Source: a bacterium | GTDB taxonomy: Bacteria; Zhuqueibacterota; Zhuqueibacteria; Residuimicrobiales; Krinioviventaceae | Direction: 5' to 3' | Length of the DNA stretch: 64,000 nt | Assembly: GCA_029561455.1 (NCBI GenBank) | Contig: JAKQIY010000085.1 | Location: forward strand, 1-64,000 | Shown: piece by piece, positions 1 to 64,000 of the stretch | Position numbering within the stretch: position 1 is the stretch's first letter | How the letters are laid out: every line of letters starts with the position of its first letter | The notes under the pieces: generated by a model | Seen by the model: the letters and a program-made list of their open reading frames with translations, nothing else | Databases searched by the model: none | What the model was told of the DNA's origin: nothing | Made by a program: the position numbers and the translations under genes

Positions 1-69
1 AACCACAACTGCCCTGCCGCAGAGCACGGCAATGCTGAATGCCTATCCCAATCCGTTCAACCCGGAAAC
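1..69 (+). repeat. 69-bp identical repeat shared with 7670-7738
   Basis: Bases 1-69 match 7670-7738 without a mismatch by direct reading. Both encode the start of the sorting domain (TTALPQSTAMLNAYPNPFNP). The same coding stretch recurs, less exactly, near 1680, 3804, 13250, 14630 and 16480. Identity at third codon positions goes beyond what protein selection alone would keep and points to recent duplication or gene conversion. Confidence 0.85.
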
Positions 70-298
70 CACGGTGAAATACACTCTGCACCAAGACGCA
101 CAGGTAACGATCACAGTGTATGACCTGCTCGGCCGCAAGGTAAAGACATTGATCGATGAGCAGCAGGTTGCCGGTGCGTACCATGTAGTATGGAGCGGTA
201 CGGATGCTGTAGGAGCTAAAGCCGCCAGCGGCGCGTACCTGGTGCGGATGCAAACAGCAGAGGTAACGCAAACGCAAAAAGTGTTATTATTAAAATAA
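2..298 (+). CDS. C-terminal end of a secreted sorting-domain protein (partial, 5' cut by window)
   Basis: The frame is open from the first bases of the window and reads into a complete C-terminal sorting domain of about 85 residues (AYPNPFNPETTVKYTL, then VYDLLGRKVKTL, then QKVLLLK at the stop). This module marks proteins exported to the cell surface in FCB-group bacteria with type IX-like secretion. The start lies upstream of the window, so the head domain and function are unknown. The first 69 bases are identical to 7670-7738, and bases 200-250 are identical to 4002-4052, so this tail is a mosaic of two neighbouring genes. Sure about the domain; nothing can be said about the rest of the protein. 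Confidence 0.85.
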   Translation, partial: TTTALPQSTAMLNAYPNPFNPETTVKYTLHQDAQVTITVYDLLGRKVKTLIDEQQVAGAYHVVWSGTDAVGAKAASGAYLVRMQTAEVTQTQKVLLLK

Positions 299-403
299 TT
301 GGTGTTCATTATAAAATTATTACTTTTTTAAGACAAAAACAGCCGTCCTCCAAATGCTACTGAATCAGTAACTATGATTCAAATGCAAGAAAGGGTAAAA
401 CAC

Positions 404-1975
404 ATGACAATGATACAATTCTTTTTAAAACGTGAACTTGATTTTGTTTACAAAAATTGGGTAAGCGGCATCATATCAAAATGTTTTCAGCACCGGTTTG
501 CCGGAGCGCTGTTGTTGACAGCCCTTTTGTCCATCCTTTTGCCGGCGCAGCCGGCATTGGCAGCCGACTATGTCGATACTTTCAACGGCTCCTGTCCCTG
601 GGGCAGCGGCCAGGTATCAAGCTTTACCACCGGTACTGCCAACACAGGACTTGCGTACACCTTTGCCGCCGATGGTGATGGCGGCGATTTTGCCTGGACC
701 TCCACCGGTGGAAACGGTGACACAGGTTGTATCAATGCACTTTCGGGCGCATGGAATACTGGCACCACGGAAAAAGTTACTATTGTTTCACGAGACGGCA
801 AGGCATTTGTTTTTGACGGTATCTGGTTCGACATCGTTGGCACTGGAATAACCGTTACCGGCATTGGGCCGGAACCTTTTTCTTTTAACGGCGTAAACGG
901 CGCCAACACGCCATCAGGTGGGAGTAAGCTGGTCACCCTGGTGCAGATGACCAGCACGGATTTCGGTACGGATTACATCGATAATGTAAATATGGAGCTG
1001 GATGTGCCAGGTATGGCGATTTATGGGAATGGACAAATGATCGTCAACGGCGACAATACTCCCGCTGCCGGTGACCATACAGATTTTGGCACCGTTATGG
1101 GGCCTGCCGAAAAGACGTTCACCATCAGCAGTATTGGCGATCTCAACCTGGATTTAACCGGCGCGCCCTATGTTACGCTGACCTCCAATCCTTCCGGCAA
1201 ATTCAGCATTAAAACCCAACCTACGGTAGACCCGATTGCCTCCGGGAGTTCGGATACATTTGTAATTCTGTGTTCTCCCACAGAGCCGGGTGAGATCACA
1301 GCGACGGTCAGTATTGCCAACAATTCCGAAGCTGCGCCATATACTTTTGATATCAAATGCAACGGCGACGCTTCCCTGCCAGTCGAAATGGCCTCTTTCA
1401 CCGCCAATGTACAAGGCAATGCAGTTGTGCTGACCTGGCAGACCGCCAGCGAAACCGACAACCTCGGTTTTGTTTTGGAACGCGCGGCAGGCAATAACGG
1501 ATGGCAGCCGATTGCTTCGTACAAAACCGATGCAGCTTTAAAAGGACGTAGCAACAGTTCCACCACAACGACTTATTCTTTTACCGATAATACAGTCTCC
1601 GCCGGTACAGAATACCGCTACCGCCTGGGCGATGTCAATGTAGCAGGAACAATAACCATGCACTCTCCCATTTCCGTAACCACATCGGCCCTGCCGCAGA
1701 GTACGGCAATGTTCAATGCGTATCCCAATCCGTTCAACCCGGAAACTACCGTGAAATACACCCTGCACCAAGATGCGCGGGTGACGATTGCAGTGTATGA
1801 TCTGCTGGGCCGGCAGGTAAAGACGTTGATAGATGAGCAGCAGTCCGCCGGTGCGTACCATGTAGTATGGAACGGCATGGATGCAGCCGGAGCTAAAGTT
1901 TCAAGCGGTTCATATATCATCCGTATGGAAACAGAAAATATCCTTCAAATACAAAAGATCATGCTTTTAAAGTAG
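404..1975 (+). CDS. Secreted choice-of-anchor-D-like protein with sorting domain
   Basis: A 523-residue exported protein. The start at 404 is chosen because AAAGGG (390-395) lies 8 bases upstream; an in-frame ATG at 374 lacks such a site. A long basic N-terminus leads to a hydrophobic stretch and an ALAAD cleavage region. The first part is an unrecognised beta-rich segment. Residues about 235-325 resemble the ASPM/SPD-2/Hydin-like 'choice-of-anchor D' repeat (PEKTFTISSIGDLNLDLTG..., then ATVSIANN). A fibronectin-like module begins at LPVEMASF (about 325-435) and a sorting domain starts with YPNPFNP at about 440. Probably surface-anchored or secreted; ligand unknown. It has its own terminator hairpin directly downstream. 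Confidence 0.85.
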   Translation: MTMIQFFLKRELDFVYKNWVSGIISKCFQHRFAGALLLTALLSILLPAQPALAADYVDTFNGSCPWGSGQVSSFTTGTANTGLAYTFAADGDGGDFAWTSTGGNGDTGCINALSGAWNTGTTEKVTIVSRDGKAFVFDGIWFDIVGTGITVTGIGPEPFSFNGVNGANTPSGGSKLVTLVQMTSTDFGTDYIDNVNMELDVPGMAIYGNGQMIVNGDNTPAAGDHTDFGTVMGPAEKTFTISSIGDLNLDLTGAPYVTLTSNPSGKFSIKTQPTVDPIASGSSDTFVILCSPTEPGEITATVSIANNSEAAPYTFDIKCNGDASLPVEMASFTANVQGNAVVLTWQTASETDNLGFVLERAAGNNGWQPIASYKTDAALKGRSNSSTTTTYSFTDNTVSAGTEYRYRLGDVNVAGTITMHSPISVTTSALPQSTAMFNAYPNPFNPETTVKYTLHQDARVTIAVYDLLGRQVKTLIDEQQSAGAYHVVWNGMDAAGAKVSSGSYIIRMETENILQIQKIMLLK

Positions 1976-2441
1976 TTACATCATTGTGCGGCTCACCAAA
2001 TGCCGCACAATGATAATTATAGAAAAACATGATGTAACTGTAACACGAGCAGATTTTTTTGGTTTTTATGCAGATTTCTGCAAAAATCTAATTAAAATAT
2101 AAACAAGGGGAACAGATTCTTTGGGACAGATTTAAAGTAATTGTCTTGCAGTTCACAATATGTATGTTCAAGTAATCAGGAATAAAACCCTGTTCAATTT
2201 TGTATTATGATTAAAAAAAACCGGTATTTACAGAAAAACAAAGGAATGAGCATCACACATATTTAAAGGAATCATAGTATATAATATTAACCATATTGCC
2301 TGGCGTCTATATATATGTAATATAATAGGAATTTAAAAAATCAACCCCCGTCCAGGAATGACGGAATTATATGTAGATAAAGGCCTCTAAAGGTTAATGG
2401 ATTTTTTAAAAATTCAACAATGAAAACCGAGGAGGTTAATA
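1976..2441. other. Intergenic, AT-rich, with one terminator
   Basis: This 466-base gap holds the hairpin at 1981-2013 and otherwise AT-rich sequence. GGAGG at about 2430-2434 is the ribosome binding site of the next gene. No other gene, RNA or repeat was recognised. Confidence 0.6.
1981..2013 (+). terminator. Terminator-like hairpin
   Basis: A perfect 12-bp stem (TCATTGTGCGGC with GCCGCACAATGA) and a 9-base loop lie five bases after the stop of the preceding gene. There is no clear T-run, so it may act as a 3' end stabiliser or a weak terminator. Confidence 0.7.
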
Positions 2442-4100
2442 ATGAAAAAATTGTTATTGATCTGTATTATTATTATCACAGTATTTACCAGTTCGAACTA
2501 TCTATTCGCACAAGCCGGTACAGCTATCAATTTTCAGAATGCCACTTTTAATTCGCATGGTGATTTTATCTATTGCGGTTCTCCTGCTTTTGAGTTAACA
2601 AATAAAATTACAGTAACTGCCTGGATTAAATGGACAACTGACCCCAAATTATGGTCAGTGGCAAATCATGATGAACGTGAAGGGCAATATTCAACATATC
2701 TAGCTTATGCTACACACAATACGTTGGATATAACTACAGAGCACGGCTTGTTCTGGTTAAGAAATACCAAAACATCAAATAAAGTACAGTTTATGGTAGA
2801 AAATTCATCCGGTACCAAAGCTACAGCAACATCCAGCACCAGCCTCAGTTCAGGAACCTGGTACTTTCTGGCTGGAACTTACGATGGAACAAACGTCAGG
2901 TTGTATTTAAACGGCACATTGGAAGATAATGCCGGGTTAACTGGTAATATTCGTGCGAATACCGATTGCCGGTTAAACATGGGTAGAATACCATGGGGTT
3001 ATGGATTTTATGTAGGTTATATGGACGAAGTAAGGGTATGGAATGTTGCTTTATCGCAAACCGATATTCAAAACCAAATGAATAGTAAAGCCACTATCAA
3101 CGATGCAAATTGTAAAAGTTATTGGGATTTTGATGATGGCAGCGGCACCGTTATTTACGATTCAAAGGGTTTGGCAAATGGAGTTTTTTATTCCGGCCTT
3201 GTCGATGTACATGGCGGCAGTGTTGATCTTCCCAATAAAATCATTCAAGATGCAGACAGAGCGTTTGTTACCGGCGCATGGAACGGCAAAACCTTATATA
3301 CAGTGGCCGGCGCCGGCGTTGATGAAACAAACTCTATAGTATCAAATACAGGAAATGTATTTACACTGACTAATGGTTTTGCGGGCTCAGCGCCGGATAA
3401 TCTCACAACGCCGGTTTTGGATAATATTGTAAATATGACCTGGTTTGGTATACTGGATGCGAGTGAATCATCGCAATGGGTAAGTTCTTCAGACCTTACT
3501 CTTCCGGTCAGCCTGGTTTCTTTCACCGCCGGTGTGCAGGGCAATGCCGTTGTTCTAAAATGGCAGACTGCAAGCGAAACCGACAATCTCGGCTTTATCC
3601 TCGAAAGGGCGGAAGGAAACGGCGCCTGGCTGCCGCTCGCTTCGTACAAAACCGATGCGGCGTTAAAAGGGCAAGGTAACAAATCGACTACTACCAGTTA
3701 TGTATGGAACGACGCTGCTGTAACAGCCGGAAAGCAATACCGCTATCGCCTGGGCGATGTCAACACCGCCGGTGTTGTTACTATGCACTCCCCCATTACT
3801 GTTACCACCACGGCCCTGCCGCAGAGCACGGCAATGCTGAATGCCTATCCCAATCCCTTCAACCCGGAAACTACCGTTAAATACACCCTGCACCAAGACG
3901 CGCAGGTAACGATCACAGTGTACGATCTGCTGGGCCGTAAGGTAAAGACATTGATTGACGAGCAGCAGCCCGCCGGTGCGTACCAGGCAGTTTGGAACGG
4001 CACGGATGCTGTAGGAGCTAAAGCCGCCAGCGGCGCGTACCTGGTGCGGATGGAAACGGCAGAAGTCACGCAAATACAAAAAGTATTGCTGCTGAAATAA
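2442..4100 (+). CDS. Secreted LamG-domain protein with sorting domain
   Basis: A 552-residue exported protein with a good ribosome binding site (GGAGG) and a signal peptide ending near LFAQAG. Residues about 25-230 form a LamG/concanavalin A-like lectin domain, shown by ITVTAWIKW, LSSGTWYFLAGTYDGTNVRLYLNG and the closing YMDEVRVWNVALSQ. LamG domains bind sugars or proteins, so an adhesive or carbohydrate-binding role is inferred. A spacer domain (about 230-350) precedes the fibronectin-like module (LPVSLVSFTAG) and the sorting domain (YPNPFNP at about residue 469). The final 600 bases are very close in DNA to the neighbours at 404-1975 and 6414-7967. A 21-bp terminator stem follows. Confidence 0.88.
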   Translation: MKKLLLICIIIITVFTSSNYLFAQAGTAINFQNATFNSHGDFIYCGSPAFELTNKITVTAWIKWTTDPKLWSVANHDEREGQYSTYLAYATHNTLDITTEHGLFWLRNTKTSNKVQFMVENSSGTKATATSSTSLSSGTWYFLAGTYDGTNVRLYLNGTLEDNAGLTGNIRANTDCRLNMGRIPWGYGFYVGYMDEVRVWNVALSQTDIQNQMNSKATINDANCKSYWDFDDGSGTVIYDSKGLANGVFYSGLVDVHGGSVDLPNKIIQDADRAFVTGAWNGKTLYTVAGAGVDETNSIVSNTGNVFTLTNGFAGSAPDNLTTPVLDNIVNMTWFGILDASESSQWVSSSDLTLPVSLVSFTAGVQGNAVVLKWQTASETDNLGFILERAEGNGAWLPLASYKTDAALKGQGNKSTTTSYVWNDAAVTAGKQYRYRLGDVNTAGVVTMHSPITVTTTALPQSTAMLNAYPNPFNPETTVKYTLHQDAQVTITVYDLLGRKVKTLIDEQQPAGAYQAVWNGTDAVGAKAASGAYLVRMETAEVTQIQKVLLLK

Positions 4101-4212
4101 ATTCTGGTCCGACTGGAATTTTACAACTGTGCCATCTTGCCTGGAGTGACAAATCAGACGTTTGACTGATCAGGCAGGTTGGTAAAGTCTTGTTTTTATA
4201 ACCGGACCATTC

Positions 4213-4270
4213 AATAATAAAGCCCGTCACTTTTCACAGGCAAAACCGCAAAGTGATGGGCTTTATTATT
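4213..4270. terminator. Strong, probably bidirectional terminator
   Basis: A 21-bp stem (4213-4233 with 4250-4270) with only one G-U pair. It is flanked by A-rich and T-rich arms, so the transcript of either strand ends in a U-rich stretch. It lies about 110 bases after the LamG gene. Confidence 0.85.
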
Positions 4271-4371
4271 TCGTATCATATACAAAATTAAGGTATTTAT
4301 CGTTCAGGACATAATCACAGGGATTCCGCATTTGAAACAATACAACAATAACTCGCAATAAAAATTACTGA

Positions 4372-4391
4372 AAATAAATAAATAAATAAAT
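4372..4391. repeat. (AAAT)5 simple repeat
   Basis: Five tandem copies of AAAT in an AT-rich gap. Probably low-complexity sequence; a slippage-driven switch is possible but nothing else supports it. Confidence 0.7.
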
Positions 4392-4807
4392 ATTGTAATT
4401 AGTAACAAATATTTTCGAATCAATTTAAATTTTTATATTGACTTTAATACAAACAATTATTATTTTTATAATAAGTATTTTTTTATTCCAATACATATTA
4501 CACATATTTTTGTAATTTTAGTGGAAAATACCCGGTATTTTTTAACTATAACGATGAAATATAATGAAAAGATGATTTTCCCAGGTCAATAATTGCCTGC
4601 ATATATCGAAATAATTTCATCTGTAAAGAACCATTTACAAAAGTAGTGCACCTTTATTATACAATTCTCTTGTTCTAAAATATCAAACAATTGACATTAC
4701 ACTCCCGGCCCGGTAAAAACAGAACAAGATTCCTGGTTATCATAATATAATATTCCGGTCAGTATCCTGATATATAGACCAGAATAAAACCCATTTGAGG
4801 TCTTGCT

Positions 4808-5335
4808 TTGCGTAGCGAGCATTTATTATTAAATGGAAAGCGCATAAAAAGCGCCGGATTTGATTTAAGACTGGTTCGAATTCAAGAGTCCGATCTTCCA
4901 TTCCTTTTCCGGCTTTATGCCAGCACCCGTAAAGAAGAGATGGATCTTACAAACTGGACCGATGAGGAAAAAATATCCTTTCTCGAAATGCAATTCAACT
5001 TTCAACATCATCACTATATTACCAGTTATCCGGGCGCCCAATTGGATAAAATTATTGTGAACGGAAAAGACGCCGGGCGGCTCTATGTATACCGAACCGA
5101 TAAAACGATCCTGGTCATTGATATTGCGCTTGTGCCGGAATTCCATCACTGCGGTATTGGCAGCATCTGTATGCAACAACTCATGGATGAGGCCGGACAA
5201 AAAAACCAATCCGTACGTTTGCACGTGGAACGATTTAACCCAGCTCAGGAATTTTATAAAAAATTAGGGTTTGTTGTTATTGAAGATCAGGATGTTTACC
5301 TGTTTCTGGAATGGAAGCCATACGAAATATTATAA
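4808..5335 (+). CDS. GNAT-family N-acetyltransferase
   Basis: A 175-residue protein with a GNAT fold: LRLVRIQESDLPFLFRLYAS at the N-terminus, VIDIALVPEFHHCGIGSICMQQLM as the beta4/acetyl-CoA pyrophosphate loop region (Q/RxxGxG/A-like HHCGIG), and a closing FYKKLGFVVIED. It should transfer an acetyl group from acetyl-CoA to an unknown amine. The start is a TTG at 4808 with GAGG 7 bases upstream; no ATG lies near the beginning of the homologous region. It sits just ahead of a DUF6916-like gene and a phage-tail-collar gene, and the three are probably one operon. No signal peptide, so cytoplasmic. Confidence 0.82.
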   Translation: MRSEHLLLNGKRIKSAGFDLRLVRIQESDLPFLFRLYASTRKEEMDLTNWTDEEKISFLEMQFNFQHHHYITSYPGAQLDKIIVNGKDAGRLYVYRTDKTILVIDIALVPEFHHCGIGSICMQQLMDEAGQKNQSVRLHVERFNPAQEFYKKLGFVVIEDQDVYLFLEWKPYEIL

Positions 5336-5346
5336 AGGATATGGTA

Positions 5347-5646
5347 ATGACCAGTCTACCAACAAAAAACGATTTTATTCCATTATTACATGAAACCTTT
5401 GAAGTTAAAATACAATCAGTTGGCTCTTTTTACATCGAGTTACTAAAGATTGATGACCGGAGTAACGAGTTTTGGGAAGGTTTTTCATTATTGTTCTCAG
5501 GGCCATTGAACCATGTCTTTGCACAAGGAAACCATAAAATAAAACATGATCAAATTGGTGAATTTGACTTATTTATTGTACCGGTAGAATATCTAAAAAA
5601 AGATTCAATGTATTATCAGGCTGTATTTTCCAGCTTGAAGAAATAA
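5347..5646 (+). CDS. DUF6916-like small protein
   Basis: A 99-residue protein without a signal peptide (EVKIQSVGSFYIELLKI..., then FSLLFSGPLNHVFAQGNHKIKHDQIGEFDLFIVPV). The pattern of an F-x-L-F-x-G motif, then H/G and F-x-L-F-I-x-P is what I recall for the DUF6916 family, whose genes lie next to tail-collar proteins; no function is established. The start at 5347 is chosen because AAAGGA at 5334-5339 is 7 bases upstream; ATG at 5341 would be too close and ATG at 5311 would overlap the GNAT gene. It sits between the GNAT and tail-collar genes. Confidence 0.7.
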   Translation: MTSLPTKNDFIPLLHETFEVKIQSVGSFYIELLKIDDRSNEFWEGFSLLFSGPLNHVFAQGNHKIKHDQIGEFDLFIVPVEYLKKDSMYYQAVFSSLKK

Positions 5647-5717
5647 AACAAACCATTCAGGAGTATCATTGGTTGATTATTCCTGATCTATATCTCACAA
5701 AACGAAAGGAGTATTTT

Positions 5718-6326
5718 ATGGCTGAATGTTTTATCGGTGAAATTCGTATTTTCCCATATACATACGCACCTTATGGATGGGCGGAATGTAATGGACAAGA
5801 ATTGCAAGTCAGTCAAAATCAGGCATTATTCTCACTTCTAAGTTATAATTTTGGCGGAAATGGTACCACAACTTTTAGGTTACCTGATCTGCAGGGCCGT
5901 TTACCTATGCATTTAGGCAATGGCCAAGGTCTTACACCAAGAACTCTGGCGCAAAAAGTGGGGGCCGAGCAATTTACAATGACGGCCAGTCAAATGCCGC
6001 AGCATAGCCATACTGCACAGGCGACTACCACGCTTACACAATCAACTCAGGCGGCTGTAACTTTGAAAGGAACAACCGAAAGCGGTAATGCCAACACCCC
6101 GGAGAATAATAATCTAGGCGGCGGTACGAACTTTTATAAAAGCGGACCCCGTTCCTATGTAAACATGGCGGCTACCTCTGTTGCAGTAACACAACCAGCC
6201 TACAACGCCAACACAACTGTTACTGTTGGCGCATCCGGTTCAAGCGCTCCGGTGTCATTTATACCTCCTGTATTGGTACTAAGATTCTGTATTGCATTAG
6301 AGGGAATATATCCCACCAGGCCCTGA
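5718..6326 (+). CDS. Phage tail collar domain protein (MdpB-like)
   Basis: A 202-residue protein starting MAECFIGEIRIFPY, with APYGWAECNGQEL and FGGNGTTTFRLPDLQGRLPMHLG: the hallmark of the phage tail collar domain found in bacterial 'microcystin-dependent protein' homologues. The Ser/Thr/Gln-rich middle and an FIPPVLVLRFCIALEGIYP C-terminus are also typical. The start follows AAAGGAG (5705-5711). No signal peptide is seen. Such proteins occur both in phages and as stand-alone bacterial genes; there are no other phage genes here, so a domesticated role (fibre- or adhesin-like) is inferred. Its end is marked by a 14-bp hairpin. Confidence 0.88.
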   Translation: MAECFIGEIRIFPYTYAPYGWAECNGQELQVSQNQALFSLLSYNFGGNGTTTFRLPDLQGRLPMHLGNGQGLTPRTLAQKVGAEQFTMTASQMPQHSHTAQATTTLTQSTQAAVTLKGTTESGNANTPENNNLGGGTNFYKSGPRSYVNMAATSVAVTQPAYNANTTVTVGASGSSAPVSFIPPVLVLRFCIALEGIYPTRP

Positions 6327-6335
6327 TATTTCTTG

Positions 6336-6366
6336 TCATGCTGCACTTTAAAAAAGTGCAGCATGA
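6336..6366 (+). terminator. Terminator hairpin after tail-collar gene
   Basis: A 14-bp perfect stem (TCATGCTGCACTTT with AAAGTGCAGCATGA) around a three-base loop, 9 bases after the stop codon. Confidence 0.8.
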
Positions 6367-6413
6367 TATCCTGGTAATGATTTTTTGTAAGACAATTTAA
6401 ATGGGAGTTGAAA

Positions 6414-7967
6414 ATGAAAATAGTAAAATTTATCGGATTCGTACTTTTAACCGGATTTTTATCAGGGTGGGCGGCAGATTATTCGGCAGATCTGACCAAC
6501 CCGGCCGGGACTATAATTTATTCAAGCGAATGGTCACCTTATACGCATGAACAGGCTTTTGATAATGATTATTCAACATTATCAAATTTATGGGAATCGA
6601 ACGGCACGGTGCCACAATATATAGGCTATGATTTTGGCGCCGGCAATGAAAAGACAATTGCCCGTTACCGGTTGCATACGGCAAATGATATCGGCTGGAT
6701 ACCGAATGACTGGCAGTTTCAGGGTAGTAATAATGGCAGTTCATGGTCAGATGTGCATACCGTTACAGGTGCTGGGCTATCGCTAAACAGTTGGAGTTCC
6801 TATTATACATTCTCGAATTCTACAGCTTACAGGTATTATCGTATTTATGTTACGGCGGTACAATTCGATGCAGGATCAGATGATTATGTAGATATTAAAG
6901 AGATTGAAATGATGGAACTCTCATCCGCCGCTATAACCTTTACCGACGGCAGCGCTTTTACACCGGCAATAACATTAGGGAGTTCCAACCAGGTCATCGG
7001 CCGGTTTACCTTAACCGGCGATGTCGATGGGGCAGCGTTGACCACCGCTTCCATCAAACTCAACGGGGTTCGTACAGGGTTAAGCAACTTTAAATTATGG
7101 GGGTCAACTGATGGGACGTTTGGGGGCGATACGCAATTAGGCTCTACCGTTGCCGCCGATCCCGGCAACGGTAATTCGGTTTCATTCTCCGGGTTCACAA
7201 GTGCTATCGGCACAACGGGAACTTTTTATTTTCTCACCAGCGATGTTTCAGCCGGCGCTACCGGTTTAATACAGGGAGTGATCGTTGCTAATGGTAACCT
7301 GACCATGAATAAAGGAACCCTGACCGGCACAATCACCAATGCTCCACTCTCCAATGGTGATATTTCTCTGCCGGTAGAGTTGACTTTATTTACCGCCACC
7401 ATGCAAAAAGGAGCCATAATCTTGACCTGGCAGACCGAAAGCGAAACCGGTAACCTCGGCTTTATCCTGGAACGCGCGGCAGGCAACAACGCCTGGCAGC
7501 CGGTCGCTTCATATAAAACCCATCCCGCATTAAAGGGACAGGGCAACAGTGCAACCACAACCACTTATACTTTTACTGATAATACAGTCTTAGTCGGTAC
7601 GGAATACCGATACCGCCTGGGTGATGTGAACACCTCCGGAACCGTGACGATGCACTCCCCCATTTCCGTAACCACAACTGCCCTGCCGCAGAGCACGGCA
7701 ATGCTGAATGCCTATCCCAATCCGTTCAACCCGGAAACTACCGTGAAATACACCCTGCACCAAGATGCACAGGTAACGATCACAGTGTATGACCTGCTCG
7801 GCCGCAAGGTGAAAACATTGGTAGATGAGCAGCAAGCCGCCGGTGCGTACCAGGCAGTTTGGAACGGCACGGATGCAGTTGGCGCGCAAGCCGCCAGCGG
7901 CGCATACCTGGTGCGGATGGAAACGGCAGAAGTGACGCAAACGCAAAAAGTATTATTTGTAAAATAA
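6414..7967 (+). CDS. Secreted F5/8 type C (discoidin) protein with sorting domain
   Basis: A 517-residue exported protein; the start follows GGGAG (6403-6407). After the signal peptide (FLSGWA), residues about 20-165 form a discoidin/F5-8 type C domain (EQAFDNDYSTLSNLWESNG, YIGYDFG, WQFQGSNNGSSW, YRYYRIYVTAV...IKEIEM), a sugar- or lipid-binding beta-sandwich. Residues about 172-318 form a second beta domain (ITFTDGSAFTPAITLGSSNQVIGRF...) that recurs in the protein at 15345-16763. The fibronectin-like and sorting modules follow (YPNPFNP at about 431). The two-domain head suggests domain shuffling among these surface proteins. A terminator lies directly downstream. Confidence 0.88.
   Translation: MKIVKFIGFVLLTGFLSGWAADYSADLTNPAGTIIYSSEWSPYTHEQAFDNDYSTLSNLWESNGTVPQYIGYDFGAGNEKTIARYRLHTANDIGWIPNDWQFQGSNNGSSWSDVHTVTGAGLSLNSWSSYYTFSNSTAYRYYRIYVTAVQFDAGSDDYVDIKEIEMMELSSAAITFTDGSAFTPAITLGSSNQVIGRFTLTGDVDGAALTTASIKLNGVRTGLSNFKLWGSTDGTFGGDTQLGSTVAADPGNGNSVSFSGFTSAIGTTGTFYFLTSDVSAGATGLIQGVIVANGNLTMNKGTLTGTITNAPLSNGDISLPVELTLFTATMQKGAIILTWQTESETGNLGFILERAAGNNAWQPVASYKTHPALKGQGNSATTTTYTFTDNTVLVGTEYRYRLGDVNTSGTVTMHSPISVTTTALPQSTAMLNAYPNPFNPETTVKYTLHQDAQVTITVYDLLGRKVKTLVDEQQAAGAYQAVWNGTDAVGAQAASGAYLVRMETAEVTQTQKVLFVK
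7670..7738 (+). repeat. 69-bp identical repeat shared with 1-69
   Basis: Identical to bases 1-69 by direct reading, inside the sorting-domain coding region. The two genes differ in other parts of the tail, so identity is patchy. Confidence 0.85.
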
Positions 7968-7980
7968 CTGTCCCGCCTTT

Positions 7981-8018
7981 TACATCCCCTGTGAAATATT
8001 ATTTTCACAGGGGATGTA
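7981..8018 (+). terminator. Rho-independent terminator
   Basis: A 16-bp stem (TACATCCCCTGTGAAA with TTTCACAGGGGATGTA) around a 6-base loop, followed by ttcttttttatt. A textbook terminator for the discoidin gene. Confidence 0.92.
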
Positions 8019-8332
8019 TTCTTTTTTATTGAATATTATTAATCTTTTCATTATACTTGAATTTATGAATTGGTATTCAGTACAGCCATACTTTTCCAGG
8101 GAAGGATTTCTATGGTGAACCAGGTTTATTGACTAACTAATTCTACCAATAAAAAATCTTAATTGAAATAGTCAATCACCTGCATGATCATTTGTATATT
8201 TGACCGGTAAAACAATAGCTTATTCAATAGAGTTTCTCCGAATTTATAAAAAATCTGCCTATAAAAACAATTCTTGCTCTTTGACAATCATATTAAATAC
8301 CGACAAATGGTAATTAACCGTTAACAGATCAA

Positions 8333-8379
8333 GAAAGCGCCAAACGTGAAACCCGCCGGAAAATTTTACAGGCGCTTTC
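8333..8379 (+). promoter_or_regulatory. Hairpin in the 5' leader of the next gene
   Basis: GAAAGCGCC (8333-8341) pairs perfectly with GGCGCTTTC (8371-8379), closing a 29-base loop that contains CCCGCCGG. It lies about 80 bases upstream of the start at 8459. It could be a leader structure or an attenuator; no known riboswitch consensus is recognised. Confidence 0.4.
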
Positions 8380-8458
8380 GGAAAAATTACAACTCCCCCT
8401 CTAAAACGGGGTTAAATAGTATAAATTGATACAAAATGACAGGAACAGGAAAATGACC

Positions 8459-9313
8459 ATGAAAAAACATATTTCTACAGTATCTCTCTTGATTTTATTT
8501 TTTTATCTGCCAATTTATGGACAGGAAACCACACTGCAACTTCCTACTAACGACAACACCGGCAGCTTTAATGTAACCAATAGCAACGGAACCAGCGTTT
8601 TCAAAGTAGATGGCAGCGGCTGCATGAGCGGCGACGGCAGCGGCCTCGCGAATACCAAATCCGTTGTAAATTATCTACAGGGTAATCAGTATGTCAGGTT
8701 CCATGAAGGGGCGATTCCCGGACTCAATTTATATGAAGCCCAGGTTATGCGGGAGGTAACTATTAGCTGCCCGGGGCCCGGTATTATTTGGGCTCATGCC
8801 GGCGGTTATCTTGATTGGGAGAGTGTAGATGAAGACCTGGCCAGAATATGGTTTTATCCGCATCCAACTGTATCACCCGTCAGTAGTTGGGAAACTCCCG
8901 ATTTTCATAACCTGCAGATTGTGAGTGATTATCAATGCGCAGATTCATCCGATCAATACACATCATGGTCAATTTCCAAAGTATATACGGTCTCAAGCGC
9001 CGGTGATTTTACAGTCAAGGTTTGCGCCGATAAACCATTTACATCCTCCAAATTCCTTATCTGCGATATTTGTATGTACCTGTTGTTTATACCCACCGGT
9101 GGTACGGGGCCGGCCGGCGCATTATTCGCTTCATCCCAAGCCCCGGAAGTTATTTATCCCGACACACCAACAGGATATACTATTGACGGCAGTCAGCCTT
9201 TTTACGGAAAGGAAGAAAAACCGACCAATGAAACCGCGAGAATTACCAGGCTTGAAAATGAGATTGATGAACTAAAACATAAAATAAACCTGCTGCTTGA
9301 AGCAAGGAATTAA
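8459..9313 (+). CDS. Secreted fibre-like protein with C-terminal coiled coil
   Basis: A 284-residue exported protein. ATG 8459 is chosen because AGGA (8447-8450) is 8 bases upstream and the signal peptide starts cleanly (MKKHISTVSLLILFF...IYGQE); ATG 8453 is also possible. The segment FNVTNSNGTSVFKVDGSG...GDGSGL resembles the repeat at the start of phage tail-fibre and trimeric surface proteins. A beta-rich middle follows. The last 30 residues (ARITRLENEIDELKHKINLLLEARN) form a heptad coiled coil, which suggests trimerisation. No sorting domain is present. The stop at 9311-9313 is followed in the same frame by a second coiled-coil remnant. Confidence 0.7.
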   Translation: MKKHISTVSLLILFFYLPIYGQETTLQLPTNDNTGSFNVTNSNGTSVFKVDGSGCMSGDGSGLANTKSVVNYLQGNQYVRFHEGAIPGLNLYEAQVMREVTISCPGPGIIWAHAGGYLDWESVDEDLARIWFYPHPTVSPVSSWETPDFHNLQIVSDYQCADSSDQYTSWSISKVYTVSSAGDFTVKVCADKPFTSSKFLICDICMYLLFIPTGGTGPAGALFASSQAPEVIYPDTPTGYTIDGSQPFYGKEEKPTNETARITRLENEIDELKHKINLLLEARN

Positions 9314-9601
9314 AAAGACCATGTCGGTAACGATACCACACTGGCCTCTGCCGATATGGACGGCATAATGATGATCTGCCAGCAGGCGCTGGAAAAACGC
9401 ACCATGTAATTGAAACAGGCGAAAACCAGGATTGCCGAAATTGAAAAAGCATTGTCAGTACAAAATGCCCAAATTGCAGCACAGCAAACCAGCATTGAAA
9501 ATATAACAAATAAATTTAACGACATTGAAACCAAATTAAATTCAATTGTAAATAATTCGGAATTAACTTATATTACCTCTACACCCATAAAATTGGAGTA
9601 G
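9314..9601 (+). pseudogene. Decayed coiled-coil gene remnant
   Basis: Directly after the stop at 9311-9313, in the same frame, the sequence stays open and protein-like (DHVGNDTTLASADMDG...QQALEKRTM), meets a TAA at 9407-9409, and continues into a convincing coiled coil (LKQAKTRIAEIEKALSVQNAQ...FNDIETKLNSI) to a stop at 9599-9601. There is no start codon with a ribosome binding site for either part. It looks like the 3' end of a fibre-like gene fused to, or left beside, the intact gene. Translation of the last part from TTG 9410 (63 residues) cannot be excluded. Confidence 0.6.
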
Positions 9602-9605
9602 AATA

Positions 9606-11060
9606 ATGAAGAGGGAAAAATCATATCTACTATTACTCTTGATCCTGTTATTAACAGTACCGGTAGTTCAGGCCAGTCTGTCAATTGGTACAGGTACCAC
9701 ATTTTCGCTCGGTTCGGCAACATTGAGTTTAAGCGGCGACTGGACCAATACCGGCACATTTACAGCCGGTTCGGGCACGGTCATATTTAACGGCGCCAGC
9801 GGCAACCAGACTATTACCAATTCCTCAGGTGAAACATTTTACAATATCACAGTTAACAAAGCCGCCGGCGATGTGCTACTTGCCAATAATATCACAGTCA
9901 ACGGCACATTAACTTTAACCGGCGGCGATGTTGATCTGAATGGAAAGGTTCTCACCCTGGGTAGTTCGGGGTCTTTGAGCGAAACTGCCGGCAACACGGT
10001 CAAGGGCGCAACCGGTTATATCACCTGTTCATCGGACCTGAATGCCCCTTCCGGCGTCAATCCCCATGGCATAGGCGCTACAATAACCAGCGCTGCCAAT
10101 CTGGGTGCAACGACCATCGTCAGGGGACATGCAGCCCAAAGCGGCCAGAGTAATTCGGGAATTCTGCGCTATTTTACAATAACGCCCACAAATAATTCAT
10201 CGCTGAATGCCACGGTTGTTATTAATTATGATGAGAGCGAACTGAACAGCATCACCGAATCCGAACTAACCGCTTTCCGCTCGGAAGACAGCGGCAGCAC
10301 CTGGACGCTGATTGCCGGAAGCACATTAAACGCCGGTTCCAATAATGTTACATCCGGCGGTATGGCGACATTATCGAGGCTTACACTGGCCTCAACTACA
10401 AATCCACTGGGTGAGAGCAACTCGGTTCTTGTCAAAGCCAAAATCTTTCTTGAAGGCTGCTATAACACAGAAACAAATCAAATGGGTGTCGCCATTAACA
10501 GCAACATCCCTTTAACCTCACCATACAGCCAGGATGCCCGCACGGTCGGCAGCATCCCGGCGACCATTACGGACTGGGCGCTGGTTGAATTGCGGTCTAC
10601 TGCAAGCGGCGCGGCTGTTGCCTCCACAAGCGCTTTTTTACGGCAGGATGGCTGCATTGTCGCCGATAACGGCACTACAGATTATATTATTATGACAGCC
10701 GATCCGGGCAATTATTATCTTGTGGTACGGCACCGCAACCACCTCGCGGTTATGAGCGACGAAACCCATGCTTTTAACGGCCTCAGTTCCACATTGTACA
10801 ATTTTACAGTGGACGCCGCTACAGCTTTTGACAAATACTATGGCGGACAAGCGGCAGTACTGGAAACAGGAGTTTACGGCATGTTCTGCGGCGATCCTAA
10901 TAACAGTGACGTGGTTAATGCTACAGATTATTTGAATGTTAAAACACAAATCGGCAATTCCGGCTATTATAAACAGGATTGTAATTTAAGTGGCACCGTC
11001 AATGCTACCGATTACCTGGTTGTTAAACCCAATAGCGGCAAAACGAGTCAAATCGAATAA
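9606..11060 (+). CDS. Secreted repeat protein with dockerin-like C-terminus
   Basis: A 484-residue exported protein; GGAG lies 7 bases before the start. A signal peptide (LLLLLILLLTVPVVQAS) is followed by a Gly/Thr/Asn-rich beta-solenoid-like region (SLGSATLSLSGDWTNTGTFTAGSGTVIFNG) as found in large surface proteins, then a globular part with a carboxypeptidase-regulatory-like look (YYLVVRHRNHLAVMS). The C-terminus has two calcium-loop segments, DPNNSDVVNATDY and DCNLSGTVNATDY, matching dockerin type I repeats. Unlike its neighbours it lacks the sorting tail. It is only 19 bases from the next gene, so the two are probably cotranscribed. Cohesin partner not seen in the window. Confidence 0.75.
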   Translation: MKREKSYLLLLLILLLTVPVVQASLSIGTGTTFSLGSATLSLSGDWTNTGTFTAGSGTVIFNGASGNQTITNSSGETFYNITVNKAAGDVLLANNITVNGTLTLTGGDVDLNGKVLTLGSSGSLSETAGNTVKGATGYITCSSDLNAPSGVNPHGIGATITSAANLGATTIVRGHAAQSGQSNSGILRYFTITPTNNSSLNATVVINYDESELNSITESELTAFRSEDSGSTWTLIAGSTLNAGSNNVTSGGMATLSRLTLASTTNPLGESNSVLVKAKIFLEGCYNTETNQMGVAINSNIPLTSPYSQDARTVGSIPATITDWALVELRSTASGAAVASTSAFLRQDGCIVADNGTTDYIIMTADPGNYYLVVRHRNHLAVMSDETHAFNGLSSTLYNFTVDAATAFDKYYGGQAAVLETGVYGMFCGDPNNSDVVNATDYLNVKTQIGNSGYYKQDCNLSGTVNATDYLVVKPNSGKTSQIE

Positions 11061-11079
11061 ATACTTGAGGAATAGACAA

Positions 11080-12189
11080 ATGAATCATAAAATGATCCTG
11101 TTTTTTATTTTGATATTATTTTTTGCCGGTTTGGCAATAGCGGGAGATGTGACCGTTTCATTGTCAGGTTCAAATCCCTTGTCTGTGAATATTAAAGGCA
11201 GCAGCAGTAATCAGCAAGCCGGTAGTATCAGTATCTATTTGTACTTTTGCGATGATGCTACAACAGCCCTTGATTTAAGCAATGTCAATGATGACCAGTT
11301 GGAAACCACCTGGGGATGGGGTAATTCATTCCGCACCCAGGATATTCAAACCGGCTCCTGGATTAAAGGCGGCTATACCTTTACCCAAAGACTCTTTTAT
11401 GACAACGCCGACCTCGGCGACCAGAACGATTACTGGACTACTGAAGGTATAAATGCCCTGGTCTGCACATTCAGCCCTTTAGGCAGCGGACACGCCTATA
11501 TTGAAGTCAATGGCGACGACGGCCTGGCGGACTGGTCAGCCAATGCCCACACTATTACATATACAAACCAGGATATAGCGCTCCCTGTGGAGCTTGCCGC
11601 TTTTTCGGCGGTTTCTACTTCAGAAGGTGTGTTGCTTAAATGGTCCACAGAGAGCGAAATAAAAAATCTCGGCTTTGTCCTGGAGAAAAAAATACAAGGA
11701 GTGACTGATTTTACAACCATTGCTTCCTACAAGACTCACAATGCCCTGACCGGCCAGGGAACCAGTACGTCGAATACAGATTACTCATTTACTGATGCTC
11801 AGGTAGCTGCAGGGGATTCTTGTACTTACCGTCTTTCCAATGTTGATCTTGATGGAACCAGATCATTCCTGTCAACCTTTAAAATGATTGTAACACAGAA
11901 CGTTATCCCCCAGACGACAAAACTATTACCGGCGTATCCCAATCCTTTTAATCCGGAAACCAGGATCACTTATCAATTACACAGGAATACGCGGGTTACA
12001 ATAACGGTTTATGATCTGCTGGGCCGGCAGGTAAAAACCCTGGTTGATGATCAACACACGGCAGGATTATATCATATTATATGGAATGGAACCGATGCTA
12101 AAGGAGCCAAAGCTGCCAGCGGAGCTTATCTCATACGCATGCAAACACAAGAGGAAACGCAAACCCATAAAGTGTTGCTGTTGAAATAA
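11080..12189 (+). CDS. Secreted sorting-domain protein, paralogue 1
   Basis: A 369-residue exported protein starting MNHKMILFFILIL with TTGAGG upstream and a signal peptide ending GLAIAG. The head (about 20-165: VNIKGSSSNQQAGSISIYLYFCDDATTALDLSNVNDDQ...) belongs to no family I recognise; it looks beta-rich. The fibronectin-like module starts at LPVELAAFSA (about 167) and the sorting domain at YPNPFNPE (about 286). The next gene encodes a protein of exactly the same length with the same head, so this is a tandem duplication. Its sorting tail is more diverged from the array consensus than that of its twin. Confidence 0.8.
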   Translation: MNHKMILFFILILFFAGLAIAGDVTVSLSGSNPLSVNIKGSSSNQQAGSISIYLYFCDDATTALDLSNVNDDQLETTWGWGNSFRTQDIQTGSWIKGGYTFTQRLFYDNADLGDQNDYWTTEGINALVCTFSPLGSGHAYIEVNGDDGLADWSANAHTITYTNQDIALPVELAAFSAVSTSEGVLLKWSTESEIKNLGFVLEKKIQGVTDFTTIASYKTHNALTGQGTSTSNTDYSFTDAQVAAGDSCTYRLSNVDLDGTRSFLSTFKMIVTQNVIPQTTKLLPAYPNPFNPETRITYQLHRNTRVTITVYDLLGRQVKTLVDDQHTAGLYHIIWNGTDAKGAKAASGAYLIRMQTQEETQTHKVLLLK

Positions 12190-12206
12190 TCTCCTGAAAC
12201 TTACAT

Positions 12207-12235
12207 CCTCCCGGAATCCTAAAATTTTCGGGAGG
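12207..12235 (+). terminator. Weak terminator hairpin
   Basis: A 7-bp stem (CCTCCCG with CGGGAGG) around a 15-base loop, 17 bases after the stop codon; no T-run. Confidence 0.55.
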
Positions 12236-12403
12236 TACAAATATAAAAATCAACAGGTTATTCTCAGTTTTTACTGGGGGATATGTTTTTAGGTATCATT
12301 ATTTTTTACAATGGCTATTGAATAATGCTATTACTACTGATTACCGGTTATTAAACCCGAAAGTTTATAACAAGGCAAATTGTATAACTCATGGGATCTA
12401 AAA

Positions 12404-13513
12404 ATGAAACATAAAATAATCACCTTCCTTGGTTTAACATTATTATTCACCGGTTTTGCATTTGCGGGCAATGTTACCATTTCTTTGGTGGGAGAAAATC
12501 CTTTAACCATTAACATCAAAGGCAGCAGCAGCAACCAGCAGGCCGGTAGTATTAGTATTTATCTGTATTATTGCGATGATGCAACAACAACCCTTGATAT
12601 TAGCAATGTCAATGACGATCAGTTGGAAACCACCTGGGGGTGGGGTAGTTTTTTACGCACTCAAAATATTACCACCGGCTCCTGGGTAAAGGGCGGTTAT
12701 ACCTTCACCCGCAGATTGTTGTATGATAATGCAGGGGTCAGCTCTTTGGATGATTACTGGAGCACCGGCGGCATCAATGCCCTGGTTTGTACTTTTAGCG
12801 CCGTCGGCAGCGGCCACGCCTGGATAGAAGTCAACGGCGCCGACGGCCTGGCGGACTGGGCTGGTAATGCTCACGTTGTTACATACTCTAACCAGGAACA
12901 AGCCCTGCCGGTAGAACTGTCCGCCTTTTCTGCAATTTCTGTTGCGGAAGGAGCGCTGATTTCATGGGCGACAGAAAGTGAAATGAAAAACCTCGGCTTT
13001 ATTTTAGAGAAAAAAAACCGGCACGAGACAGATTTTACAACAATTGCTTCCTACAAAACGCATGCAAATCTGGCCGGTCAGGGAACGACATCGCTCCATA
13101 CAGAATATTCATTCATCGATACCAATGTTGCTGCCGGGGATACTTGTACGTACCGGCTTGCCGATGTGGATCGGGAAGGAATCATGACCGTTTTAGGGAC
13201 AATACAAGCTATTGTTACACAAGGCGAGACGCCGGCAGGTACGGATTTACTGCCGGCCTATCCCAATCCCTTTAATCCCGAAACCACGGTGAAATACACA
13301 CTGCATCAAGATGCGCTGGTAACGATCACGGTGTATGACCTGCTGGGCCGCCTGGTAAAGACATTAGTAGATGAAAATCAGACCGCCGGCTCGTATCATA
13401 TCGTTTGGAATGGAACTAATAATCTCGGCGCGCAGGCAGCCAGCGGCGCGTACCTGGTGCGAATGCAAACGGCTGAAGTGACGCAAACGCAAAAAGTGTT
13501 ATTGCTAAAGTAA
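12404..13513 (+). CDS. Secreted sorting-domain protein, paralogue 2
   Basis: A 369-residue exported protein starting MKHKIITFLGLTLL. The head is nearly the same as in the gene at 11080-12189 (NIKGSSSNQQAGSISIYLYY, NVNDDQLETTWGWG, SGHAWIEVNGADGLADW) and not otherwise recognised. The C-terminal sorting tail is close to those of the genes at 404, 2442 and 6414, unlike that of its twin, so tail and head have different histories. The ribosome binding site is weak (GGGA at 12393). A signal peptide ends at FAFAG. Surface location inferred from the sorting domain. Confidence 0.8.
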   Translation: MKHKIITFLGLTLLFTGFAFAGNVTISLVGENPLTINIKGSSSNQQAGSISIYLYYCDDATTTLDISNVNDDQLETTWGWGSFLRTQNITTGSWVKGGYTFTRRLLYDNAGVSSLDDYWSTGGINALVCTFSAVGSGHAWIEVNGADGLADWAGNAHVVTYSNQEQALPVELSAFSAISVAEGALISWATESEMKNLGFILEKKNRHETDFTTIASYKTHANLAGQGTTSLHTEYSFIDTNVAAGDTCTYRLADVDREGIMTVLGTIQAIVTQGETPAGTDLLPAYPNPFNPETTVKYTLHQDALVTITVYDLLGRLVKTLVDENQTAGSYHIVWNGTNNLGAQAASGAYLVRMQTAEVTQTQKVLLLK

Positions 13514-13536
13514 GCTCAAATCTTGTCAATTATTTC

Positions 13537-13567
13537 CCTACCCGATGGCTCCTGGCTTTCGGGTAGG
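13537..13567 (+). terminator. Terminator hairpin
   Basis: A 9-bp stem (CCTACCCGA with TCGGGTAGG) around a 13-base loop, 24 bases after the stop of paralogue 2. Confidence 0.7.
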
Positions 13568-13604
13568 TGAAAATAACATTTCAAAATATTTTGAGTGTAA
13601 TATA

Positions 13605-13633
13605 TTGACATTTAACTATTGATTTTCTATATT
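13605..13633 (+). promoter_or_regulatory. Sigma-70-like promoter
   Basis: TTGACA (13605-13610), a 17-base spacer and TATATT (13628-13633), one base off the -10 consensus. It lies after a terminator and about 190 bases ahead of the gene at 13824, so a long 5' leader would result. AT-rich surroundings raise the chance of a false match. Confidence 0.5.
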
Positions 13634-13823
13634 CATAGACGAGTCACTAACAAGTTTTCATATTTTCCTGAGCAAGTAATTTTTTATCAAATTAGCGATA
13701 ATTTAATTATTAAGCATTTTACTTATTATATAAAATTTATTTGATTTATTACTTGTATTTACCGGGGACATGACTTCCCCGATCCAGAATTTAATAATTA
13801 AACAATTTATTTATGGAGGATTT

Positions 13824-14918
13824 ATGAAAAAGTTGTTACTGCTTTTATGCCTGTTCTTATTATTACAGGCCAATTCAATATTTTCACAATCCGGTACTTT
13901 TGATTTTGAAACCGCGACTTATGTCGGCGATGGAAGTGTAGCACAAACGGTTTCGGGTGTTATAATTAACGTAGTCGATGAAGCATATGATACCAGGATA
14001 GATGATTGCTCCGGTTATGCCGGCATGAGTGGAATTGCAGCTTATGCCTGTAAAGGAGATCCACCGCCAACATGGATGACAGTGACCTTTTCTCAACCTG
14101 TCGATGTCACAACTTTGAGAGCGGCTGAAGTCAATTTTACATTAACAACCAATTGGGTTTTTACGCCCAATACAGGTACACCAAAAACCATTTCAATTGA
14201 TGGCGAGAATGGCACGACGGCAACTCTGGATTTTGCTGGAATTACATCAATCGTGATAACCCGGCAAGATGAAGGACACTTAAATTTTGTTATTGACGAT
14301 GTTGTCTTTGAGGCATCACTTCCCGTGGGTCTGTCATCATTTACCGCCCGGGCTGAAGGTCAAGCTATAGTCCTGAACTGGAGTACCGCCACTGAAACCG
14401 ATAACCTCGGTTTTATCCTGGAACGAACGGCAGGCAACGGAGTTTGGCAACCGGTCGCTTCATATAAAACCAATGCGGCATTAAAGGGTCAGGGTAACAG
14501 TTCCACTACCACCAACTATACTTTTACCGACAATACAGTCTCCGCCGGCAAGGAATATCGTTACCGCCTGGGCGACGTCAATGTTGCAGGTATAATAACC
14601 ATGCACTCCCCCATTGTCGTTATTATGGCCGCTTTACCGCAGAATACAGAACTGTTCAATGCCTATCCCAATCCCTTTAACCCGCAAACCACCATCAATT
14701 ATACCCTGCAAAAAGATGCGCAGGTGACGATCACAGTGTATGACCTGCTGGGCCGCCTGGTAAAGACATTAGTAGATGAAAATCAAACCGCCGGTTCGTA
14801 CGATGTAACCTGGAACGGTTCGGATGCGATTGGGAACAAAGCCGCCAGTGGCGCGTACTTGGTGCGGATGCAAACGGCAGAGGTTACGCAAATACAAAAA
14901 GTACTGCTGCTAAAATAA
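13824..14918 (+). CDS. Secreted sorting-domain protein with unrecognised beta head
   Basis: A 364-residue exported protein; the start follows GGAGG (13815-13819) and begins MKKLLLLLCLFLLLQ with cleavage near IFSQSG. The head (about 22-165: GTFDFETATYVGDGSVAQTVSG..., VTFSQPVDVTTLRAAEV..., IVITRQDEGHLNFVIDDVVFE) has the look of the beta-sandwich domains that end in 'IDDV' (choice-of-anchor or CBM-like) but I cannot name the family. The fibronectin-like module starts at LPVGLSSFTA and the sorting domain at YPNPFNPQT (about 281). Several cysteines in the head (DDCSGYAG, AYACKG) may form a disulphide. Confidence 0.8.
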   Translation: MKKLLLLLCLFLLLQANSIFSQSGTFDFETATYVGDGSVAQTVSGVIINVVDEAYDTRIDDCSGYAGMSGIAAYACKGDPPPTWMTVTFSQPVDVTTLRAAEVNFTLTTNWVFTPNTGTPKTISIDGENGTTATLDFAGITSIVITRQDEGHLNFVIDDVVFEASLPVGLSSFTARAEGQAIVLNWSTATETDNLGFILERTAGNGVWQPVASYKTNAALKGQGNSSTTTNYTFTDNTVSAGKEYRYRLGDVNVAGIITMHSPIVVIMAALPQNTELFNAYPNPFNPQTTINYTLQKDAQVTITVYDLLGRLVKTLVDENQTAGSYDVTWNGSDAIGNKAASGAYLVRMQTAEVTQIQKVLLLK

Positions 14919-14936
14919 TATTCTTACCTTGAAATA

Positions 14937-14969
14937 CACCTCCCTGAATTAAGTATTTTTCAGGAGGTG
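14937..14969 (+). terminator. Terminator-like hairpin
   Basis: CACCTCCCTGAA pairs with TTCAGGAGGTG with one bulged base, around a 10-base loop, 18 bases after the stop codon. Confidence 0.65.
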
Positions 14970-14983
14970 ATGATAAAATGATA

Positions 14984-15012
14984 TTGACAAATAAAAAAAT
15001 TTTAATTATACT
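14984..15012 (+). promoter_or_regulatory. Sigma-70-like promoter facing a terminator
   Basis: TTGACA (14984-14989), exactly 17 bases of A/T-rich spacer, then TATACT (15007-15012). The predicted start would fall at about 15018-15020, inside the terminator hairpin at 15016-15051, so only a very short RNA could form unless the terminator is read through. Confidence 0.45.
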
Positions 15013-15015
15013 AAT

Positions 15016-15051
15016 AAACGGATTTGCGTTTTCCTGCCGCTAAATCCGTTT
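15016..15051 (+). terminator. Rho-independent terminator
   Basis: AAACGGATTT (15016-15025) pairs with AAATCCGTTT (15042-15051), followed by a T-run. Strong intrinsic terminator on the + strand. Confidence 0.85.
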
Positions 15052-15344
15052 TTTTCTTTACACAAAATGCAGGAAAAATTAATTAACCCCGGCGAGTGTA
15101 TCAAGTACACGATGATTGATAAACCGGTGGGAAATCACGAAAAAATCAACACCAGGAGGAAACGCAAAACAGGGTGGATGGGGCTTTTTTTACCGGGATA
15201 GCAACAATTTAATTCTTGTATAATCACAGGTTTGAACTGGAAATTGTTAATAGTCAATTTTTTAGGCTTGATACAATTATGTTTAATCACATTTTATGCG
15301 TGGAGATTTAATGGATTAACAAATTATAAGAAAGGGGTAACACC

Positions 15345-16763
15345 ATGTTAAAAGAACATTTACGCCTTCTGTATTTCAATTTATTTGTAACTTTAATAAC
15401 AATGAGTTCAACCCAATTAATTGCTCAGAGTTATTATGTGTTAACCGGGGCAAATAATGGCTGGCAGAGCTATAATGGTAACTATTACAAAGAAAGCTAC
15501 CAGATTTTATCCAGACCGGTATATAAACACGCCACAAACACTTATTACCTTTATTTTGATCTGACTTTTAGCGCTATATGGTTGATAGATAATGATACGA
15601 ATGGGAGCACAACAGCCTTTTATAAATGGTCAAACAATGATTATCCCCCGGTGGGTAAATATGAAATTGATTTTGCCTATGACTCAAACGAACCAACCCT
15701 CGCCAAAGTACTGAATGCTCAAATTACTTTTACAGACGGCAGCTCATTTACACCCAATATCAGCAAAGGCAGCGCCAACCAGATTTTGGGCCGCTTTCAA
15801 TTAAGTGGCGACGAAACCGGGGCATTATTAACAGCTGCTTCCATTAAAATTAACGGAACAAGATCAGGATTATCTAACTTGAAACTGTGGGAATCCGCAG
15901 ATGCTGTTTTCAATTCCGTATCCGATACCCAATTGGGCTCCACTATTGCCATAGATCCGGGCGATGGTCATTCCGTAGGTTATTCTGGATTTTCCAGTTC
16001 AATCACCACCAGCGGAATTTATTATTTTCTCACTGCGGATATGGCAACCGAAGCATCCGGCATAATGCAATCAATAATTGTTAATAATACCAATCTTGGT
16101 ATTACCAGCGGGTCATTATCCGGCGTCATCGATAACGCCCCGCTTGCCAATGGCGATGTCTCCCTGCCGGTTTCCCTTATTTCGTTCTCGGCAAATATAA
16201 ATGGTAATTTTATTGTATTACAATGGATTACCGGCAGCGAAACCGATAACCTCGGCTTTATTCTGGAACGGGCGGAGGGTAACAGCGCCTGGCAATCCAT
16301 TGCATCTTATCAAACACATCCGGCGTTAAAAGGGCGGGGCAACGCTTCCACATTTACAACTTATACTTTATTTGATAATGATGTTACCGCCGGTACCCAG
16401 TACCGGTATCGTTTGAGCGATGTTACTGCATCCGGGGCGTTGACATTGCACTCCCCTGTTTCAATCACTATGACAGCCCTGCCGAATACCACAGAATTGC
16501 TCACGGCATACCCTAATCCATTTAATCCCGTAACAAACATACATTACAAACTGGCCGGGGAAACAGCAGTAACAATTATAATTTACGATATGCTCGGCCG
16601 TGTGGTAAAAACTTTGCTCGATCAACATCAAGCTGCCGGAGAGTATGACCTGGTGTGGAATGGCAGGCAAGATGCCGGAGGCCAGGTTTCCAGTGGTACA
16701 TACCTCATTCGTATGCAAAGCCAACTTGGAACCAGGACCCAAAAAATACTGCTGCTGCAATAA
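15345..16763 (+). CDS. Secreted sorting-domain protein sharing a module with the discoidin gene
   Basis: A 472-residue exported protein; AAAGGGG precedes the start. A signal peptide ends near LIAQS. Residues about 28-125 form an unrecognised head rich in Tyr and Asn (YYVLTGANNGWQSYNGNYYKESY). Residues about 126-273 (ITFTDGSSFTPNISKGSANQILGRF..., TGLSNLKLW-like RSGLSNLKLW, GSLSGVIDNAPLANGDVSLPV) match the second domain of the protein at 6414-7967. The fibronectin-like module and a diverged sorting domain (YPNPFNPVTNIHYKL, about residue 389) follow. It is the last gene of the + strand surface-protein array. Confidence 0.82.
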   Translation: MLKEHLRLLYFNLFVTLITMSSTQLIAQSYYVLTGANNGWQSYNGNYYKESYQILSRPVYKHATNTYYLYFDLTFSAIWLIDNDTNGSTTAFYKWSNNDYPPVGKYEIDFAYDSNEPTLAKVLNAQITFTDGSSFTPNISKGSANQILGRFQLSGDETGALLTAASIKINGTRSGLSNLKLWESADAVFNSVSDTQLGSTIAIDPGDGHSVGYSGFSSSITTSGIYYFLTADMATEASGIMQSIIVNNTNLGITSGSLSGVIDNAPLANGDVSLPVSLISFSANINGNFIVLQWITGSETDNLGFILERAEGNSAWQSIASYQTHPALKGRGNASTFTTYTLFDNDVTAGTQYRYRLSDVTASGALTLHSPVSITMTALPNTTELLTAYPNPFNPVTNIHYKLAGETAVTIIIYDMLGRVVKTLLDQHQAAGEYDLVWNGRQDAGGQVSSGTYLIRMQSQLGTRTQKILLLQ

Positions 16764-16936
16764 ACCGGTATTACTGGTAATTTCAAAAATATTTCTTCCT
16801 AATTGTACCAGGATAATATCAGTATAACTTTTTCACGATTAAAGGAAGAAACAATAAATGAATTTTGTTAATTTGAATGAATAGATATAATTCATAATTA
16901 ACGGTTACTCTGATTCAATAGAAAAGGAGAAACAAT

Positions 16937-17647
16937 ATGGCAGAAAATGCAGCAGGGTGCGCTCGTCCAACCGGAGCAGTGGTAGGTGAAAAAAGCGCCC
17001 CGGCCAAAGAAGAACCAATCATTAAGGAGAAAAAAATGGCAACAGCCAGAGTTGGAGCCAAAGCTCCGGATTTTGAAGCCCCGGCTTATTACAAAGGTAA
17101 ATTTACAACTGTCAAGTTGTCGGATTTCTTAGGGAAATGGGTAATGCTCTGTTTTTACCCTGGCGATTTCACCTTTGTCTGAGCGACCGAAGTGTCAGCG
17201 GTCGCTGCCAATTACGAAAAATTACAGGAACTAGGGGCAGAAGTTATATCGGTAAGCGTAGACAGCCAGTTCGTCCACAAAATGTGGAATGACAACGAGT
17301 TATCGAAAATGGCCGGTAAAGATGTGCCGTTTCATATGGCGTCCGACGGACCGGGCAATGTCGGCAGAATTTATGGTGTTTATGATGAAAATGCCGGCGT
17401 AGAGCTTAGAGGCAGATTCATTATTGACCCGGATGGCATTATCCAGGCTATGGAAGTGTTGACTCCGCCGGTTGGCCGTCAGTTCAATGAAACAATTCGC
17501 CAGATCAAAGCCTATCAACATGTCCGCGCGCACAAGGGCGCCGAAGTATGCCCGGCAGGTTGGGAACCCGGCAAAAAAGTACTCAAACCCGGCCCGGATC
17601 TGGTCGGCAATGTCTGGAAAGTATGGAGTCCCCTCAAAGATCATTGA
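16937..17647 (+). CDS. Selenocysteine-containing AhpC/Prx1-type peroxiredoxin (UGA at 17180-17182)
   Basis: A 236-residue thiol peroxidase if the in-frame TGA at 17180-17182 is read as selenocysteine (residue 82). The upstream half ([26 protein letters not shown]...[11 protein letters not shown]) and the downstream half ([28 protein letters not shown]) are in the same frame and join exactly at the peroxidatic position of the PxxxTxxC motif. The resolving cysteine (VCPAGW, C205) is present, so this is a typical 2-Cys-type enzyme with Sec in place of Cys. It reduces peroxides. The usual Pro after the active residue is Ala. A perfect hairpin follows the UGA and selB lies at 35667-37571. Two in-frame starts have equal AAGGAGA sites: 16937 and 17036 (M34); the longer one adds a 33-residue charged N-terminus. 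A terminator follows. The alternative is a pseudogene, but both halves are intact. Confidence 0.88.
17182..17206 (+). promoter_or_regulatory. Candidate bacterial SECIS element
   Basis: Directly after the UGA, AGCGACCG (17182-17189) pairs perfectly with CGGTCGCT (17199-17206) around the nine-base loop AAGUGUCAG, which contains G-U as bacterial SECIS loops do. SelB would bind it to deliver Sec-tRNA. The loop starts only seven bases after the UGA, closer than in the E. coli fdhF element, so the exact geometry is uncertain. Confidence 0.7.
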
Positions 17648-17701
17648 TAAATATATTGTTAGAGTCAGATTTTAACAGATATACCAGTATATATTAATAA
17701 C

Positions 17702-17745
17702 AACGTCCGTTCGCAAAGGTTGTTTGTGCCTGGCAAACGGGCGTT
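17702..17745 (+). terminator. Rho-independent terminator of the peroxiredoxin gene
   Basis: AACGTCCGTTCGC (17702-17714) pairs with GCAAACGGGCGTT (17733-17745), with one G-U and one mismatch, followed by a T-run. Confidence 0.85.
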
Positions 17746-17912
17746 TTTTTGTATGATCCTGAATTTTTCATTATTCCCGCCTGTAGAAATAAATCTTGCA
17801 CATGACAATAATATTTAATAAATATAACCGAACGGCTTGCGCAGTAAACCGCTATCCGCACAATTTTACAGTAAAACTTATACCCTTGTTTTCCAGTCAC
17901 GAAAGGTGAATT

Positions 17913-18746
17913 ATGAAAAATTGGCTCATTGTATATGTTACAAGTATGATATTGATCATGACCGGAACCATGTCGGCGCAGCAATACTATGCTCCGGAAA
18001 GCGCGGTATTTGACCCGGCAGCAAACCACTACTTTATTTCCAACTTTGGTTCAGGAGACATTTTACTGGCAGATAGTAATGGCGTTAAAAAATATTTTGC
18101 AAGAGACCTGGCTAACTCGTTAGGCATGGTGATGGTCGGCAATACCCTTTACCTGGTGGAAAACAGAAATAATGTCCGGGGATTTAATATTGCGGACGGT
18201 TCTCCTGTAATGCTGGTAACAATTCCTGAGGCCAAATTTTTGAATGACATCACCGCAGACCCACAGGGATTTTTGTATGTGACCGATAGTAATACAAAAT
18301 GTATATTTAAAATATACCCGCAAATCCATAAATATACCACATTCGCTGTTACAGCAGTCGCCAGCCCGAATGGTGTTGTGTATGATCCTTTTCACGACCG
18401 GCTGCTGGTTTGCCACTTTAAAGAAAATGCGGTTATAGAAGGACTATCTCTAAAGGATTCAACCTTTACGACCCTGCTGGAATCCACTCTGCATAACTTT
18501 GACGGCATCACCCTGGATTCCCAGGGAAACATTTATGTTTCTGTGTGGGGCGCCGGGAATTTTACTGACGGTTATCCGGATAAAGGCATTATTTGTAAAT
18601 TTGAGGCGTCGTTTTCCAGGCCGCCGGATATAATCACGCTCGATTTACATGGCCCTGCCGATATTTTTTTTGAAACTATTAACAATCTATTGGTAATACC
18701 CTCTTTGCTGGAAGACAAGGTAATCTGGATACCTGTTGACAAGTAG
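17913..18746 (+). CDS. Secreted SMP-30/NHL-like beta-propeller protein
   Basis: A 277-residue exported protein; GAAAGG precedes the ATG and the signal peptide ends at TMSAQQ. Repeated blades (PESAVFDPAANHYFISNFGSG, NDITADPQGFLYVTDSNT, PNGVVYDPFHDRLLVCHF, FDGITLDSQGNIYVSVWG) match the SMP-30/gluconolaconase-like or NHL six-bladed propeller. Such proteins can be lactonases or ligand-binding sensors; the metal-binding residues of SMP-30 are not clear here, so no enzyme function is claimed. It stands alone between the peroxiredoxin and the sensor kinases. Confidence 0.72.
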   Translation: MKNWLIVYVTSMILIMTGTMSAQQYYAPESAVFDPAANHYFISNFGSGDILLADSNGVKKYFARDLANSLGMVMVGNTLYLVENRNNVRGFNIADGSPVMLVTIPEAKFLNDITADPQGFLYVTDSNTKCIFKIYPQIHKYTTFAVTAVASPNGVVYDPFHDRLLVCHFKENAVIEGLSLKDSTFTTLLESTLHNFDGITLDSQGNIYVSVWGAGNFTDGYPDKGIICKFEASFSRPPDIITLDLHGPADIFFETINNLLVIPSLLEDKVIWIPVDK

Positions 18747-19101
18747 CAGATTATTCTATTATCCCTGTGGATAGTATATGAAATTTTACCGGCAACTGTT
18801 TACTTAATTTTATTACAATAGTTTTTCCACAGGTAAAACAGGTATACGGTTATGTACCAATATGGTAAAAAATATCCGGCAGGCAGGTTCACACTTTATA
18901 TCTTACCGGTAATAACCTGGCTATAATAGAGTTATTCTCCTGTTCATGTGGAAGTTACGTCATTAACAATAAACCGGTTGAATTCACCTTTTTAGTTAAT
19001 CAGGGCACGAATTTTGTATCATTTCTTGTGATAATAGTATAGTTTTCAGAACAGAGAACTACCAAACGGAAACAGTTGTTCCTTTCCAGAATGGATGACT
19101 A
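18747..19101. other. Intergenic, no clear feature
   Basis: A 355-base gap. CCTGTGGA (about 18764) and TCCACAGG (about 18827) could pair across a long loop, but this is weak. No gene or promoter of good quality was recognised. Confidence 0.5.
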
Positions 19102-22100
19102 ATGATTCGTTTCCACTTTAACGCACTGATTATATTATTTGTTTTGATTACTTCACATTTATATGCGGATGCGATAACTGTTCCGATGCGTCATATAGGT
19201 GTCGAAGAAGGGCTATCGAAAAGCGCAGTTACCGCCTTGTTGCAGGATAAAACCGGCTTTATGTGGATCGGCACTTATGATGGTCTTAACCGGTATGACG
19301 GCTATCAGTTCACAATATATCGCCCGGTTGAAGGCGACACCACCAGCTTAAACGATAACTATATTCAATGTTTACTGCAGGATACAAATAATAAAATATG
19401 GATTGGAACTAAAAAAGGGTTAAACCGGTTTGACCCGGTAACCGAAAAATTTCAACATATCAGTCTTGCCACAAGTGGGCCTGTAGATGTTACCTGCATG
19501 TGCCAGGACCTTGCAGGCAAACTATGGATAGGGACTACCCAGGGGTTATGTCTGCTCGATTCCACTCTCCGTCCACACTGGTTAAGTGAATTTGAAGGGA
19601 TCGAACCCCCAATTGCCGGTGGTTGGGTATTTTCAATTATTCAGGATGCCGGGCGCAATATCCTTATCGGAATTGACAATGAATTTTATTGCATTAACAG
19701 GGAGAATCTGCAAATAACCCCGGTTCCGTTTAAGGGGGAATCTGCCGATTTGCGGGTGCGTTGTTTTACAGAGACTCTGGATAGTTTATTACTAGTTGGC
19801 AGCGAAAAGGGGTTATGGCAGTTTAATTCTACAACCGGTATGTGCGGACGCCCTTCTGCAAAAGGATTGCAGCAGCCTGCAATATCAACTTGTTCTATAT
19901 ATTCTTTATGCACAGATAATTCCGGGAAACTCTGGATAGGTACCTGGGGCGACGGTTTATTTATCTACGATCCGGCTACCGATATTTTGAATTCAATACA
20001 AGATCCAATGCACCCAAAGGGAATGCAATTTATCTATCAAATAATCCAGGATTACAACCGTAATATATGGGTCAGCAGTAAAACCGGAATTTATCTGTAT
20101 GACCCTTTTGCCAAACCGTTTCAGGCATATTCCAACCAGGAGGGTAATAACAGGCGAATTAATTGGGATGTAACTAAAAGCATAGTTCAGGACCCGTTCA
20201 ATGCAGATATTGTCTGGGCAAATACCGACAGGGGGCTCTGTCGTATCCAATTGCCGGAAGGTAAAGCGACATGGTTAACCAATGTTCCTGAATTAAAGAA
20301 TCACTTCATTCACTCCCTGTTCATGGAAGCCAACGGTATGCTCTGGATCGGCACTAACGGCGAATTGATCTCATTTGATACCCGGAATAACAAATGGGAA
20401 AAATACCCGGCCATTCGTCATCCGGTTAATAATGCGACCCTGCTCAGTTTTTTTGCAATTCAACGCGATCATGAGGGTATTTTATGGCTCGGGACTTTTG
20501 AAAATGGCCTGGTTCGCTTTGATCCCGATAATTCCGGTGTGCGGTTCTTCTTTCATAATCCCGCAGATTCGACCTCATTACCCGATAATCACATCTGGAC
20601 AATTTATGAGGATAATCAAAAACGGTTGTGGATCGGCACCGACCAGGGTTTTGCTCTCATAAACAAGAGCGCCGGCACCTTTAAAACCTGGCATAGCGAG
20701 CCATTCCAGACTTCAAGACTGGTAAGTAACAGAGTACGGGTAATTATCCAGGATCACGAGAATCACTTGTGGATAGGTACTGATGGTGGGATTTGCCGGT
20801 TTGCTCCTGAGACCCAGACCATGAAATGCTATTCGGAAAGAGATGGCTTGCCTAATCATGTCATTCATGGTATATTACAAGAAAATCACCTGGGAAAAGA
20901 AATCCCGTCCCTTTGGATAAGCACAAACCGGGGTCTTTTAGAATTGAATCCGGAATCCGGGGAATGGACTCACTACCAAATGCAGGACGGAATTCATAAT
21001 AATGAATTCTCCCGGCAAAGCTTTTGCAAATTATACGACGGGCGATTGATATTTGGCGGCATAAATGGCTTTACCCTGTTCAATCCTGAACGATTCACAA
21101 GCAATCCCACTCCCCCCAGGGTCGCATTTTCCGATTTTCAGTTATTTTATCAATCAATAACGCCGGGAGAATCGTTCCTGGGCAAAATAGTATTACAAAA
21201 ATCAATTAACCACATCCCTATGGTAATGCTGTCCCGAAAACATGAAATATTTAGCATCGAATTTACCGCTTTTCCATTTTTACATAGAGATAAAGTCAGT
21301 TATTTGTATCGCCTTGAAGGATTTAATAAAGACTGGTTAGACGCCAGGGGGCAGCATACGGCTACTTTTACAAATCTTGCTCCCGGTAATTATACCTTGT
21401 ATGTTAAAGCGCTCAGCGCCGATAATATCTGGTCGGAAAACGATGCTGTTTTACATATAACTATGGCGCCGTCATTCTGGCAACGCAGAGCAGTCAAGTT
21501 CGGGATGGTATTATTACTGGCTGCTGGTGTGTTTGCGCTATATAAAACGCGGACACACAATATCCGCAAACGTAATATGATGCTGGAACAATTTAACACT
21601 GCGCTCAAAAAGCAGATAGATGAAAAAATCCAGGCAGAGATATCATTACTGCAGTCGCAAACCCGGCTCACAGATTCATTAAAAGAAAAAGAGATCCTGA
21701 TACGCGAATTATATCATCGCACCAAGAATAATATGCAGGTCATCTCGTCTATGCTGCGGCTCCATTCCAAAACAATAAAAAACAAACAAATGAAAAATCT
21801 TTTACAAGACATTCAGAATAAAATCATGTCGATGGCGCTTGTGCACCAAAAACTCTATGAATCAAATGATTTGTCCCATTTAAACCTGACCGATTATGTT
21901 AAAAGTCTGGTTTCATTCATTAAAAGCCAGCCGGCCCTTGATGCCGGTAACGTTACATTTTCAGTACAGGGTGATGATGTTCAGGTTTTAATTGATACTG
22001 CAATACCCTGTGGACTGGTCATTAATGAATTGATAGTAAACTCTTTAAAACATGCATTTACGGACAGGGAAAAAGGGAAAATCACTATCAGGATTGATAA

Positions 22101-22311
22101 AAACGATAAAAATGAACTAGTAATCAAAGTGGCGGATAATGGCGCGGGTTTGCCGGAAAAGTTCAATTTTGAAAAAGACAGTCATCTTGGACTGGAATCG
22201 GTGGCCGAACTGGTAAAACATCAGTTGCAGGGTACGATCAATTTTACAAATAAAAACGGTTTATCATGCAAGATTCATCTGAAAGAGGAACTCTATAAAC
22301 CGAGGATATAG
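19102..22311 (+). CDS. Propeller sensor histidine kinase (HisKA_2 type)
   Basis: A 1069-residue inner-membrane sensor kinase. A signal peptide (ALIILFVLITSHLYADA) is followed by a periplasmic two-component-regulator propeller (about 25-690) with many W-I-G-T-x-x-G-L blades, a Y_Y_Y immunoglobulin-like domain (about 715-785: YLYRLEGFNKDWLDARG, FTNLAPGNYTLYVKA) and one membrane helix (about 797-815). The cytoplasmic part has a HisKA_2-type dimerisation domain with the phospho-acceptor H872 in RELYHRTKNNMQVISSMLRLHS, and a HATPase domain with the N box (NELIVNSLKHAF) and G box (VADNGAGLP). No receiver is fused; a separate receiver gene starts 3 bases after the stop. Propeller-Y_Y_Y sensors often detect glycans, which would suit a surface-protein-rich organism, but the ligand is unknown. 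Confidence 0.92.
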   Translation: MIRFHFNALIILFVLITSHLYADAITVPMRHIGVEEGLSKSAVTALLQDKTGFMWIGTYDGLNRYDGYQFTIYRPVEGDTTSLNDNYIQCLLQDTNNKIWIGTKKGLNRFDPVTEKFQHISLATSGPVDVTCMCQDLAGKLWIGTTQGLCLLDSTLRPHWLSEFEGIEPPIAGGWVFSIIQDAGRNILIGIDNEFYCINRENLQITPVPFKGESADLRVRCFTETLDSLLLVGSEKGLWQFNSTTGMCGRPSAKGLQQPAISTCSIYSLCTDNSGKLWIGTWGDGLFIYDPATDILNSIQDPMHPKGMQFIYQIIQDYNRNIWVSSKTGIYLYDPFAKPFQAYSNQEGNNRRINWDVTKSIVQDPFNADIVWANTDRGLCRIQLPEGKATWLTNVPELKNHFIHSLFMEANGMLWIGTNGELISFDTRNNKWEKYPAIRHPVNNATLLSFFAIQRDHEGILWLGTFENGLVRFDPDNSGVRFFFHNPADSTSLPDNHIWTIYEDNQKRLWIGTDQGFALINKSAGTFKTWHSEPFQTSRLVSNRVRVIIQDHENHLWIGTDGGICRFAPETQTMKCYSERDGLPNHVIHGILQENHLGKEIPSLWISTNRGLLELNPESGEWTHYQMQDGIHNNEFSRQSFCKLYDGRLIFGGINGFTLFNPERFTSNPTPPRVAFSDFQLFYQSITPGESFLGKIVLQKSINHIPMVMLSRKHEIFSIEFTAFPFLHRDKVSYLYRLEGFNKDWLDARGQHTATFTNLAPGNYTLYVKALSADNIWSENDAVLHITMAPSFWQRRAVKFGMVLLLAAGVFALYKTRTHNIRKRNMMLEQFNTALKKQIDEKIQAEISLLQSQTRLTDSLKEKEILIRELYHRTKNNMQVISSMLRLHSKTIKNKQMKNLLQDIQNKIMSMALVHQKLYESNDLSHLNLTDYVKSLVSFIKSQPALDAGNVTFSVQGDDVQVLIDTAIPCGLVINELIVNSLKHAFTDREKGKITIRIDKNDKNELVIKVADNGAGLPEKFNFEKDSHLGLESVAELVKHQLQGTINFTNKNGLSCKIHLKEELYKPRI

Positions 22312-22313
22312 TT

Positions 22314-22682
22314 ATGAAAAATAGTCCCAAAGTTATGATCGTAGAAGACGAAGCAATTACAGCAAAATGTCTGAAAATGGATCTGGAAGAACTGGGAATT
22401 ATTGTGCTGAATCCGGTTGCCAAAGGAGAGGATGCTGTAAAAATTGCATTACAAGAGAAACCAAATCTCATTCTCATGGATATACGCCTTGCCGGTGGTA
22501 TGGATGGTGTGGAAGCAGCCGAGGAAATTATCAGACAAATGAATATTCCGATAGTATTTATGAGCGGTTTTGCTACCGATTATATAAAACAACGTACTAT
22601 CAAAACCCAACCGATAGAATTCCTGGCAAAACCGGTAGATATATATAAAATTATTCAAATCATCAAGGCATTGCAAAAATAA
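22314..22682 (+). CDS. Stand-alone receiver (CheY-like) response regulator
   Basis: A 122-residue receiver domain with no output domain. Acidic pocket E11-D12, phospho-acceptor D56 (LILMDIRL), and the conserved Lys in FLAKPVD. It starts 3 bases after the kinase stop, so the two are one operon and a kinase-regulator pair. With no DNA-binding domain, it must act on a partner protein or pass the phosphate on. A close paralogue with the same length lies at 27757-28125. Confidence 0.92.
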   Translation: MKNSPKVMIVEDEAITAKCLKMDLEELGIIVLNPVAKGEDAVKIALQEKPNLILMDIRLAGGMDGVEAAEEIIRQMNIPIVFMSGFATDYIKQRTIKTQPIEFLAKPVDIYKIIQIIKALQK

Positions 22683-22801
22683 TTTGAATTATGTTACTAG
22701 ACAATACTTGGAATTTTATTTTTTACAGCTTTCCAGTTTTACCATAAAGAATCGCCGGGCTATAAGAAGGCTTTATTGTTAATATACGGAGGTCATTACT
22801 C

Positions 22802-25800
22802 TTGAAATACATTATGAGTGTGTTTTTTTTAATTCTGGTATCGATTAATAGCTCTGTTTTGTCATTTACAATTGAGAATCAATTTCAGCATTTCACAACA
22901 GAACAGGGGTTATCGAGCAGCAATGTGACCGGAATTATTCAGGATGACCAGGGTTTTATCTGGATTGGTACAGATAATGGACTTAATACGTATGACGGTT
23001 ACAATTTTAATGTTTATAAAAAAATTGCCAATGATTCATCAAGCCTCGTCCATAACCAGATCACTTTGTTATATTTGGATAGCCAAAAAAGATTATGGAT
23101 CGGGACAGTTTGGGGTTTAAGTTTATATAACCGGCAAAAAAATAATTTTGTAAATAATTTCACATTCAATAACCTTGAAACCCGCAAAAATGTCAAGTCG
23201 ATTATTGAGGATAAGAATTTTAATTTGTTGCTCATTTCCGATGATGGATTAATTTTTAAATTTGACGAACAAAGCCGTAATTTCAGGCAAATGTATGATT
23301 TAAATATGATGATCATGAGTTTTGCAATAGATCAAAACAATGATTTCTGGATCGGTAATCTGGATGGGCTGCATCACCTGAATATAAAAGACATGACCTT
23401 TACTCTTTATCAACACAAACCGGATGACGACAACAGTATCAGTAATAATATTGTTATGAGTTTATTGCAGGATCGTGATCGTCTATGGGTTGGTACAGCC
23501 GGTAATGGGCTGAATTTATATAACAGCAATACCAACTCCTTTAAACGATTGTTCATAAATAAAACCAATATATATTTTATTTACCGGGATGACCAGGGAA
23601 TAATCTGGTTTGGTACAAGTCAGGGTCTTATACAGTATAATGAACAAACCGGCCGGTATCATGAATATTTGCATGACAGTAAAGATCAAACCAGCCTCTC
23701 TTCCGAAGGGGCATCTTGTTGCATTAAAGACAGGCAAACGAATTTATGGGTAGGCACAAAATTCGGCGGTGTAAATTTCAGTTCAAAGAATAAGGCATTC
23801 AATTTTTTAAATCTGAAAAGTTCTCCACCGCTAACAAAAAACAATATCTCATCATTATTTATCGATAAAAAGGGAAATTTATGGGCCGGTTCATTTAATG
23901 AAGGTATTGATGTCATCAGCCGGGTGCGCGGGACAAAAATAAATTATGAACCGGACAGCAGGAATTCTTTCAGCATCGGTAAAGGGACAGTCCATACCAT
24001 ATTCCAGGATAGCCGGGGTGTAATATGGGTTAGCACTTTTGAGGGCGGTTTACAATATTATGATGAAAAAACCGGACGTTTTAAAAGCGTTGATATTATC
24101 TCCGCGAATAACCAGAGTGTTTTGAGCAGGGATATTCGTTCGATTGCTGAAGACAAACATAATAATTTATGGTTAGCCACACATGGCGCCGGGTTGTGTA
24201 AATATGATTATTATGCTAAAAAAACAACCTTTTATCAATTTGATCAAAATAACATTGAAAATTCTCTGGCAAATAACTGGTTATTTAAAATAATAATCGA
24301 CAGTAAAGAGCAGTTATGGATCGCTACTGCCAACGGGTTGACTTTGATGACGCCCGATGAAAAAATGACAAGTTTTCGTAATATATCGCATAATGAAAAC
24401 AGCCTAAGTAATGATGCTGTTTATACACTTTATGAAGATTGCCGGCAAAGGATTTGGGTGGGTACGGCTGAAGGTTTGAATTTATTCAATCCCCAATCAA
24501 AGTCTTTTACCAGGATCATGGAAAAAGATGGGTTGGCTAGCGATTATATATACGGAATTTTGGGAGATGAAAATGGTAATTTATGGTTAAGTACAAGTAA
24601 TTGTTTGATCAAATATAATCATGATACTCAAGTAATCAGGAATTATGATTACCGGGATGGTTTGTTATCCAATGAGTTTTTAATCAACTCATGTTTCAAA
24701 AACCATGATGGCGAGTTGTTATTCGGCGGCGTGAACGGTATTGTTACTTTTAATCCCGACAGCCTGCATGACAATCCCCATGCACCTTCAGTACACCTTG
24801 TCGATTTTAAAATATTCAATAAATCAGTGCCGATAGGTAATAATCCGAAACAGGATATTCTAACTGCACATATAGATCAAACCAGAAAGATACACCTGCA
24901 ACATGATCAAAATATGATTACTTTGCAATTTGTGGCTTTAAATTATATCTCACCGGGTAAAAACCAGTATGCTTACAAGTTAGAAGGCTTGGACAAGGAT
25001 TGGAATTTCGTCGTTTCAAAACGTGAGGCAAATTATACCAACCTCGATCCTGGCGAGTATACATTCAAGGTTAAAGCCTCAAATAATGACGGGATATGGA
25101 ATGAAACCGGTGTCGGTGTAAAAATAAAAATTTTTCCCCCGTTTTGGGAAACTCCCTGGTTTCAGATAGCCGGCGCAGTGATGTTATTGGCGGGCATTTG
25201 GTTCTTTTATCGTATTCGTACTTATCATATTCATCAACGGAACAGGTCGCTGGAAGTAAAAATTCAGGAACACACTCTTGAATTACAAATTGCCAATTCC
25301 AGCCTTAAAAAAGAAATGGATGAACGACTTGATGCGGAAAAAAACTTGCTGGCTACCAACCAGCGGTTACAAATATTACAACAGGTAACTGCAGCAGTCC
25401 ATGAAAGCCTCGACCCAAATAAAATCTTTCATGATATTACCGATGTCATTGTTAATAAAATGGGTTATTCATCTGCAATATTATTGACACTCGATGAGAA
25501 TGGCCAATGTTACAAAGCAATGTCGCTATCCTCATCAAAAAAAATATTAAATGGCTTTAATAACATTTTTGGACAGGATTTGCATAACATCACTTTTCCT
25601 GTAGATAAAGTGACCAATTGGTATAAAAAAACTATAAACAACAGAGAACTGGTCATCAATAAAAATCTTGAGGAAATAGCTTTTCCGCTATTGGACAAGC
25701 ATATCTGTCAATTATTTAACAACCTGGGCGGAAATCAAAATTTTATACTTATCCCCCTGGTGAAGAACCGTGAACTGATGGGTGGGCTTGTTATGTCCAG

Positions 25801-27760
25801 CAGCCGGCAAGCAATTCCTGAAGAAGATACAAAAATGTTGCAAGTGTATGCAAATACAGCATTACAGGCGATTATCAACGCCAATCTTTACCTGCAAACA
25901 GACCTGGCAAGGGAAGAAGTACGGAAAAGTGAAGAAAAATTCAGAACGTTGACAGAAAACATTACCATGGGCGTCTACAGAAGAACAAGCGGCAACCGTG
26001 GTAAAATCATTGAAGCAAATCCTGCATTGGTGAAAATGTTTAATTTCAACAGTAAAGAAGAATTCCTGGCCGCCAATTTCAACAAGCTCTTTCAGAATCA
26101 AAGTGAAAGAAAAGTTCTCAATAAAAAGCTGTTACAGCATGGTATGATAAGACACGAACAGATCAATTTTAAAAAACAAGATGGTTCTCCATTTATCGGC
26201 TCAATTTCGACAGTTGTAGTAAAGGATGATGCCGGTAAAATCAAATATTATGATGGTATTATCGAAGATATTACGGAACGCATACAAGCCGCTGAAACCC
26301 TGGAAAAAGAGCGCACCTTGCAGAGAACATTAATAGATAATCTGCCCTGCGGTGTGTTTGTAAAAAACAAAAATTACCAAAAAATCATTGTAAACCCGGT
26401 TCATATTGAGGAAGTAAAAAATCGCTTAAAATCACTCAAGATCAACCCGGATGTAAATTTACTTGATAAAACGGATTTTGATGTATTTCCTCAGGAACTG
26501 GCAGCCAGATTTTTTACAGAAGATCAAAAAGTGATCAAAGATGGAGAGATAATTTTAAACAAAGAAGAATATGGCGTTAAAGAAGACGGCTCCAAGGTAT
26601 GCCTTTTGGTTTCCAAAGTGCCGCTGCGTGATAAAGATGGTACTATCATTGGTATAGTAGGGATTACTAATGACATTACCGATCACCAGGTTGCCGCTGA
26701 AACCATTGAAAAGGAACGCACGTTGCTTCGCACTCTGATTGATAATTTGCCCGGTGGTGTTTTTGTAAAGGACAAGAACTATCGTAAAATTATTGTCAAT
26801 CCGATCCATGTCGATGGAGTTAAAGGTCATTTACAATTCCTGGGTATGAACTCGAATATTGATTTACTTGGGAAAAATGATTTCGAGGTTTTTCCCCAGG
26901 ACCTGGCAGAAAAGTTCAGTAAGGAAGATCAAAAAGTTGTTGAACATGGTCAGCTTATATTAAATCAGGAAGAATTTGGTGTAGATGCTAAAGGTGAAGA
27001 GGTTTGTCTTTCAGTGTCCAAAGTTCCATTACGAGATCAAGGTGGTTCTATAACCGGCATGGTAGGTATTACAGTCGATATATCTGAACAAAAACGGGCT
27101 CAGCAACAAATTCAAAAAGATTTAATGGAAAAACAGGTATTAATAAGAGAATTATATCACCGCACAAAAAACAATATGCAGGTCATATCTTCCATGCTGC
27201 GGCTGCATTCAAAACGAGTTAAAAATCAACAAGTTACAACAATTTTAAATGAAATTGAAAATAAAATATTATCCATGGCCCTGGTACATCAAAAATTATA
27301 CGAATCCAGGGACTTGTCGCATTTAAATTTAAAGGACTATTTTAACAGCCTGGTTTCCCTGTTAAGAATGATACACAGCAATTCTTCCACAAATATTAAT
27401 TTTATTGTGGAAGGTGAAGAAATAAATGTTCTCATCGATACCGCTATTCCCTGCGGGTTGATCATCAATGAATTATTGACCAATTCAATAAAATATGCCT
27501 TTCCCGATAAAAAAGACGGCACTATAACAATCAGCCTCAAGATTGATGAAAAAAATCAACTTTTGATCAAAGTTGCCGATAATGGTATTGGACTACCCGT
27601 AAGCTTTGATTTTGATCAAGACTGTAACCTGGGCCTGGAATCAGTCATAGGTCTGGTAAGACATCAACTACAGGGTGAGGTCAGTTTTGTAAATAAAGAT
27701 GGATTAACCTGTAATATTTGTCTTAAAGAACAATCCTATAAACCCAAGAATATATCATGA
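22802..27760 (+). CDS. Propeller sensor kinase with GAF and three PAS domains
   Basis: A 1652-residue paralogue of the kinase at 19102. Order: signal peptide; periplasmic propeller (about 25-690); Y_Y_Y domain (about 700-770); membrane helix (about 786-804); coiled coil (about 810-855); GAF-like domain (about 858-1030); a PAS (about 1040-1165) ending YYDGIIEDITERIQ; two further PAS domains (about 1170-1300 and 1305-1435) that are near copies of one another (LIDNLPxGVFVKxKNY...); HisKA_2 with H1453 (RELYHRTKNNMQVISSML); HATPase (NELLTNSIKYAF, VADNGIGLP). It can therefore combine a periplasmic signal with one or more cytoplasmic cues. TTG or ATG start near 22802, with GGAGG at about 22789. The stop overlaps the next gene by 4 bases. 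Confidence 0.92.
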   Translation: MKYIMSVFFLILVSINSSVLSFTIENQFQHFTTEQGLSSSNVTGIIQDDQGFIWIGTDNGLNTYDGYNFNVYKKIANDSSSLVHNQITLLYLDSQKRLWIGTVWGLSLYNRQKNNFVNNFTFNNLETRKNVKSIIEDKNFNLLLISDDGLIFKFDEQSRNFRQMYDLNMMIMSFAIDQNNDFWIGNLDGLHHLNIKDMTFTLYQHKPDDDNSISNNIVMSLLQDRDRLWVGTAGNGLNLYNSNTNSFKRLFINKTNIYFIYRDDQGIIWFGTSQGLIQYNEQTGRYHEYLHDSKDQTSLSSEGASCCIKDRQTNLWVGTKFGGVNFSSKNKAFNFLNLKSSPPLTKNNISSLFIDKKGNLWAGSFNEGIDVISRVRGTKINYEPDSRNSFSIGKGTVHTIFQDSRGVIWVSTFEGGLQYYDEKTGRFKSVDIISANNQSVLSRDIRSIAEDKHNNLWLATHGAGLCKYDYYAKKTTFYQFDQNNIENSLANNWLFKIIIDSKEQLWIATANGLTLMTPDEKMTSFRNISHNENSLSNDAVYTLYEDCRQRIWVGTAEGLNLFNPQSKSFTRIMEKDGLASDYIYGILGDENGNLWLSTSNCLIKYNHDTQVIRNYDYRDGLLSNEFLINSCFKNHDGELLFGGVNGIVTFNPDSLHDNPHAPSVHLVDFKIFNKSVPIGNNPKQDILTAHIDQTRKIHLQHDQNMITLQFVALNYISPGKNQYAYKLEGLDKDWNFVVSKREANYTNLDPGEYTFKVKASNNDGIWNETGVGVKIKIFPPFWETPWFQIAGAVMLLAGIWFFYRIRTYHIHQRNRSLEVKIQEHTLELQIANSSLKKEMDERLDAEKNLLATNQRLQILQQVTAAVHESLDPNKIFHDITDVIVNKMGYSSAILLTLDENGQCYKAMSLSSSKKILNGFNNIFGQDLHNITFPVDKVTNWYKKTINNRELVINKNLEEIAFPLLDKHICQLFNNLGGNQNFILIPLVKNRELMGGLVMSSSRQAIPEEDTKMLQVYANTALQAIINANLYLQTDLAREEVRKSEEKFRTLTENITMGVYRRTSGNRGKIIEANPALVKMFNFNSKEEFLAANFNKLFQNQSERKVLNKKLLQHGMIRHEQINFKKQDGSPFIGSISTVVVKDDAGKIKYYDGIIEDITERIQAAETLEKERTLQRTLIDNLPCGVFVKNKNYQKIIVNPVHIEEVKNRLKSLKINPDVNLLDKTDFDVFPQELAARFFTEDQKVIKDGEIILNKEEYGVKEDGSKVCLLVSKVPLRDKDGTIIGIVGITNDITDHQVAAETIEKERTLLRTLIDNLPGGVFVKDKNYRKIIVNPIHVDGVKGHLQFLGMNSNIDLLGKNDFEVFPQDLAEKFSKEDQKVVEHGQLILNQEEFGVDAKGEEVCLSVSKVPLRDQGGSITGMVGITVDISEQKRAQQQIQKDLMEKQVLIRELYHRTKNNMQVISSMLRLHSKRVKNQQVTTILNEIENKILSMALVHQKLYESRDLSHLNLKDYFNSLVSLLRMIHSNSSTNINFIVEGEEINVLIDTAIPCGLIINELLTNSIKYAFPDKKDGTITISLKIDEKNQLLIKVADNGIGLPVSFDFDQDCNLGLESVIGLVRHQLQGEVSFVNKDGLTCNICLKEQSYKPKNIS

Positions 27761-28125
27761 GCGATAATATTAAAGTATTGATTGTTGAAGATGAAGCGAT
27801 AACTGCAAAATGTTTGCAAATGGATTTAGAAGATATGGGTTTGGAGGTTATAAACCCGGTATCAAATGGCGAAGATGCAATTAAAGTTGCCCAGTTGGAA
27901 CATCCATCGCTGATACTGATGGATATTCGTTTGGCCGGCAAGATGGATGGGATTGAAACCGCAGAAAAAATTCTTAGCAATCAAAAAATACCCATAATAT
28001 ATCTAACCGGTTTCTCTACCGGTTTAATCAAAGAACGCGCCCAGAAAACCAAACCGGTCGGTTTTGTGGAAAAACCGATAAATGTAAACAGAATTGTACA
28101 AATTATTAATACTATGGGGCATTAA
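27757..28125 (+). CDS. Stand-alone receiver response regulator, partner of the GAF/PAS kinase
   Basis: A 122-residue receiver domain with E11-D12, D56 (LILMDIRLAG) and the conserved Lys (FVEKPIN). The start ATG overlaps the kinase stop (ATGA), so translation is coupled. It is the same length as, and clearly paralogous to, the receiver at 22314, showing that the whole kinase-receiver pair was duplicated and then diverged. No output domain. Confidence 0.92.
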   Translation: MSDNIKVLIVEDEAITAKCLQMDLEDMGLEVINPVSNGEDAIKVAQLEHPSLILMDIRLAGKMDGIETAEKILSNQKIPIIYLTGFSTGLIKERAQKTKPVGFVEKPINVNRIVQIINTMGH

Positions 28126-28175
28126 ATAGTCGGTGATTGGTTGAAATTACCGAAAACCTCTTTTTTCACAAAATC

Positions 28176-28200
28176 TCCCCAAAGTTGATTTATTTGGGGA
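28176..28200 (+). terminator. Terminator-like hairpin after the second kinase operon
   Basis: TCCCCAAA (28176-28183) pairs with TTTGGGGA (28193-28200) around a 9-base loop, about 50 bases after the receiver stop. No T-run, moderate support. Confidence 0.55.
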
Positions 28201-28249
28201 ACTCGTGAGTTCTTGTTTCGTTTTACACATATTCTTAACCGGAGGTTAA

Positions 28250-28636
28250 ATGAAAATTTCTCATATTGCACTATGGGTGACAAACATAGAACACATGCGT
28301 CAATTTTATGAAACCTACCTGGGCGGGATCGGTAATAAAAAATATGAAAATCCCGCAAAAGGATTTACTTCTTATTTTCTGTCATTTGCCGGGACCAGCC
28401 GGCTGGAACTCATGCACAAACCAGGTATTTCCGGTGTAGCTGCAACTGACGTGGATCGCCCCGGTATTGCACACCTGGCTTTTTCAGTAGGTTCGCCGGA
28501 TGCTGTCGATGCTCTGACAAACCGGCTGCGTAATGATGGTTACAAAATAATTGCTGAACCGCGCCGTACCGGCGATGGATACTATGAAAGCGTTATTGCA
28601 GACCCTGAAGGCAACCGGCTCGAAATCACCGCGTAA
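28250..28636 (+). CDS. VOC-family (glyoxalase-like) protein
   Basis: A 128-residue protein preceded by GGAGG. Paired beta-alpha-beta-beta-beta modules: KISHIALWVTNIEHMRQFYETYLGG at the N-terminus, RLELMH in the middle, GIAHLAFSVGS opening the second half, and DPEGNRLEITA at the end. The metal ligands of the VOC fold (H in ISHIAL, E in LELM, H in IAHLAF, E in RLEIT) are all present. Substrate unknown: lactoylglutathione-lyase-like, dioxygenase-like or resistance proteins all share this fold. Probably cytoplasmic. Confidence 0.85.
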   Translation: MKISHIALWVTNIEHMRQFYETYLGGIGNKKYENPAKGFTSYFLSFAGTSRLELMHKPGISGVAATDVDRPGIAHLAFSVGSPDAVDALTNRLRNDGYKIIAEPRRTGDGYYESVIADPEGNRLEITA

Positions 28637-28680
28637 TAAAATGGATTGCTGTAATTAACACATTTACCGAGGGAAAAACA

Positions 28681-29133
28681 ATGAAAACAAGCGCAGCACA
28701 ACTCAGCGCCATCATCTCACGGGTTAAACCCGCATTGGCACAAATCACGGCACAGGAAGCCGGAATAAAACCAGCGCCGCAGGCCTGGTCTAAAAAGGAA
28801 ATTCTGGGACATCTGATCGATTCTGCCGCCAATAACCATCAGCGATTTGTGCGCGGCGCACAAAACCTGGCCGCAGACTTTCCGCCCTACAATCAGAACC
28901 GCTGGGTGGAAGTGCAGCATTACAATGATATGAACTGGTCCGACATTGTTGAACTATTCTGTCAATTGAACCTGCATCTCTGCCGGGTGTTGGAGGTGTT
29001 GCCGGAAGAATGCCTGCAAAATCCGTGCAACATTGGTAAAGAGCAGCCCGTACCCCTGCAATTTATTATCACCGATTACCTGCGGCATTTAAAGCACCAT
29101 CTCTCAAAAATTCTTGGCACCCCCGTAGAATAA
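28681..29133 (+). CDS. DinB-like (YfiT/DinB) metal-binding protein
   Basis: A 150-residue helical protein: WSKKEILGHLIDSAANNHQRFVRG near residue 40 and YLRHLKHHLSKI at the C-terminus, giving the spaced histidines that bind a metal in the DinB/YfiT four-helix fold. In this superfamily some members are thiol-dependent transferases; the substrate here is unknown. It starts 44 bases after the VOC gene with GAGGG upstream, so the two are probably cotranscribed. Confidence 0.82.
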   Translation: MKTSAAQLSAIISRVKPALAQITAQEAGIKPAPQAWSKKEILGHLIDSAANNHQRFVRGAQNLAADFPPYNQNRWVEVQHYNDMNWSDIVELFCQLNLHLCRVLEVLPEECLQNPCNIGKEQPVPLQFIITDYLRHLKHHLSKILGTPVE

Positions 29134-29274
29134 AGTACTGTTTGCTATAATAATTATCCAATGAGAGTGAAACAGGAATATCAAAATAATACTGTTTCAA
29201 AACAGCATTGCAGCAAATGAGCAAGACAATACGCTGTACCCTTCTATTCCGGTATATTTTCCCAGTCAAATAAA

Positions 29275-29307
29275 AAAGGCTGTCCATCAACCACACAGAC
29301 AGCCTTT
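29275..29307 (-). terminator. Terminator of the CotH gene (minus strand)
   Basis: AAAGGCTGTC (29275-29284) pairs with GACAGCCTTT (29298-29307) around a 13-base loop. Read on the minus strand the hairpin is followed by a T-run, 26 bases after the CotH gene stop. The + strand DinB-like gene also ends upstream of it. Confidence 0.85.
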
Positions 29308-29332
29308 CAATCAGTCACTGTTTTATAAAATA

Positions 29333-32300
29333 TTACTTTAAAAACAAGAGTTTGCGGGTTTGGGTAAAACCATTCGCTTTCATTTGGTAGAAATACACTC
29401 CGCCGGCAATGTTATTCGGACGCCAGGTTACATTATACAGACCTGGAGAATAGAATTGATCCGCAACTATAGCCACTTCCCTGCCGAGAATATCGAACAC
29501 CTTTATTGTTACCATACCCGGTTTGGCAACAGCAAAAGACAGTCTGGTTTCCGGGTTGAACGGATTGGGATAATTCGCATACAGGGCGAATTGCTGCGGC
29601 AATGCCGGTTCCGGTTTGACCTCGGTAGCCAGATCGGTCTGTCCGGGCGAGCCGTGTACGTTATGTGAAGAACGCCAGTAAGCGGCGTCATCGGGATCGC
29701 CGGTAGGATTATTTTGCGCGCTTACCAGGGAATAGCCGAGGCTGTCCGGCAACGTTGGCCAGGGGGCTTTGTCATTATATCGGACATTGATAATTGTGTC
29801 GCCGGTGGCGCTGAGCATAACGATCCGTTCCCCGCCGTTATCCAACTGGCCGTCGTATTCGCCATCCGGGGTGAACTGATAACGCTGCTGGAACATGGCG
29901 GGATTGGAAGCAATAACATAATAAGCGCCGGGATCGAGAGTGGTTGCAGCCGGGAATGTATAATCGACGCCATTAACAAAAGCAGCATTAGTCAGATTGA
30001 CAATCGCAGCTCCGGTATTTCTTACTTCCAAAAACTCGAACTCTTTATCATCAACATCGCCATCATCCAGGGGATGATAATGAATTTCCGTTATTTTAAT
30101 CATACCCAGGTCTTCCCCTGCCAGGAAAGATATTTCGTGCAAGGCGCTCCAGGTATTGTTATTTTTAATTCTGGCTTTTAAAATCGAGGTAGAGCTAATT
30201 GAAACATCAACCTGGTCGCCGCCGTCAATAGCAGTGGGAGAAGCGGCGCCGCCAATCAGCCGGGGATCGCTGCCGTCCAGGGTATATAAAATATTACCCT
30301 GCTTGTTATTGGGGTTAATCAGCGTCAGAGCATACCCTGAGGTGATATTGACAGATGATTCAATGATCTCAACATTTTGATGCAAGACGGTGGGCGGATC
30401 GATGTTTACATACAAGCTCTCGTCATAAAGTTGATCGAGAACAATTGCCGGACGTTCCGGGAAATAGTCATCGACAATTTGATTAACAATTGGCAACCAG
30501 TCATCATCTTTGGTGCGCGGCGTCCAGTTGCCGTTCGAATCACCCCAACGAGCTGATTCCGCGATAATAGCCATTTCGATCTCTTTGGTACGGCCGGTAA
30601 AAATTTTGGTGGTATTGGCAGGAACAAACACACCGTTGTTATAAAATTGTTTATAAACATGATCGATAAAGCGCATGCGGTATTCCGCATTATCGCATAA
30701 TTTATAATGCAGCCATTGCGGGTGGAATTTATTAAAATCCCACACCTCCATCCTATTCCAGTCATCGAGCTCGTGCAGGTTAACACGATTCTCATTAATA
30801 CCATCACCAATGCTCACATAATCATAAAGCAGGGTATGTTCCGCATCATGGGATAAAAATTTGAATCCTTCATTATCATTGCGGTTGTAAATGGCATAAA
30901 AATTATTTGGGTCCTTGTTGCTGCGAAACTTGGAAACCGGCGAATCAAAGTTCCCCGTATAAAAGATGATCAACATATAGTCGATCAGATTATCAATATC
31001 AACCAGATTTCTTCCCTCAGGATTTTTACTGCCGTCGGCATTCAAACCCTGGAGTTGAAAATAGTTGGCATTGCCGGTAAAACCCACCTGGCAGGCGTCA
31101 AACACTTCTTGCCAGGCATCTAGGTTGCCGTCGGTTGCTTCAATATCATAAGAACCGGAGCCGAAATTATCCGCAATATTAATTTTAATAACATCATAAT
31201 CATCACTGTTCCCACCCATATAGGAGGCGGCAAAAGAAGCTTCCGGGCGTTCCTGGGTTTGAAATATTCCCCAGTACATGCCATTAAGGTATAAATGATA
31301 AAACCGGCTGCGGGTATAGGGCTGACCCATTTCACGCTGCATATCGCGGGAAAAAACATCTCGCGTCATAGTATTATACCGGCCATCGCCGCCGCTGTAA
31401 AAACTCCAGGAATAATTTTGTGAAGTGCGCAAGTCCACTTTATCAAACTCATCCACACCCTCATCGCCAAACAGAGGAAATTTCAACTTGGCGTGGCCAT
31501 ATTCCTCCTCGCGGAAAAACAGGCGAAAAGCGTGTTTGGGATTGTAACCATGCCGGCTCCAGCCGCCGCGGATACGCAGCCCGGCATTGATTTGAAATCC
31601 CGTGCTGCCGTCCGGGTTGATTAATTCCACAGAGACCGGCCGTTCCCATTCCATGCCATGGTAGAGAGCATTGACATAAATACCGGTCTGGGGGTCAAAA
31701 AGGTTATCATTATCTGTAACCAGTGAAAAAGTGGGAATATCTTTGAACGCATCAATCATATCTTTATTGTAACGGGAATCATTGACAACCCGGGAATCCA
31801 TATCATAATCCAAACCCTGATCGTTCACCATATATTCAGGCCAGTCACCGCCGGGATAGGTCTGGGTTAGCACTTTGTCCAGGAATATATAGGAATGAGT
31901 TATAACTTCCGAAGCCTGTACGCCATTTTGCATGATCACTGCGCTAACCGTCACGCAGGGCGTTTTGGCGCGGCCGGTGGTTGAATTGGGGTTAACGGCA
32001 ACCGTTGCAGCGCCACTAGTCGTAAAAGCAGAGGCGGAAGACAAGGGATCGGAACCGTCCAGGGTATACTTGATCTGATAACTGGGCAGAATTGAAGAAA
32101 TTGACAAGTTAAAATTTGTTTCATAAAAACCGCGTTCAGGATAAAAAACCGGGGTGTCTGCCCAATCTGCCCGTTTAACCTTGACTTCTACACTATCGGA
32201 AATCGTCGTAGCCCCATCGTTATCAAAAGCAACTGCTGCCAGTTTATGGGTGCCGCGGAGGGCGTTTTCCCAGTTGATTGTATAAGGAGCAGCGTTTACT

Positions 32301-33025
32301 TGTCCGATCTTGGTGTTATTGGCGTAAAATTCCACTTTAGCAATCGTGCCATCTTCATCCACTGCGGTTGCTTCTATTGGGATAATTTCCCCTTCATCAA
32401 ATTTATCGCCGTCATCGGGAGTGACAATTTCAACACTTGGTGGTTTGGTATTGAGAATCCGTTTAATATCGAGATAATTAATATTAAAATTGCTGCTTTC
32501 AATGACAATTTTCATTACCTGCTGACCGGCATTAAGAGTAAATTCCGGAGATTTTACAGTGACCCAGGTTTGCCAGCCGCCGGTGCGGGTAGCAGTTATA
32601 GTATTAGTAAGATTGACATTGTTAAATTCGACATGGAAAGCGCCGTCAACATCCTGCGCCGCTGTTCGGGCTTCAATCTGGTAAATAGCCGAACTGGTAA
32701 CGTTTACCGTATATTCAATCCATTCTCCGGCAACGATCCAACCAACATTATAGCCGCCTTCACCACAACTTTCAATATCAACATCCACATCATTGCGATA
32801 AGAACTGCCGCTATTACCGGCATCGGAATCATGATAGGCGACACCTTCACCGCCGTTATCAAAATTTTCCACTTCAATTTTACCGGGAATTGCAAAAGCA
32901 GAGCCGTTGAATGGCGTTTGTTCCGCAGCTAACAAAGCCGCACTGAACATGAACAGTATTAAACAACAAATTGTTAACAGTACAAACGGTGAAGTCGGTA
33001 ACGGAATTGAATTTCTTTTATTCAT
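29333..33025 (-). CDS. Giant secreted CotH protein with CBM6, lamin-tail and sorting domains
   Basis: A 1230-residue exported protein. ATG 33025 is preferred over an upstream GTG because AAAGG sits just before it. After a signal peptide: a CBM6-like domain (about 30-160, KIEVENFDNGGEGVAYHD... and VGWIVAGEWIEYTVNV), an Ig-like domain (about 170-265, ATAVDEDGTIAKVEFYAN), a chitobiase-type domain (KYTLDGSDPLSS), a CotH kinase domain (about 380-800, GFQINAGLRIRGGWSRHGYNPKHAFRLFF is in its core), a second chitobiase-like domain (LYTLDGSDPR), a lamin-tail domain (KITEIHYHP..., EFLEVRNTG) and a sorting domain (YPNPFNPETRLSF to RKLLFLK). CotH proteins are atypical protein kinases in spores, and also occur in cellulosomes. 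Function in the extracellular setting is unknown. Confidence 0.9.
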   Translation of the reverse strand: MNKRNSIPLPTSPFVLLTICCLILFMFSAALLAAEQTPFNGSAFAIPGKIEVENFDNGGEGVAYHDSDAGNSGSSYRNDVDVDIESCGEGGYNVGWIVAGEWIEYTVNVTSSAIYQIEARTAAQDVDGAFHVEFNNVNLTNTITATRTGGWQTWVTVKSPEFTLNAGQQVMKIVIESSNFNINYLDIKRILNTKPPSVEIVTPDDGDKFDEGEIIPIEATAVDEDGTIAKVEFYANNTKIGQVNAAPYTINWENALRGTHKLAAVAFDNDGATTISDSVEVKVKRADWADTPVFYPERGFYETNFNLSISSILPSYQIKYTLDGSDPLSSASAFTTSGAATVAVNPNSTTGRAKTPCVTVSAVIMQNGVQASEVITHSYIFLDKVLTQTYPGGDWPEYMVNDQGLDYDMDSRVVNDSRYNKDMIDAFKDIPTFSLVTDNDNLFDPQTGIYVNALYHGMEWERPVSVELINPDGSTGFQINAGLRIRGGWSRHGYNPKHAFRLFFREEEYGHAKLKFPLFGDEGVDEFDKVDLRTSQNYSWSFYSGGDGRYNTMTRDVFSRDMQREMGQPYTRSRFYHLYLNGMYWGIFQTQERPEASFAASYMGGNSDDYDVIKINIADNFGSGSYDIEATDGNLDAWQEVFDACQVGFTGNANYFQLQGLNADGSKNPEGRNLVDIDNLIDYMLIIFYTGNFDSPVSKFRSNKDPNNFYAIYNRNDNEGFKFLSHDAEHTLLYDYVSIGDGINENRVNLHELDDWNRMEVWDFNKFHPQWLHYKLCDNAEYRMRFIDHVYKQFYNNGVFVPANTTKIFTGRTKEIEMAIIAESARWGDSNGNWTPRTKDDDWLPIVNQIVDDYFPERPAIVLDQLYDESLYVNIDPPTVLHQNVEIIESSVNITSGYALTLINPNNKQGNILYTLDGSDPRLIGGAASPTAIDGGDQVDVSISSTSILKARIKNNNTWSALHEISFLAGEDLGMIKITEIHYHPLDDGDVDDKEFEFLEVRNTGAAIVNLTNAAFVNGVDYTFPAATTLDPGAYYVIASNPAMFQQRYQFTPDGEYDGQLDNGGERIVMLSATGDTIINVRYNDKAPWPTLPDSLGYSLVSAQNNPTGDPDDAAYWRSSHNVHGSPGQTDLATEVKPEPALPQQFALYANYPNPFNPETRLSFAVAKPGMVTIKVFDILGREVAIVADQFYSPGLYNVTWRPNNIAGGVYFYQMKANGFTQTRKLLFLK

Positions 33026-33059
33026 ACATATACCTTTCAAGTTTAACACCTGTAATTAT

Positions 33060-34286
33060 TCATATTTCATTATCGGAAAAATTATCCATTTTCTTTATAA
33101 ATACCTGCCGTATCCGGGATTGCGTAGCCCGTGTTACGGTAATTTTACAACCGGGGAAATCAATTTCCTCGCCGGTTTTTGGAATATAACCCAACTGATA
33201 TTCCAACAAGCCGCCAATAGTTACATAATCGCCTCGCGGCAATCTCAAGCCATACTTTTCATCGAGTTCATTGATCTCCGCTCTACCGCTGACCAATATG
33301 GCGGTATCGTTGAATTTTTTAATATGGCGCGGTTCATCATCATACTCGTCATCTATCCTGCCGAAAATTTCTTCGATAATATCTTCCATAGTAATCAGAC
33401 CTGCTGTGCCGCCGTATTCATCTATCACTATGGCAATGCTTTTTCCCTGTTTGCGCAGGGCATTCATAGCATTAATGACGGACACTGTTTTCGGTAAAAA
33501 CAGCGCCGGGCGGATTATATCGGCGATAGAGTTTACCTTGGACAACAAGTCATTAAAATACAAAAAACCTTTAATATTATCAAGTTCGTCATCATAAACC
33601 GGCAGCCGTGAATAACCGGTTTGCGTGAATCTTTTGTACACATCTCGCAGCGGTATAGTCATTTCAATTCCGAATATTTCGGTGCGCGGCACCATGATCT
33701 GACCGATACGGGTCTCGTCAATATTAATAGCGCGTGAAATCATCAGCCGGTCGTGTTCGCCGATTTGCTGGGTACTGAAATACTCCCGCAACAGGATGGG
33801 CAGATCCTGCTTGCGGAAAAAGGTGGTCACTGCCGATTGCCCGCCTTTGAATATATTGACTGCCATCTGAGCTATAAATTCTGCCAGTTTTATTAATGGA
33901 TAAAGTATAATATAAATAATAAACAAAACCGGCGCTGCCACCCGGATGATACGGTTCGGCATGAGCTGGGCGATGGACTTGGGCAGGATTTCTCCAAAAA
34001 TAAGCAAGCCTATCGTTGTGCAAACGGCGATAAGCTTTTCATCTGCATATACTGAAAATACCGCAATCGCCAGGGTTGAACAGGCAATATTGGCAAAATT
34101 ATTTCCCACCAGAATAGCGGTAAGGAACCGGCGGGAATCTTTAAGCAAATACACGCCCGGAATGCGATCGGAATTATCATGGGGCTTCAAATAAAACCGC
34201 AGCCGGTTGGAAGAAACATAAGCTGTTTCGGTACCGGAAAAAAACGCGCTGAAAAAAATTGTGAGTATTAATATAGTCAGCAACAT
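33060..34286 (-). CDS. CNNM/CorC-HlyC family membrane protein (DUF21 + CBS pair)
   Basis: A 408-residue inner-membrane protein. DUF21/CNNM membrane part (about 1-180) with FFSAFFSGTETAYVSSNRLR, LVGNNFANIACS and GEILPKSIAQ, then two CBS motifs (MVPRTEIFGIEM...YSRLPVYDDELDNIKGFLYFND and AIVIDEYGGTAGLITMEDIIEEIFG), then a CorC_HlyC C-terminal domain. The family is linked to magnesium/cobalt export. The start is ATG 34286, two bases after the stop of the upstream yigZ-like gene, so both are in one operon; TTG 34292 is another possible start. Confidence 0.92.
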   Translation of the reverse strand: MLLTILILTIFFSAFFSGTETAYVSSNRLRFYLKPHDNSDRIPGVYLLKDSRRFLTAILVGNNFANIACSTLAIAVFSVYADEKLIAVCTTIGLLIFGEILPKSIAQLMPNRIIRVAAPVLFIIYIILYPLIKLAEFIAQMAVNIFKGGQSAVTTFFRKQDLPILLREYFSTQQIGEHDRLMISRAINIDETRIGQIMVPRTEIFGIEMTIPLRDVYKRFTQTGYSRLPVYDDELDNIKGFLYFNDLLSKVNSIADIIRPALFLPKTVSVINAMNALRKQGKSIAIVIDEYGGTAGLITMEDIIEEIFGRIDDEYDDEPRHIKKFNDTAILVSGRAEINELDEKYGLRLPRGDYVTIGGLLEYQLGYIPKTGEEIDFPGCKITVTRATQSRIRQVFIKKMDNFSDNEI

Positions 34287-34288
34287 AG

Positions 34289-34903
34289 TCAAGCCGGGGT
34301 CTCTATTTTAATATGTCCGGAAGACTGATTAATGAGTTGGTTAATGAATTCTTCCGTTTTACTGTTACGTACCAGCACATGCTGGGAAACATGGGTTTGA
34401 TAATCCGCCGATTTCACCTCGGCGTTATAATTATCGATTATTTTTTTCACCAGGTTGGCGTAATGATATTCAAAAATAATATGTACAATCGTTGTTAAAT
34501 AATCAATCCTTGTTTCGGCTAAATCCAATGCCTGGGATGCAACGCTGCTATAGGCGCGAACCAGTCCCCCGGTGCCCAGTTTGGTGCCGCCAAAATAACG
34601 GGTAACCACAGCAACCACATTGGTCAGTTCGCGGCCGGTGATCGCCTGTAAAATCGGTTTTCCGGCAGTGCCGGATGGTTCGCCGTCATCGCTAAATCGC
34701 GACAGAGTTTGCGGCCCCAAACCAATGCAGTAGGCATAACAATTATGGGTTGCATCATAGTACCGGGCGCCGATCGCAGCAATATGTTCTTCCGCCTGGT
34801 CGCGGCCGGTTACAGGATGTACCTGGCAAATAAAACGCGATCCTTTTTCTTTTAATTCGGCAAGCGCGTATTGTTTGATAGTTTTAAATGAATCAATTAT
34901 CAT
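34289..34903 (-). CDS. YigZ/IMPACT family protein
   Basis: A 204-residue cytoplasmic protein, the usual length for YigZ, which supports the start at 34903 rather than the longer frame from 35005. Hallmarks: FKTIKQYALAELKEKGSRFI, ATHNCYAYCIG, RFSDDGEPSGTAGKPIL and VVAVVTRYFGGTKLGTGGLVRAYS. The family is related to the eukaryotic IMPACT regulator of GCN2; the bacterial role is not well defined. No clear ribosome binding site is seen. The downstream CNNM gene follows within two bases. Confidence 0.92.
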   Translation of the reverse strand: MIIDSFKTIKQYALAELKEKGSRFICQVHPVTGRDQAEEHIAAIGARYYDATHNCYAYCIGLGPQTLSRFSDDGEPSGTAGKPILQAITGRELTNVVAVVTRYFGGTKLGTGGLVRAYSSVASQALDLAETRIDYLTTIVHIIFEYHYANLVKKIIDNYNAEVKSADYQTHVSQHVLVRNSKTEEFINQLINQSSGHIKIETPA

Positions 34904-35157
34904 AAGTAATAATATTGACATTAAAAACCGGGTTATTACAACGCCGGATCGGGAAACGCATTGCAATATAAAAAAATTAATTTTGAGTAATTTACTCCTG
35001 AACAAGTCCGGCTTGTGTAATATTGAAAAACTTGTACTCTAAAACAAGTAAAAAAGTATATCTAGTATCGAAATTCTCAAGGGACATCTACTCTATTCCT
35101 GTCGACGGTATAACATTTTATGACAATTCATGGTCAGGTCTGTTAGCGAGCGCCGGT

Positions 35158-35580
35158 TTACGCATTACTGTTATTTTCAGGAAACCGGGGATTCATTGCT
35201 CCGCAAACCAGGCATTTATTGCTATGAGCGCAGAGTAGCTCTCCACAATTACGGCATTGCCATTTTTCGATCATCATGCGGATAAATTCATCCATGCCCA
35301 ATTCTTTGAGTAGAGCAAAATTCTCAACAAGACTTTCACCATATTTAACTCTGTATCGCTTGTCCAGAGTTTTCAGTCTCTTACAGGGATATTTATTGCA
35401 CTCATTACACAGTAAATCATAGTTACCGTTTTTTTCACTGCAATACCTGATACTGCATTTATTACAATGAAATGGCTTGTAACCGGTTGCATTACATCCA
35501 ACGCAGCGATTCTTTTTGCGCTGCGCGCCCAGGCACAGATCACAGATCAATCCGCATGAAGCGATACTTTTACTATTCAT
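35158..35580 (-). CDS. Cysteine-rich DUF3795-like protein
   Basis: A 140-residue protein with about 18 cysteines. It begins ASCGLICDLCLGAQRKKNRCVGC and continues with HCNKCSIRYC, LLCNECNKYPCKRLKTLDKRY and a C-terminal zinc-ribbon-like CRNCGE...CLVCGA pair. The N-terminal half matches what I know as DUF3795, a putative metal- or Fe-S-binding family of unknown function. No signal peptide. It lies downstream of selB on the same strand, with an 86-base gap, so cotranscription is possible. Confidence 0.72.
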   Translation of the reverse strand: MNSKSIASCGLICDLCLGAQRKKNRCVGCNATGYKPFHCNKCSIRYCSEKNGNYDLLCNECNKYPCKRLKTLDKRYRVKYGESLVENFALLKELGMDEFIRMMIEKWQCRNCGELLCAHSNKCLVCGAMNPRFPENNSNA

Positions 35581-35666
35581 AAATATTCTGCTGAAATTCT
35601 ATTGCTCAATAAATAATTACAAATTCCGGTAACCGGTAAATAGCATAAACGGTTTCGACATCTTGT

Positions 35667-37571
35667 TCAATCGGCGTCAGGATTTTCCAATATCCGCACA
35701 TCCTCCACCCTGCTGGTTATGCCGGTTTTGTCAAAATACAACAACATTGCCAGTGCATACTTGCGGCTGTTATTCAGAAGATCGCGATACCGGCTCACTG
35801 TTATCTCCCGGTTTTGTTTCAGGTAATCGACCAATATTTGCTGTGCCTGTTGCAATGCCGTTTGTAATATAAAGATTTCATTATCCAGCCAGACAATATC
35901 TCCCAACCCAAACAAAGCGCCAAGGATACGGCCGGTTTCCATTTCCGAAAGACGGATTGCAGCAGCCAATTCACCAACCGAAGGCGGATTAAAGGCGTTT
36001 GCCTGCAATTCCCGCCTTATTTGTGCTGCCAACTTTTCATCTTTTTCAGTGAGAGTAATTTGATGAGACGGAATTTTAATTAATGAATTCTTCTCCGCCA
36101 GCCGGCCGGCGTTTATTAAATCTAAAAGAATCCGTTCCAGCAACTGCGCATTGTAAAGATTGAGCCGGGATTTAATTTCCGCCTTGTTAATGCCGGGACG
36201 CAGGGGCTCTTTTTCATGGAATTCCTGAACCAGTTGCATAACTGCCGCATCGAGCCGGTCATAAATTAATTTGTGGCAATAAAAAGGATTTTTATTGCCG
36301 ATCCTGATGATCCGGTTTTGCTGCAAGGGGGCATCCAGTAATTGTTTAAGATTCTCTTCAGTCAAACCGGACAACCTGGTCAACTGGTCGTGATGTAAAC
36401 CGCCGTCCGGCCGGGTTAACAGCAAACTGAAAATCAAATCAACCGGATCTTGTTGTTGTAAACCGGCAAGGCGCTGTAACGTTTCCGTGTTGAACCGGCG
36501 CTGCGGCCGGGAATTGGCATCCAGGATCATGCCGCCGCCAATTGTCCTGGCCGGAGAATATTGGCGGATCACAAACGGGTCATGACGCATGGCCACGGCC
36601 GGGGTCTCCAGTAAAAGCTGGGCGTAACCGCTTTGCCCTGGCTCCAGGTTTTCGGCGCTTAGTAACTTGATACGCGCCAATATTTCCCTGGTGCCGATAT
36701 GTACCCGTACCCGGCTTTTATTACGCAGGGTCTTTTTAACCGAAGCTAATAATTTGATATGAATATCCATGATCATGGAAGGAATAAAATAATCGCCAGT
36801 TACCAATACATCGCCGCGCTGAATTTCATCGCGGCCAATTGCCGCAAGATTAAGCGCAGCGCGTTCTCCCAATTGCACCCGGTTGGTTGACTTGCCATGG
36901 GTTTGCAGGCCACGCACCTTGAGCTTTTTTTGACTTGGCAACAATTCTACAGTATCGCCAACTGCAACCTGACCGGAAAGCACCGATCCGGTAACCACGG
37001 TTCCAAATCCCTTGATAGTAAACGACCGGTCGACCGGCATCCAAAAAATACCGCGATCACGGCGGGGTTCAATTTCAAGAACTGTCTGTTCTATTAACCT
37101 GCGCAGATCGGCAATACCTTCGCCGGTTAACGATGATACGGCCACTACCGGCGCTTTTTCCAGGACTGTGCCTTTTACCAGGTTTTGAATATCTTCGGTT
37201 ACGATTTGCAATAAATCGGCGTCGACCAGGTCTTTTTTCGTAATAACCACAATGCCGTGCTGCACCTGCAATACGGATAATATGTCCAGATGTTCGCGGG
37301 TTTGCGGCATGATGCTGTCATCGGCGGCAACAATAAACAATACCAGGTCGATGGTGCTGACCCCGGCCACCATATTTTTAATAAAACGCTCATGACCTGG
37401 GACATCAATGAGGGCTATTTGTTCATTTAAAAAGGCAAAACCAATATCAATCGTCATTCCCCGTTCCTGTTCCTCAACCAGGCGGTCGGGGTCGGTTCCG
37501 GTTAATGCTTTAACAAGGGCCGATTTACCATGATCTATATGACCGGCAGTGCCGATAATTGTATACTTCAT
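35667..37571 (-). CDS. selB: Selenocysteine-specific elongation factor SelB
   Basis: A 634-residue translation GTPase that delivers selenocysteyl-tRNA to the ribosome at UGA codons followed by a SECIS hairpin. G1 motif GHIDHGKS at residues 10-17, [16 protein letters not shown] (the SelB/EF-Tu switch I region), [15 protein letters not shown] and TKKDLVD are all clear. Two EF-Tu-like barrels follow, then winged-helix domains that bind SECIS in the C-terminal third. The start at 37571 gives the standard N-terminus [13 protein letters not shown]. It is the direct partner of the UGA-containing peroxiredoxin at 16937. No selA, selD or selC was found in the window. The stop of the trehalase-like gene lies 11 bases upstream, so one operon is likely. 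Confidence 0.95.
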
Positions 37572-37582
37572 AGCCGGTAATT

Positions 37583-38740
37583 CTACAGTTTCAAACCGAG
37601 GGCATCGATCAGGGCAATGATGGTTCCGGCAGTCCAGCCCCACACCGGTGTATTGTTCAGGTTTTTATCGGTTTTAACAGTTTTGTCCTTAATATTATAC
37701 CACTCCCACAATTCTCCGGTATCGCGGTACACGGTCAACACCATATTTAACCAGTTTGAACCGATATCGGCGGCGTCTTCCATAAATTCATAATCGCACA
37801 TGCCTTTGATGATAAAATAGATGCATGGACCGGTCGTCAGTGGGTAAGCAAGTCCGGGCAGTTCGGCGCCATAATCTTTATCAGTAAAAGCAATGCCGCC
37901 GGGGCCAACAAAGCTTTTAATATGTTCCAGCATTTTTTTGGCGCGGCTTTTATCCACCATTTCCACAAACAACGGCATAAAACCGGACAAAGCTTTGACG
38001 TTAACCAGTTTTTTATTCACAAAATCATTATCATAATAGAAACCGGTTTTTTCATCCCAGCACATTTCCAGAAATTTTTTAATTTGTTCGCTCTTATTAA
38101 GCAGTGTTTCTTCACCATGGCCATAACATTCAATTTGCAGATCATACAACATGCGGGCATTACGGTAAAGAATTGCATTCAAATCGACCGGATTAACATC
38201 CTGGCAATTGAGAAATCGCGTGGAGCAGAGCAGACCGGAATTGCATGGGGTATCAGTCTGAGCTGCGGTGCCGGCTGGCCGTTGCGCCAGGGCATAACGA
38301 TACAATCCGGTCGGTGAGGTATGAGGTTTTGTCGTCCAGTTATTAAATTCTTTAAGAGCATCCGGTAAAACCCGGCGCAGCCATTCTTTATCACCGGTAG
38401 CCCGGTAAACATCGCGAATGATCCAGGGCAGCAACGGCGGATAGGTATAGAGCGGCGCATTTTTTTGATTGGAGGTCGGGATGTAACCGAATTTGCGAAA
38501 CATGTAGATCAGGTTTTCAACATGATGTCGGGCTTCATCAACCATTTTCAAATGTAACAATGCCTGGTTTATGAAAAACGTATCCCAGTAAAAAAAAGCT
38601 TGTCGGTTATTCAGGCCGGATATTACATAGGAATAAGGCAAACCATATAAATCACCGGTATCGGTATTATTTTCCCGGTAATACTCCCCCCTTAATCTTG
38701 ACTGAATTTCCGACAGTAATGATTGATAGTTTTCTGTCAT
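37583..38740 (-). CDS. Trehalase-like (alpha/alpha)6 glycoside hydrolase
   Basis: A 385-residue protein without a signal peptide. NNRQAFFYWDTFFINQALL resembles the YYWDSYWI signature of GH37 trehalases, followed by GYIPTSNQKNAPLYTYPPLLPWII and a C-terminal NNTPVWGWTAGT. The overall pattern fits the (alpha/alpha)6 barrel of GH37, GH63 and related MGH1-like enzymes. It is shorter than classical trehalase (about 550 residues), so the substrate may differ. It precedes selB by 11 bases on the same strand. Confidence 0.75.
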   Translation of the reverse strand: MTENYQSLLSEIQSRLRGEYYRENNTDTGDLYGLPYSYVISGLNNRQAFFYWDTFFINQALLHLKMVDEARHHVENLIYMFRKFGYIPTSNQKNAPLYTYPPLLPWIIRDVYRATGDKEWLRRVLPDALKEFNNWTTKPHTSPTGLYRYALAQRPAGTAAQTDTPCNSGLLCSTRFLNCQDVNPVDLNAILYRNARMLYDLQIECYGHGEETLLNKSEQIKKFLEMCWDEKTGFYYDNDFVNKKLVNVKALSGFMPLFVEMVDKSRAKKMLEHIKSFVGPGGIAFTDKDYGAELPGLAYPLTTGPCIYFIIKGMCDYEFMEDAADIGSNWLNMVLTVYRDTGELWEWYNIKDKTVKTDKNLNNTPVWGWTAGTIIALIDALGLKL

Positions 38741-39042
38741 TTCAAACCTCTTGATATTACCATTATTATTTATTGATATTTATTCAATCTGTAAAAAGAA
38801 AAAACAGTATTAATTTTTACGGGTGAAAATACTAAAGGTTCGCATAAATAGTGCAGGAATCGGGAGAACACGGACAAATAATAATTCGGCCCATAACTAG
38901 AGAGCCCCGCCGGAAAAATCGGTAGTATATAGAGCAAGACGTTTGTTTTCATATCATGCCCGGCATAATATAAATATAACAGCCCCTTAATTATCATTCG
39001 TGCAGGTTTGCATATAATGTTTTACTATATATACTTAACATA
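38741..39042. other. Intergenic, nothing recognised
   Basis: A 302-base AT-rich gap between two minus-strand genes. No gene, RNA, or hairpin of quality was seen; in particular no tRNA-Sec. Confidence 0.5.
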
Positions 39043-39879
39043 TTATTTTATAAATTTATTTATTAATGGCCGCAGAAAAAACAATCTCATCCTGGTTAAT
39101 AAATACTTTTTATAGTCCAGGTAATACAAGGTTGTTAAATAACTGCGGATATAAGCATCGAGGTCTTGCATGGAATGGGGTAAAATCTCCAATGTTACAT
39201 AGCCTTTATACCTTGATTTTTGTATGGCTTTTAAAATATCTTTAACCGGCAATTGTCCCAATCCAAAAGGCAAGTGAGCGTCCTTTTTTTCTTCACAATC
39301 CGATAAATGAATGCAACCAATCTCGGAAGCCAATTCTGTATATTGAGTTACAGGGTCGATTCCGGTAATATAATAATGGGCAGCATCATAACAAATGCCT
39401 GCAATTTTTGCGCCAAGTTCCTGCCTGGCCTGGTGGTAAAATTGTGTAAATTCCTGGGGAGTATATTCAGGGATGTTTTCCAGGTAAACCGGGATATCCA
39501 GTTTCTTTAAATTGGCGAACAAAAATTCCTGCGCCGCCGGTAATGAATTACCCAGATGTATACATTCCGGTGGATGACAAACAAGATGGTGTATTTTCAA
39601 TAATGCATGATGTTTATTCAGATCAGCGATCAGTTGCGCAATTTTATCGGCATGTTCCAAACAGGAGAGGTCCCAGCCGGTTTCGTGCACCAGGGGTAAA
39701 TGAAAAGCGGTTTGCATTCGTCCCAACTTTCGGGGAAATGTTTCCAACTCTCCCAAAACCGTTATGGTTACTTCCACAAATTTCATTCCTAAAATATCCA
39801 GCCCGCTAATGAGCATGGAGGGTGTGAAACCGTTAAACTTGTCGAGAGTCACGCCGATGAGTACATGTTGTTTAGCCAT
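39043..39879 (-). CDS. Xylose-isomerase-like TIM-barrel protein (sugar phosphate isomerase/epimerase)
   Basis: A 278-residue cytoplasmic protein. Start at 39879 has GGAAG six bases upstream; the longer reading from 39924 has none. It carries the AP_endonuc_2/xylose-isomerase-like pattern: LPLVHETGWDLSCLEH, HHLVCHPPECIHL, VYLENIPEYTPQEF, GICYDAAHYYITG, GCIHLSDCEEKKDAHLPFGLGQL, GYVTLEILPHS. The metal-binding Glu, Asp and His residues of the family are present. Substrate unknown, probably a sugar or inositol derivative. It is not obviously operonic with its neighbours. Confidence 0.82.
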   Translation of the reverse strand: MAKQHVLIGVTLDKFNGFTPSMLISGLDILGMKFVEVTITVLGELETFPRKLGRMQTAFHLPLVHETGWDLSCLEHADKIAQLIADLNKHHALLKIHHLVCHPPECIHLGNSLPAAQEFLFANLKKLDIPVYLENIPEYTPQEFTQFYHQARQELGAKIAGICYDAAHYYITGIDPVTQYTELASEIGCIHLSDCEEKKDAHLPFGLGQLPVKDILKAIQKSRYKGYVTLEILPHSMQDLDAYIRSYLTTLYYLDYKKYLLTRMRLFFLRPLINKFIK

Positions 39880-39966
39880 TATGCTTCCATTCCACAGCAG
39901 ATGATTGTTAACGCGCCGAACCACAGATTCTATTTATTAACCAAAAATGATGACAATTTCTTCCTT

Positions 39967-40380
39967 TCAACCGGTCATAACAATTATCAGATATATCCAG
40001 TTCAATGGTAATGCGCAAATAATCATTATACGTACAAGACGATATTCCCGTTCGGAAGCAACGAAATGCAGATTTTTTTTGAGGAAATAACCCAACAGGG
40101 TGTTGAAAGCAATGAATAGTAAACCCAAATATACCACAAAGAAAAAAGGATTGGCGGCCAGGGATTTAAGGAATTGAAAATGGGCCATATAATAACCGCT
40201 ATGCAATGCGCCGCAAGCCGGGCAAGGAATGCCGGTGAGATGACGAAACATACAGGGAGGTACGATTGAAAAAATACCAGGATAATAACGGGCAATGACA
40301 AATCCCGTCACACCGATCAACGTATAAGCTAAACCAAAACTTGATGATTGGGGTGTTGTTCGTTCTAGTTTTATCTGCAT
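39967..40380 (-). CDS. DUF2752 membrane protein
   Basis: A 137-residue inner-membrane protein with three or four hydrophobic segments. The motif GIPCPACGALHSGYYMAHFQF is the core of DUF2752 (CPxCG followed by a helix), and the final membrane helix ends PLNWIYLIIV. No function is established; the paired Cys may bind a metal. The start at 40380 has GGAG directly upstream, which is unusually close, so a slightly different start is possible. Confidence 0.78.
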   Translation of the reverse strand: MQIKLERTTPQSSSFGLAYTLIGVTGFVIARYYPGIFSIVPPCMFRHLTGIPCPACGALHSGYYMAHFQFLKSLAANPFFFVVYLGLLFIAFNTLLGYFLKKNLHFVASEREYRLVRIMIICALPLNWIYLIIVMTG

Positions 40381-40572
40381 CTCCGGTTTCCATATTCAAA
40401 CTAAAATAATTGTAATAATTATGAAATGCAAGTTGAAATTTTGACAATTAATTTCATCGGAATTATTTGGAGACAAGCCAGTTCTGCGCCGGACCGGGCC
40501 AGGAATTCCTGTTGCTATTAAACTAAAATTTGATTAAAATAACGTTTAAATTATAAAGGATAAGGTCTGATT

Positions 40573-41754
40573 ATGCTGAAAAAAAATACCGGTTATTTTT
40601 ATAATTTTAAACTAATTGTTCTGATTTTAACGGTGTGGTTGCCAATCAGTTGCCTTTTGGGCGGTGAAAACAACGTGAGTGATTTAACTGCCTTTATTCT
40701 GTATATCGGTTCATACTCTAACAGTAATGGTGAGGGTATTTACATCGCTAAAATGAATCGTGAAACCGGGGCATTGGAATTATTAAAATCCATGCAAGCG
40801 GTGAATCCCTCTTTTCTGATTTTGCATCCGAATAAAAAAAACCTCTATGCGGTGAATGAGACCCAGGATTTTGAGGGGCAGCCCGGCGGCGCCGTTAGCG
40901 CCTACTCTGTTGACCAGTTAACCGGCGACCTGACATTACTCAACCGGCAGCCGACCCACGGCGGGTCACCCTGCCATGTAATGGTGGACAAAAGCGGTCA
41001 ATATGTGGTAGTGGCCAATTATGGCGGCGGCAATGTTACTGTTTTGCCACGGCAAAACGATGGCTCGCTCGGCCCGGCTACGGATATTGTGCAGCATACC
41101 GGAAACAGTATAAATATTCAAAGGCAGGAAGCGCCACATGCACATGCCGTGAATCTCAACCCGACCAGTAATTATGTCTACGCCGTCGACCTGGGCATCG
41201 ACAAAGTAATGATCTACAAGTTGGACACAATAAGCGGCAAGTTGCTGACTAACGAGCCGGCTTTTTTTAAAGCTGCTGCCGGTTCCGGGCCGCGTCATTT
41301 GGCCTTTCACCCCAACAGTACATACGCTTTTATCATTAATGAATTGAACAGCACGATCACCTCCTGTGCGTGTGATACTCTGACAGGCGCTTTAACGGAA
41401 ATCCACACCGTCCCGACAATTCCTCAGGATTTTAAAGGCGGCAACAGCTGCGCAGAGGTGCAGGTATCGCCGGATGGACGGTTTGTTTATGGTTCCAACC
41501 GCGGCCATGACAGTATTGCCATATTTGCTTTTGATGAAAATAGCGGCCATCTCAGCCTGAGTGGATTTGAATCCACCCGGGGTAGAGCACCCCGCTATTT
41601 TACCATCGACCCAACCGGTGAGTTCTTGCTGGCGGCAAACAGTAACAGTAATAATATCAATGTGTTTCGAATCAATAAAGAGAAGGGTACTTTACAATTC
41701 ACCGGTCACCAGGTTAATGTATCAACGCCGGTCTGTATTCAGTTTTTATATTAA
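40573..41754 (+). CDS. Lactonase-family seven-bladed propeller (6-phosphogluconolactonase-like)
   Basis: A 393-residue exported protein. Pgl/YbhE-like lactonase repeats: YIGSYSNSNGEGIYIAKMN, PSFLILHPNKKNLYAVNE, GSPCHVMVDKSGQYVVVANYGGGNVTVL, PHAHAVNLNPTSNYVYAVDLG, GSGPRHLAFHPNSTYAFIINEL, VQVSPDGRFVYGSNRGHDSIAIF. The N-terminal hydrophobic stretch ends LPISCLLGG, which could be a signal peptide or an imperfect lipobox. If enzymatic it would hydrolyse a sugar lactone in the periplasm. Ribosome binding site AAAGGATAAGG just upstream. It starts a + strand run that ends in an exported isomerase. Confidence 0.85.
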   Translation: MLKKNTGYFYNFKLIVLILTVWLPISCLLGGENNVSDLTAFILYIGSYSNSNGEGIYIAKMNRETGALELLKSMQAVNPSFLILHPNKKNLYAVNETQDFEGQPGGAVSAYSVDQLTGDLTLLNRQPTHGGSPCHVMVDKSGQYVVVANYGGGNVTVLPRQNDGSLGPATDIVQHTGNSINIQRQEAPHAHAVNLNPTSNYVYAVDLGIDKVMIYKLDTISGKLLTNEPAFFKAAAGSGPRHLAFHPNSTYAFIINELNSTITSCACDTLTGALTEIHTVPTIPQDFKGGNSCAEVQVSPDGRFVYGSNRGHDSIAIFAFDENSGHLSLSGFESTRGRAPRYFTIDPTGEFLLAANSNSNNINVFRINKEKGTLQFTGHQVNVSTPVCIQFLY

Positions 41755-41841
41755 AAAGCAGTCGACTTGCCTGGTAAACAACAAGTTCGGCAATACCGGT
41801 TTAATACCAGAGCATATTACTTTAAAAAAGGAAGTAGAAAA

Positions 41842-43665
41842 TTGAAAAGGTATCTTGTACATTGTATTGCCGCCGGTCTAATCCTGGCAACAACTCTCAT
41901 ACCGTCAATAACACTTGCGCAGCCAACTCTGTTGTCCGGTGTTCTGGAAAAAGATACTACCCTGACCAGCATCCATAACCCCTGGCAGGTAGATAGCGAC
42001 CTGGTGGTGCCGGCCGATATTACTCTTACCATAACTGCCGGTGTAGAAATCAATTTCAACAGCGCCGCTACCCTGATCATAGAAGAGGACGGTAAACTTG
42101 TTGCCGCCGGCACAGCGGAAAACAGAATACGTTTTACCAATTTACCCGAAAAAAAATGGAACGGCGTCAGGTTCCTGAATACCCGAAAAGATAATTACCT
42201 GGGCTATGTGGATATGCTTTATGGCGATGCCGGCAGTTACATGCTCCTGGTAGATAATTCTAAATTACTGATTGAAAGCATGACCTGGGTAACCCCGAAT
42301 AAAACCGTACTTGAAGTGGATCATCCGCAACTGCTTGTCAGGAACAGCGTTTTCCCCAGTGTGCAAAGCGTTGAAGTCGTTCACGGCCAAACCCTGGCAG
42401 ACGACGATTATTTAATTCTGGATGGCAATACCTTTGGCTCAACTACCGATTATAATGATGTAATAGATTTTTCCAACTGCAAACGCCCGGGCCCCATACT
42501 TCAAGCCTATAACAACATATTTCTTGGCGGCGGCGATGACGGCCTGGACCTGGACGGCTGCGACGCGCATATTGAAGGCAATCTTTTTACAAACTTTCAC
42601 CGCGATCCGGATAACCCGGGCACGTCGAATGCTGTATCTACAGGGGAAAGGTATAGCCGAACATCGGATATAACCCTGGTGCGCAATATTTTTATCAATA
42701 ATGATCATTCCGTTTTACTGAAAGAAGATTGTTTTTTACAGGCGGAAAATAATGTCTTTGTCAATAGTACTGAAGCAGTAGTCAATTTCAGTGAATGGCC
42801 GCTGCGTGATGTCGCGCCGGGCAAGGGAGCAACCTTTATCGGCAATATTTTCTGGAACAATACCGCGCCATTTGAAAACCAGTTCGCGCAGTCGGGCGAC
42901 ACCGACCCGGTCATTCAGGTACACCAATGTCTTATCGATAGCGCCTTTCATTATCTCGGTTCCGGGAATATCGACGCCGATCCCCTGTTTGTTGATGCCG
43001 GCAATGATTTTCACCTGCAAGACGGCTCCCCGGCAATTGGCGCAGGGCCGAACGGCCTGGATATGGGCAGGTATGTTCCAGCCGGGGTATCGATCAGTGG
43101 CGAACCGGATTCGGTAACCACAGAGACGACTGCGGCGCTGACTATCGGCGGCCCCGGTATTACTCACTATAGGTATAATATCAACAATACTGCGGATAAC
43201 TGGAGCGATGAAATCAGTATTCAGGATCATCCCGTTTTACAGTTGTCCGGTTTGCAGCCGGGAACAACCTATACGGTTTATGTAAAGGGTAAAAATTCGG
43301 CCGGTACCTGGCAGCAACAGCCTGAATTTGCAACTTCAAAATCCTGGATAGTGGATACCCTTAACACCGGTATTGACCATAAAAAACCGCAACAGCTTCC
43401 CGCACAATGCCGCTTGTATCAAAACACCCCCAATCCATTCAATCCGGTTACAACCATCACCTTTGAACTGGCGCAGGATGGCCAAGTTTTGCTGGAGATA
43501 TTTAACCTGTACGGACAAAAAGTAGCTGTATTGGCTGAAGGTGATTATAAACAAGGCGCTCATCTCATTACCTGGAATGCTGCGCCCTATGCCGGCGGCG
43601 TATACTATTGTCGTTTGCTTCATGGTAATTACAACTTGAGCCAAAAAATGCTATTATTAAAATGA
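41842..43665 (+). CDS. Secreted right-handed beta-helix protein with sorting domain
   Basis: A 607-residue exported protein. The start is a TTG at 41842 with AAAGGAAG upstream, placing it just before KRYLVHCIAAGLILATTLIPS and a cleavage site at LAQP. Residues about 60-430 form a parallel beta-helix (VPADITLTITAGVEINF, YNNIFLGGGDDGLDLDGCDAHIEGN, NNVFVNSTEAVVNFSEW, DADPLFVDAGNDFHLQDGSPAIGAG), as in pectate-lyase-like and copper-binding NosD-like folds. A fibronectin-like part (about 430-515) and a diverged sorting domain (TPNPFNPVTTITF to KMLLLK) follow. No catalytic residues of polysaccharide lyases could be assigned; ligand unknown. Confidence 0.85.
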   Translation: MKRYLVHCIAAGLILATTLIPSITLAQPTLLSGVLEKDTTLTSIHNPWQVDSDLVVPADITLTITAGVEINFNSAATLIIEEDGKLVAAGTAENRIRFTNLPEKKWNGVRFLNTRKDNYLGYVDMLYGDAGSYMLLVDNSKLLIESMTWVTPNKTVLEVDHPQLLVRNSVFPSVQSVEVVHGQTLADDDYLILDGNTFGSTTDYNDVIDFSNCKRPGPILQAYNNIFLGGGDDGLDLDGCDAHIEGNLFTNFHRDPDNPGTSNAVSTGERYSRTSDITLVRNIFINNDHSVLLKEDCFLQAENNVFVNSTEAVVNFSEWPLRDVAPGKGATFIGNIFWNNTAPFENQFAQSGDTDPVIQVHQCLIDSAFHYLGSGNIDADPLFVDAGNDFHLQDGSPAIGAGPNGLDMGRYVPAGVSISGEPDSVTTETTAALTIGGPGITHYRYNINNTADNWSDEISIQDHPVLQLSGLQPGTTYTVYVKGKNSAGTWQQQPEFATSKSWIVDTLNTGIDHKKPQQLPAQCRLYQNTPNPFNPVTTITFELAQDGQVLLEIFNLYGQKVAVLAEGDYKQGAHLITWNAAPYAGGVYYCRLLHGNYNLSQKMLLLK

Positions 43666-43719
43666 ACACCAACTCATTCTGTTACCATATTGTTAAAACA
43701 ATCAAAATGGAGAAAAAGT

Positions 43720-44592
43720 ATGAAAAATCCAACAAAAGACGACATGAGCCGCCGTCATTTTCTTAAAACCGGCGTCGAAGCGGCCGCCGTCATGGGAGTC
43801 TTATCGTCCAACCTGTTATGCTCCAAAGCGCCCAAACCCGCAGCTAAAATACCGGTTGGTTTGCAGCTTTATTCTGTCCGTACCGAATGCGAAAAGGACC
43901 TGGCGGCCACTATTGCGGCGGTTGCGAAAATGGGTTACCAGGGTGTGGAATTCGCCGGTTATTATAATCATAGCGCCCAGGAAATCCGTAAAATGCTGGA
44001 TGATAACGGCCTGAAATGCTGCGGCACACACACCCAGTTGGATACTTTGCTGGGCGAGAACCTGGCTGCAACCATTGAGTTTAACCAGGTCATTGGTAAT
44101 AAATACCTTATCGTGCCATGGCTGAATGAAGATATGCGTAACTCGAAAGAAGCCTGGTTGAAAACCGCTGCCCTGTTCACAGAGATTGCCGAAAAAATTA
44201 AAGGCCATGGCATGAAACTGGGTTATCATAATCACGATTTTGAATTTACGGCAATCGACGGTGAAATCCCCTGGGATATACTTTTCAGCAATGCCTCCAA
44301 AGACCTTATTATGCAGATAGATACCGGCAACTGTATTGGCGGCGGCGGCGACCCGATTGCATTTTTGCAAAAATACCCTGGACAAGCGGTAACCGTGCAT
44401 TTAAAAGAATTCTCCGCCACCAATCCCAAAGCAATTCTGGGTGAAGGCGACATCAAATGGAATGAGGTGTTTGCAATATGCGAAAGCACTGGCGGCACCG
44501 AGTGGTATATTATTGAAGAAGAAAAAGACGTCTATCCGCCGCTGGAATGTGTGGATTTGTGTATCAAGAATTACAATAAATTACGGGCGTAA
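43720..44592 (+). CDS. Tat-exported sugar phosphate isomerase/epimerase-like protein
   Basis: A 290-residue protein with a Tat signal (SRRHFLKTG near residue 10, hydrophobic stretch AAAVMGVLSSNLLC). The mature part is an AP_endonuc_2/xylose-isomerase-like barrel: VGLQLYSVRTECEKDLAATI, MGYQGVEFAGYYN, GYHNHDFEFT, MQIDTGNCIGGGGDP, VHLKEF, WYIIEEEKD. The Cys after LL could also make it a lipoprotein. Start 43720 follows GGAG (43709-43712). It directly follows the beta-helix gene (54 bases) and a strong terminator ends the unit. Export of this family suggests periplasmic sugar processing. Confidence 0.85.
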   Translation: MKNPTKDDMSRRHFLKTGVEAAAVMGVLSSNLLCSKAPKPAAKIPVGLQLYSVRTECEKDLAATIAAVAKMGYQGVEFAGYYNHSAQEIRKMLDDNGLKCCGTHTQLDTLLGENLAATIEFNQVIGNKYLIVPWLNEDMRNSKEAWLKTAALFTEIAEKIKGHGMKLGYHNHDFEFTAIDGEIPWDILFSNASKDLIMQIDTGNCIGGGGDPIAFLQKYPGQAVTVHLKEFSATNPKAILGEGDIKWNEVFAICESTGGTEWYIIEEEKDVYPPLECVDLCIKNYNKLRA

Positions 44593-44601
44593 CCATGTAA
44601 A

Positions 44602-44629
44602 TGCAAAGCGGGGCTCCCCCCGCTTTGCA
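44602..44629 (+). terminator. Terminator hairpin
   Basis: TGCAAAGCGGGG (44602-44613) pairs perfectly with CCCCGCTTTGCA (44618-44629) around a 4-base loop, 9 bases after the isomerase stop. Confidence 0.85.
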
Positions 44630-44734
44630 CTCGGTTTAAAATGATTAATTTATAGCCGGTATGACATAACCGCCGGAAGCGGAGATAAAAAAAGCGCTGA
44701 CCAGGCCAGACTCCAAATTCAAACAGAAATAAAT

Positions 44735-45292
44735 ATGAATTATAGAATAGTAATTATCATATTGCTTGTGGTTACAGGGTATTGTTTTTCACAAAACCAG
44801 GCGTTAGACCAGGGCAGTATACTGATTAGCGCCAGTGGCTGTTATTCCAGCCAGGGTGGAGAACTCTATGAAGACCTGGCGGAGCAAAACAAGAACTCGA
44901 CCACCATTACCGAATCATTTGTCTATTTTATTCAAGATCATTACTTTGCCGGCCAGGCGGGCTCCTGGACAGGAATATCGCAGGGGACCTGGAAGAATAC
45001 CGAATTCAGTTTGGGCCCCAGGTTGGGTATAGCCATGGGACAGCAGCATGATATGATATTACCGTTTATCGCCTGTGATTACAGATTTATTTCAGTGTTT
45101 GAAACGAATAACAAATATTGGGGAAGCGACCTGGTGTTTAGCGGCGGCCTGATCATAACGCTGCACCAGCATCTGGGAATTCTCATCGATGCCGGCTATC
45201 ACCACATTCGCCTGAATCATAACAGTTGGACCGAGGCAAAAACCGGCAGCAATTTGCTGGTAACAATCGGCTTTGCCGGTATGTTTAATTGA
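44735..45292 (+). CDS. Predicted small outer-membrane beta-barrel protein
   Basis: A 185-residue exported protein with a signal peptide (MNYRIVIIILLVVTGYCFSQ). The mature part has alternating hydrophobic strands (SILISASGCYSSQGG, SFVYFIQDHYFAGQAGSW, SLGPRLGIAMG, LPFIACDYRFISVF, LVFSGGLIITLHQHLGILIDAGYHHIRLN, LLVTIGFAGMFN) ending in a terminal Phe-Asn, as in small outer-membrane barrels. No named family is recognised. Single gene between a terminator and an AT-rich gap. Confidence 0.65.
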   Translation: MNYRIVIIILLVVTGYCFSQNQALDQGSILISASGCYSSQGGELYEDLAEQNKNSTTITESFVYFIQDHYFAGQAGSWTGISQGTWKNTEFSLGPRLGIAMGQQHDMILPFIACDYRFISVFETNNKYWGSDLVFSGGLIITLHQHLGILIDAGYHHIRLNHNSWTEAKTGSNLLVTIGFAGMFN

Positions 45293-45432
45293 CAATGCCA
45301 AGTGTTTTTCTACCGGCTTTTAATCACTACCAGTTCAGGTCTTGACCAATTTTATCAACTGTATACATTATGTAACAGAATATGCTGCTATTTTATATTA
45401 ATCCTGGAAGAACCTAGATTACTTGTTGATTC

Positions 45433-45461
45433 TTGCAAAAAAATTTCTCAATTTATATATA
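45433..45461 (+). promoter_or_regulatory. Possible promoter of the TolB/TPR gene
   Basis: TTGCAA (45433-45438), 17 bases, then TATATA (45456-45461), about 40 bases ahead of the start at 45501. Two mismatches in the -35 box and AT-rich context make it tentative. Confidence 0.3.
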
Positions 45462-45500
45462 ACGCAAATAACAATTTTTAGTTTAACAATAGAATAGATT

Positions 45501-47921
45501 ATGAATCATAAAAAATCCGGCAATAACATTTATATCTTTATCATCTTATTACTGTTACTCACCCTGATAACGGTATTCACCTGGTTTGGCAGTCTTTCCG
45601 ACCAAAAAAAGATCATGTCCAAATGGGAAAAATTGGGACAAATACCGGGACAATTAACAATAACCTATCCCCAAAACGGCGTCCTGTTTCCACCTGAAAT
45701 TGTTTCGCCGCGTATTACCTGGCAGGATGAAAATCCGGCCGTCAAAAACTGGTTCATAACCGTAAATACGGGCAGCAGACAAAAAATATTTACCGGTTTT
45801 ACCGAACAAGCCTGGTGGCAGCCCGATTCGGCAGTATGGGAAGAAATGAAACAAGCAGGGTTACAATCGAGTATTACCGTAACCATTTTAGGGTATATAA
45901 AAAGTCAACTATTATCCGGCGCCGCCATAAGTTTTAGTACATCGGCGGATTCGGTCAATGCTTTAATATTTTATCGCGCTGTGCCCCTGCCATTCAGTTA
46001 TGCCTTAAAGAACCTCGAAAAAATCCGCTGGCATTTGGGCGACATAAAATCGCCCCGGCCCCCGGTTACACTTTTGCAAAACCTTTCCCTGTGCGGCAAC
46101 TGCCATTCTTTCACAAGGGATGGCAAAACTCTGGCAATGGATGTGGATTATGCCAACGACAAGGGCTCTTATGTCATTTCGGATATAAGCAAAGAAACAG
46201 TATTAACCAGCGACAAGATCATAACCTGGAGCGATTACAAGCGGCAGGATGGTCAAAATACCTATGGACTGTTATCGCAAATATCACCGGATGGCCGCTA
46301 TGTAGCCAGCACGGTCAAAGATCGCTCTATATTCGTCCCCATCGACAACCTTGAATATTCACAATTGTTTTTCCCCATCAAGGGTATTATTGCAATATAT
46401 GACCGGCAAACCGGAAAATTTCAGGCGCTGCCCGGCGCCGATAACCCGGCGCTGGTGCAAAGCAACCCATCCTGGAGTCCTGATGGGAAATATCTCTATT
46501 TTGCCCGTACCAGGGCATACATCCATCCGGAAGCGGAAAAATCCAAAGATGTTGTGCTGCCAACCTCGATGGCGCAAAATTTTATAGAAGGCAAACAGGA
46601 ATTTAAATATGACATCTATAGAATTCCATTCAACTACGGCAAGGGTGGAGTGGCCGAAGCGGTGCCCGGCGCCTCGAACAACGGTATGAGTAATTTCTTC
46701 CCCCGCATATCACCGGACGGGAAATGGCTGGTCTTTACCAAAGCCAATAATTTCATGTTATTACAGCCGGACAGCCGGTTATATATTATACCTGCTGCCG
46801 GGGGTGAACCAAGGCAACTGGCCGGCAATACAACGGCTATGAATTCCTGGCATTCCTGGTCGCCAAATAGCAAGTGGCTGGTTTTCTCGACCAAATTCCG
46901 CGGTCCATATACTGAATTATTGCTGACCCATATTGACGAACAGGGCAACGATTCCCCGCCGGTTCTGCTTGAAAATCTAAGTTTTACGGATCGGGCTGTT
47001 AACATCCCGGAATTTGTCAACCAGCAAAGCGGCGATTGGACGGCAATGGTCGATCAATTTTCCAACCAGAGCAATTATTACCTGACGATGGGCCGTAACA
47101 AGATGGGCGAAAAAAAATATGACGAAGCTCTTAAACTCTTTAACCAGGTGATTGCACAAGACCCGCACAATGCGGAAGTCTATGCTTTCAAAGGGCATAC
47201 GGAATTTTTGCAAAGCAACTGGCAGGAGGCCATAAACACCTATAACCAGGCCATTGAATTGCATTCCAAAGACCCTGAAGTCTATATCAACAAAGGCGCC
47301 GCCCTTTACAAGCTGCAGGATTACGGCGCCGCCATCAAAGTATTTAATGAAGCCATTCATATCAATCCAAACAGTTCCTATGCTTTTTATTCGCGCGGCA
47401 GTTGTAAGGCGAAAACCGGCGACTACCGCGGCGCTATTCAGGATTTTGACAGCGCGATAAAACTTGATAACCAGGCTGACGAGGCATTATATGAGCGCGC
47501 CCTCTGTAAAGCGGTGCTCAGGGACTATCAAAGCGCGGTACAAGACCTGTTACAGGTAACTAAAATTGATCCGCAAAATTACCAGGCGTTTGCCCGGATC
47601 GGGGAATGTTGTTATCAACTAAAGAAATACCAGGGCGCCCTGGAAGCCTACGACCGGGCAATTAATATTATGCCCGATGATAAAGAACTATACCTCTATC
47701 GCGCTGCCTGTAAATCTGCTTTAAAAGATTATCATGGAGCGCTGGCGGATTATGAGCTAGCCATAGCACGCGATACCAGTTATGCCCTGGCTTATTTCCG
47801 TAAGGGACTGGTCGAAATTCAAATCGGCAACAAAGACCAGGGCTGTGCAGATCTGTTACAGGCAAAAAAATTGGGGTACCGCGAAGGTGAGCAGGAAATT
47901 AAAAAATATTGCGGTCAATAA
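45501..47921 (+). CDS. TolB-like propeller / TPR protein with a CxxCH motif
   Basis: An 806-residue membrane-anchored or exported protein (helix at about 10-30). After a beta domain, LCGNCHSFTRDGKTLAMDVDY carries a CxxCH haem-attachment-like motif (C198, C201, H202). A TolB/WD40-like propeller follows (QISPDGRYVASTV, PSWSPDGKYLYFARTR, PRISPDGKWLVFTKA, SWSPNSKWLVFSTKF), then about seven TPR repeats (from residue 530: YDEALKLFNQVIAQDPHNAEVYAFKGH...). This layout occurs as uncharacterised 'TolB-like/TPR' proteins. One CxxCH with a single c-type haem would imply redox or sensing in the periplasm; the motif could also be a metal site. No partner genes nearby suggest a pathway. Confidence 0.82.
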   Translation: MNHKKSGNNIYIFIILLLLLTLITVFTWFGSLSDQKKIMSKWEKLGQIPGQLTITYPQNGVLFPPEIVSPRITWQDENPAVKNWFITVNTGSRQKIFTGFTEQAWWQPDSAVWEEMKQAGLQSSITVTILGYIKSQLLSGAAISFSTSADSVNALIFYRAVPLPFSYALKNLEKIRWHLGDIKSPRPPVTLLQNLSLCGNCHSFTRDGKTLAMDVDYANDKGSYVISDISKETVLTSDKIITWSDYKRQDGQNTYGLLSQISPDGRYVASTVKDRSIFVPIDNLEYSQLFFPIKGIIAIYDRQTGKFQALPGADNPALVQSNPSWSPDGKYLYFARTRAYIHPEAEKSKDVVLPTSMAQNFIEGKQEFKYDIYRIPFNYGKGGVAEAVPGASNNGMSNFFPRISPDGKWLVFTKANNFMLLQPDSRLYIIPAAGGEPRQLAGNTTAMNSWHSWSPNSKWLVFSTKFRGPYTELLLTHIDEQGNDSPPVLLENLSFTDRAVNIPEFVNQQSGDWTAMVDQFSNQSNYYLTMGRNKMGEKKYDEALKLFNQVIAQDPHNAEVYAFKGHTEFLQSNWQEAINTYNQAIELHSKDPEVYINKGAALYKLQDYGAAIKVFNEAIHINPNSSYAFYSRGSCKAKTGDYRGAIQDFDSAIKLDNQADEALYERALCKAVLRDYQSAVQDLLQVTKIDPQNYQAFARIGECCYQLKKYQGALEAYDRAINIMPDDKELYLYRAACKSALKDYHGALADYELAIARDTSYALAYFRKGLVEIQIGNKDQGCADLLQAKKLGYREGEQEIKKYCGQ

Positions 47922-48104
47922 CTGAATCATGTGAAGGTATTTCATCTTTAGGAGTCAGGCGCTAAGGGGGCATCGTCCGGTTTATGCAGAACAGGTTTAA
48001 CCGGTCTTTTTTCCTGAAAGTATTTGCTTATCAAAAAAATTCTTATTAAACTAGTAGCTAGATTAATTAGCTGATATTTGGTATTTAATGAAAGTAAATA
48101 ATTT

Positions 48105-48452
48105 ATGTTACGTCCGGTTGTTACGTTTATTGTCATGCTCACCTTATCGAATGTATTTATGACTTTTGCCTGGTATGGGCATTTAAAAAATCTCAAAACC
48201 AGTCCCTGGTATATTGCCGTGTTGATAAGCTGGGGAATTGCCTTTTTTGAATATATGTTACAGGTACCCGGCAATCGTATAGGTCATAAAGTTTTGGATT
48301 TAAGCGAGTTAAAAATTGTCCAGGAAGTAATTACCTTGTCGGTTTTTGTACCCTTTTCGATCTTGTTTATGAAAGAAAAATTCCGCATGGATTTTCTGTA
48401 CGCAGGGTTATGCCTGGTGGGAGCGGTTTACTTTATTTTCCGAAATCGTTGA
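48105..48452 (+). CDS. DUF486 (DMT-like) membrane protein
   Basis: A 115-residue inner-membrane protein with four hydrophobic segments. TLSNVFMTFAWYGHLKNL, WGIAFFEYMLQVPGNRIGH, LKIVQEVITLSVFVPFSI and DFLYAGLCLVGAVYFIFR match the DUF486 family of the drug/metabolite transporter superfamily. Function unknown. It starts at ATG 48105 without a clear ribosome binding site. It stands alone. Confidence 0.88.
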   Translation: MLRPVVTFIVMLTLSNVFMTFAWYGHLKNLKTSPWYIAVLISWGIAFFEYMLQVPGNRIGHKVLDLSELKIVQEVITLSVFVPFSILFMKEKFRMDFLYAGLCLVGAVYFIFRNR

Positions 48453-48829
48453 GCAAAATAACAAATGCCGAACCACGCCGACATTATTCTGAATTCCCCC
48501 TGAATTTCAAGAGTTTATAATATCAGTTTAAAAGATTAAATAAGGAATTATTTACCCGATTATGGTAATTAGTATATTTCCGTGTTGGCTATTCTATTAT
48601 TGAACCAACAAAAACTTTTATATTACAATTTACCTCTCACCTTTTTATTTATCAACCACTTCTGCACAATTCATAAATATCATATTATTATGAAGTTATA
48701 TTTTTAAATTAAAAAATACTGACCATTATTTTTTTTATTTTATCCGCAATATTGTTTATTATCCGGCAAAAGACTGGTATATAATTTGAAGACCAAAATA
48801 TAAAAAATTTTAACGATCAGGACACGATT
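48453..48829. other. Intergenic, AT-rich
   Basis: A 377-base very AT-rich gap before the TonB-dependent receptor. No terminator, promoter or operator could be supported. Confidence 0.5.
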
Positions 48830-50821
48830 ATGCCAGCACAAAAAATTATCCTTATCGCAGTATTGTTTGCTTTTGGCCGGTTATGGGCGCAGCCGCAGGT
48901 GGAAACAACCTCCTCTCTCGACTCTCTCTTTAATATGGATATCAAGCAGACCGGTTCCGAGACTAAATCTGCCTCAAAATACCTGCAAACCACCAAAGAA
49001 GCAGCCTCTTCAATAACCATTATCACCGCAGATGAAATTGCCCGATTTGGTTATGAAACAATTGATGAATTGTTAAACTCGGTACGCAGTTTCTTTATTA
49101 CTTACGACCGTATGTATACAACAGTGGGGTCCAGGGGTTTTGGCCGGTTAGGAGATTATAATAACCGGATTTTGCTGCTAATCAACGGTCACCGGACGAA
49201 TGAAAATATTTTCAGTTCGGCAATGCTGGGTTCCGAACTGGGCATAGACCTCGCATCGGTGCATAGTGTGGAGATCATTCGTGGCCCGGGTTCAACTCTA
49301 TATGGTTCAAATGCCCTGTTTGCAGTAATCAATATCAATACCAAAAATGCCAAGTCCTTCAGCGGTATTGAACTATCAACCAGTGTTGGAAGTTATGACC
49401 GCAAACAAGGCGTTATTCAGGTTGGCAAATCCTTTAAAAATGATGTTCATCTTTACAGTTCAGTAATTACCAGGGATGCTAAAGGCCAGAAACTGTATTT
49501 TAAAGAATATCACTCTGCTGAAGAACCGGGTATTGCCCATAATCTGGATGCGGAAAAATTGTCAAGCCTGAACGGTAATATACAATACAAGAATTTTCAA
49601 ATCCAGGGTTTCTGGTCCAACCGTGAAAAATACTACCCGACAGCCGCATATAGCATCGGTTTTAATGTTCCCGGCGCCAAAGTGCTGGATGCCCGTGCTT
49701 TTGGAGAAATTTCATATAATAAAAATTTCAGCCATACCGTTGGCTCGCAAATCAAAGTATCTTATGATTATTACAAATTTGCCGGCTGGTATCCTGCTGA
49801 CACGGATTACAAATATTTTGATAAAGCAATCGGCAAATGGTTTGGACTGGAAGGACAATTAATTTGGGATGTAACTGCGGACGACCGATTATCGTTCGGC
49901 GGCGAATACCAGCATAACCTCACATCGGATTATAAAGCCTGGGATGCCGAAGAAACCTTTACTCTCGTAAAACAACCCTATAAAAACCGGGCTTTATATT
50001 TGGAAAATGAATATATCCCCTGGCGGCAACTAAAAATCATTACCGGGGCGCGATGGGACGATTACACAACTATCGGCAATCACTTGTCTCCGCGCGGCGC
50101 TCTGATCTATATGCCCAACAGTAAAACCTCGGTAAAAGGACTGATCGGAACGGCATTCCGGGTGCCCGATTTATACGAAACCTATTATAGCGATGACTAT
50201 GCAAATGCGATTGCCAATCCCAACCTGGCAATAGAAAAGATCACCACCACTGAACTGGTTTTGGAACAGTCGCTTTATGAACAAGTAGCCGGTTTTATTT
50301 CTCTCTATCAATATGAGATGCAGGATCTGATCAATCAGAGTGAAATTGAAAATCCTGAAGTACCTGACCAGCCTTTTCTGCAATTTCAGAATCTGGAAAG
50401 CGTCAAAGCTCATGGTTATGAATTGGAATTACGCGGTACTTTAAAAAAAATTCAAGGCTATACCAGCTTTAACAATCAATTTATAAAGAACAAGGCGACC
50501 AATGAAAAGCTGAACAATTCTCCCCGCACAGTTTTTAAATTCGGGCTCTCGGCGCCGGTATATAAATGGGGTTATGCAAGTGTTAACCTGGTTCATGAAT
50601 CGGAACGGCTTACTTTATATAGTTATTCAACTGAACCGTTTACAATGGTAAATGCAAATTTTAAAAGTAGTTTACTATTTAACCGGGTGACACTCAGTTT
50701 TAAAGTAATTAATGTGTTCAATGATAATTATGTACACCCCGCCGGTTATGACCACCTGCCGATTGAAACAATTCCCCAAAATGGCAGAAATTATCTGGCC
50801 AAAATTAATTTAAAATTTTAA
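48830..50821 (+). CDS. TonB-dependent outer-membrane receptor
   Basis: A 663-residue exported protein. Signal peptide to LWAQ; plug domain (about 50-175) with SITIITADEIARFGYETIDELLNSV, RNRILLLINGHRTNENIF-like NRILLLINGHR, LASVHSVEIIRGPGSTLYGSNALFAVINI; then a barrel (about 180-663) with alternating strands, GLIGTAFRVPDLYETYY and a terminal NYLAKINLKF. The usual strong terminal Phe is present. No TonB box is obvious near the N-terminus. The substrate is unknown (siderophore, vitamin B12 or glycan). The next gene starts 15 bases later, so they form an operon. Confidence 0.92.
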   Translation: MPAQKIILIAVLFAFGRLWAQPQVETTSSLDSLFNMDIKQTGSETKSASKYLQTTKEAASSITIITADEIARFGYETIDELLNSVRSFFITYDRMYTTVGSRGFGRLGDYNNRILLLINGHRTNENIFSSAMLGSELGIDLASVHSVEIIRGPGSTLYGSNALFAVININTKNAKSFSGIELSTSVGSYDRKQGVIQVGKSFKNDVHLYSSVITRDAKGQKLYFKEYHSAEEPGIAHNLDAEKLSSLNGNIQYKNFQIQGFWSNREKYYPTAAYSIGFNVPGAKVLDARAFGEISYNKNFSHTVGSQIKVSYDYYKFAGWYPADTDYKYFDKAIGKWFGLEGQLIWDVTADDRLSFGGEYQHNLTSDYKAWDAEETFTLVKQPYKNRALYLENEYIPWRQLKIITGARWDDYTTIGNHLSPRGALIYMPNSKTSVKGLIGTAFRVPDLYETYYSDDYANAIANPNLAIEKITTTELVLEQSLYEQVAGFISLYQYEMQDLINQSEIENPEVPDQPFLQFQNLESVKAHGYELELRGTLKKIQGYTSFNNQFIKNKATNEKLNNSPRTVFKFGLSAPVYKWGYASVNLVHESERLTLYSYSTEPFTMVNANFKSSLLFNRVTLSFKVINVFNDNYVHPAGYDHLPIETIPQNGRNYLAKINLKF

Positions 50822-50836
50822 AGGGGAGAAACGATC

Positions 50837-51385
50837 ATGAAAAAATATCTGATGATAATAACAATAATGGTGGTATTTTATACACTCGCTTTTTCCCAGG
50901 AAGTTGTTGTACCGGTTGATGTGCAATTTTCTTTTATGAATAAATGCCTGGATTATATTAAAAATTTCGATCAAAAAAGTCAGCTCAAAATCGGTATTGT
51001 TTATCAATCAAAAAACAATTATTCCTTGTCCATTCAGGAACAACTTTTGAAACTGATCCAGGTAAACCAGCAACAGAGCGTATTAAAGAGTCCCAAATTG
51101 TTTGACTTGAGTAAGGAATTTGACCTGGAAAGTCACATCAACAGCCTGGACATTGTCTACTTTACTCCACTTCGCGCTGTGAATATTGCCGAGATCAGCG
51201 CCTTGTGTCACAAAGCGGGGGTATTATCAATTATGGCAATCCCGCAAACCAAAGAGGACGGTATAGTCATGGGATTTGATCTGGAAAACAACAAAACCAA
51301 AATCGTCATCGACCAACAGGCCGCCAGTCAATCCAGGGTCGAAATTAAAGCCGTTTTATTAAAATATTCACGGTTGATAAACTAA
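50837..51385 (+). CDS. YfiR/DUF4154-like periplasmic protein
   Basis: A 182-residue exported protein; AAGGGGAGAAAC precedes the ATG and the signal peptide ends FSQE. The pattern VDVQFSFMNKCLDYIKNFD, LKIGIVYQSKNN, LDIVYFTPLRAVNIAEISALCHKAGVLSIMAIPQ and a C-terminal VEIKAVLLKYSRLI fits the DUF4154/YfiR family, periplasmic proteins often encoded beside TonB-type receptors or diguanylate cyclases. The exact role here is not known. The gene ends with a terminator, closing the receptor operon. Confidence 0.72.
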   Translation: MKKYLMIITIMVVFYTLAFSQEVVVPVDVQFSFMNKCLDYIKNFDQKSQLKIGIVYQSKNNYSLSIQEQLLKLIQVNQQQSVLKSPKLFDLSKEFDLESHINSLDIVYFTPLRAVNIAEISALCHKAGVLSIMAIPQTKEDGIVMGFDLENNKTKIVIDQQAASQSRVEIKAVLLKYSRLIN

Positions 51386-51420
51386 ACCGGCATGTAAAAC
51401 AGACTAAACTGTAAAAATAA

Positions 51421-51458
51421 AAAATCCCGTTCGCTGTAAAACAAGCGGACGGGATTTT
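51421..51458 (+). terminator. Rho-independent terminator
   Basis: AAAATCCCGTTCGCT (51421-51435) pairs with AGCGGACGGGATTTT (51444-51458) with one G-U, followed by A/T-rich sequence. It lies between convergent genes and could serve both. Confidence 0.85.
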
Positions 51459-51491
51459 ATTGTAAATAAGGTCATGCCAGATAAGAATTGC

Positions 51492-53579
51492 TCAATCCAG
51501 TCCCCGTTTTTTCAACAATGGTTCGATGCGCGGTTCGGCATGGCGGAAGCGTTTGTACAAGATCATGGGGTCTTCAGTGCCGCCGGCGGCCAAAATATTT
51601 TCACGAAATGCCTGTGCTGTTGTTTGGTCAAACAGGCTGGTTTCCTTGAACGCCTGAAAAGCGTCGCTGTCCAGCACTTCCGCCCAGATATAGCTATAGT
51701 ATCCGGCTGAATATCCCCCGGCAAAGATATGCCGGAAGAACGGACTTTTATACCGCGAGACAATTTCCGGGATCAGGCCGATTTTATCCAGAGACTGCTG
51801 TTCAAAAACAACTGCATCGCGCAGGGTGGTATCGGCAATGGTGTGCCAATCCATATCCAATATGGAAGCGGCCAGGTATTCCACTGTATTGAAACCCTGG
51901 TTAAAAAGCGAGGAGTTCTTAATTTTGGCAACTAATTCATCGGGTAACGGTTCGCCGGTTTGGTAATGAAAAGCATAATATTTAAGCACTTCAGGTTCGG
52001 TCGCCCAGTTTTCCATGATCTGCGACGGCAATTCCACAAAATCGCGCGGCACAGCGGTGCCGGATAAACGATAATAAGTACAGTTGGACAGCAGTCCGTG
52101 CAGGGCATGACCGAATTCATGGAACAGGGTTTCCACTTCATCAAGGCTCAACAGGCTGGGCGTGTCGCCGGATGGTTTGGTAAAATTACACACATTGCAA
52201 ATAACCGGCGATTCCTTAGCCGGGAAATTGGACTGTTTGCGAAAGCTGTCCATCCAGGCGCCGCCGCGTTTGCTGGCGCGCGGAAAATAATCCGTATACA
52301 GAATACCGATATGTGTTCCATCAACATCCTTGACTTCAAATGCTTTGGCATCGGGATGATAGACCGGCAGGTCGGGTCGTTCCTCAAAATCAATACCATA
52401 TAAGGTAGTGGCGACAAAAAAGGCGCCATTACGGACATTTTCCAGTTTAAAATAAGGGCGCAGTTGTTCATCGTCGAGGGCATATTTGGCTTTTTTCAGT
52501 TTTTCCGCATAATACCACCAGTCCCATGCTTCCAGCTTGAAATTATTGCCTTCAGCATCTATAATTGCCTGCATTTCTTTCACTTCACCGCGGGCGCGTT
52601 TTTGCGCCGGCGTCCAGAGTTTCATTAACAAGTCATAAACGTTGGCCGGAGTTTTAGCCATATTTTCTTCCAAAACAAAATCGGCGTGGGTTTTATAACC
52701 GAGCAATTGGGCGCTTTTGACGCGCAGCGCGGCAATACGCGCCAGGATCTGCTTGTTATCGTACTCATCGTTGTTATTGCCGCGGTCGTTATAGGCGCGG
52801 AACATCTTTTCGCGCAGCTCGCGTTTTTGCGAATACTGTAAAAACGGAATGAGACTGGGTTTATGCAAGGTGAATATCCATTTGCCCTCTTGCCCTTTTT
52901 CTTTGGCGGTCTCAGCGGCGGCGGTAATAACGCTTTCAGGCAGACCGGCCAGGTCCGCGGAATCCTCGATCACCAGGGTAAAGCGGTTGTCTTCGGCCAG
53001 CACATTATCGCCAAATTTCAGGGTCAGCACGGACAATTCGCTGTTGATCTTTTTCAGTTCTTCTTTTTGCGCGTCATTCAGGTTGGCGCCACCGCGGACA
53101 AAATCTTTATAATATTCTGTTAGCAGCATCAACTGTTCGGGATTTAAATTCAAGGTTTCTTTTTGATCATAAACCGCTTTGACGCGGGCAAACAGCGCGG
53201 CGTTCATGGAAATATCGTCATAATGTTTACTCATCATGGGCGATATTTTTTGGGCAATGGCCTGCAGCTTGTCATTGGTATTGGCATCGATCATGTTATC
53301 GAACACATTCTCCACCCGGCGCAGCAGCATGCCGGTTTTTTCCATAGCTTCAATAGTATTGGCAAATGTCGGCGCTTCAGGGTTGGCGGCGATTTCCGCT
53401 ATTTCTTTATTCTCCTGCTCGATGCCTTTTTCATAGGCCGGCAGGTAATCTTTATCGGTAATCAAAGCAAACGGCGGTACTCCAAACGGCGTATCCCATT
53501 CCATAAAGAACGGCTTTTCTTTTTTTGCACAGGACATAAGCAGCATCCCCATTAAAAAAATGACGGTTAGTTTTTTCAT
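51492..53579 (-). CDS. M3-family metallopeptidase lipoprotein (peptidyl-dipeptidase/oligopeptidase-like)
   Basis: A 695-residue exported lipoprotein (signal ending LLMSCAKK). It has the M3 zinc site H487-E488-F-G-H491 in ETLFHEFGHALHG, followed by the third-ligand region ELPSQIMENWATE, as in Dcp and thimet oligopeptidase. The length is typical for Dcp. It would cleave dipeptides from the C-terminus of short peptides, here outside the inner membrane (Dcp is often cytoplasmic or periplasmic). Single gene on the minus strand. Confidence 0.92.
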   Translation of the reverse strand: MKKLTVIFLMGMLLMSCAKKEKPFFMEWDTPFGVPPFALITDKDYLPAYEKGIEQENKEIAEIAANPEAPTFANTIEAMEKTGMLLRRVENVFDNMIDANTNDKLQAIAQKISPMMSKHYDDISMNAALFARVKAVYDQKETLNLNPEQLMLLTEYYKDFVRGGANLNDAQKEELKKINSELSVLTLKFGDNVLAEDNRFTLVIEDSADLAGLPESVITAAAETAKEKGQEGKWIFTLHKPSLIPFLQYSQKRELREKMFRAYNDRGNNNDEYDNKQILARIAALRVKSAQLLGYKTHADFVLEENMAKTPANVYDLLMKLWTPAQKRARGEVKEMQAIIDAEGNNFKLEAWDWWYYAEKLKKAKYALDDEQLRPYFKLENVRNGAFFVATTLYGIDFEERPDLPVYHPDAKAFEVKDVDGTHIGILYTDYFPRASKRGGAWMDSFRKQSNFPAKESPVICNVCNFTKPSGDTPSLLSLDEVETLFHEFGHALHGLLSNCTYYRLSGTAVPRDFVELPSQIMENWATEPEVLKYYAFHYQTGEPLPDELVAKIKNSSLFNQGFNTVEYLAASILDMDWHTIADTTLRDAVVFEQQSLDKIGLIPEIVSRYKSPFFRHIFAGGYSAGYYSYIWAEVLDSDAFQAFKETSLFDQTTAQAFRENILAAGGTEDPMILYKRFRHAEPRIEPLLKKRGLD

Positions 53580-53701
53580 ACTAGCTCCGGCTATTCTGAT
53601 GAATTTCTGATTTATTTAAGATAGTAATAAATTGATATAAAAACAAAGGATTTGGAGCAGTTTGATGAGGATTGTTGCTGTTTTAGGGGTTGAATAGTTA
53701 G

Positions 53702-53808
53702 TAGTTGTCAATTATATGCTATCAGTTTTCAGCTAACAGTTTTCAGCCGTAGGGTGGGATTCTATCCCACCATTTAATTTACTCAAGTTGTCAACTATCA
53801 GTTTTCAG
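53702..53808. repeat. Direct repeats of the TATCAGTTTTCAG type
   Basis: CTATCAGTTTTCAG at 53719-53732, CTAACAGTTTTCAG at 53733-53746 and CTATCAGTTTTCAG at 53795-53808. AGTTGTCAAxTAT precedes both the first and the third copy. They flank the hairpin at 53753-53771. Such short repeats mark intergenic elements and recombination-prone sites. Confidence 0.75.
53753..53771. repeat. Inverted repeat hairpin
   Basis: GGTGGGAT (53753-53760) pairs with ATCCCACC (53764-53771) around TCT. It lies within the direct-repeat block. Could be part of a small mobile or regulatory element. Confidence 0.6.
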
Positions 53809-53843
53809 AGCGGGATTTATTCATCCATATAACCAGCCTGGAA

Positions 53844-53863
53844 CAAGGGGCTTTTACCCCTTG
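53844..53863. repeat. Inverted repeat hairpin
   Basis: CAAGGGG (53844-53850) pairs with CCCCTTG (53857-53863) around a 6-base loop. Same block as above; no T-run on either strand, so probably not a terminator. Confidence 0.55.
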
Positions 53864-54134
53864 CTTCAAGATTATGGGGTGATGGTTTGGGATTTTTAAA
53901 ATTTATAAATATTCCTTGCAACATTCCGTAAAAATAGTATATTTCTGAAATATGGATGGCGGGATGATGAAACCTGGGTGGAAATTAATGCATATAATAT
54001 AAACTTCACTATAATTGTAATTTCCTTTACTTAAACTAATGCAATTTTAATTTTTTGAATTTAATTACTAAACTATTTTAGAAAGTAAAAAATAAAATTC
54101 AAAATTAAAATATGAAAGGATAGAATTAAAAAAT

Positions 54135-57100
54135 ATGTCAAATTTAATAGAAATTACAGGTGAAGATATTGCATTACTTAATGATAGTGATCTTCGTAAC
54201 TTGATAGGTTTATTATGCGAAGCAGATTTTCGATTAGCTGAGCTTTCAATAAAGGGAATAGTATGGGGTGGCTCACAAGATGCAAGTGATGGTGGTCTGG
54301 ATGTTTTTGTGCAAAGTTCAACACCGCCGCCGCAAAATAGTTTTATACCTAGAAATATTACAGGGTACCAAGTAAAAAAATCAAATATTAGACCAAGTAA
54401 AATAATTCAGGAAATGCAACCTAATGGTATTTTACGTGAATCAATTAAATCGCTTATTCAAAATAATGGAGCATATATTATCGTTAGTTCAGGCTCATCT
54501 GTTACAGTATATTACATGAAAAAACGAATTGATATGATGAAGGAAGCTATTAAAAATGAAAGAAATTCCCAAAATTTACATTTAGATTTTTATGATCGCG
54601 GACGCATTGCAACCTGGGTGAGAACACATCCTTCTTTAATTTTATGGGTACGAAATAAAATTGGTCGTCCATTAAACGGATGGAAACCTTATGAAAATTG
54701 GGCAAATGCGCCTGGTGGGATAGAGGAAGAATATCTTTTAGACGATGGCTTGCGATTGTATGATAGAAACAGCAATATTAAAAAGGGAATGAGTGCTTTA
54801 GATGGTATAAAAATCCTCAGAGCCAATCTTTTAATAAATCGTAAATCTGTTCGATTAACAGGTTTGTCTGGCGTTGGCAAAACAAGATTTGTACAGGCTT
54901 TATTTGATGATAGAATTGCTGATAATTCACTCAATCGTTCTCTGGCATTTTATACTGATATGTCCCATAATCCCTCACCTACTCCATCAGAATTTGCTGA
55001 ACAGCTTGTTGCAAAAAGAACCAGGGCTATTCTTATAATAGATAATTGTCCGCAAGAATTGCATCGTCAATTGACTCAGATTTGTACTAAACCTGATTGT
55101 CTTTTGAGCTTATTAACGATCGAATATAATATTCATGATGATCTTCCAGAAGAAACAGATGTGTTTACATTAGAGGCGGCCAGTGATGAAGTTATTGAAA
55201 AATTAATCAACAAACGTTTTAAGCATTTAAGTTTTAGTGATGCCCATATAATTGCCCAATTCTCAGGAGGAAATGCACGAGTAGCAATAGCCCTTTCCAA
55301 TACAGTAGAAAAAGGTGAAACGCTATCTGGTTTTCGGGATAAAGAATTATTCAATAGACTTTTCTATCAACGACAAGGGGAAAATGAAAATTTACAAAAA
55401 TCTGCAGAAGTATGTTCACTTGTTTATTCATTCGAAGGGACAGATACTAAATCAGAAAAATCAGAAATAAAATTTTTAGCTTCTCTTATTGATAAAACAA
55501 GTTCAGATTTATTTAGAGATATTAAAACACTTAGGGACCGGGATTTGATCCAATCGCGTGGGGTATGGAGAGCTATTCTCCCCCATGCAATAGCAAATCG
55601 ACTTGCTAAAGATGCTCTCGAATCCATTCCAAAAGAAATAATTATTGAAGCATTTTCTAATAGCGATTCAGAACGTCTAATTAAATCTTTTAGCCGCAGG
55701 CTTAATTTCCTTCATGATTCTCAGCCAGCAAAAGAGATAGTTGATGACTGGTTAAAAAAAGATGGTTGGCTTGGAAAAGAAAATTGTAATTTTAATGATT
55801 TTGGAATAGATGTATTTATCAATATCGCGCCTGTGTCGCCGGAAAGGACTTTAGAAGCAATAGAACAAGCTGCGAATGTAAATAATGAATTCCTTTTTTC
55901 ATCAAAAGAGAATAAGCATTTTGATGATTTTGTTCAAATTTTATGGCATTTAGCTTACGACCCAGAGTTATTTAATAGAAGTGTAAAATTATTATGCCGT
56001 TTTGCTTTATCAGAAAAAAAGAAAGGGACTAATAATTTATCTTATAATTCACTAAAATCTCTATTCTATTTAAAATGGTCTGGTACCCATGCCCCGATTG
56101 AATTAAGATCCGCATTTATTGTACAGTTAGTTGATGCTATAAACATTGACCAACAGGAATTAGGTCTTTTTCTGTTGGATGCTACTCTGGAAACAGGGTT
56201 TATTTCTCAAATATATAATTATAGTTTTGGAGCAAGATCAAGAAACATTGGTTATTACCCTAAAACACCAAAAGAATATATCTGTTGGTTTGAAACTTTT
56301 ATAAGTATTTGTACACGATTAGCTCTTTCAGGTCTACCAATAGCCAGAAAAGCACGGAAGGTTTTATCCGACAATTTGCATGGTTTATGGATAAATGCCG
56401 AGATGTATGATACTATTGAAACTTCTGTAAAACAAATTAATGATCAACAAGCATGGAATGAGGGTTGGATTGCTATTCGAGGTATAATACGGTATTATAA
56501 TAAGCATGATAAAAAAGGGATTACAAAAAAACTTTTAGAACTGGAAAAACATATAAAACCCAAAAATCTTTTGGAACAAGCACGTACTTATGCATTATCG
56601 GAATCAGACCAGTCACATGCATTTGATTTATTTGATGATTATGAAGATAAAAATAAACCATCCGAAAGTTTTAAACGATTTTCAGAAACAATAAGAAAAA
56701 TTGGTTCACAAGTTGCACAAGATATGGAAACATTTAATACTTTATTACCTGAGTTAGTTTCTACTAATAATCCAAGATTGTCTAATTTTGGGGAAGGATT
56801 AGCAGTAGGGTGTAGCGATAAACAAAAAATATGGCTAAAATTATATTCTCAACTTGAAAAGACTCCAATTGAAAAACGTTCAATTAATATATTTATTGGT
56901 TTTTTATCTTCATGCGCAAAAAGTGACCTTGTAATTTTTAACTCAATACTTGATAAATTAATAAATGATGAGCTATTAGGGGAATGGTTACCAATTTTTC
57001 AAACTTTCACATTAATTGATAAAAAAGGTGTTGAACGATTGCACAAAGCTTTAGATAATGGTAAGTTCAAGATAAAAAAGTTTGAATATTTAGCTTATGG

Positions 57101-57983
57101 AAGAGTTCATGAATCAATTAATGATAATGATCTAGCCAACCTATTAAGTAAAATCATTCAAAAAAAAGATGGTATTGAGGTTGTTATCGAAATCCTGAAA
57201 ATGAGATTCTTCAGATCAGATGACAAAAAACAAAAACATTCAAAAAGTTTAATTGCAGTATCACGTAAAGCACTGTCAAGTTTTACCTGTATTGACAAGC
57301 AAAGGATGCATGATAATGATAATAATGATTATGCTCTTGCAAAAATAGCACAAATAAGTCTTATTGGACAAGATAGTAAAGATGCTGCCAGATTAATATA
57401 TCGACAAATTGTAAGTGCAATAATTAACAATCAAATTTATACTAATAACTACTCAGCATTACTTAACAGTCTAGCCCAAATTCAACCTTACATTTTTTTA
57501 GATGAGTTCCTTGGTAATGAAAAAATAATTAGAAGCCAAAGGGGTTGGTTATGTTTTGATGACTTAAATATAAATAGAAATCCATTAAGCCAGATATCAA
57601 TTGATGATATTATTAAATGGTGTGACGAAAATCCAGATAATAATTATCCATTAATTACGTCAGTAATTGAACTTTTCAAAGGTTCACCAGAAAATAAAGA
57701 GTTGCATTGGAATCCAGTTTTATTTACTATCTTTGAGAAAGCCCCAAACTTGACTATTGTTCTAAATCAACTTGCAGACAGAATAGAACCACATTCTTGG
57801 AGTGGTTCAAAAGTCAATATTTTACAACCAAGAGCAGAATTAATTCAAAAATTATGTAAAAATGATAACGAAGAAATTAGAATATGGGCAGAAAAACAAT
57901 ACTCTGATTTACTAAAGACAATAAAAGACTATACAGAATATGAAAAGAATATTTATTCAAAACATGATGAGTGCTTTGAGTAA
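54135..57983 (+). CDS. PD-(D/E)XK nuclease - STAND NTPase fusion (Avs-like defence protein candidate)
   Basis: A 1282-residue cytoplasmic protein, AT-rich unlike its neighbours. The N-terminal domain (about 1-170) has E29, then GGLDV with D56, then GYQVKKS with Q79 and K81, the PD-(D/E)XK/Mrr-like nuclease pattern. A P-loop NTPase follows: Walker A GLSGVGKT at 243-250, Walker B AILIIDN at 298-304, and STAND-like sensor and arm regions with TLIEYN-like LLTIEYNIHDD. The remainder (about 480-1282) is helical, probably a TPR/HEAT-like sensor. Nuclease-STAND-sensor layout is that of Avs antiphage proteins, in which phage protein binding triggers oligomerisation and DNA cleavage. Immune function is inferred. 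Sequence family not recognised. AAAGGA is 13 bases from the ATG, a long spacing. Confidence 0.75.
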   Translation: MSNLIEITGEDIALLNDSDLRNLIGLLCEADFRLAELSIKGIVWGGSQDASDGGLDVFVQSSTPPPQNSFIPRNITGYQVKKSNIRPSKIIQEMQPNGILRESIKSLIQNNGAYIIVSSGSSVTVYYMKKRIDMMKEAIKNERNSQNLHLDFYDRGRIATWVRTHPSLILWVRNKIGRPLNGWKPYENWANAPGGIEEEYLLDDGLRLYDRNSNIKKGMSALDGIKILRANLLINRKSVRLTGLSGVGKTRFVQALFDDRIADNSLNRSLAFYTDMSHNPSPTPSEFAEQLVAKRTRAILIIDNCPQELHRQLTQICTKPDCLLSLLTIEYNIHDDLPEETDVFTLEAASDEVIEKLINKRFKHLSFSDAHIIAQFSGGNARVAIALSNTVEKGETLSGFRDKELFNRLFYQRQGENENLQKSAEVCSLVYSFEGTDTKSEKSEIKFLASLIDKTSSDLFRDIKTLRDRDLIQSRGVWRAILPHAIANRLAKDALESIPKEIIIEAFSNSDSERLIKSFSRRLNFLHDSQPAKEIVDDWLKKDGWLGKENCNFNDFGIDVFINIAPVSPERTLEAIEQAANVNNEFLFSSKENKHFDDFVQILWHLAYDPELFNRSVKLLCRFALSEKKKGTNNLSYNSLKSLFYLKWSGTHAPIELRSAFIVQLVDAINIDQQELGLFLLDATLETGFISQIYNYSFGARSRNIGYYPKTPKEYICWFETFISICTRLALSGLPIARKARKVLSDNLHGLWINAEMYDTIETSVKQINDQQAWNEGWIAIRGIIRYYNKHDKKGITKKLLELEKHIKPKNLLEQARTYALSESDQSHAFDLFDDYEDKNKPSESFKRFSETIRKIGSQVAQDMETFNTLLPELVSTNNPRLSNFGEGLAVGCSDKQKIWLKLYSQLEKTPIEKRSINIFIGFLSSCAKSDLVIFNSILDKLINDELLGEWLPIFQTFTLIDKKGVERLHKALDNGKFKIKKFEYLAYGRVHESINDNDLANLLSKIIQKKDGIEVVIEILKMRFFRSDDKKQKHSKSLIAVSRKALSSFTCIDKQRMHDNDNNDYALAKIAQISLIGQDSKDAARLIYRQIVSAIINNQIYTNNYSALLNSLAQIQPYIFLDEFLGNEKIIRSQRGWLCFDDLNINRNPLSQISIDDIIKWCDENPDNNYPLITSVIELFKGSPENKELHWNPVLFTIFEKAPNLTIVLNQLADRIEPHSWSGSKVNILQPRAELIQKLCKNDNEEIRIWAEKQYSDLLKTIKDYTEYEKNIYSKHDECFE

Positions 57984-58144
57984 GGTGGTTTACCTAATAG
58001 ATATTATTTTTAATTCTAATATTTCATAACACATAAGTTAATCCCTGTCAATCCGTGGCAAAAAATAGCTTGTCACTTTTTCTGCAGGGCAATAACAATC
58101 GCCAGGCAGAATAATCTATAGGATTTAATCAAACAGAGGTCATC

Positions 58145-58297
58145 ATGAAAAAGCAGGCAATCATTCTTTTACTGGTCATAACCGCGCTCCTTTCCTGCGA
58201 ACGAATTATTGACATTATTATCAATCCCCGGCTTATTGCTCCTTGTGCTAAAATGAGTAGTATATTCATTTGTTACACTGGGCATAGCAGATCATAA
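58145..58297 (+). CDS. Small lipoprotein (50 residues)
   Basis: A 50-residue reading frame with AGAGGT upstream and a clean lipoprotein signal: MKKQAIILLLVITALLSCE, with lipobox LLSC and Cys18 as the acylation site. The mature part (ERIIDIIINPRLIAPCAKMSS...) is only 33 residues and has two more cysteines, so it may be a small membrane-anchored protein or a truncated remnant of a longer lipoprotein. No family recognised. It lies 161 bases after the nuclease-STAND gene. Confidence 0.6.
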   Translation: MKKQAIILLLVITALLSCERIIDIIINPRLIAPCAKMSSIFICYTGHSRS

Positions 58298-58475
58298 AAA
58301 CCGATTTACCAAAAACTTTTTTTTTGAAAATTGAATATTAACTTTAAAGAAAATGTTTTAAAATAAAAATTCATCCGAAAATTCAACGCTTTCATTCACA
58401 TCAGCTTTCCCCTTTCCCCCGGTCATAAAATTTAATTCAATTCATTTACTCCATTATAAAATAAAGGAGAAAAAA

Positions 58476-59642
58476 ATGAAGACAAGGTTAAGTTTGTTTG
58501 TATATGTTTTTGTAACGGCTGCAAGCCTACTGTTATCTGCTGTTGTACTTGTGGCCCAGGAAAACCAACCACAGAATATTACATGTCCCCAATGTGGCTA
58601 TATAAACCAGGGGACCAATAAATTCTGTATCAATTGCGGCGCTGCTTTGCAGCCGGTGCAGGCTAATGCGGTAAAATCGCCCGAGCAGCATACCCTGCCC
58701 ACAATACCCCCCCGGCAGGATGAGAAAAAAATCCAACCGTCCCAAAACAATATTGCCCCGGCAAAATCTGAAATCAAGTTGCGCAAGGTACAAAACGAAA
58801 AATTATATGAAGGCCCGGTTGATCCCCGTCGGTTGTTTCTGATTCCCACAGCCGAAGTACTTAATTCCCTTGAAGTCGCTATTGGCGGCGGTAGTATCAT
58901 TGGTGAAATGAAAGAAGAAAAACGTCCGTTCCTGGGCAGGATAAGTATGGGTTTAGGAGATATTGCAGAAATTGAAGCCAGCACGGTGGGTATCGTAAGC
59001 GGCCTCGCCAAAGGCTCTGCGGCAATTCCAACCGCCGCATTTAAGCTTAAATTTATCGGTGAGCAGAATAAATTCCCCTATATCGGCCTGGCTGGGGCGC
59101 TGCGCAGTTCTTTATGGCATTCCGAAGAGCGGGGTAATATTAAATTCCAGAAACGGGTTTCAACCCTTTATTTTGTTGGTTCGAAAACTATAAACAATTT
59201 TAGCGCCCACGCCGGAATTGGTATCAATGATCTAAGGATTAGAACCAAAAACACAAAAACCGACGCCCTGCTCTCTCCCACTCCCGAAGAGGTTGAAAAA
59301 ACCGATAAAGATTATGTGAATAAAAATGTTATCAGTCCCCTTGTGGGAGTCATGTTCAAAGTTAACCCCAAAACCAGTTTAATGATGGAATTTGAGTATA
59401 TACCTGAATACATCTTTGATGAAAAAAGTTTTGAGGTATCGACAGATAAAATTAACACAGTATGGATGGTTATTGCCGGCGTGCGCTTTTTTATTTTGGA
59501 CTGGTTGCCGCTCGATACCGGAGTGCTGTACCGTAGCGATTATCATGGCATTGGCGATATGCACATCCAGGCCGGGCTGAATGTAAATTTGCCTTTGCCC
59601 AGGATTTTCAAAAACATGTCCCGCCCTGCTGAAAATAACTAG
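58476..59642 (+). CDS. Exported zinc-ribbon protein with outer-membrane barrel-like C-terminus
   Basis: A 388-residue exported protein; AAGGAG precedes the start. A signal peptide (ending LVAQ) is followed at once by a zinc ribbon C37-P-Q-C40...C51-I-N-C54, of the kind usually seen in cytoplasmic proteins. A Pro/Gln-rich linker leads to a beta-rich region (about 105-388: GEMKEEKRPFLGRISMGLGDIAEIEAST, GVLYRSDYHGIGDMHIQAGLNVNLPL) that looks like an outer-membrane barrel. No named family is recognised. Zinc could bind in the periplasm if the thiols stay reduced. The next gene has the same ribbon and may be a functional partner. Confidence 0.75.
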   Translation: MKTRLSLFVYVFVTAASLLLSAVVLVAQENQPQNITCPQCGYINQGTNKFCINCGAALQPVQANAVKSPEQHTLPTIPPRQDEKKIQPSQNNIAPAKSEIKLRKVQNEKLYEGPVDPRRLFLIPTAEVLNSLEVAIGGGSIIGEMKEEKRPFLGRISMGLGDIAEIEASTVGIVSGLAKGSAAIPTAAFKLKFIGEQNKFPYIGLAGALRSSLWHSEERGNIKFQKRVSTLYFVGSKTINNFSAHAGIGINDLRIRTKNTKTDALLSPTPEEVEKTDKDYVNKNVISPLVGVMFKVNPKTSLMMEFEYIPEYIFDEKSFEVSTDKINTVWMVIAGVRFFILDWLPLDTGVLYRSDYHGIGDMHIQAGLNVNLPLPRIFKNMSRPAENN

Positions 59643-59714
59643 TTATTAAGCTTTTGTACAAAAGTATTAATGGCAGGGTTAACAGAACCACACAGAGATT
59701 TGAGGTCATTATCA

Positions 59715-60341
59715 ATGAAAACATATATTACTCATTCATTCATTGAATATATAATCATTTCAATTATTTTCCTGCTGCTGTTTATTCTTGTATTCCCTGC
59801 TATCATTCATGGTCGGCAGCAGGAAAGTGTTTATTGTCCGCAGTGCGGAACCCGTAATTCAGTTACTGCCAAATTCTGTTCAAATTGCGGTTACCGGTTT
59901 ACTGAACAGGGGGAAAAAGCAGATACACTGCAAGTTAAAATGACAGTTCCACTTCCCGATTCCACAGGGTCACAACCCTCCCCCAAGACAGCAGTCGTAG
60001 CCATACCCGATTCTTTACATGCAGATACAGAAACAGAATATGAACTGAAAGCGAAAGCATATTATATTACCGCGGTGGAATTATTTGAAAAAGGTAATTA
60101 TCAAAATGCGATTATTGTGTTTGACAAAGTTATCAAAGACTATCCAAACAGCAAATATGCGTCTGCTGCGCCCATAATGATCAAATCCTGTTATACTCTG
60201 AAAAATGCGCCCGCCTCCAAAGTTGAGGAACCAGTACAGGAGAAAAAATCAGATTCCGGCAGCAGCTTTTTTGCCGGTATGCTTGGCGGGATTGCCGGGG
60301 TCTTGTTACTGGTGGCAATATTACTGGCTAACGTCGATTGA
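59715..60341 (+). CDS. Exported zinc-ribbon protein with TPR-like repeat and C-terminal helix
   Basis: A 208-residue protein; ATG 59715 is preceded by GAGG. A hydrophobic N-terminus (IIISIIFLLLFILVFPAI) is followed by a zinc ribbon C41-P-Q-C44...C55-S-N-C58 nearly identical in pattern to that of the upstream protein. A linker and a TPR-like segment (KAKAYYITAVELFEKGNYQNAIIVFDKVIKDYPNSKYASAAP, the CpoB/YbgF-type repeat) follow. The protein ends in a membrane helix (FFAGMLGGIAGVLLLVAILLA). Both ends may therefore be in the membrane with the middle in the periplasm. Function unknown. Confidence 0.75.
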   Translation: MKTYITHSFIEYIIISIIFLLLFILVFPAIIHGRQQESVYCPQCGTRNSVTAKFCSNCGYRFTEQGEKADTLQVKMTVPLPDSTGSQPSPKTAVVAIPDSLHADTETEYELKAKAYYITAVELFEKGNYQNAIIVFDKVIKDYPNSKYASAAPIMIKSCYTLKNAPASKVEEPVQEKKSDSGSSFFAGMLGGIAGVLLLVAILLANVD

Positions 60342-60568
60342 ACAGCGCCCGTCGGTTTCAGAGTCAACTAACTATGGAAATACAAAATTTTTCCACAAAA
60401 TTCTTTTGTGCTTCCCAACAGTAATTGCAGAAACACAACACTGTACCCCGGCCGATAATCGTTTCTTTACCCACCTTGTATTCAACGGCTAGTTCAGGGT
60501 ATTTGTTACCTGAAGTACGGATGGTTTCAGGCCGGTTTTTTCAAGATTCAAAGAATCTGCACCTGTTG

Positions 60569-62173
60569 CTATCTGACGTACACCATTTTTATCACCTGCC
60601 GTTGCCCGGCGCATTGCAGCACGCCAAAATAGACGCCGCTGGTTGTCTGGATATTATTATTATCAGCGCCGTTCCATATCACAGCGTTACGGCCGGACTG
60701 CACATAGTCGTTGAGTAATGACCGTACCAACCGCCCCTGCAGATCATAGATATTTACCGTTAAATACCCCGGCGCCGGACTGGTAAACTGCAATGATGTG
60801 GAATGGTTAAAAGGATTGGGATAATTGGCAAGTTCAAGATCATACCGATCGGTGCGATCGTTCTCAATAATGTTAGTGTGGCAGCCCTGACCGTATTTAC
60901 CAATTGTAACGCCATTCTCTCCGGCATTAAGACAGGGCGAGCCTGCGCGCAAGCTATAGTCGCCGCTATCCGGGTTGCAGAATAACGGGTCGCCGGTTAT
61001 ATTATGCTCCTGCCAGTCCAGCAAGGAGAATTGACTGGTGGTAACAGACTGGATATTGTTTTGCACATCTGAATAATCAATATACAGGTTGCCGCCCAGT
61101 CCGTTGACATTTTGCAATTCTATCTGCCAGTCATTGCCCCATAGAATAGAATTCAAAACCCGCGCGTTCCCGCCGCCGCTTACCAGCAGGTTAGGGTACT
61201 CATCATGCGCATGATTGATCAGTGTGCAATTAAGAATATCTACCCTTGTTTTATTGGCGACATGGATAGCGCGGTGCACCAGGGAATCTCCCGGAGTTAC
61301 TGCCGGTTCGTGAGTAAACAGGCAATTGCTAATAGTCCCGCTTGCCTTGCCATAACAAAACAGCGTCACAGCGTCATCGGTTTTGGCGGCGCCGGAAAAA
61401 TCGCAGTTCTCTATTGTAAAAGTACAATGCAGTCCCGATAAAACCACACAAGTCACTTCAAAATTCTTGTTATATTCCTGTATTATATAACTGCCAACAG
61501 CGCCGGCCTGGTTATTGTAAAAATAACAGTCCTTGATCAACACATCAACACCTGCGGCGTTGGAGAATGAAGTCTTGAAGGCCAGGGCGCCGCCATAATT
61601 GGACGCATAATTCCCATCAAACCGGCAGTTACTGATCACAACCCGGTTGTTCAGCGCCGAATCGGCATTGGTAAAGACCAGCGCGCCGCCCCGCGACCAT
61701 TGATAGGTCTCCGCCCTGTTGTGCATAAAAATGCAATTCGTAATCGTCAAGTCGGCAGAGGCGGCTATGATACCGCCGCCAAAAGAATTGGTATACCCGT
61801 CTTTGATTGTAAAGCCTTCCAGATGCAGCGAACCGCCGGATACTTTAATAACACTGTATTCATTATTACCATTGATCTCCGTTAATTGCGGGCCTTGTAA
61901 ACTTTTGATAATCAGAGATTTGTTCAGTAACTCAATCCGCTCGGTATACACCCCTTCATTCACCACAATCGTATCCGGGGTGGTTGCTATTTTTATAGCC
62001 TTGTTAATGGATAAATAGGGGCTGTCAATGGCCCCGGTTCCGGTCTGGTCGCTACCTAGTTTGGCGACGTAAATTTTATTGCCGGTTGCAGCGCCGGCAC
62101 CAGACTGTAAAACAAGCAACAAAAGGCAGATATGAAATACCCATACCATTTTTATAACATTATAATTTTTCAT
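60569..62173 (-). CDS. Secreted right-handed beta-helix protein with sorting domain
   Basis: A 534-residue exported protein. A signal peptide (ICLLLLVLQSGAGA) is followed by a DUF1565/pectate-lyase-like start (IYVAKLGSDQTGTGAIDSPYLSINKAIKIATTPDTIVVNEGVYTE) and beta-helix coils with repeated Asn-Cys ladders (LTITNCIFMHN, VVISNCRFDGNYASNYGGALAF, VLIKDCYFYNNQAG, FTIENCDFSG, ISNCLFTHEP), then GDPLFCNPDSGDYSLRAGSPCLNAG and a sorting domain (YPNPFNHSTSLQF to VIKMVYVR). The Asn-Cys pattern is typical of parallel beta-helix surface proteins. Probably surface-bound; substrate unknown. Confidence 0.88.
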   Translation of the reverse strand: MKNYNVIKMVWVFHICLLLLVLQSGAGAATGNKIYVAKLGSDQTGTGAIDSPYLSINKAIKIATTPDTIVVNEGVYTERIELLNKSLIIKSLQGPQLTEINGNNEYSVIKVSGGSLHLEGFTIKDGYTNSFGGGIIAASADLTITNCIFMHNRAETYQWSRGGALVFTNADSALNNRVVISNCRFDGNYASNYGGALAFKTSFSNAAGVDVLIKDCYFYNNQAGAVGSYIIQEYNKNFEVTCVVLSGLHCTFTIENCDFSGAAKTDDAVTLFCYGKASGTISNCLFTHEPAVTPGDSLVHRAIHVANKTRVDILNCTLINHAHDEYPNLLVSGGGNARVLNSILWGNDWQIELQNVNGLGGNLYIDYSDVQNNIQSVTTSQFSLLDWQEHNITGDPLFCNPDSGDYSLRAGSPCLNAGENGVTIGKYGQGCHTNIIENDRTDRYDLELANYPNPFNHSTSLQFTSPAPGYLTVNIYDLQGRLVRSLLNDYVQSGRNAVIWNGADNNNIQTTSGVYFGVLQCAGQRQVIKMVYVR

Positions 62174-62225
62174 TTACTGTCCATGTTTGTATTTATCCTC
62201 AGCACATCCGAATTTTACTTTTAAC

Positions 62226-62277
62226 AATCCCGGCACACTAACAAAAACCTGGTTTTGTTTATGAAAATTCCGGGATT
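62226..62277. promoter_or_regulatory. Nested inverted repeat between divergent genes
   Basis: AATCCCGG (62226-62233) pairs with CCGGGATT (62270-62277), and inside it AACAAAAACC (62240-62249) pairs with GGTTTTGTT (62251-62259) with one bulge. It lies between the divergent beta-helix and GH5 genes and could be a regulatory structure. No known operator is recognised. Confidence 0.35.
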
Positions 62278-62376
62278 ATTTAGTCTCCCGGAAACTGAAT
62301 TGAAAAAAAATATAATGAATTGTATTTTAAATTATTAAATTAGTCGGTACATAAAACACATTACAGGAAGATCATC

Positions 62377-64000
62377 ATGAAAAAAATAACCTGGCATACG
62401 ATACGCAATCTGGTTATCAGCGTAATTATTTTCTTTACTCCCAGCCTGACAACCGCACAATCAGGAATCATAACCTTTAGCGGCATCAATTCACAAACTC
62501 TTGAACCTCTGGCGCTGGACAGCATCCAGATTTATAACAAAACCCAAAACCAAGCCACCACCCTGACCGGGGCAACGAGTTTTGACCTGGCTTATTTTAC
62601 CAGTATATCAATACGGCAAAGCGCGGTAATTGCTGATTTTCATCTTTCTGAAAATTATCCAAACAGTTTTCAAAACCATACCCGGTTCAATGTCTTTTTA
62701 ACAGGCCGTCAGGAGGTTACTTTTACCTTGTACAATATCCTGGGGAGAAGGGTTCTGGAAAAAACCATAACATTGCATTCCGGCGGCCATACCTTTACTT
62801 TACAGGGCGGCAGTCTGGCGACCGGTCTGTATTTTCTTTCCGCGCGGCTGGGTAATGAAATCAGGACAATAAAAATCCTCAAAACCGGTGTATATACAGC
62901 CGGCGATCTGGGACTGGAATACGCCGGAGCCGGCGCAATGTTACCAGGTAATTTACAAAAATCCCGGCTCAATCCCGGTGATGCCTATAAATTTACCGGT
63001 TTCTCCACCGGCTACCCCCGCTGCACCCTGGACAATCAAACTCCGGCAGGCGGCGAAAATTTCCAGTTTGCGTTTATTCCTTACAGCGCCGTTCTGCCGG
63101 AACGCTGGCGGGGCTTTAACCTGCTGGGCAAGTTCACCGTGGAATGGAATAACGAGGGCTATGTTGAAGACGATTTTATCATGATCGCCGACCTCGGATT
63201 CAATTTTGTGCGGCTGCCTATCGATTACCGCACCTATTGCGAACCAGGTGACTGGTATACTTTTAATGCTGCCGGGCTCGATGACATTGATAACGCTGTG
63301 CTGTGGGGTCAGGAATACGGTATACATGTATGCATCAACCTGCACCGGGCGCCGGGCTATTGCGTCAACCCGCCTTCTACCCCGCTGCCCGCTTCTGAAA
63401 ATAAAAGCTTATGGTCTGATGAAGAAGTGCAACAAGTTTTTGCCGACCACTGGGCCATGTTTGCGGAACGCTATAAAAATGTACCGCGCGAGGCGCTCAG
63501 TTTCAACCTGGTCAACGAACCGGCGGATATTACGGGTGAACAATACTATAACGCCATGAAGCCGGCTATAGATGCCATCAGGGCAATCTCCCCGGAAAGA
63601 CTGATCATCATCGACGGCCTGAACTGGGCGAATGATCCGGCGCCGGAGTTTTACGCGGACGGCATTGTCCAGTCCCCGCATTTTTACCAGCCGTTCAACA
63701 TTACCCATTACAAAGCTGAATGGGTGGATGGTTCAGATAGCTGGCCGGAACCAACCTGGCCGGTGCACCTGGTTCCCAATACCCTGTACGGCTATTCGAA
63801 AAGTTCATACCAATCGCCGTTTATATTAAAAGCAAACCTGGCCGCCGGAACCACTGTTTCTATTCATGTTTACCAGGTTTCTACGCGGTTCGATATGGAT
63901 ATTCGGGCGGACAAAACCAAAATATTCACAAAATCTTTTATTCCGGGTCCCGGCGAGGGCGAATGGGAACAGGTTATCTACAGCGAAGAATGGAAAATTT
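62377..64000 (+). CDS. GH5 glycoside hydrolase with an internal sorting-like domain (3' cut by window)
   Basis: The frame is open from ATG 62377 to the window end (541 residues seen). A signal peptide (SVIIFFTPSLTTAQS) precedes a sorting-domain-like module (about 94-171: ENYPNSFQNHTRFNVFL, LYNILGRRVLEK, LATGLYFLSARLGNEIRTIKILK). Catalytic part from about 239: ERWRGFNLLGKF, GFNFVRLPIDYRTY, INLHRAPGYC, LSFNLVNEP with acid/base E381, IIIDGLNWANDP and SPHFYQPF. These are GH5 landmarks; the second Glu (nucleophile) lies beyond the window. A large insertion after SPHFYQPF looks like a carbohydrate-binding segment. It would act on beta-glucans or mannans, extracellularly. A sorting-like domain before the catalytic domain is unusual. 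Confidence 0.88.
   Translation, partial: MKKITWHTIRNLVISVIIFFTPSLTTAQSGIITFSGINSQTLEPLALDSIQIYNKTQNQATTLTGATSFDLAYFTSISIRQSAVIADFHLSENYPNSFQNHTRFNVFLTGRQEVTFTLYNILGRRVLEKTITLHSGGHTFTLQGGSLATGLYFLSARLGNEIRTIKILKTGVYTAGDLGLEYAGAGAMLPGNLQKSRLNPGDAYKFTGFSTGYPRCTLDNQTPAGGENFQFAFIPYSAVLPERWRGFNLLGKFTVEWNNEGYVEDDFIMIADLGFNFVRLPIDYRTYCEPGDWYTFNAAGLDDIDNAVLWGQEYGIHVCINLHRAPGYCVNPPSTPLPASENKSLWSDEEVQQVFADHWAMFAERYKNVPREALSFNLVNEPADITGEQYYNAMKPAIDAIRAISPERLIIIDGLNWANDPAPEFYADGIVQSPHFYQPFNITHYKAEWVDGSDSWPEPTWPVHLVPNTLYGYSKSSYQSPFILKANLAAGTTVSIHVYQVSTRFDMDIRADKTKIFTKSFIPGPGEGEWEQVIYSEEWKI

Follow-up and report, generated by a model that had tools for sequence, protein, structure and literature searches.

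PD-lambda-4, the closest described counterpart of the locus analyzed here, is one of the 21 systems recovered by a functional selection in Escherichia coli, a match of name that we make via PADLOC and a 2023 review table. According to the published account of the selection, it yielded 21 anti-phage systems, and PD-lambda-4 was selected and validated as reducing plaquing in E. coli, with protein A tested as part of the cloned system (Vassallo 2022, PMC9519451). The review table places PD-lambda-4 under P-loop NTPase only, and it is absent under PD-(D/E)XK (PMC10952713). RefSeq labels the E. coli homologues ‘hypothetical protein’ or ‘P-loop NTPase family protein’. PADLOC lists two components, PD-Lambda-4_A and PD-Lambda-4_B (PDLC03992). 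In the literature searched, we found neither a test of E. coli PD-lambda-4A by itself nor a description of the trigger of the family.

The window (the whole stretch of DNA analyzed, 64,000 nucleotides of a bacterial contig) carries an ATG-started open reading frame of 1282 codons, free of internal stops, whose product matches PD-Lambda-4_A in a PADLOC hmmscan with 1051.6 bits, aligning residues 4–1282 to positions 3–1283 of the 1283-position model (for E. coli A, that model gives 2524 bits). The two proteins are homologous over their full length (1282 versus 1283 aa, 31–32% identity) and have all nuclease and P-loop residues in common, but the window locus has no B gene, and its protein sits in another part of the tree than E. 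coli A. Pfam returned only weak, sub-threshold NACHT/AAA matches and NCBIfam no match, and therefore a first-pass annotation, made from the sequence alone, could not place the protein and described its sensor half as matching no recognized family. The full-length PADLOC match overturns that statement: by sequence homology, the protein is a PD-lambda-4A family member and its sensor half belongs to a described family, so this much is already known. The same annotation proposed an anti-phage defense candidate, which agrees with membership in a tested anti-phage family. With a probability of about 0.8, we read the gene as a single-gene system, acquired horizontally, whose PD-lambda-4A family product would act against phage by the mechanism outlined below. 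Its features are collected in Table 1.

Table 1. Features of the nuclease-STAND gene and of other proteins in the window.
Feature	Coordinates	Strand	Basis
PD-lambda-4A-like nuclease-STAND protein, single gene	54135..57983	+	ORF, 1282 aa; PADLOC PDLC03991 PD-Lambda-4_A
N-terminal Mrr-like PD-(D/E)XK domain (predicted), residues 1–180	54135..54674	+	conservation, model element order, hhalign
E29, first acidic residue of predicted nuclease site	54219..54221	+	82/85 relatives
D56, presumed metal-binding Asp in DGGxD (residues 52–56)	54300..54302	+	85/85 relatives
Q79-V80-K81, QxK of nuclease motif	54369..54377	+	Q and K 85/85 relatives
STAND-type P-loop NTPase, residues 236–400	54840..55334	+	weak NACHT/AAA matches, Foldseek, conservation
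NTPase motifs: Walker A GLSGVGKTR (243–251); Walker-B-like LIIDNC (300–305); GGNAR (378–382)			
Helical / winged-helix region, residues 401–500	55335..55634	+	secondary structure; conserved RxxWRAxLPHAIANxLA
HEAT-like alpha-solenoid sensor, residues 501–1282	55635..57980	+	model, Foldseek, falling identity
Invariant C-terminal Phe-Glu	57975..57980	+	F1281 and E1282 in 85/85 relatives
Proteins with ~89-aa C-terminal domain	374-1975, 2442-4100, 6408-7967, 10990-12189, 12380-13513		
Proteins with ~89-aa C-terminal domain, further	13770-14918, 15345-16763, 29333-33049, 41767-43665, 60569-62173		

The PD-(D/E)XK-type motifs proposed for the N-terminus are real. Across 85 aligned relatives, D52, D56, Q79 and K81 are each present in all 85 and E29 in 82, while position 80, read at first as part of a Q-V-K signature, is V, S, A or I; the motif is therefore QxK, of which the Q and K stand and the V does not. 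In the AlphaFold model, residues 1–180 follow an alpha-beta-beta-beta-alpha-beta order (helix 17–34, strands 42–44, 57–60 and 75–81, helices, strand 113–118), placing E29 within the first helix, D56 at a strand start and QxK where the following strand ends. Against 19 Mrr_cat sequences, hhalign gave a probability of 67.7 (E 4.9e-5 from one template) with the D and QxK in register, whereas control runs with the protein's own NTPase and winged-helix parts reached 0.3 and 0.2. The domain thus resembles Mrr-type nucleases (PF04471, Mrr_cat) in its E...DGG(I/L)D...QxK pattern and differs from them in being fused to a STAND protein.

The assignment of this domain as an Mrr-like PD-(D/E)XK nuclease, drawn from conservation and the model, is good but not proven, because direct PDB and Pfam searches gave nothing firm. 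A PDB profile search with residues 1–195 by themselves had no match; Pfam searches of the nuclease domain in 30 members found nothing except one weak DUF4365 match (E 4e-4); and Mrr_cat itself did not detect the window protein's N-terminal domain. Cap4/DUF4297 members for comparison were found neither in the genomes searched nor in the controls. With nuclease evidence this remote, the domain could instead bind nucleic acid without cutting it, with defense resulting from NTP depletion or from some other consequence of STAND assembly. We judge this unlikely, as the retention of E29, D52, D56, Q79 and K81 at the above counts in divergent relatives argues for catalysis.

The central NTPase also holds up as first described, with a P-loop and Walker A and B motifs. 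G243, G246, G248, K249 and T/S250 are kept in 85 of 85 relatives, and the Walker-B-like D303 in 84. In the D-N-C of this motif (residues 303–305, 55041–55049), N304 and C305 are invariant and the second acidic residue is missing; given the non-acidic Asn304, ATP hydrolysis may be slow or may use another residue. The structural model of residues 1–600 (77 sequences, pLDDT 88.8) had 106 PDB matches at E<=0.001 in Foldseek, the best being a STAND protein (6mfv, 1.4e-9), Avs4 (2.2e-7) and NOD2 (1.3e-6), along with Apaf-1, NLRP1 and NLRP3, and a weak sequence match to the plant NLR Roq1 (E 0.035) was seen as well. As modeled, the protein has the STAND/NLR core fold, and we infer that residues 401–500 are the STAND winged helix. 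It shares the NTPase and winged-helix core with NLR and STAND proteins (6mfv, NOD2, Apaf-1, NLRP1/3), but shows no LRR, CARD or TIR and carries a nuclease effector and a HEAT-like sensor.

The C-terminus is long and helical, as proposed: the AlphaFold model of residues 500–1282 (81 sequences, pLDDT 90.5) is almost entirely helix. Foldseek matched it to CAP-G, CAND1 and importins/exportins at E ~1e-4 with low TM-scores, so that the HEAT likeness denotes a general class only. Mean pairwise identity is 52% in the nuclease, 56% in the NTPase and 54% in the helical / winged-helix region, and falls along the solenoid from 39% to 31% to 29% toward the C-terminus. This gradient in sequence is the pattern expected when effector and switch stay fixed and the sensor changes. 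The Phe-Glu tail is fixed although the solenoid before it is ~29% identical, and these are the final two residues in all 12 alignment rows displayed. E. coli B also ends in Phe-Glu, a likeness to A that we considered and set aside as coincidence, because E. coli B ends early and the longer B proteins (loci L156 and L157) do not end there.

The nuclease-STAND-solenoid layout borne out by AlphaFold, Foldseek and hhalign is that of a STAND sensor, as the first-pass annotation had suggested, and the structure prediction and Foldseek search it called for returned a STAND core with Avs4 among the top matches. Its label ‘Avs-like’ applies to the working principle and the fold but not to the sequence. 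Like Avs1-4 (Avs4 structure 8dgf), the window protein combines an N-terminal nuclease, a central STAND NTPase and a long repeat sensor in one protein. Recognition of terminase or portal is a further trait of Avs1-4. The PADLOC collection includes Avs models, yet only PD-Lambda-4_A models matched at E<=1; Avs sensors are TPR-like, whereas this sensor resembles HEAT solenoids. By sequence, then, the protein is not one of Avs1-4, though it probably shares their way of working.

This analysis shows membership in the family, the layout of the domains, the conservation of active-site residues, the STAND fold, a sensor-like divergence and the lack of a partner gene. By analogy with Avs and NLR proteins, the HEAT-like C-terminal solenoid would bind a phage component made during infection. 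Ligand binding would free an ADP-locked STAND NTPase, which would take ATP and oligomerize. The N-terminal Mrr-like PD-(D/E)XK domains, clustered in this way, would pair and cut double-stranded DNA, both the nuclease activity and the DNA target being predicted. The DNA cut could be that of the phage alone or the cell's as well, and infection would be stopped.

Whether A acts by itself bears directly on this reading. The E. coli arrangement, with B lying 45 bp after A in most A-bearing genomes and both listed by PADLOC, is what a true two-component PD-lambda-4 would look like, with B elsewhere encoded or diverged beyond recognition in other genomes and A alone giving no defense. In E. coli EC71, which has this 45-bp spacing, B is split into 248 + 59 codons; longer forms of B exist. 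However, a search with E. coli B as query across 115 loci and the window found it only in the E. coli loci L008 and L009 and in L104, a viral contig nearly identical to an E. coli locus, and none in the window's genome (searched without a positive control genome), at a sensitivity reaching ~26–30% identity in plasmids. B homologues also occur without A, on two viral contigs (L156 and L157, 84–85% identity) and, there beside integrases, on Pseudomonas aeruginosa plasmids (L158 and L159, ~40%). On the L158 plasmid, the B homologue adjoins CBASS-type genes. An IS3-like element interrupts PD-lambda-4A in E. coli strain D1 (L009:7001-12105).

Nor does any other neighbor recur. An all-against-all clustering of neighbors at 107 loci, done in search of a conserved partner gene, found no family in >6 loci, and the two commonest families were integrase-like. 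A same-strand gene lay <=60 bp downstream in 18 loci, the only recurrent family coming from the E. coli ones, and a scan of 140 immediate neighbors found scattered defense genes only (e.g., Gabija-like, OLD-like). Because B lies beside A in the E. coli loci only and no other neighbor is conserved, the conserved unit at the loci examined (the best 80 of 377 genome relatives among them, some on short contigs) is A alone. A two-component system therefore appears rather unlikely. We lean toward the broader reading that PD-lambda-4 is not a two-gene system: A would be a STAND receptor, widespread and sufficient by itself, that joins an Mrr nuclease to a HEAT-like sensor and possibly has a new phage trigger, and B an independent mobile accessory that chances to follow A in E. 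coli.

Across 84,980 species genomes, a degenerate scan with an alignment query confirmed 377 relatives, of which the best 80 were examined; a contig scan with the window protein as single query had found none. Within that single collection of genomes, the family thus has at least 377 loci, in Pseudomonadota, Bacillota, Bacteroidota, Chloroflexota, Thermodesulfobacteriota and others. Further relatives were found on 41 plasmids and 17 viral contigs, and none among annotated phage records. We looked for the housekeeping context that would speak against a defense role and found the relatives instead on plasmids, on prophage-like contigs and in variable loci, without a conserved neighbor as far as the short contigs carrying some relatives allow the neighborhood to be viewed. 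The window gene stands alone, and no other window gene among those tested has a weighty PADLOC match, as might be expected of a STAND regulator outside defense or of a protein that maintains a mobile element. That role is very improbable, given the whole-length match to a tested defense protein, the patchy spread and the mobile contexts.

The gene is AT-rich and differs from its neighbors, as first noted (GC 31.8%, GC3 19%, against 42.2% for the window and 36–50% for other long genes). In a FastTree phylogeny, its protein groups with relatives from Thermodesulfobacteriota, Myxococcota, Gammaproteobacteria and Chloroflexota, sharing up to 58% identity, on a branch with moderate support (93). 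Of nine further genomes in the same taxonomic family, only one has a relative, with 25% identity and one in-frame stop (a TAA; G006:C5:2338771-2342571, loci L002 and L134). In a same-genus genome, gene order is kept up to an M3 peptidase (51492-53579), and beyond it no window genes were found on the far side. Because of the contrast in GC content and the absence of the gene from this sister genome and from most relatives, it was probably acquired horizontally. Direct or inverted repeats flanking the gene, considered as insertion marks, gave only weak, chance-level matches. A sigma-70 and terminator scan stayed near chance level, and no RNA families were found near the gene.

Elsewhere in the window, positions 19102-28125 encode a pair of large hybrid histidine kinases of the Reg_prop/Y_Y_Y type, and behind each comes a stand-alone receiver domain protein; the kinase at 22802-27760, the second of the pair, is AT-rich and contains GAF and PAS domains. 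The AT-rich 22–28 kb region was considered as a second group of defense genes and rejected, as it consists of the two kinases and their receivers. About ten window proteins have in common a C-terminal domain of ~89 aa (Table 1), which probably serves secretion or sorting.

What is new here is modest: the single-gene form, and a domain anatomy of which no description was found in the literature searched. PD-lambda-4, little described mechanistically in that literature, is now placed among the NLR-like STAND immune receptors, and conserved residues can be named as mutation targets for PD-lambda-4A. Our results suggest that nearly all relatives would escape defense-finding rules that require gene B. 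The HEAT-like sensor, along which conservation drops steeply, is a promising region in which to seek a new phage trigger.
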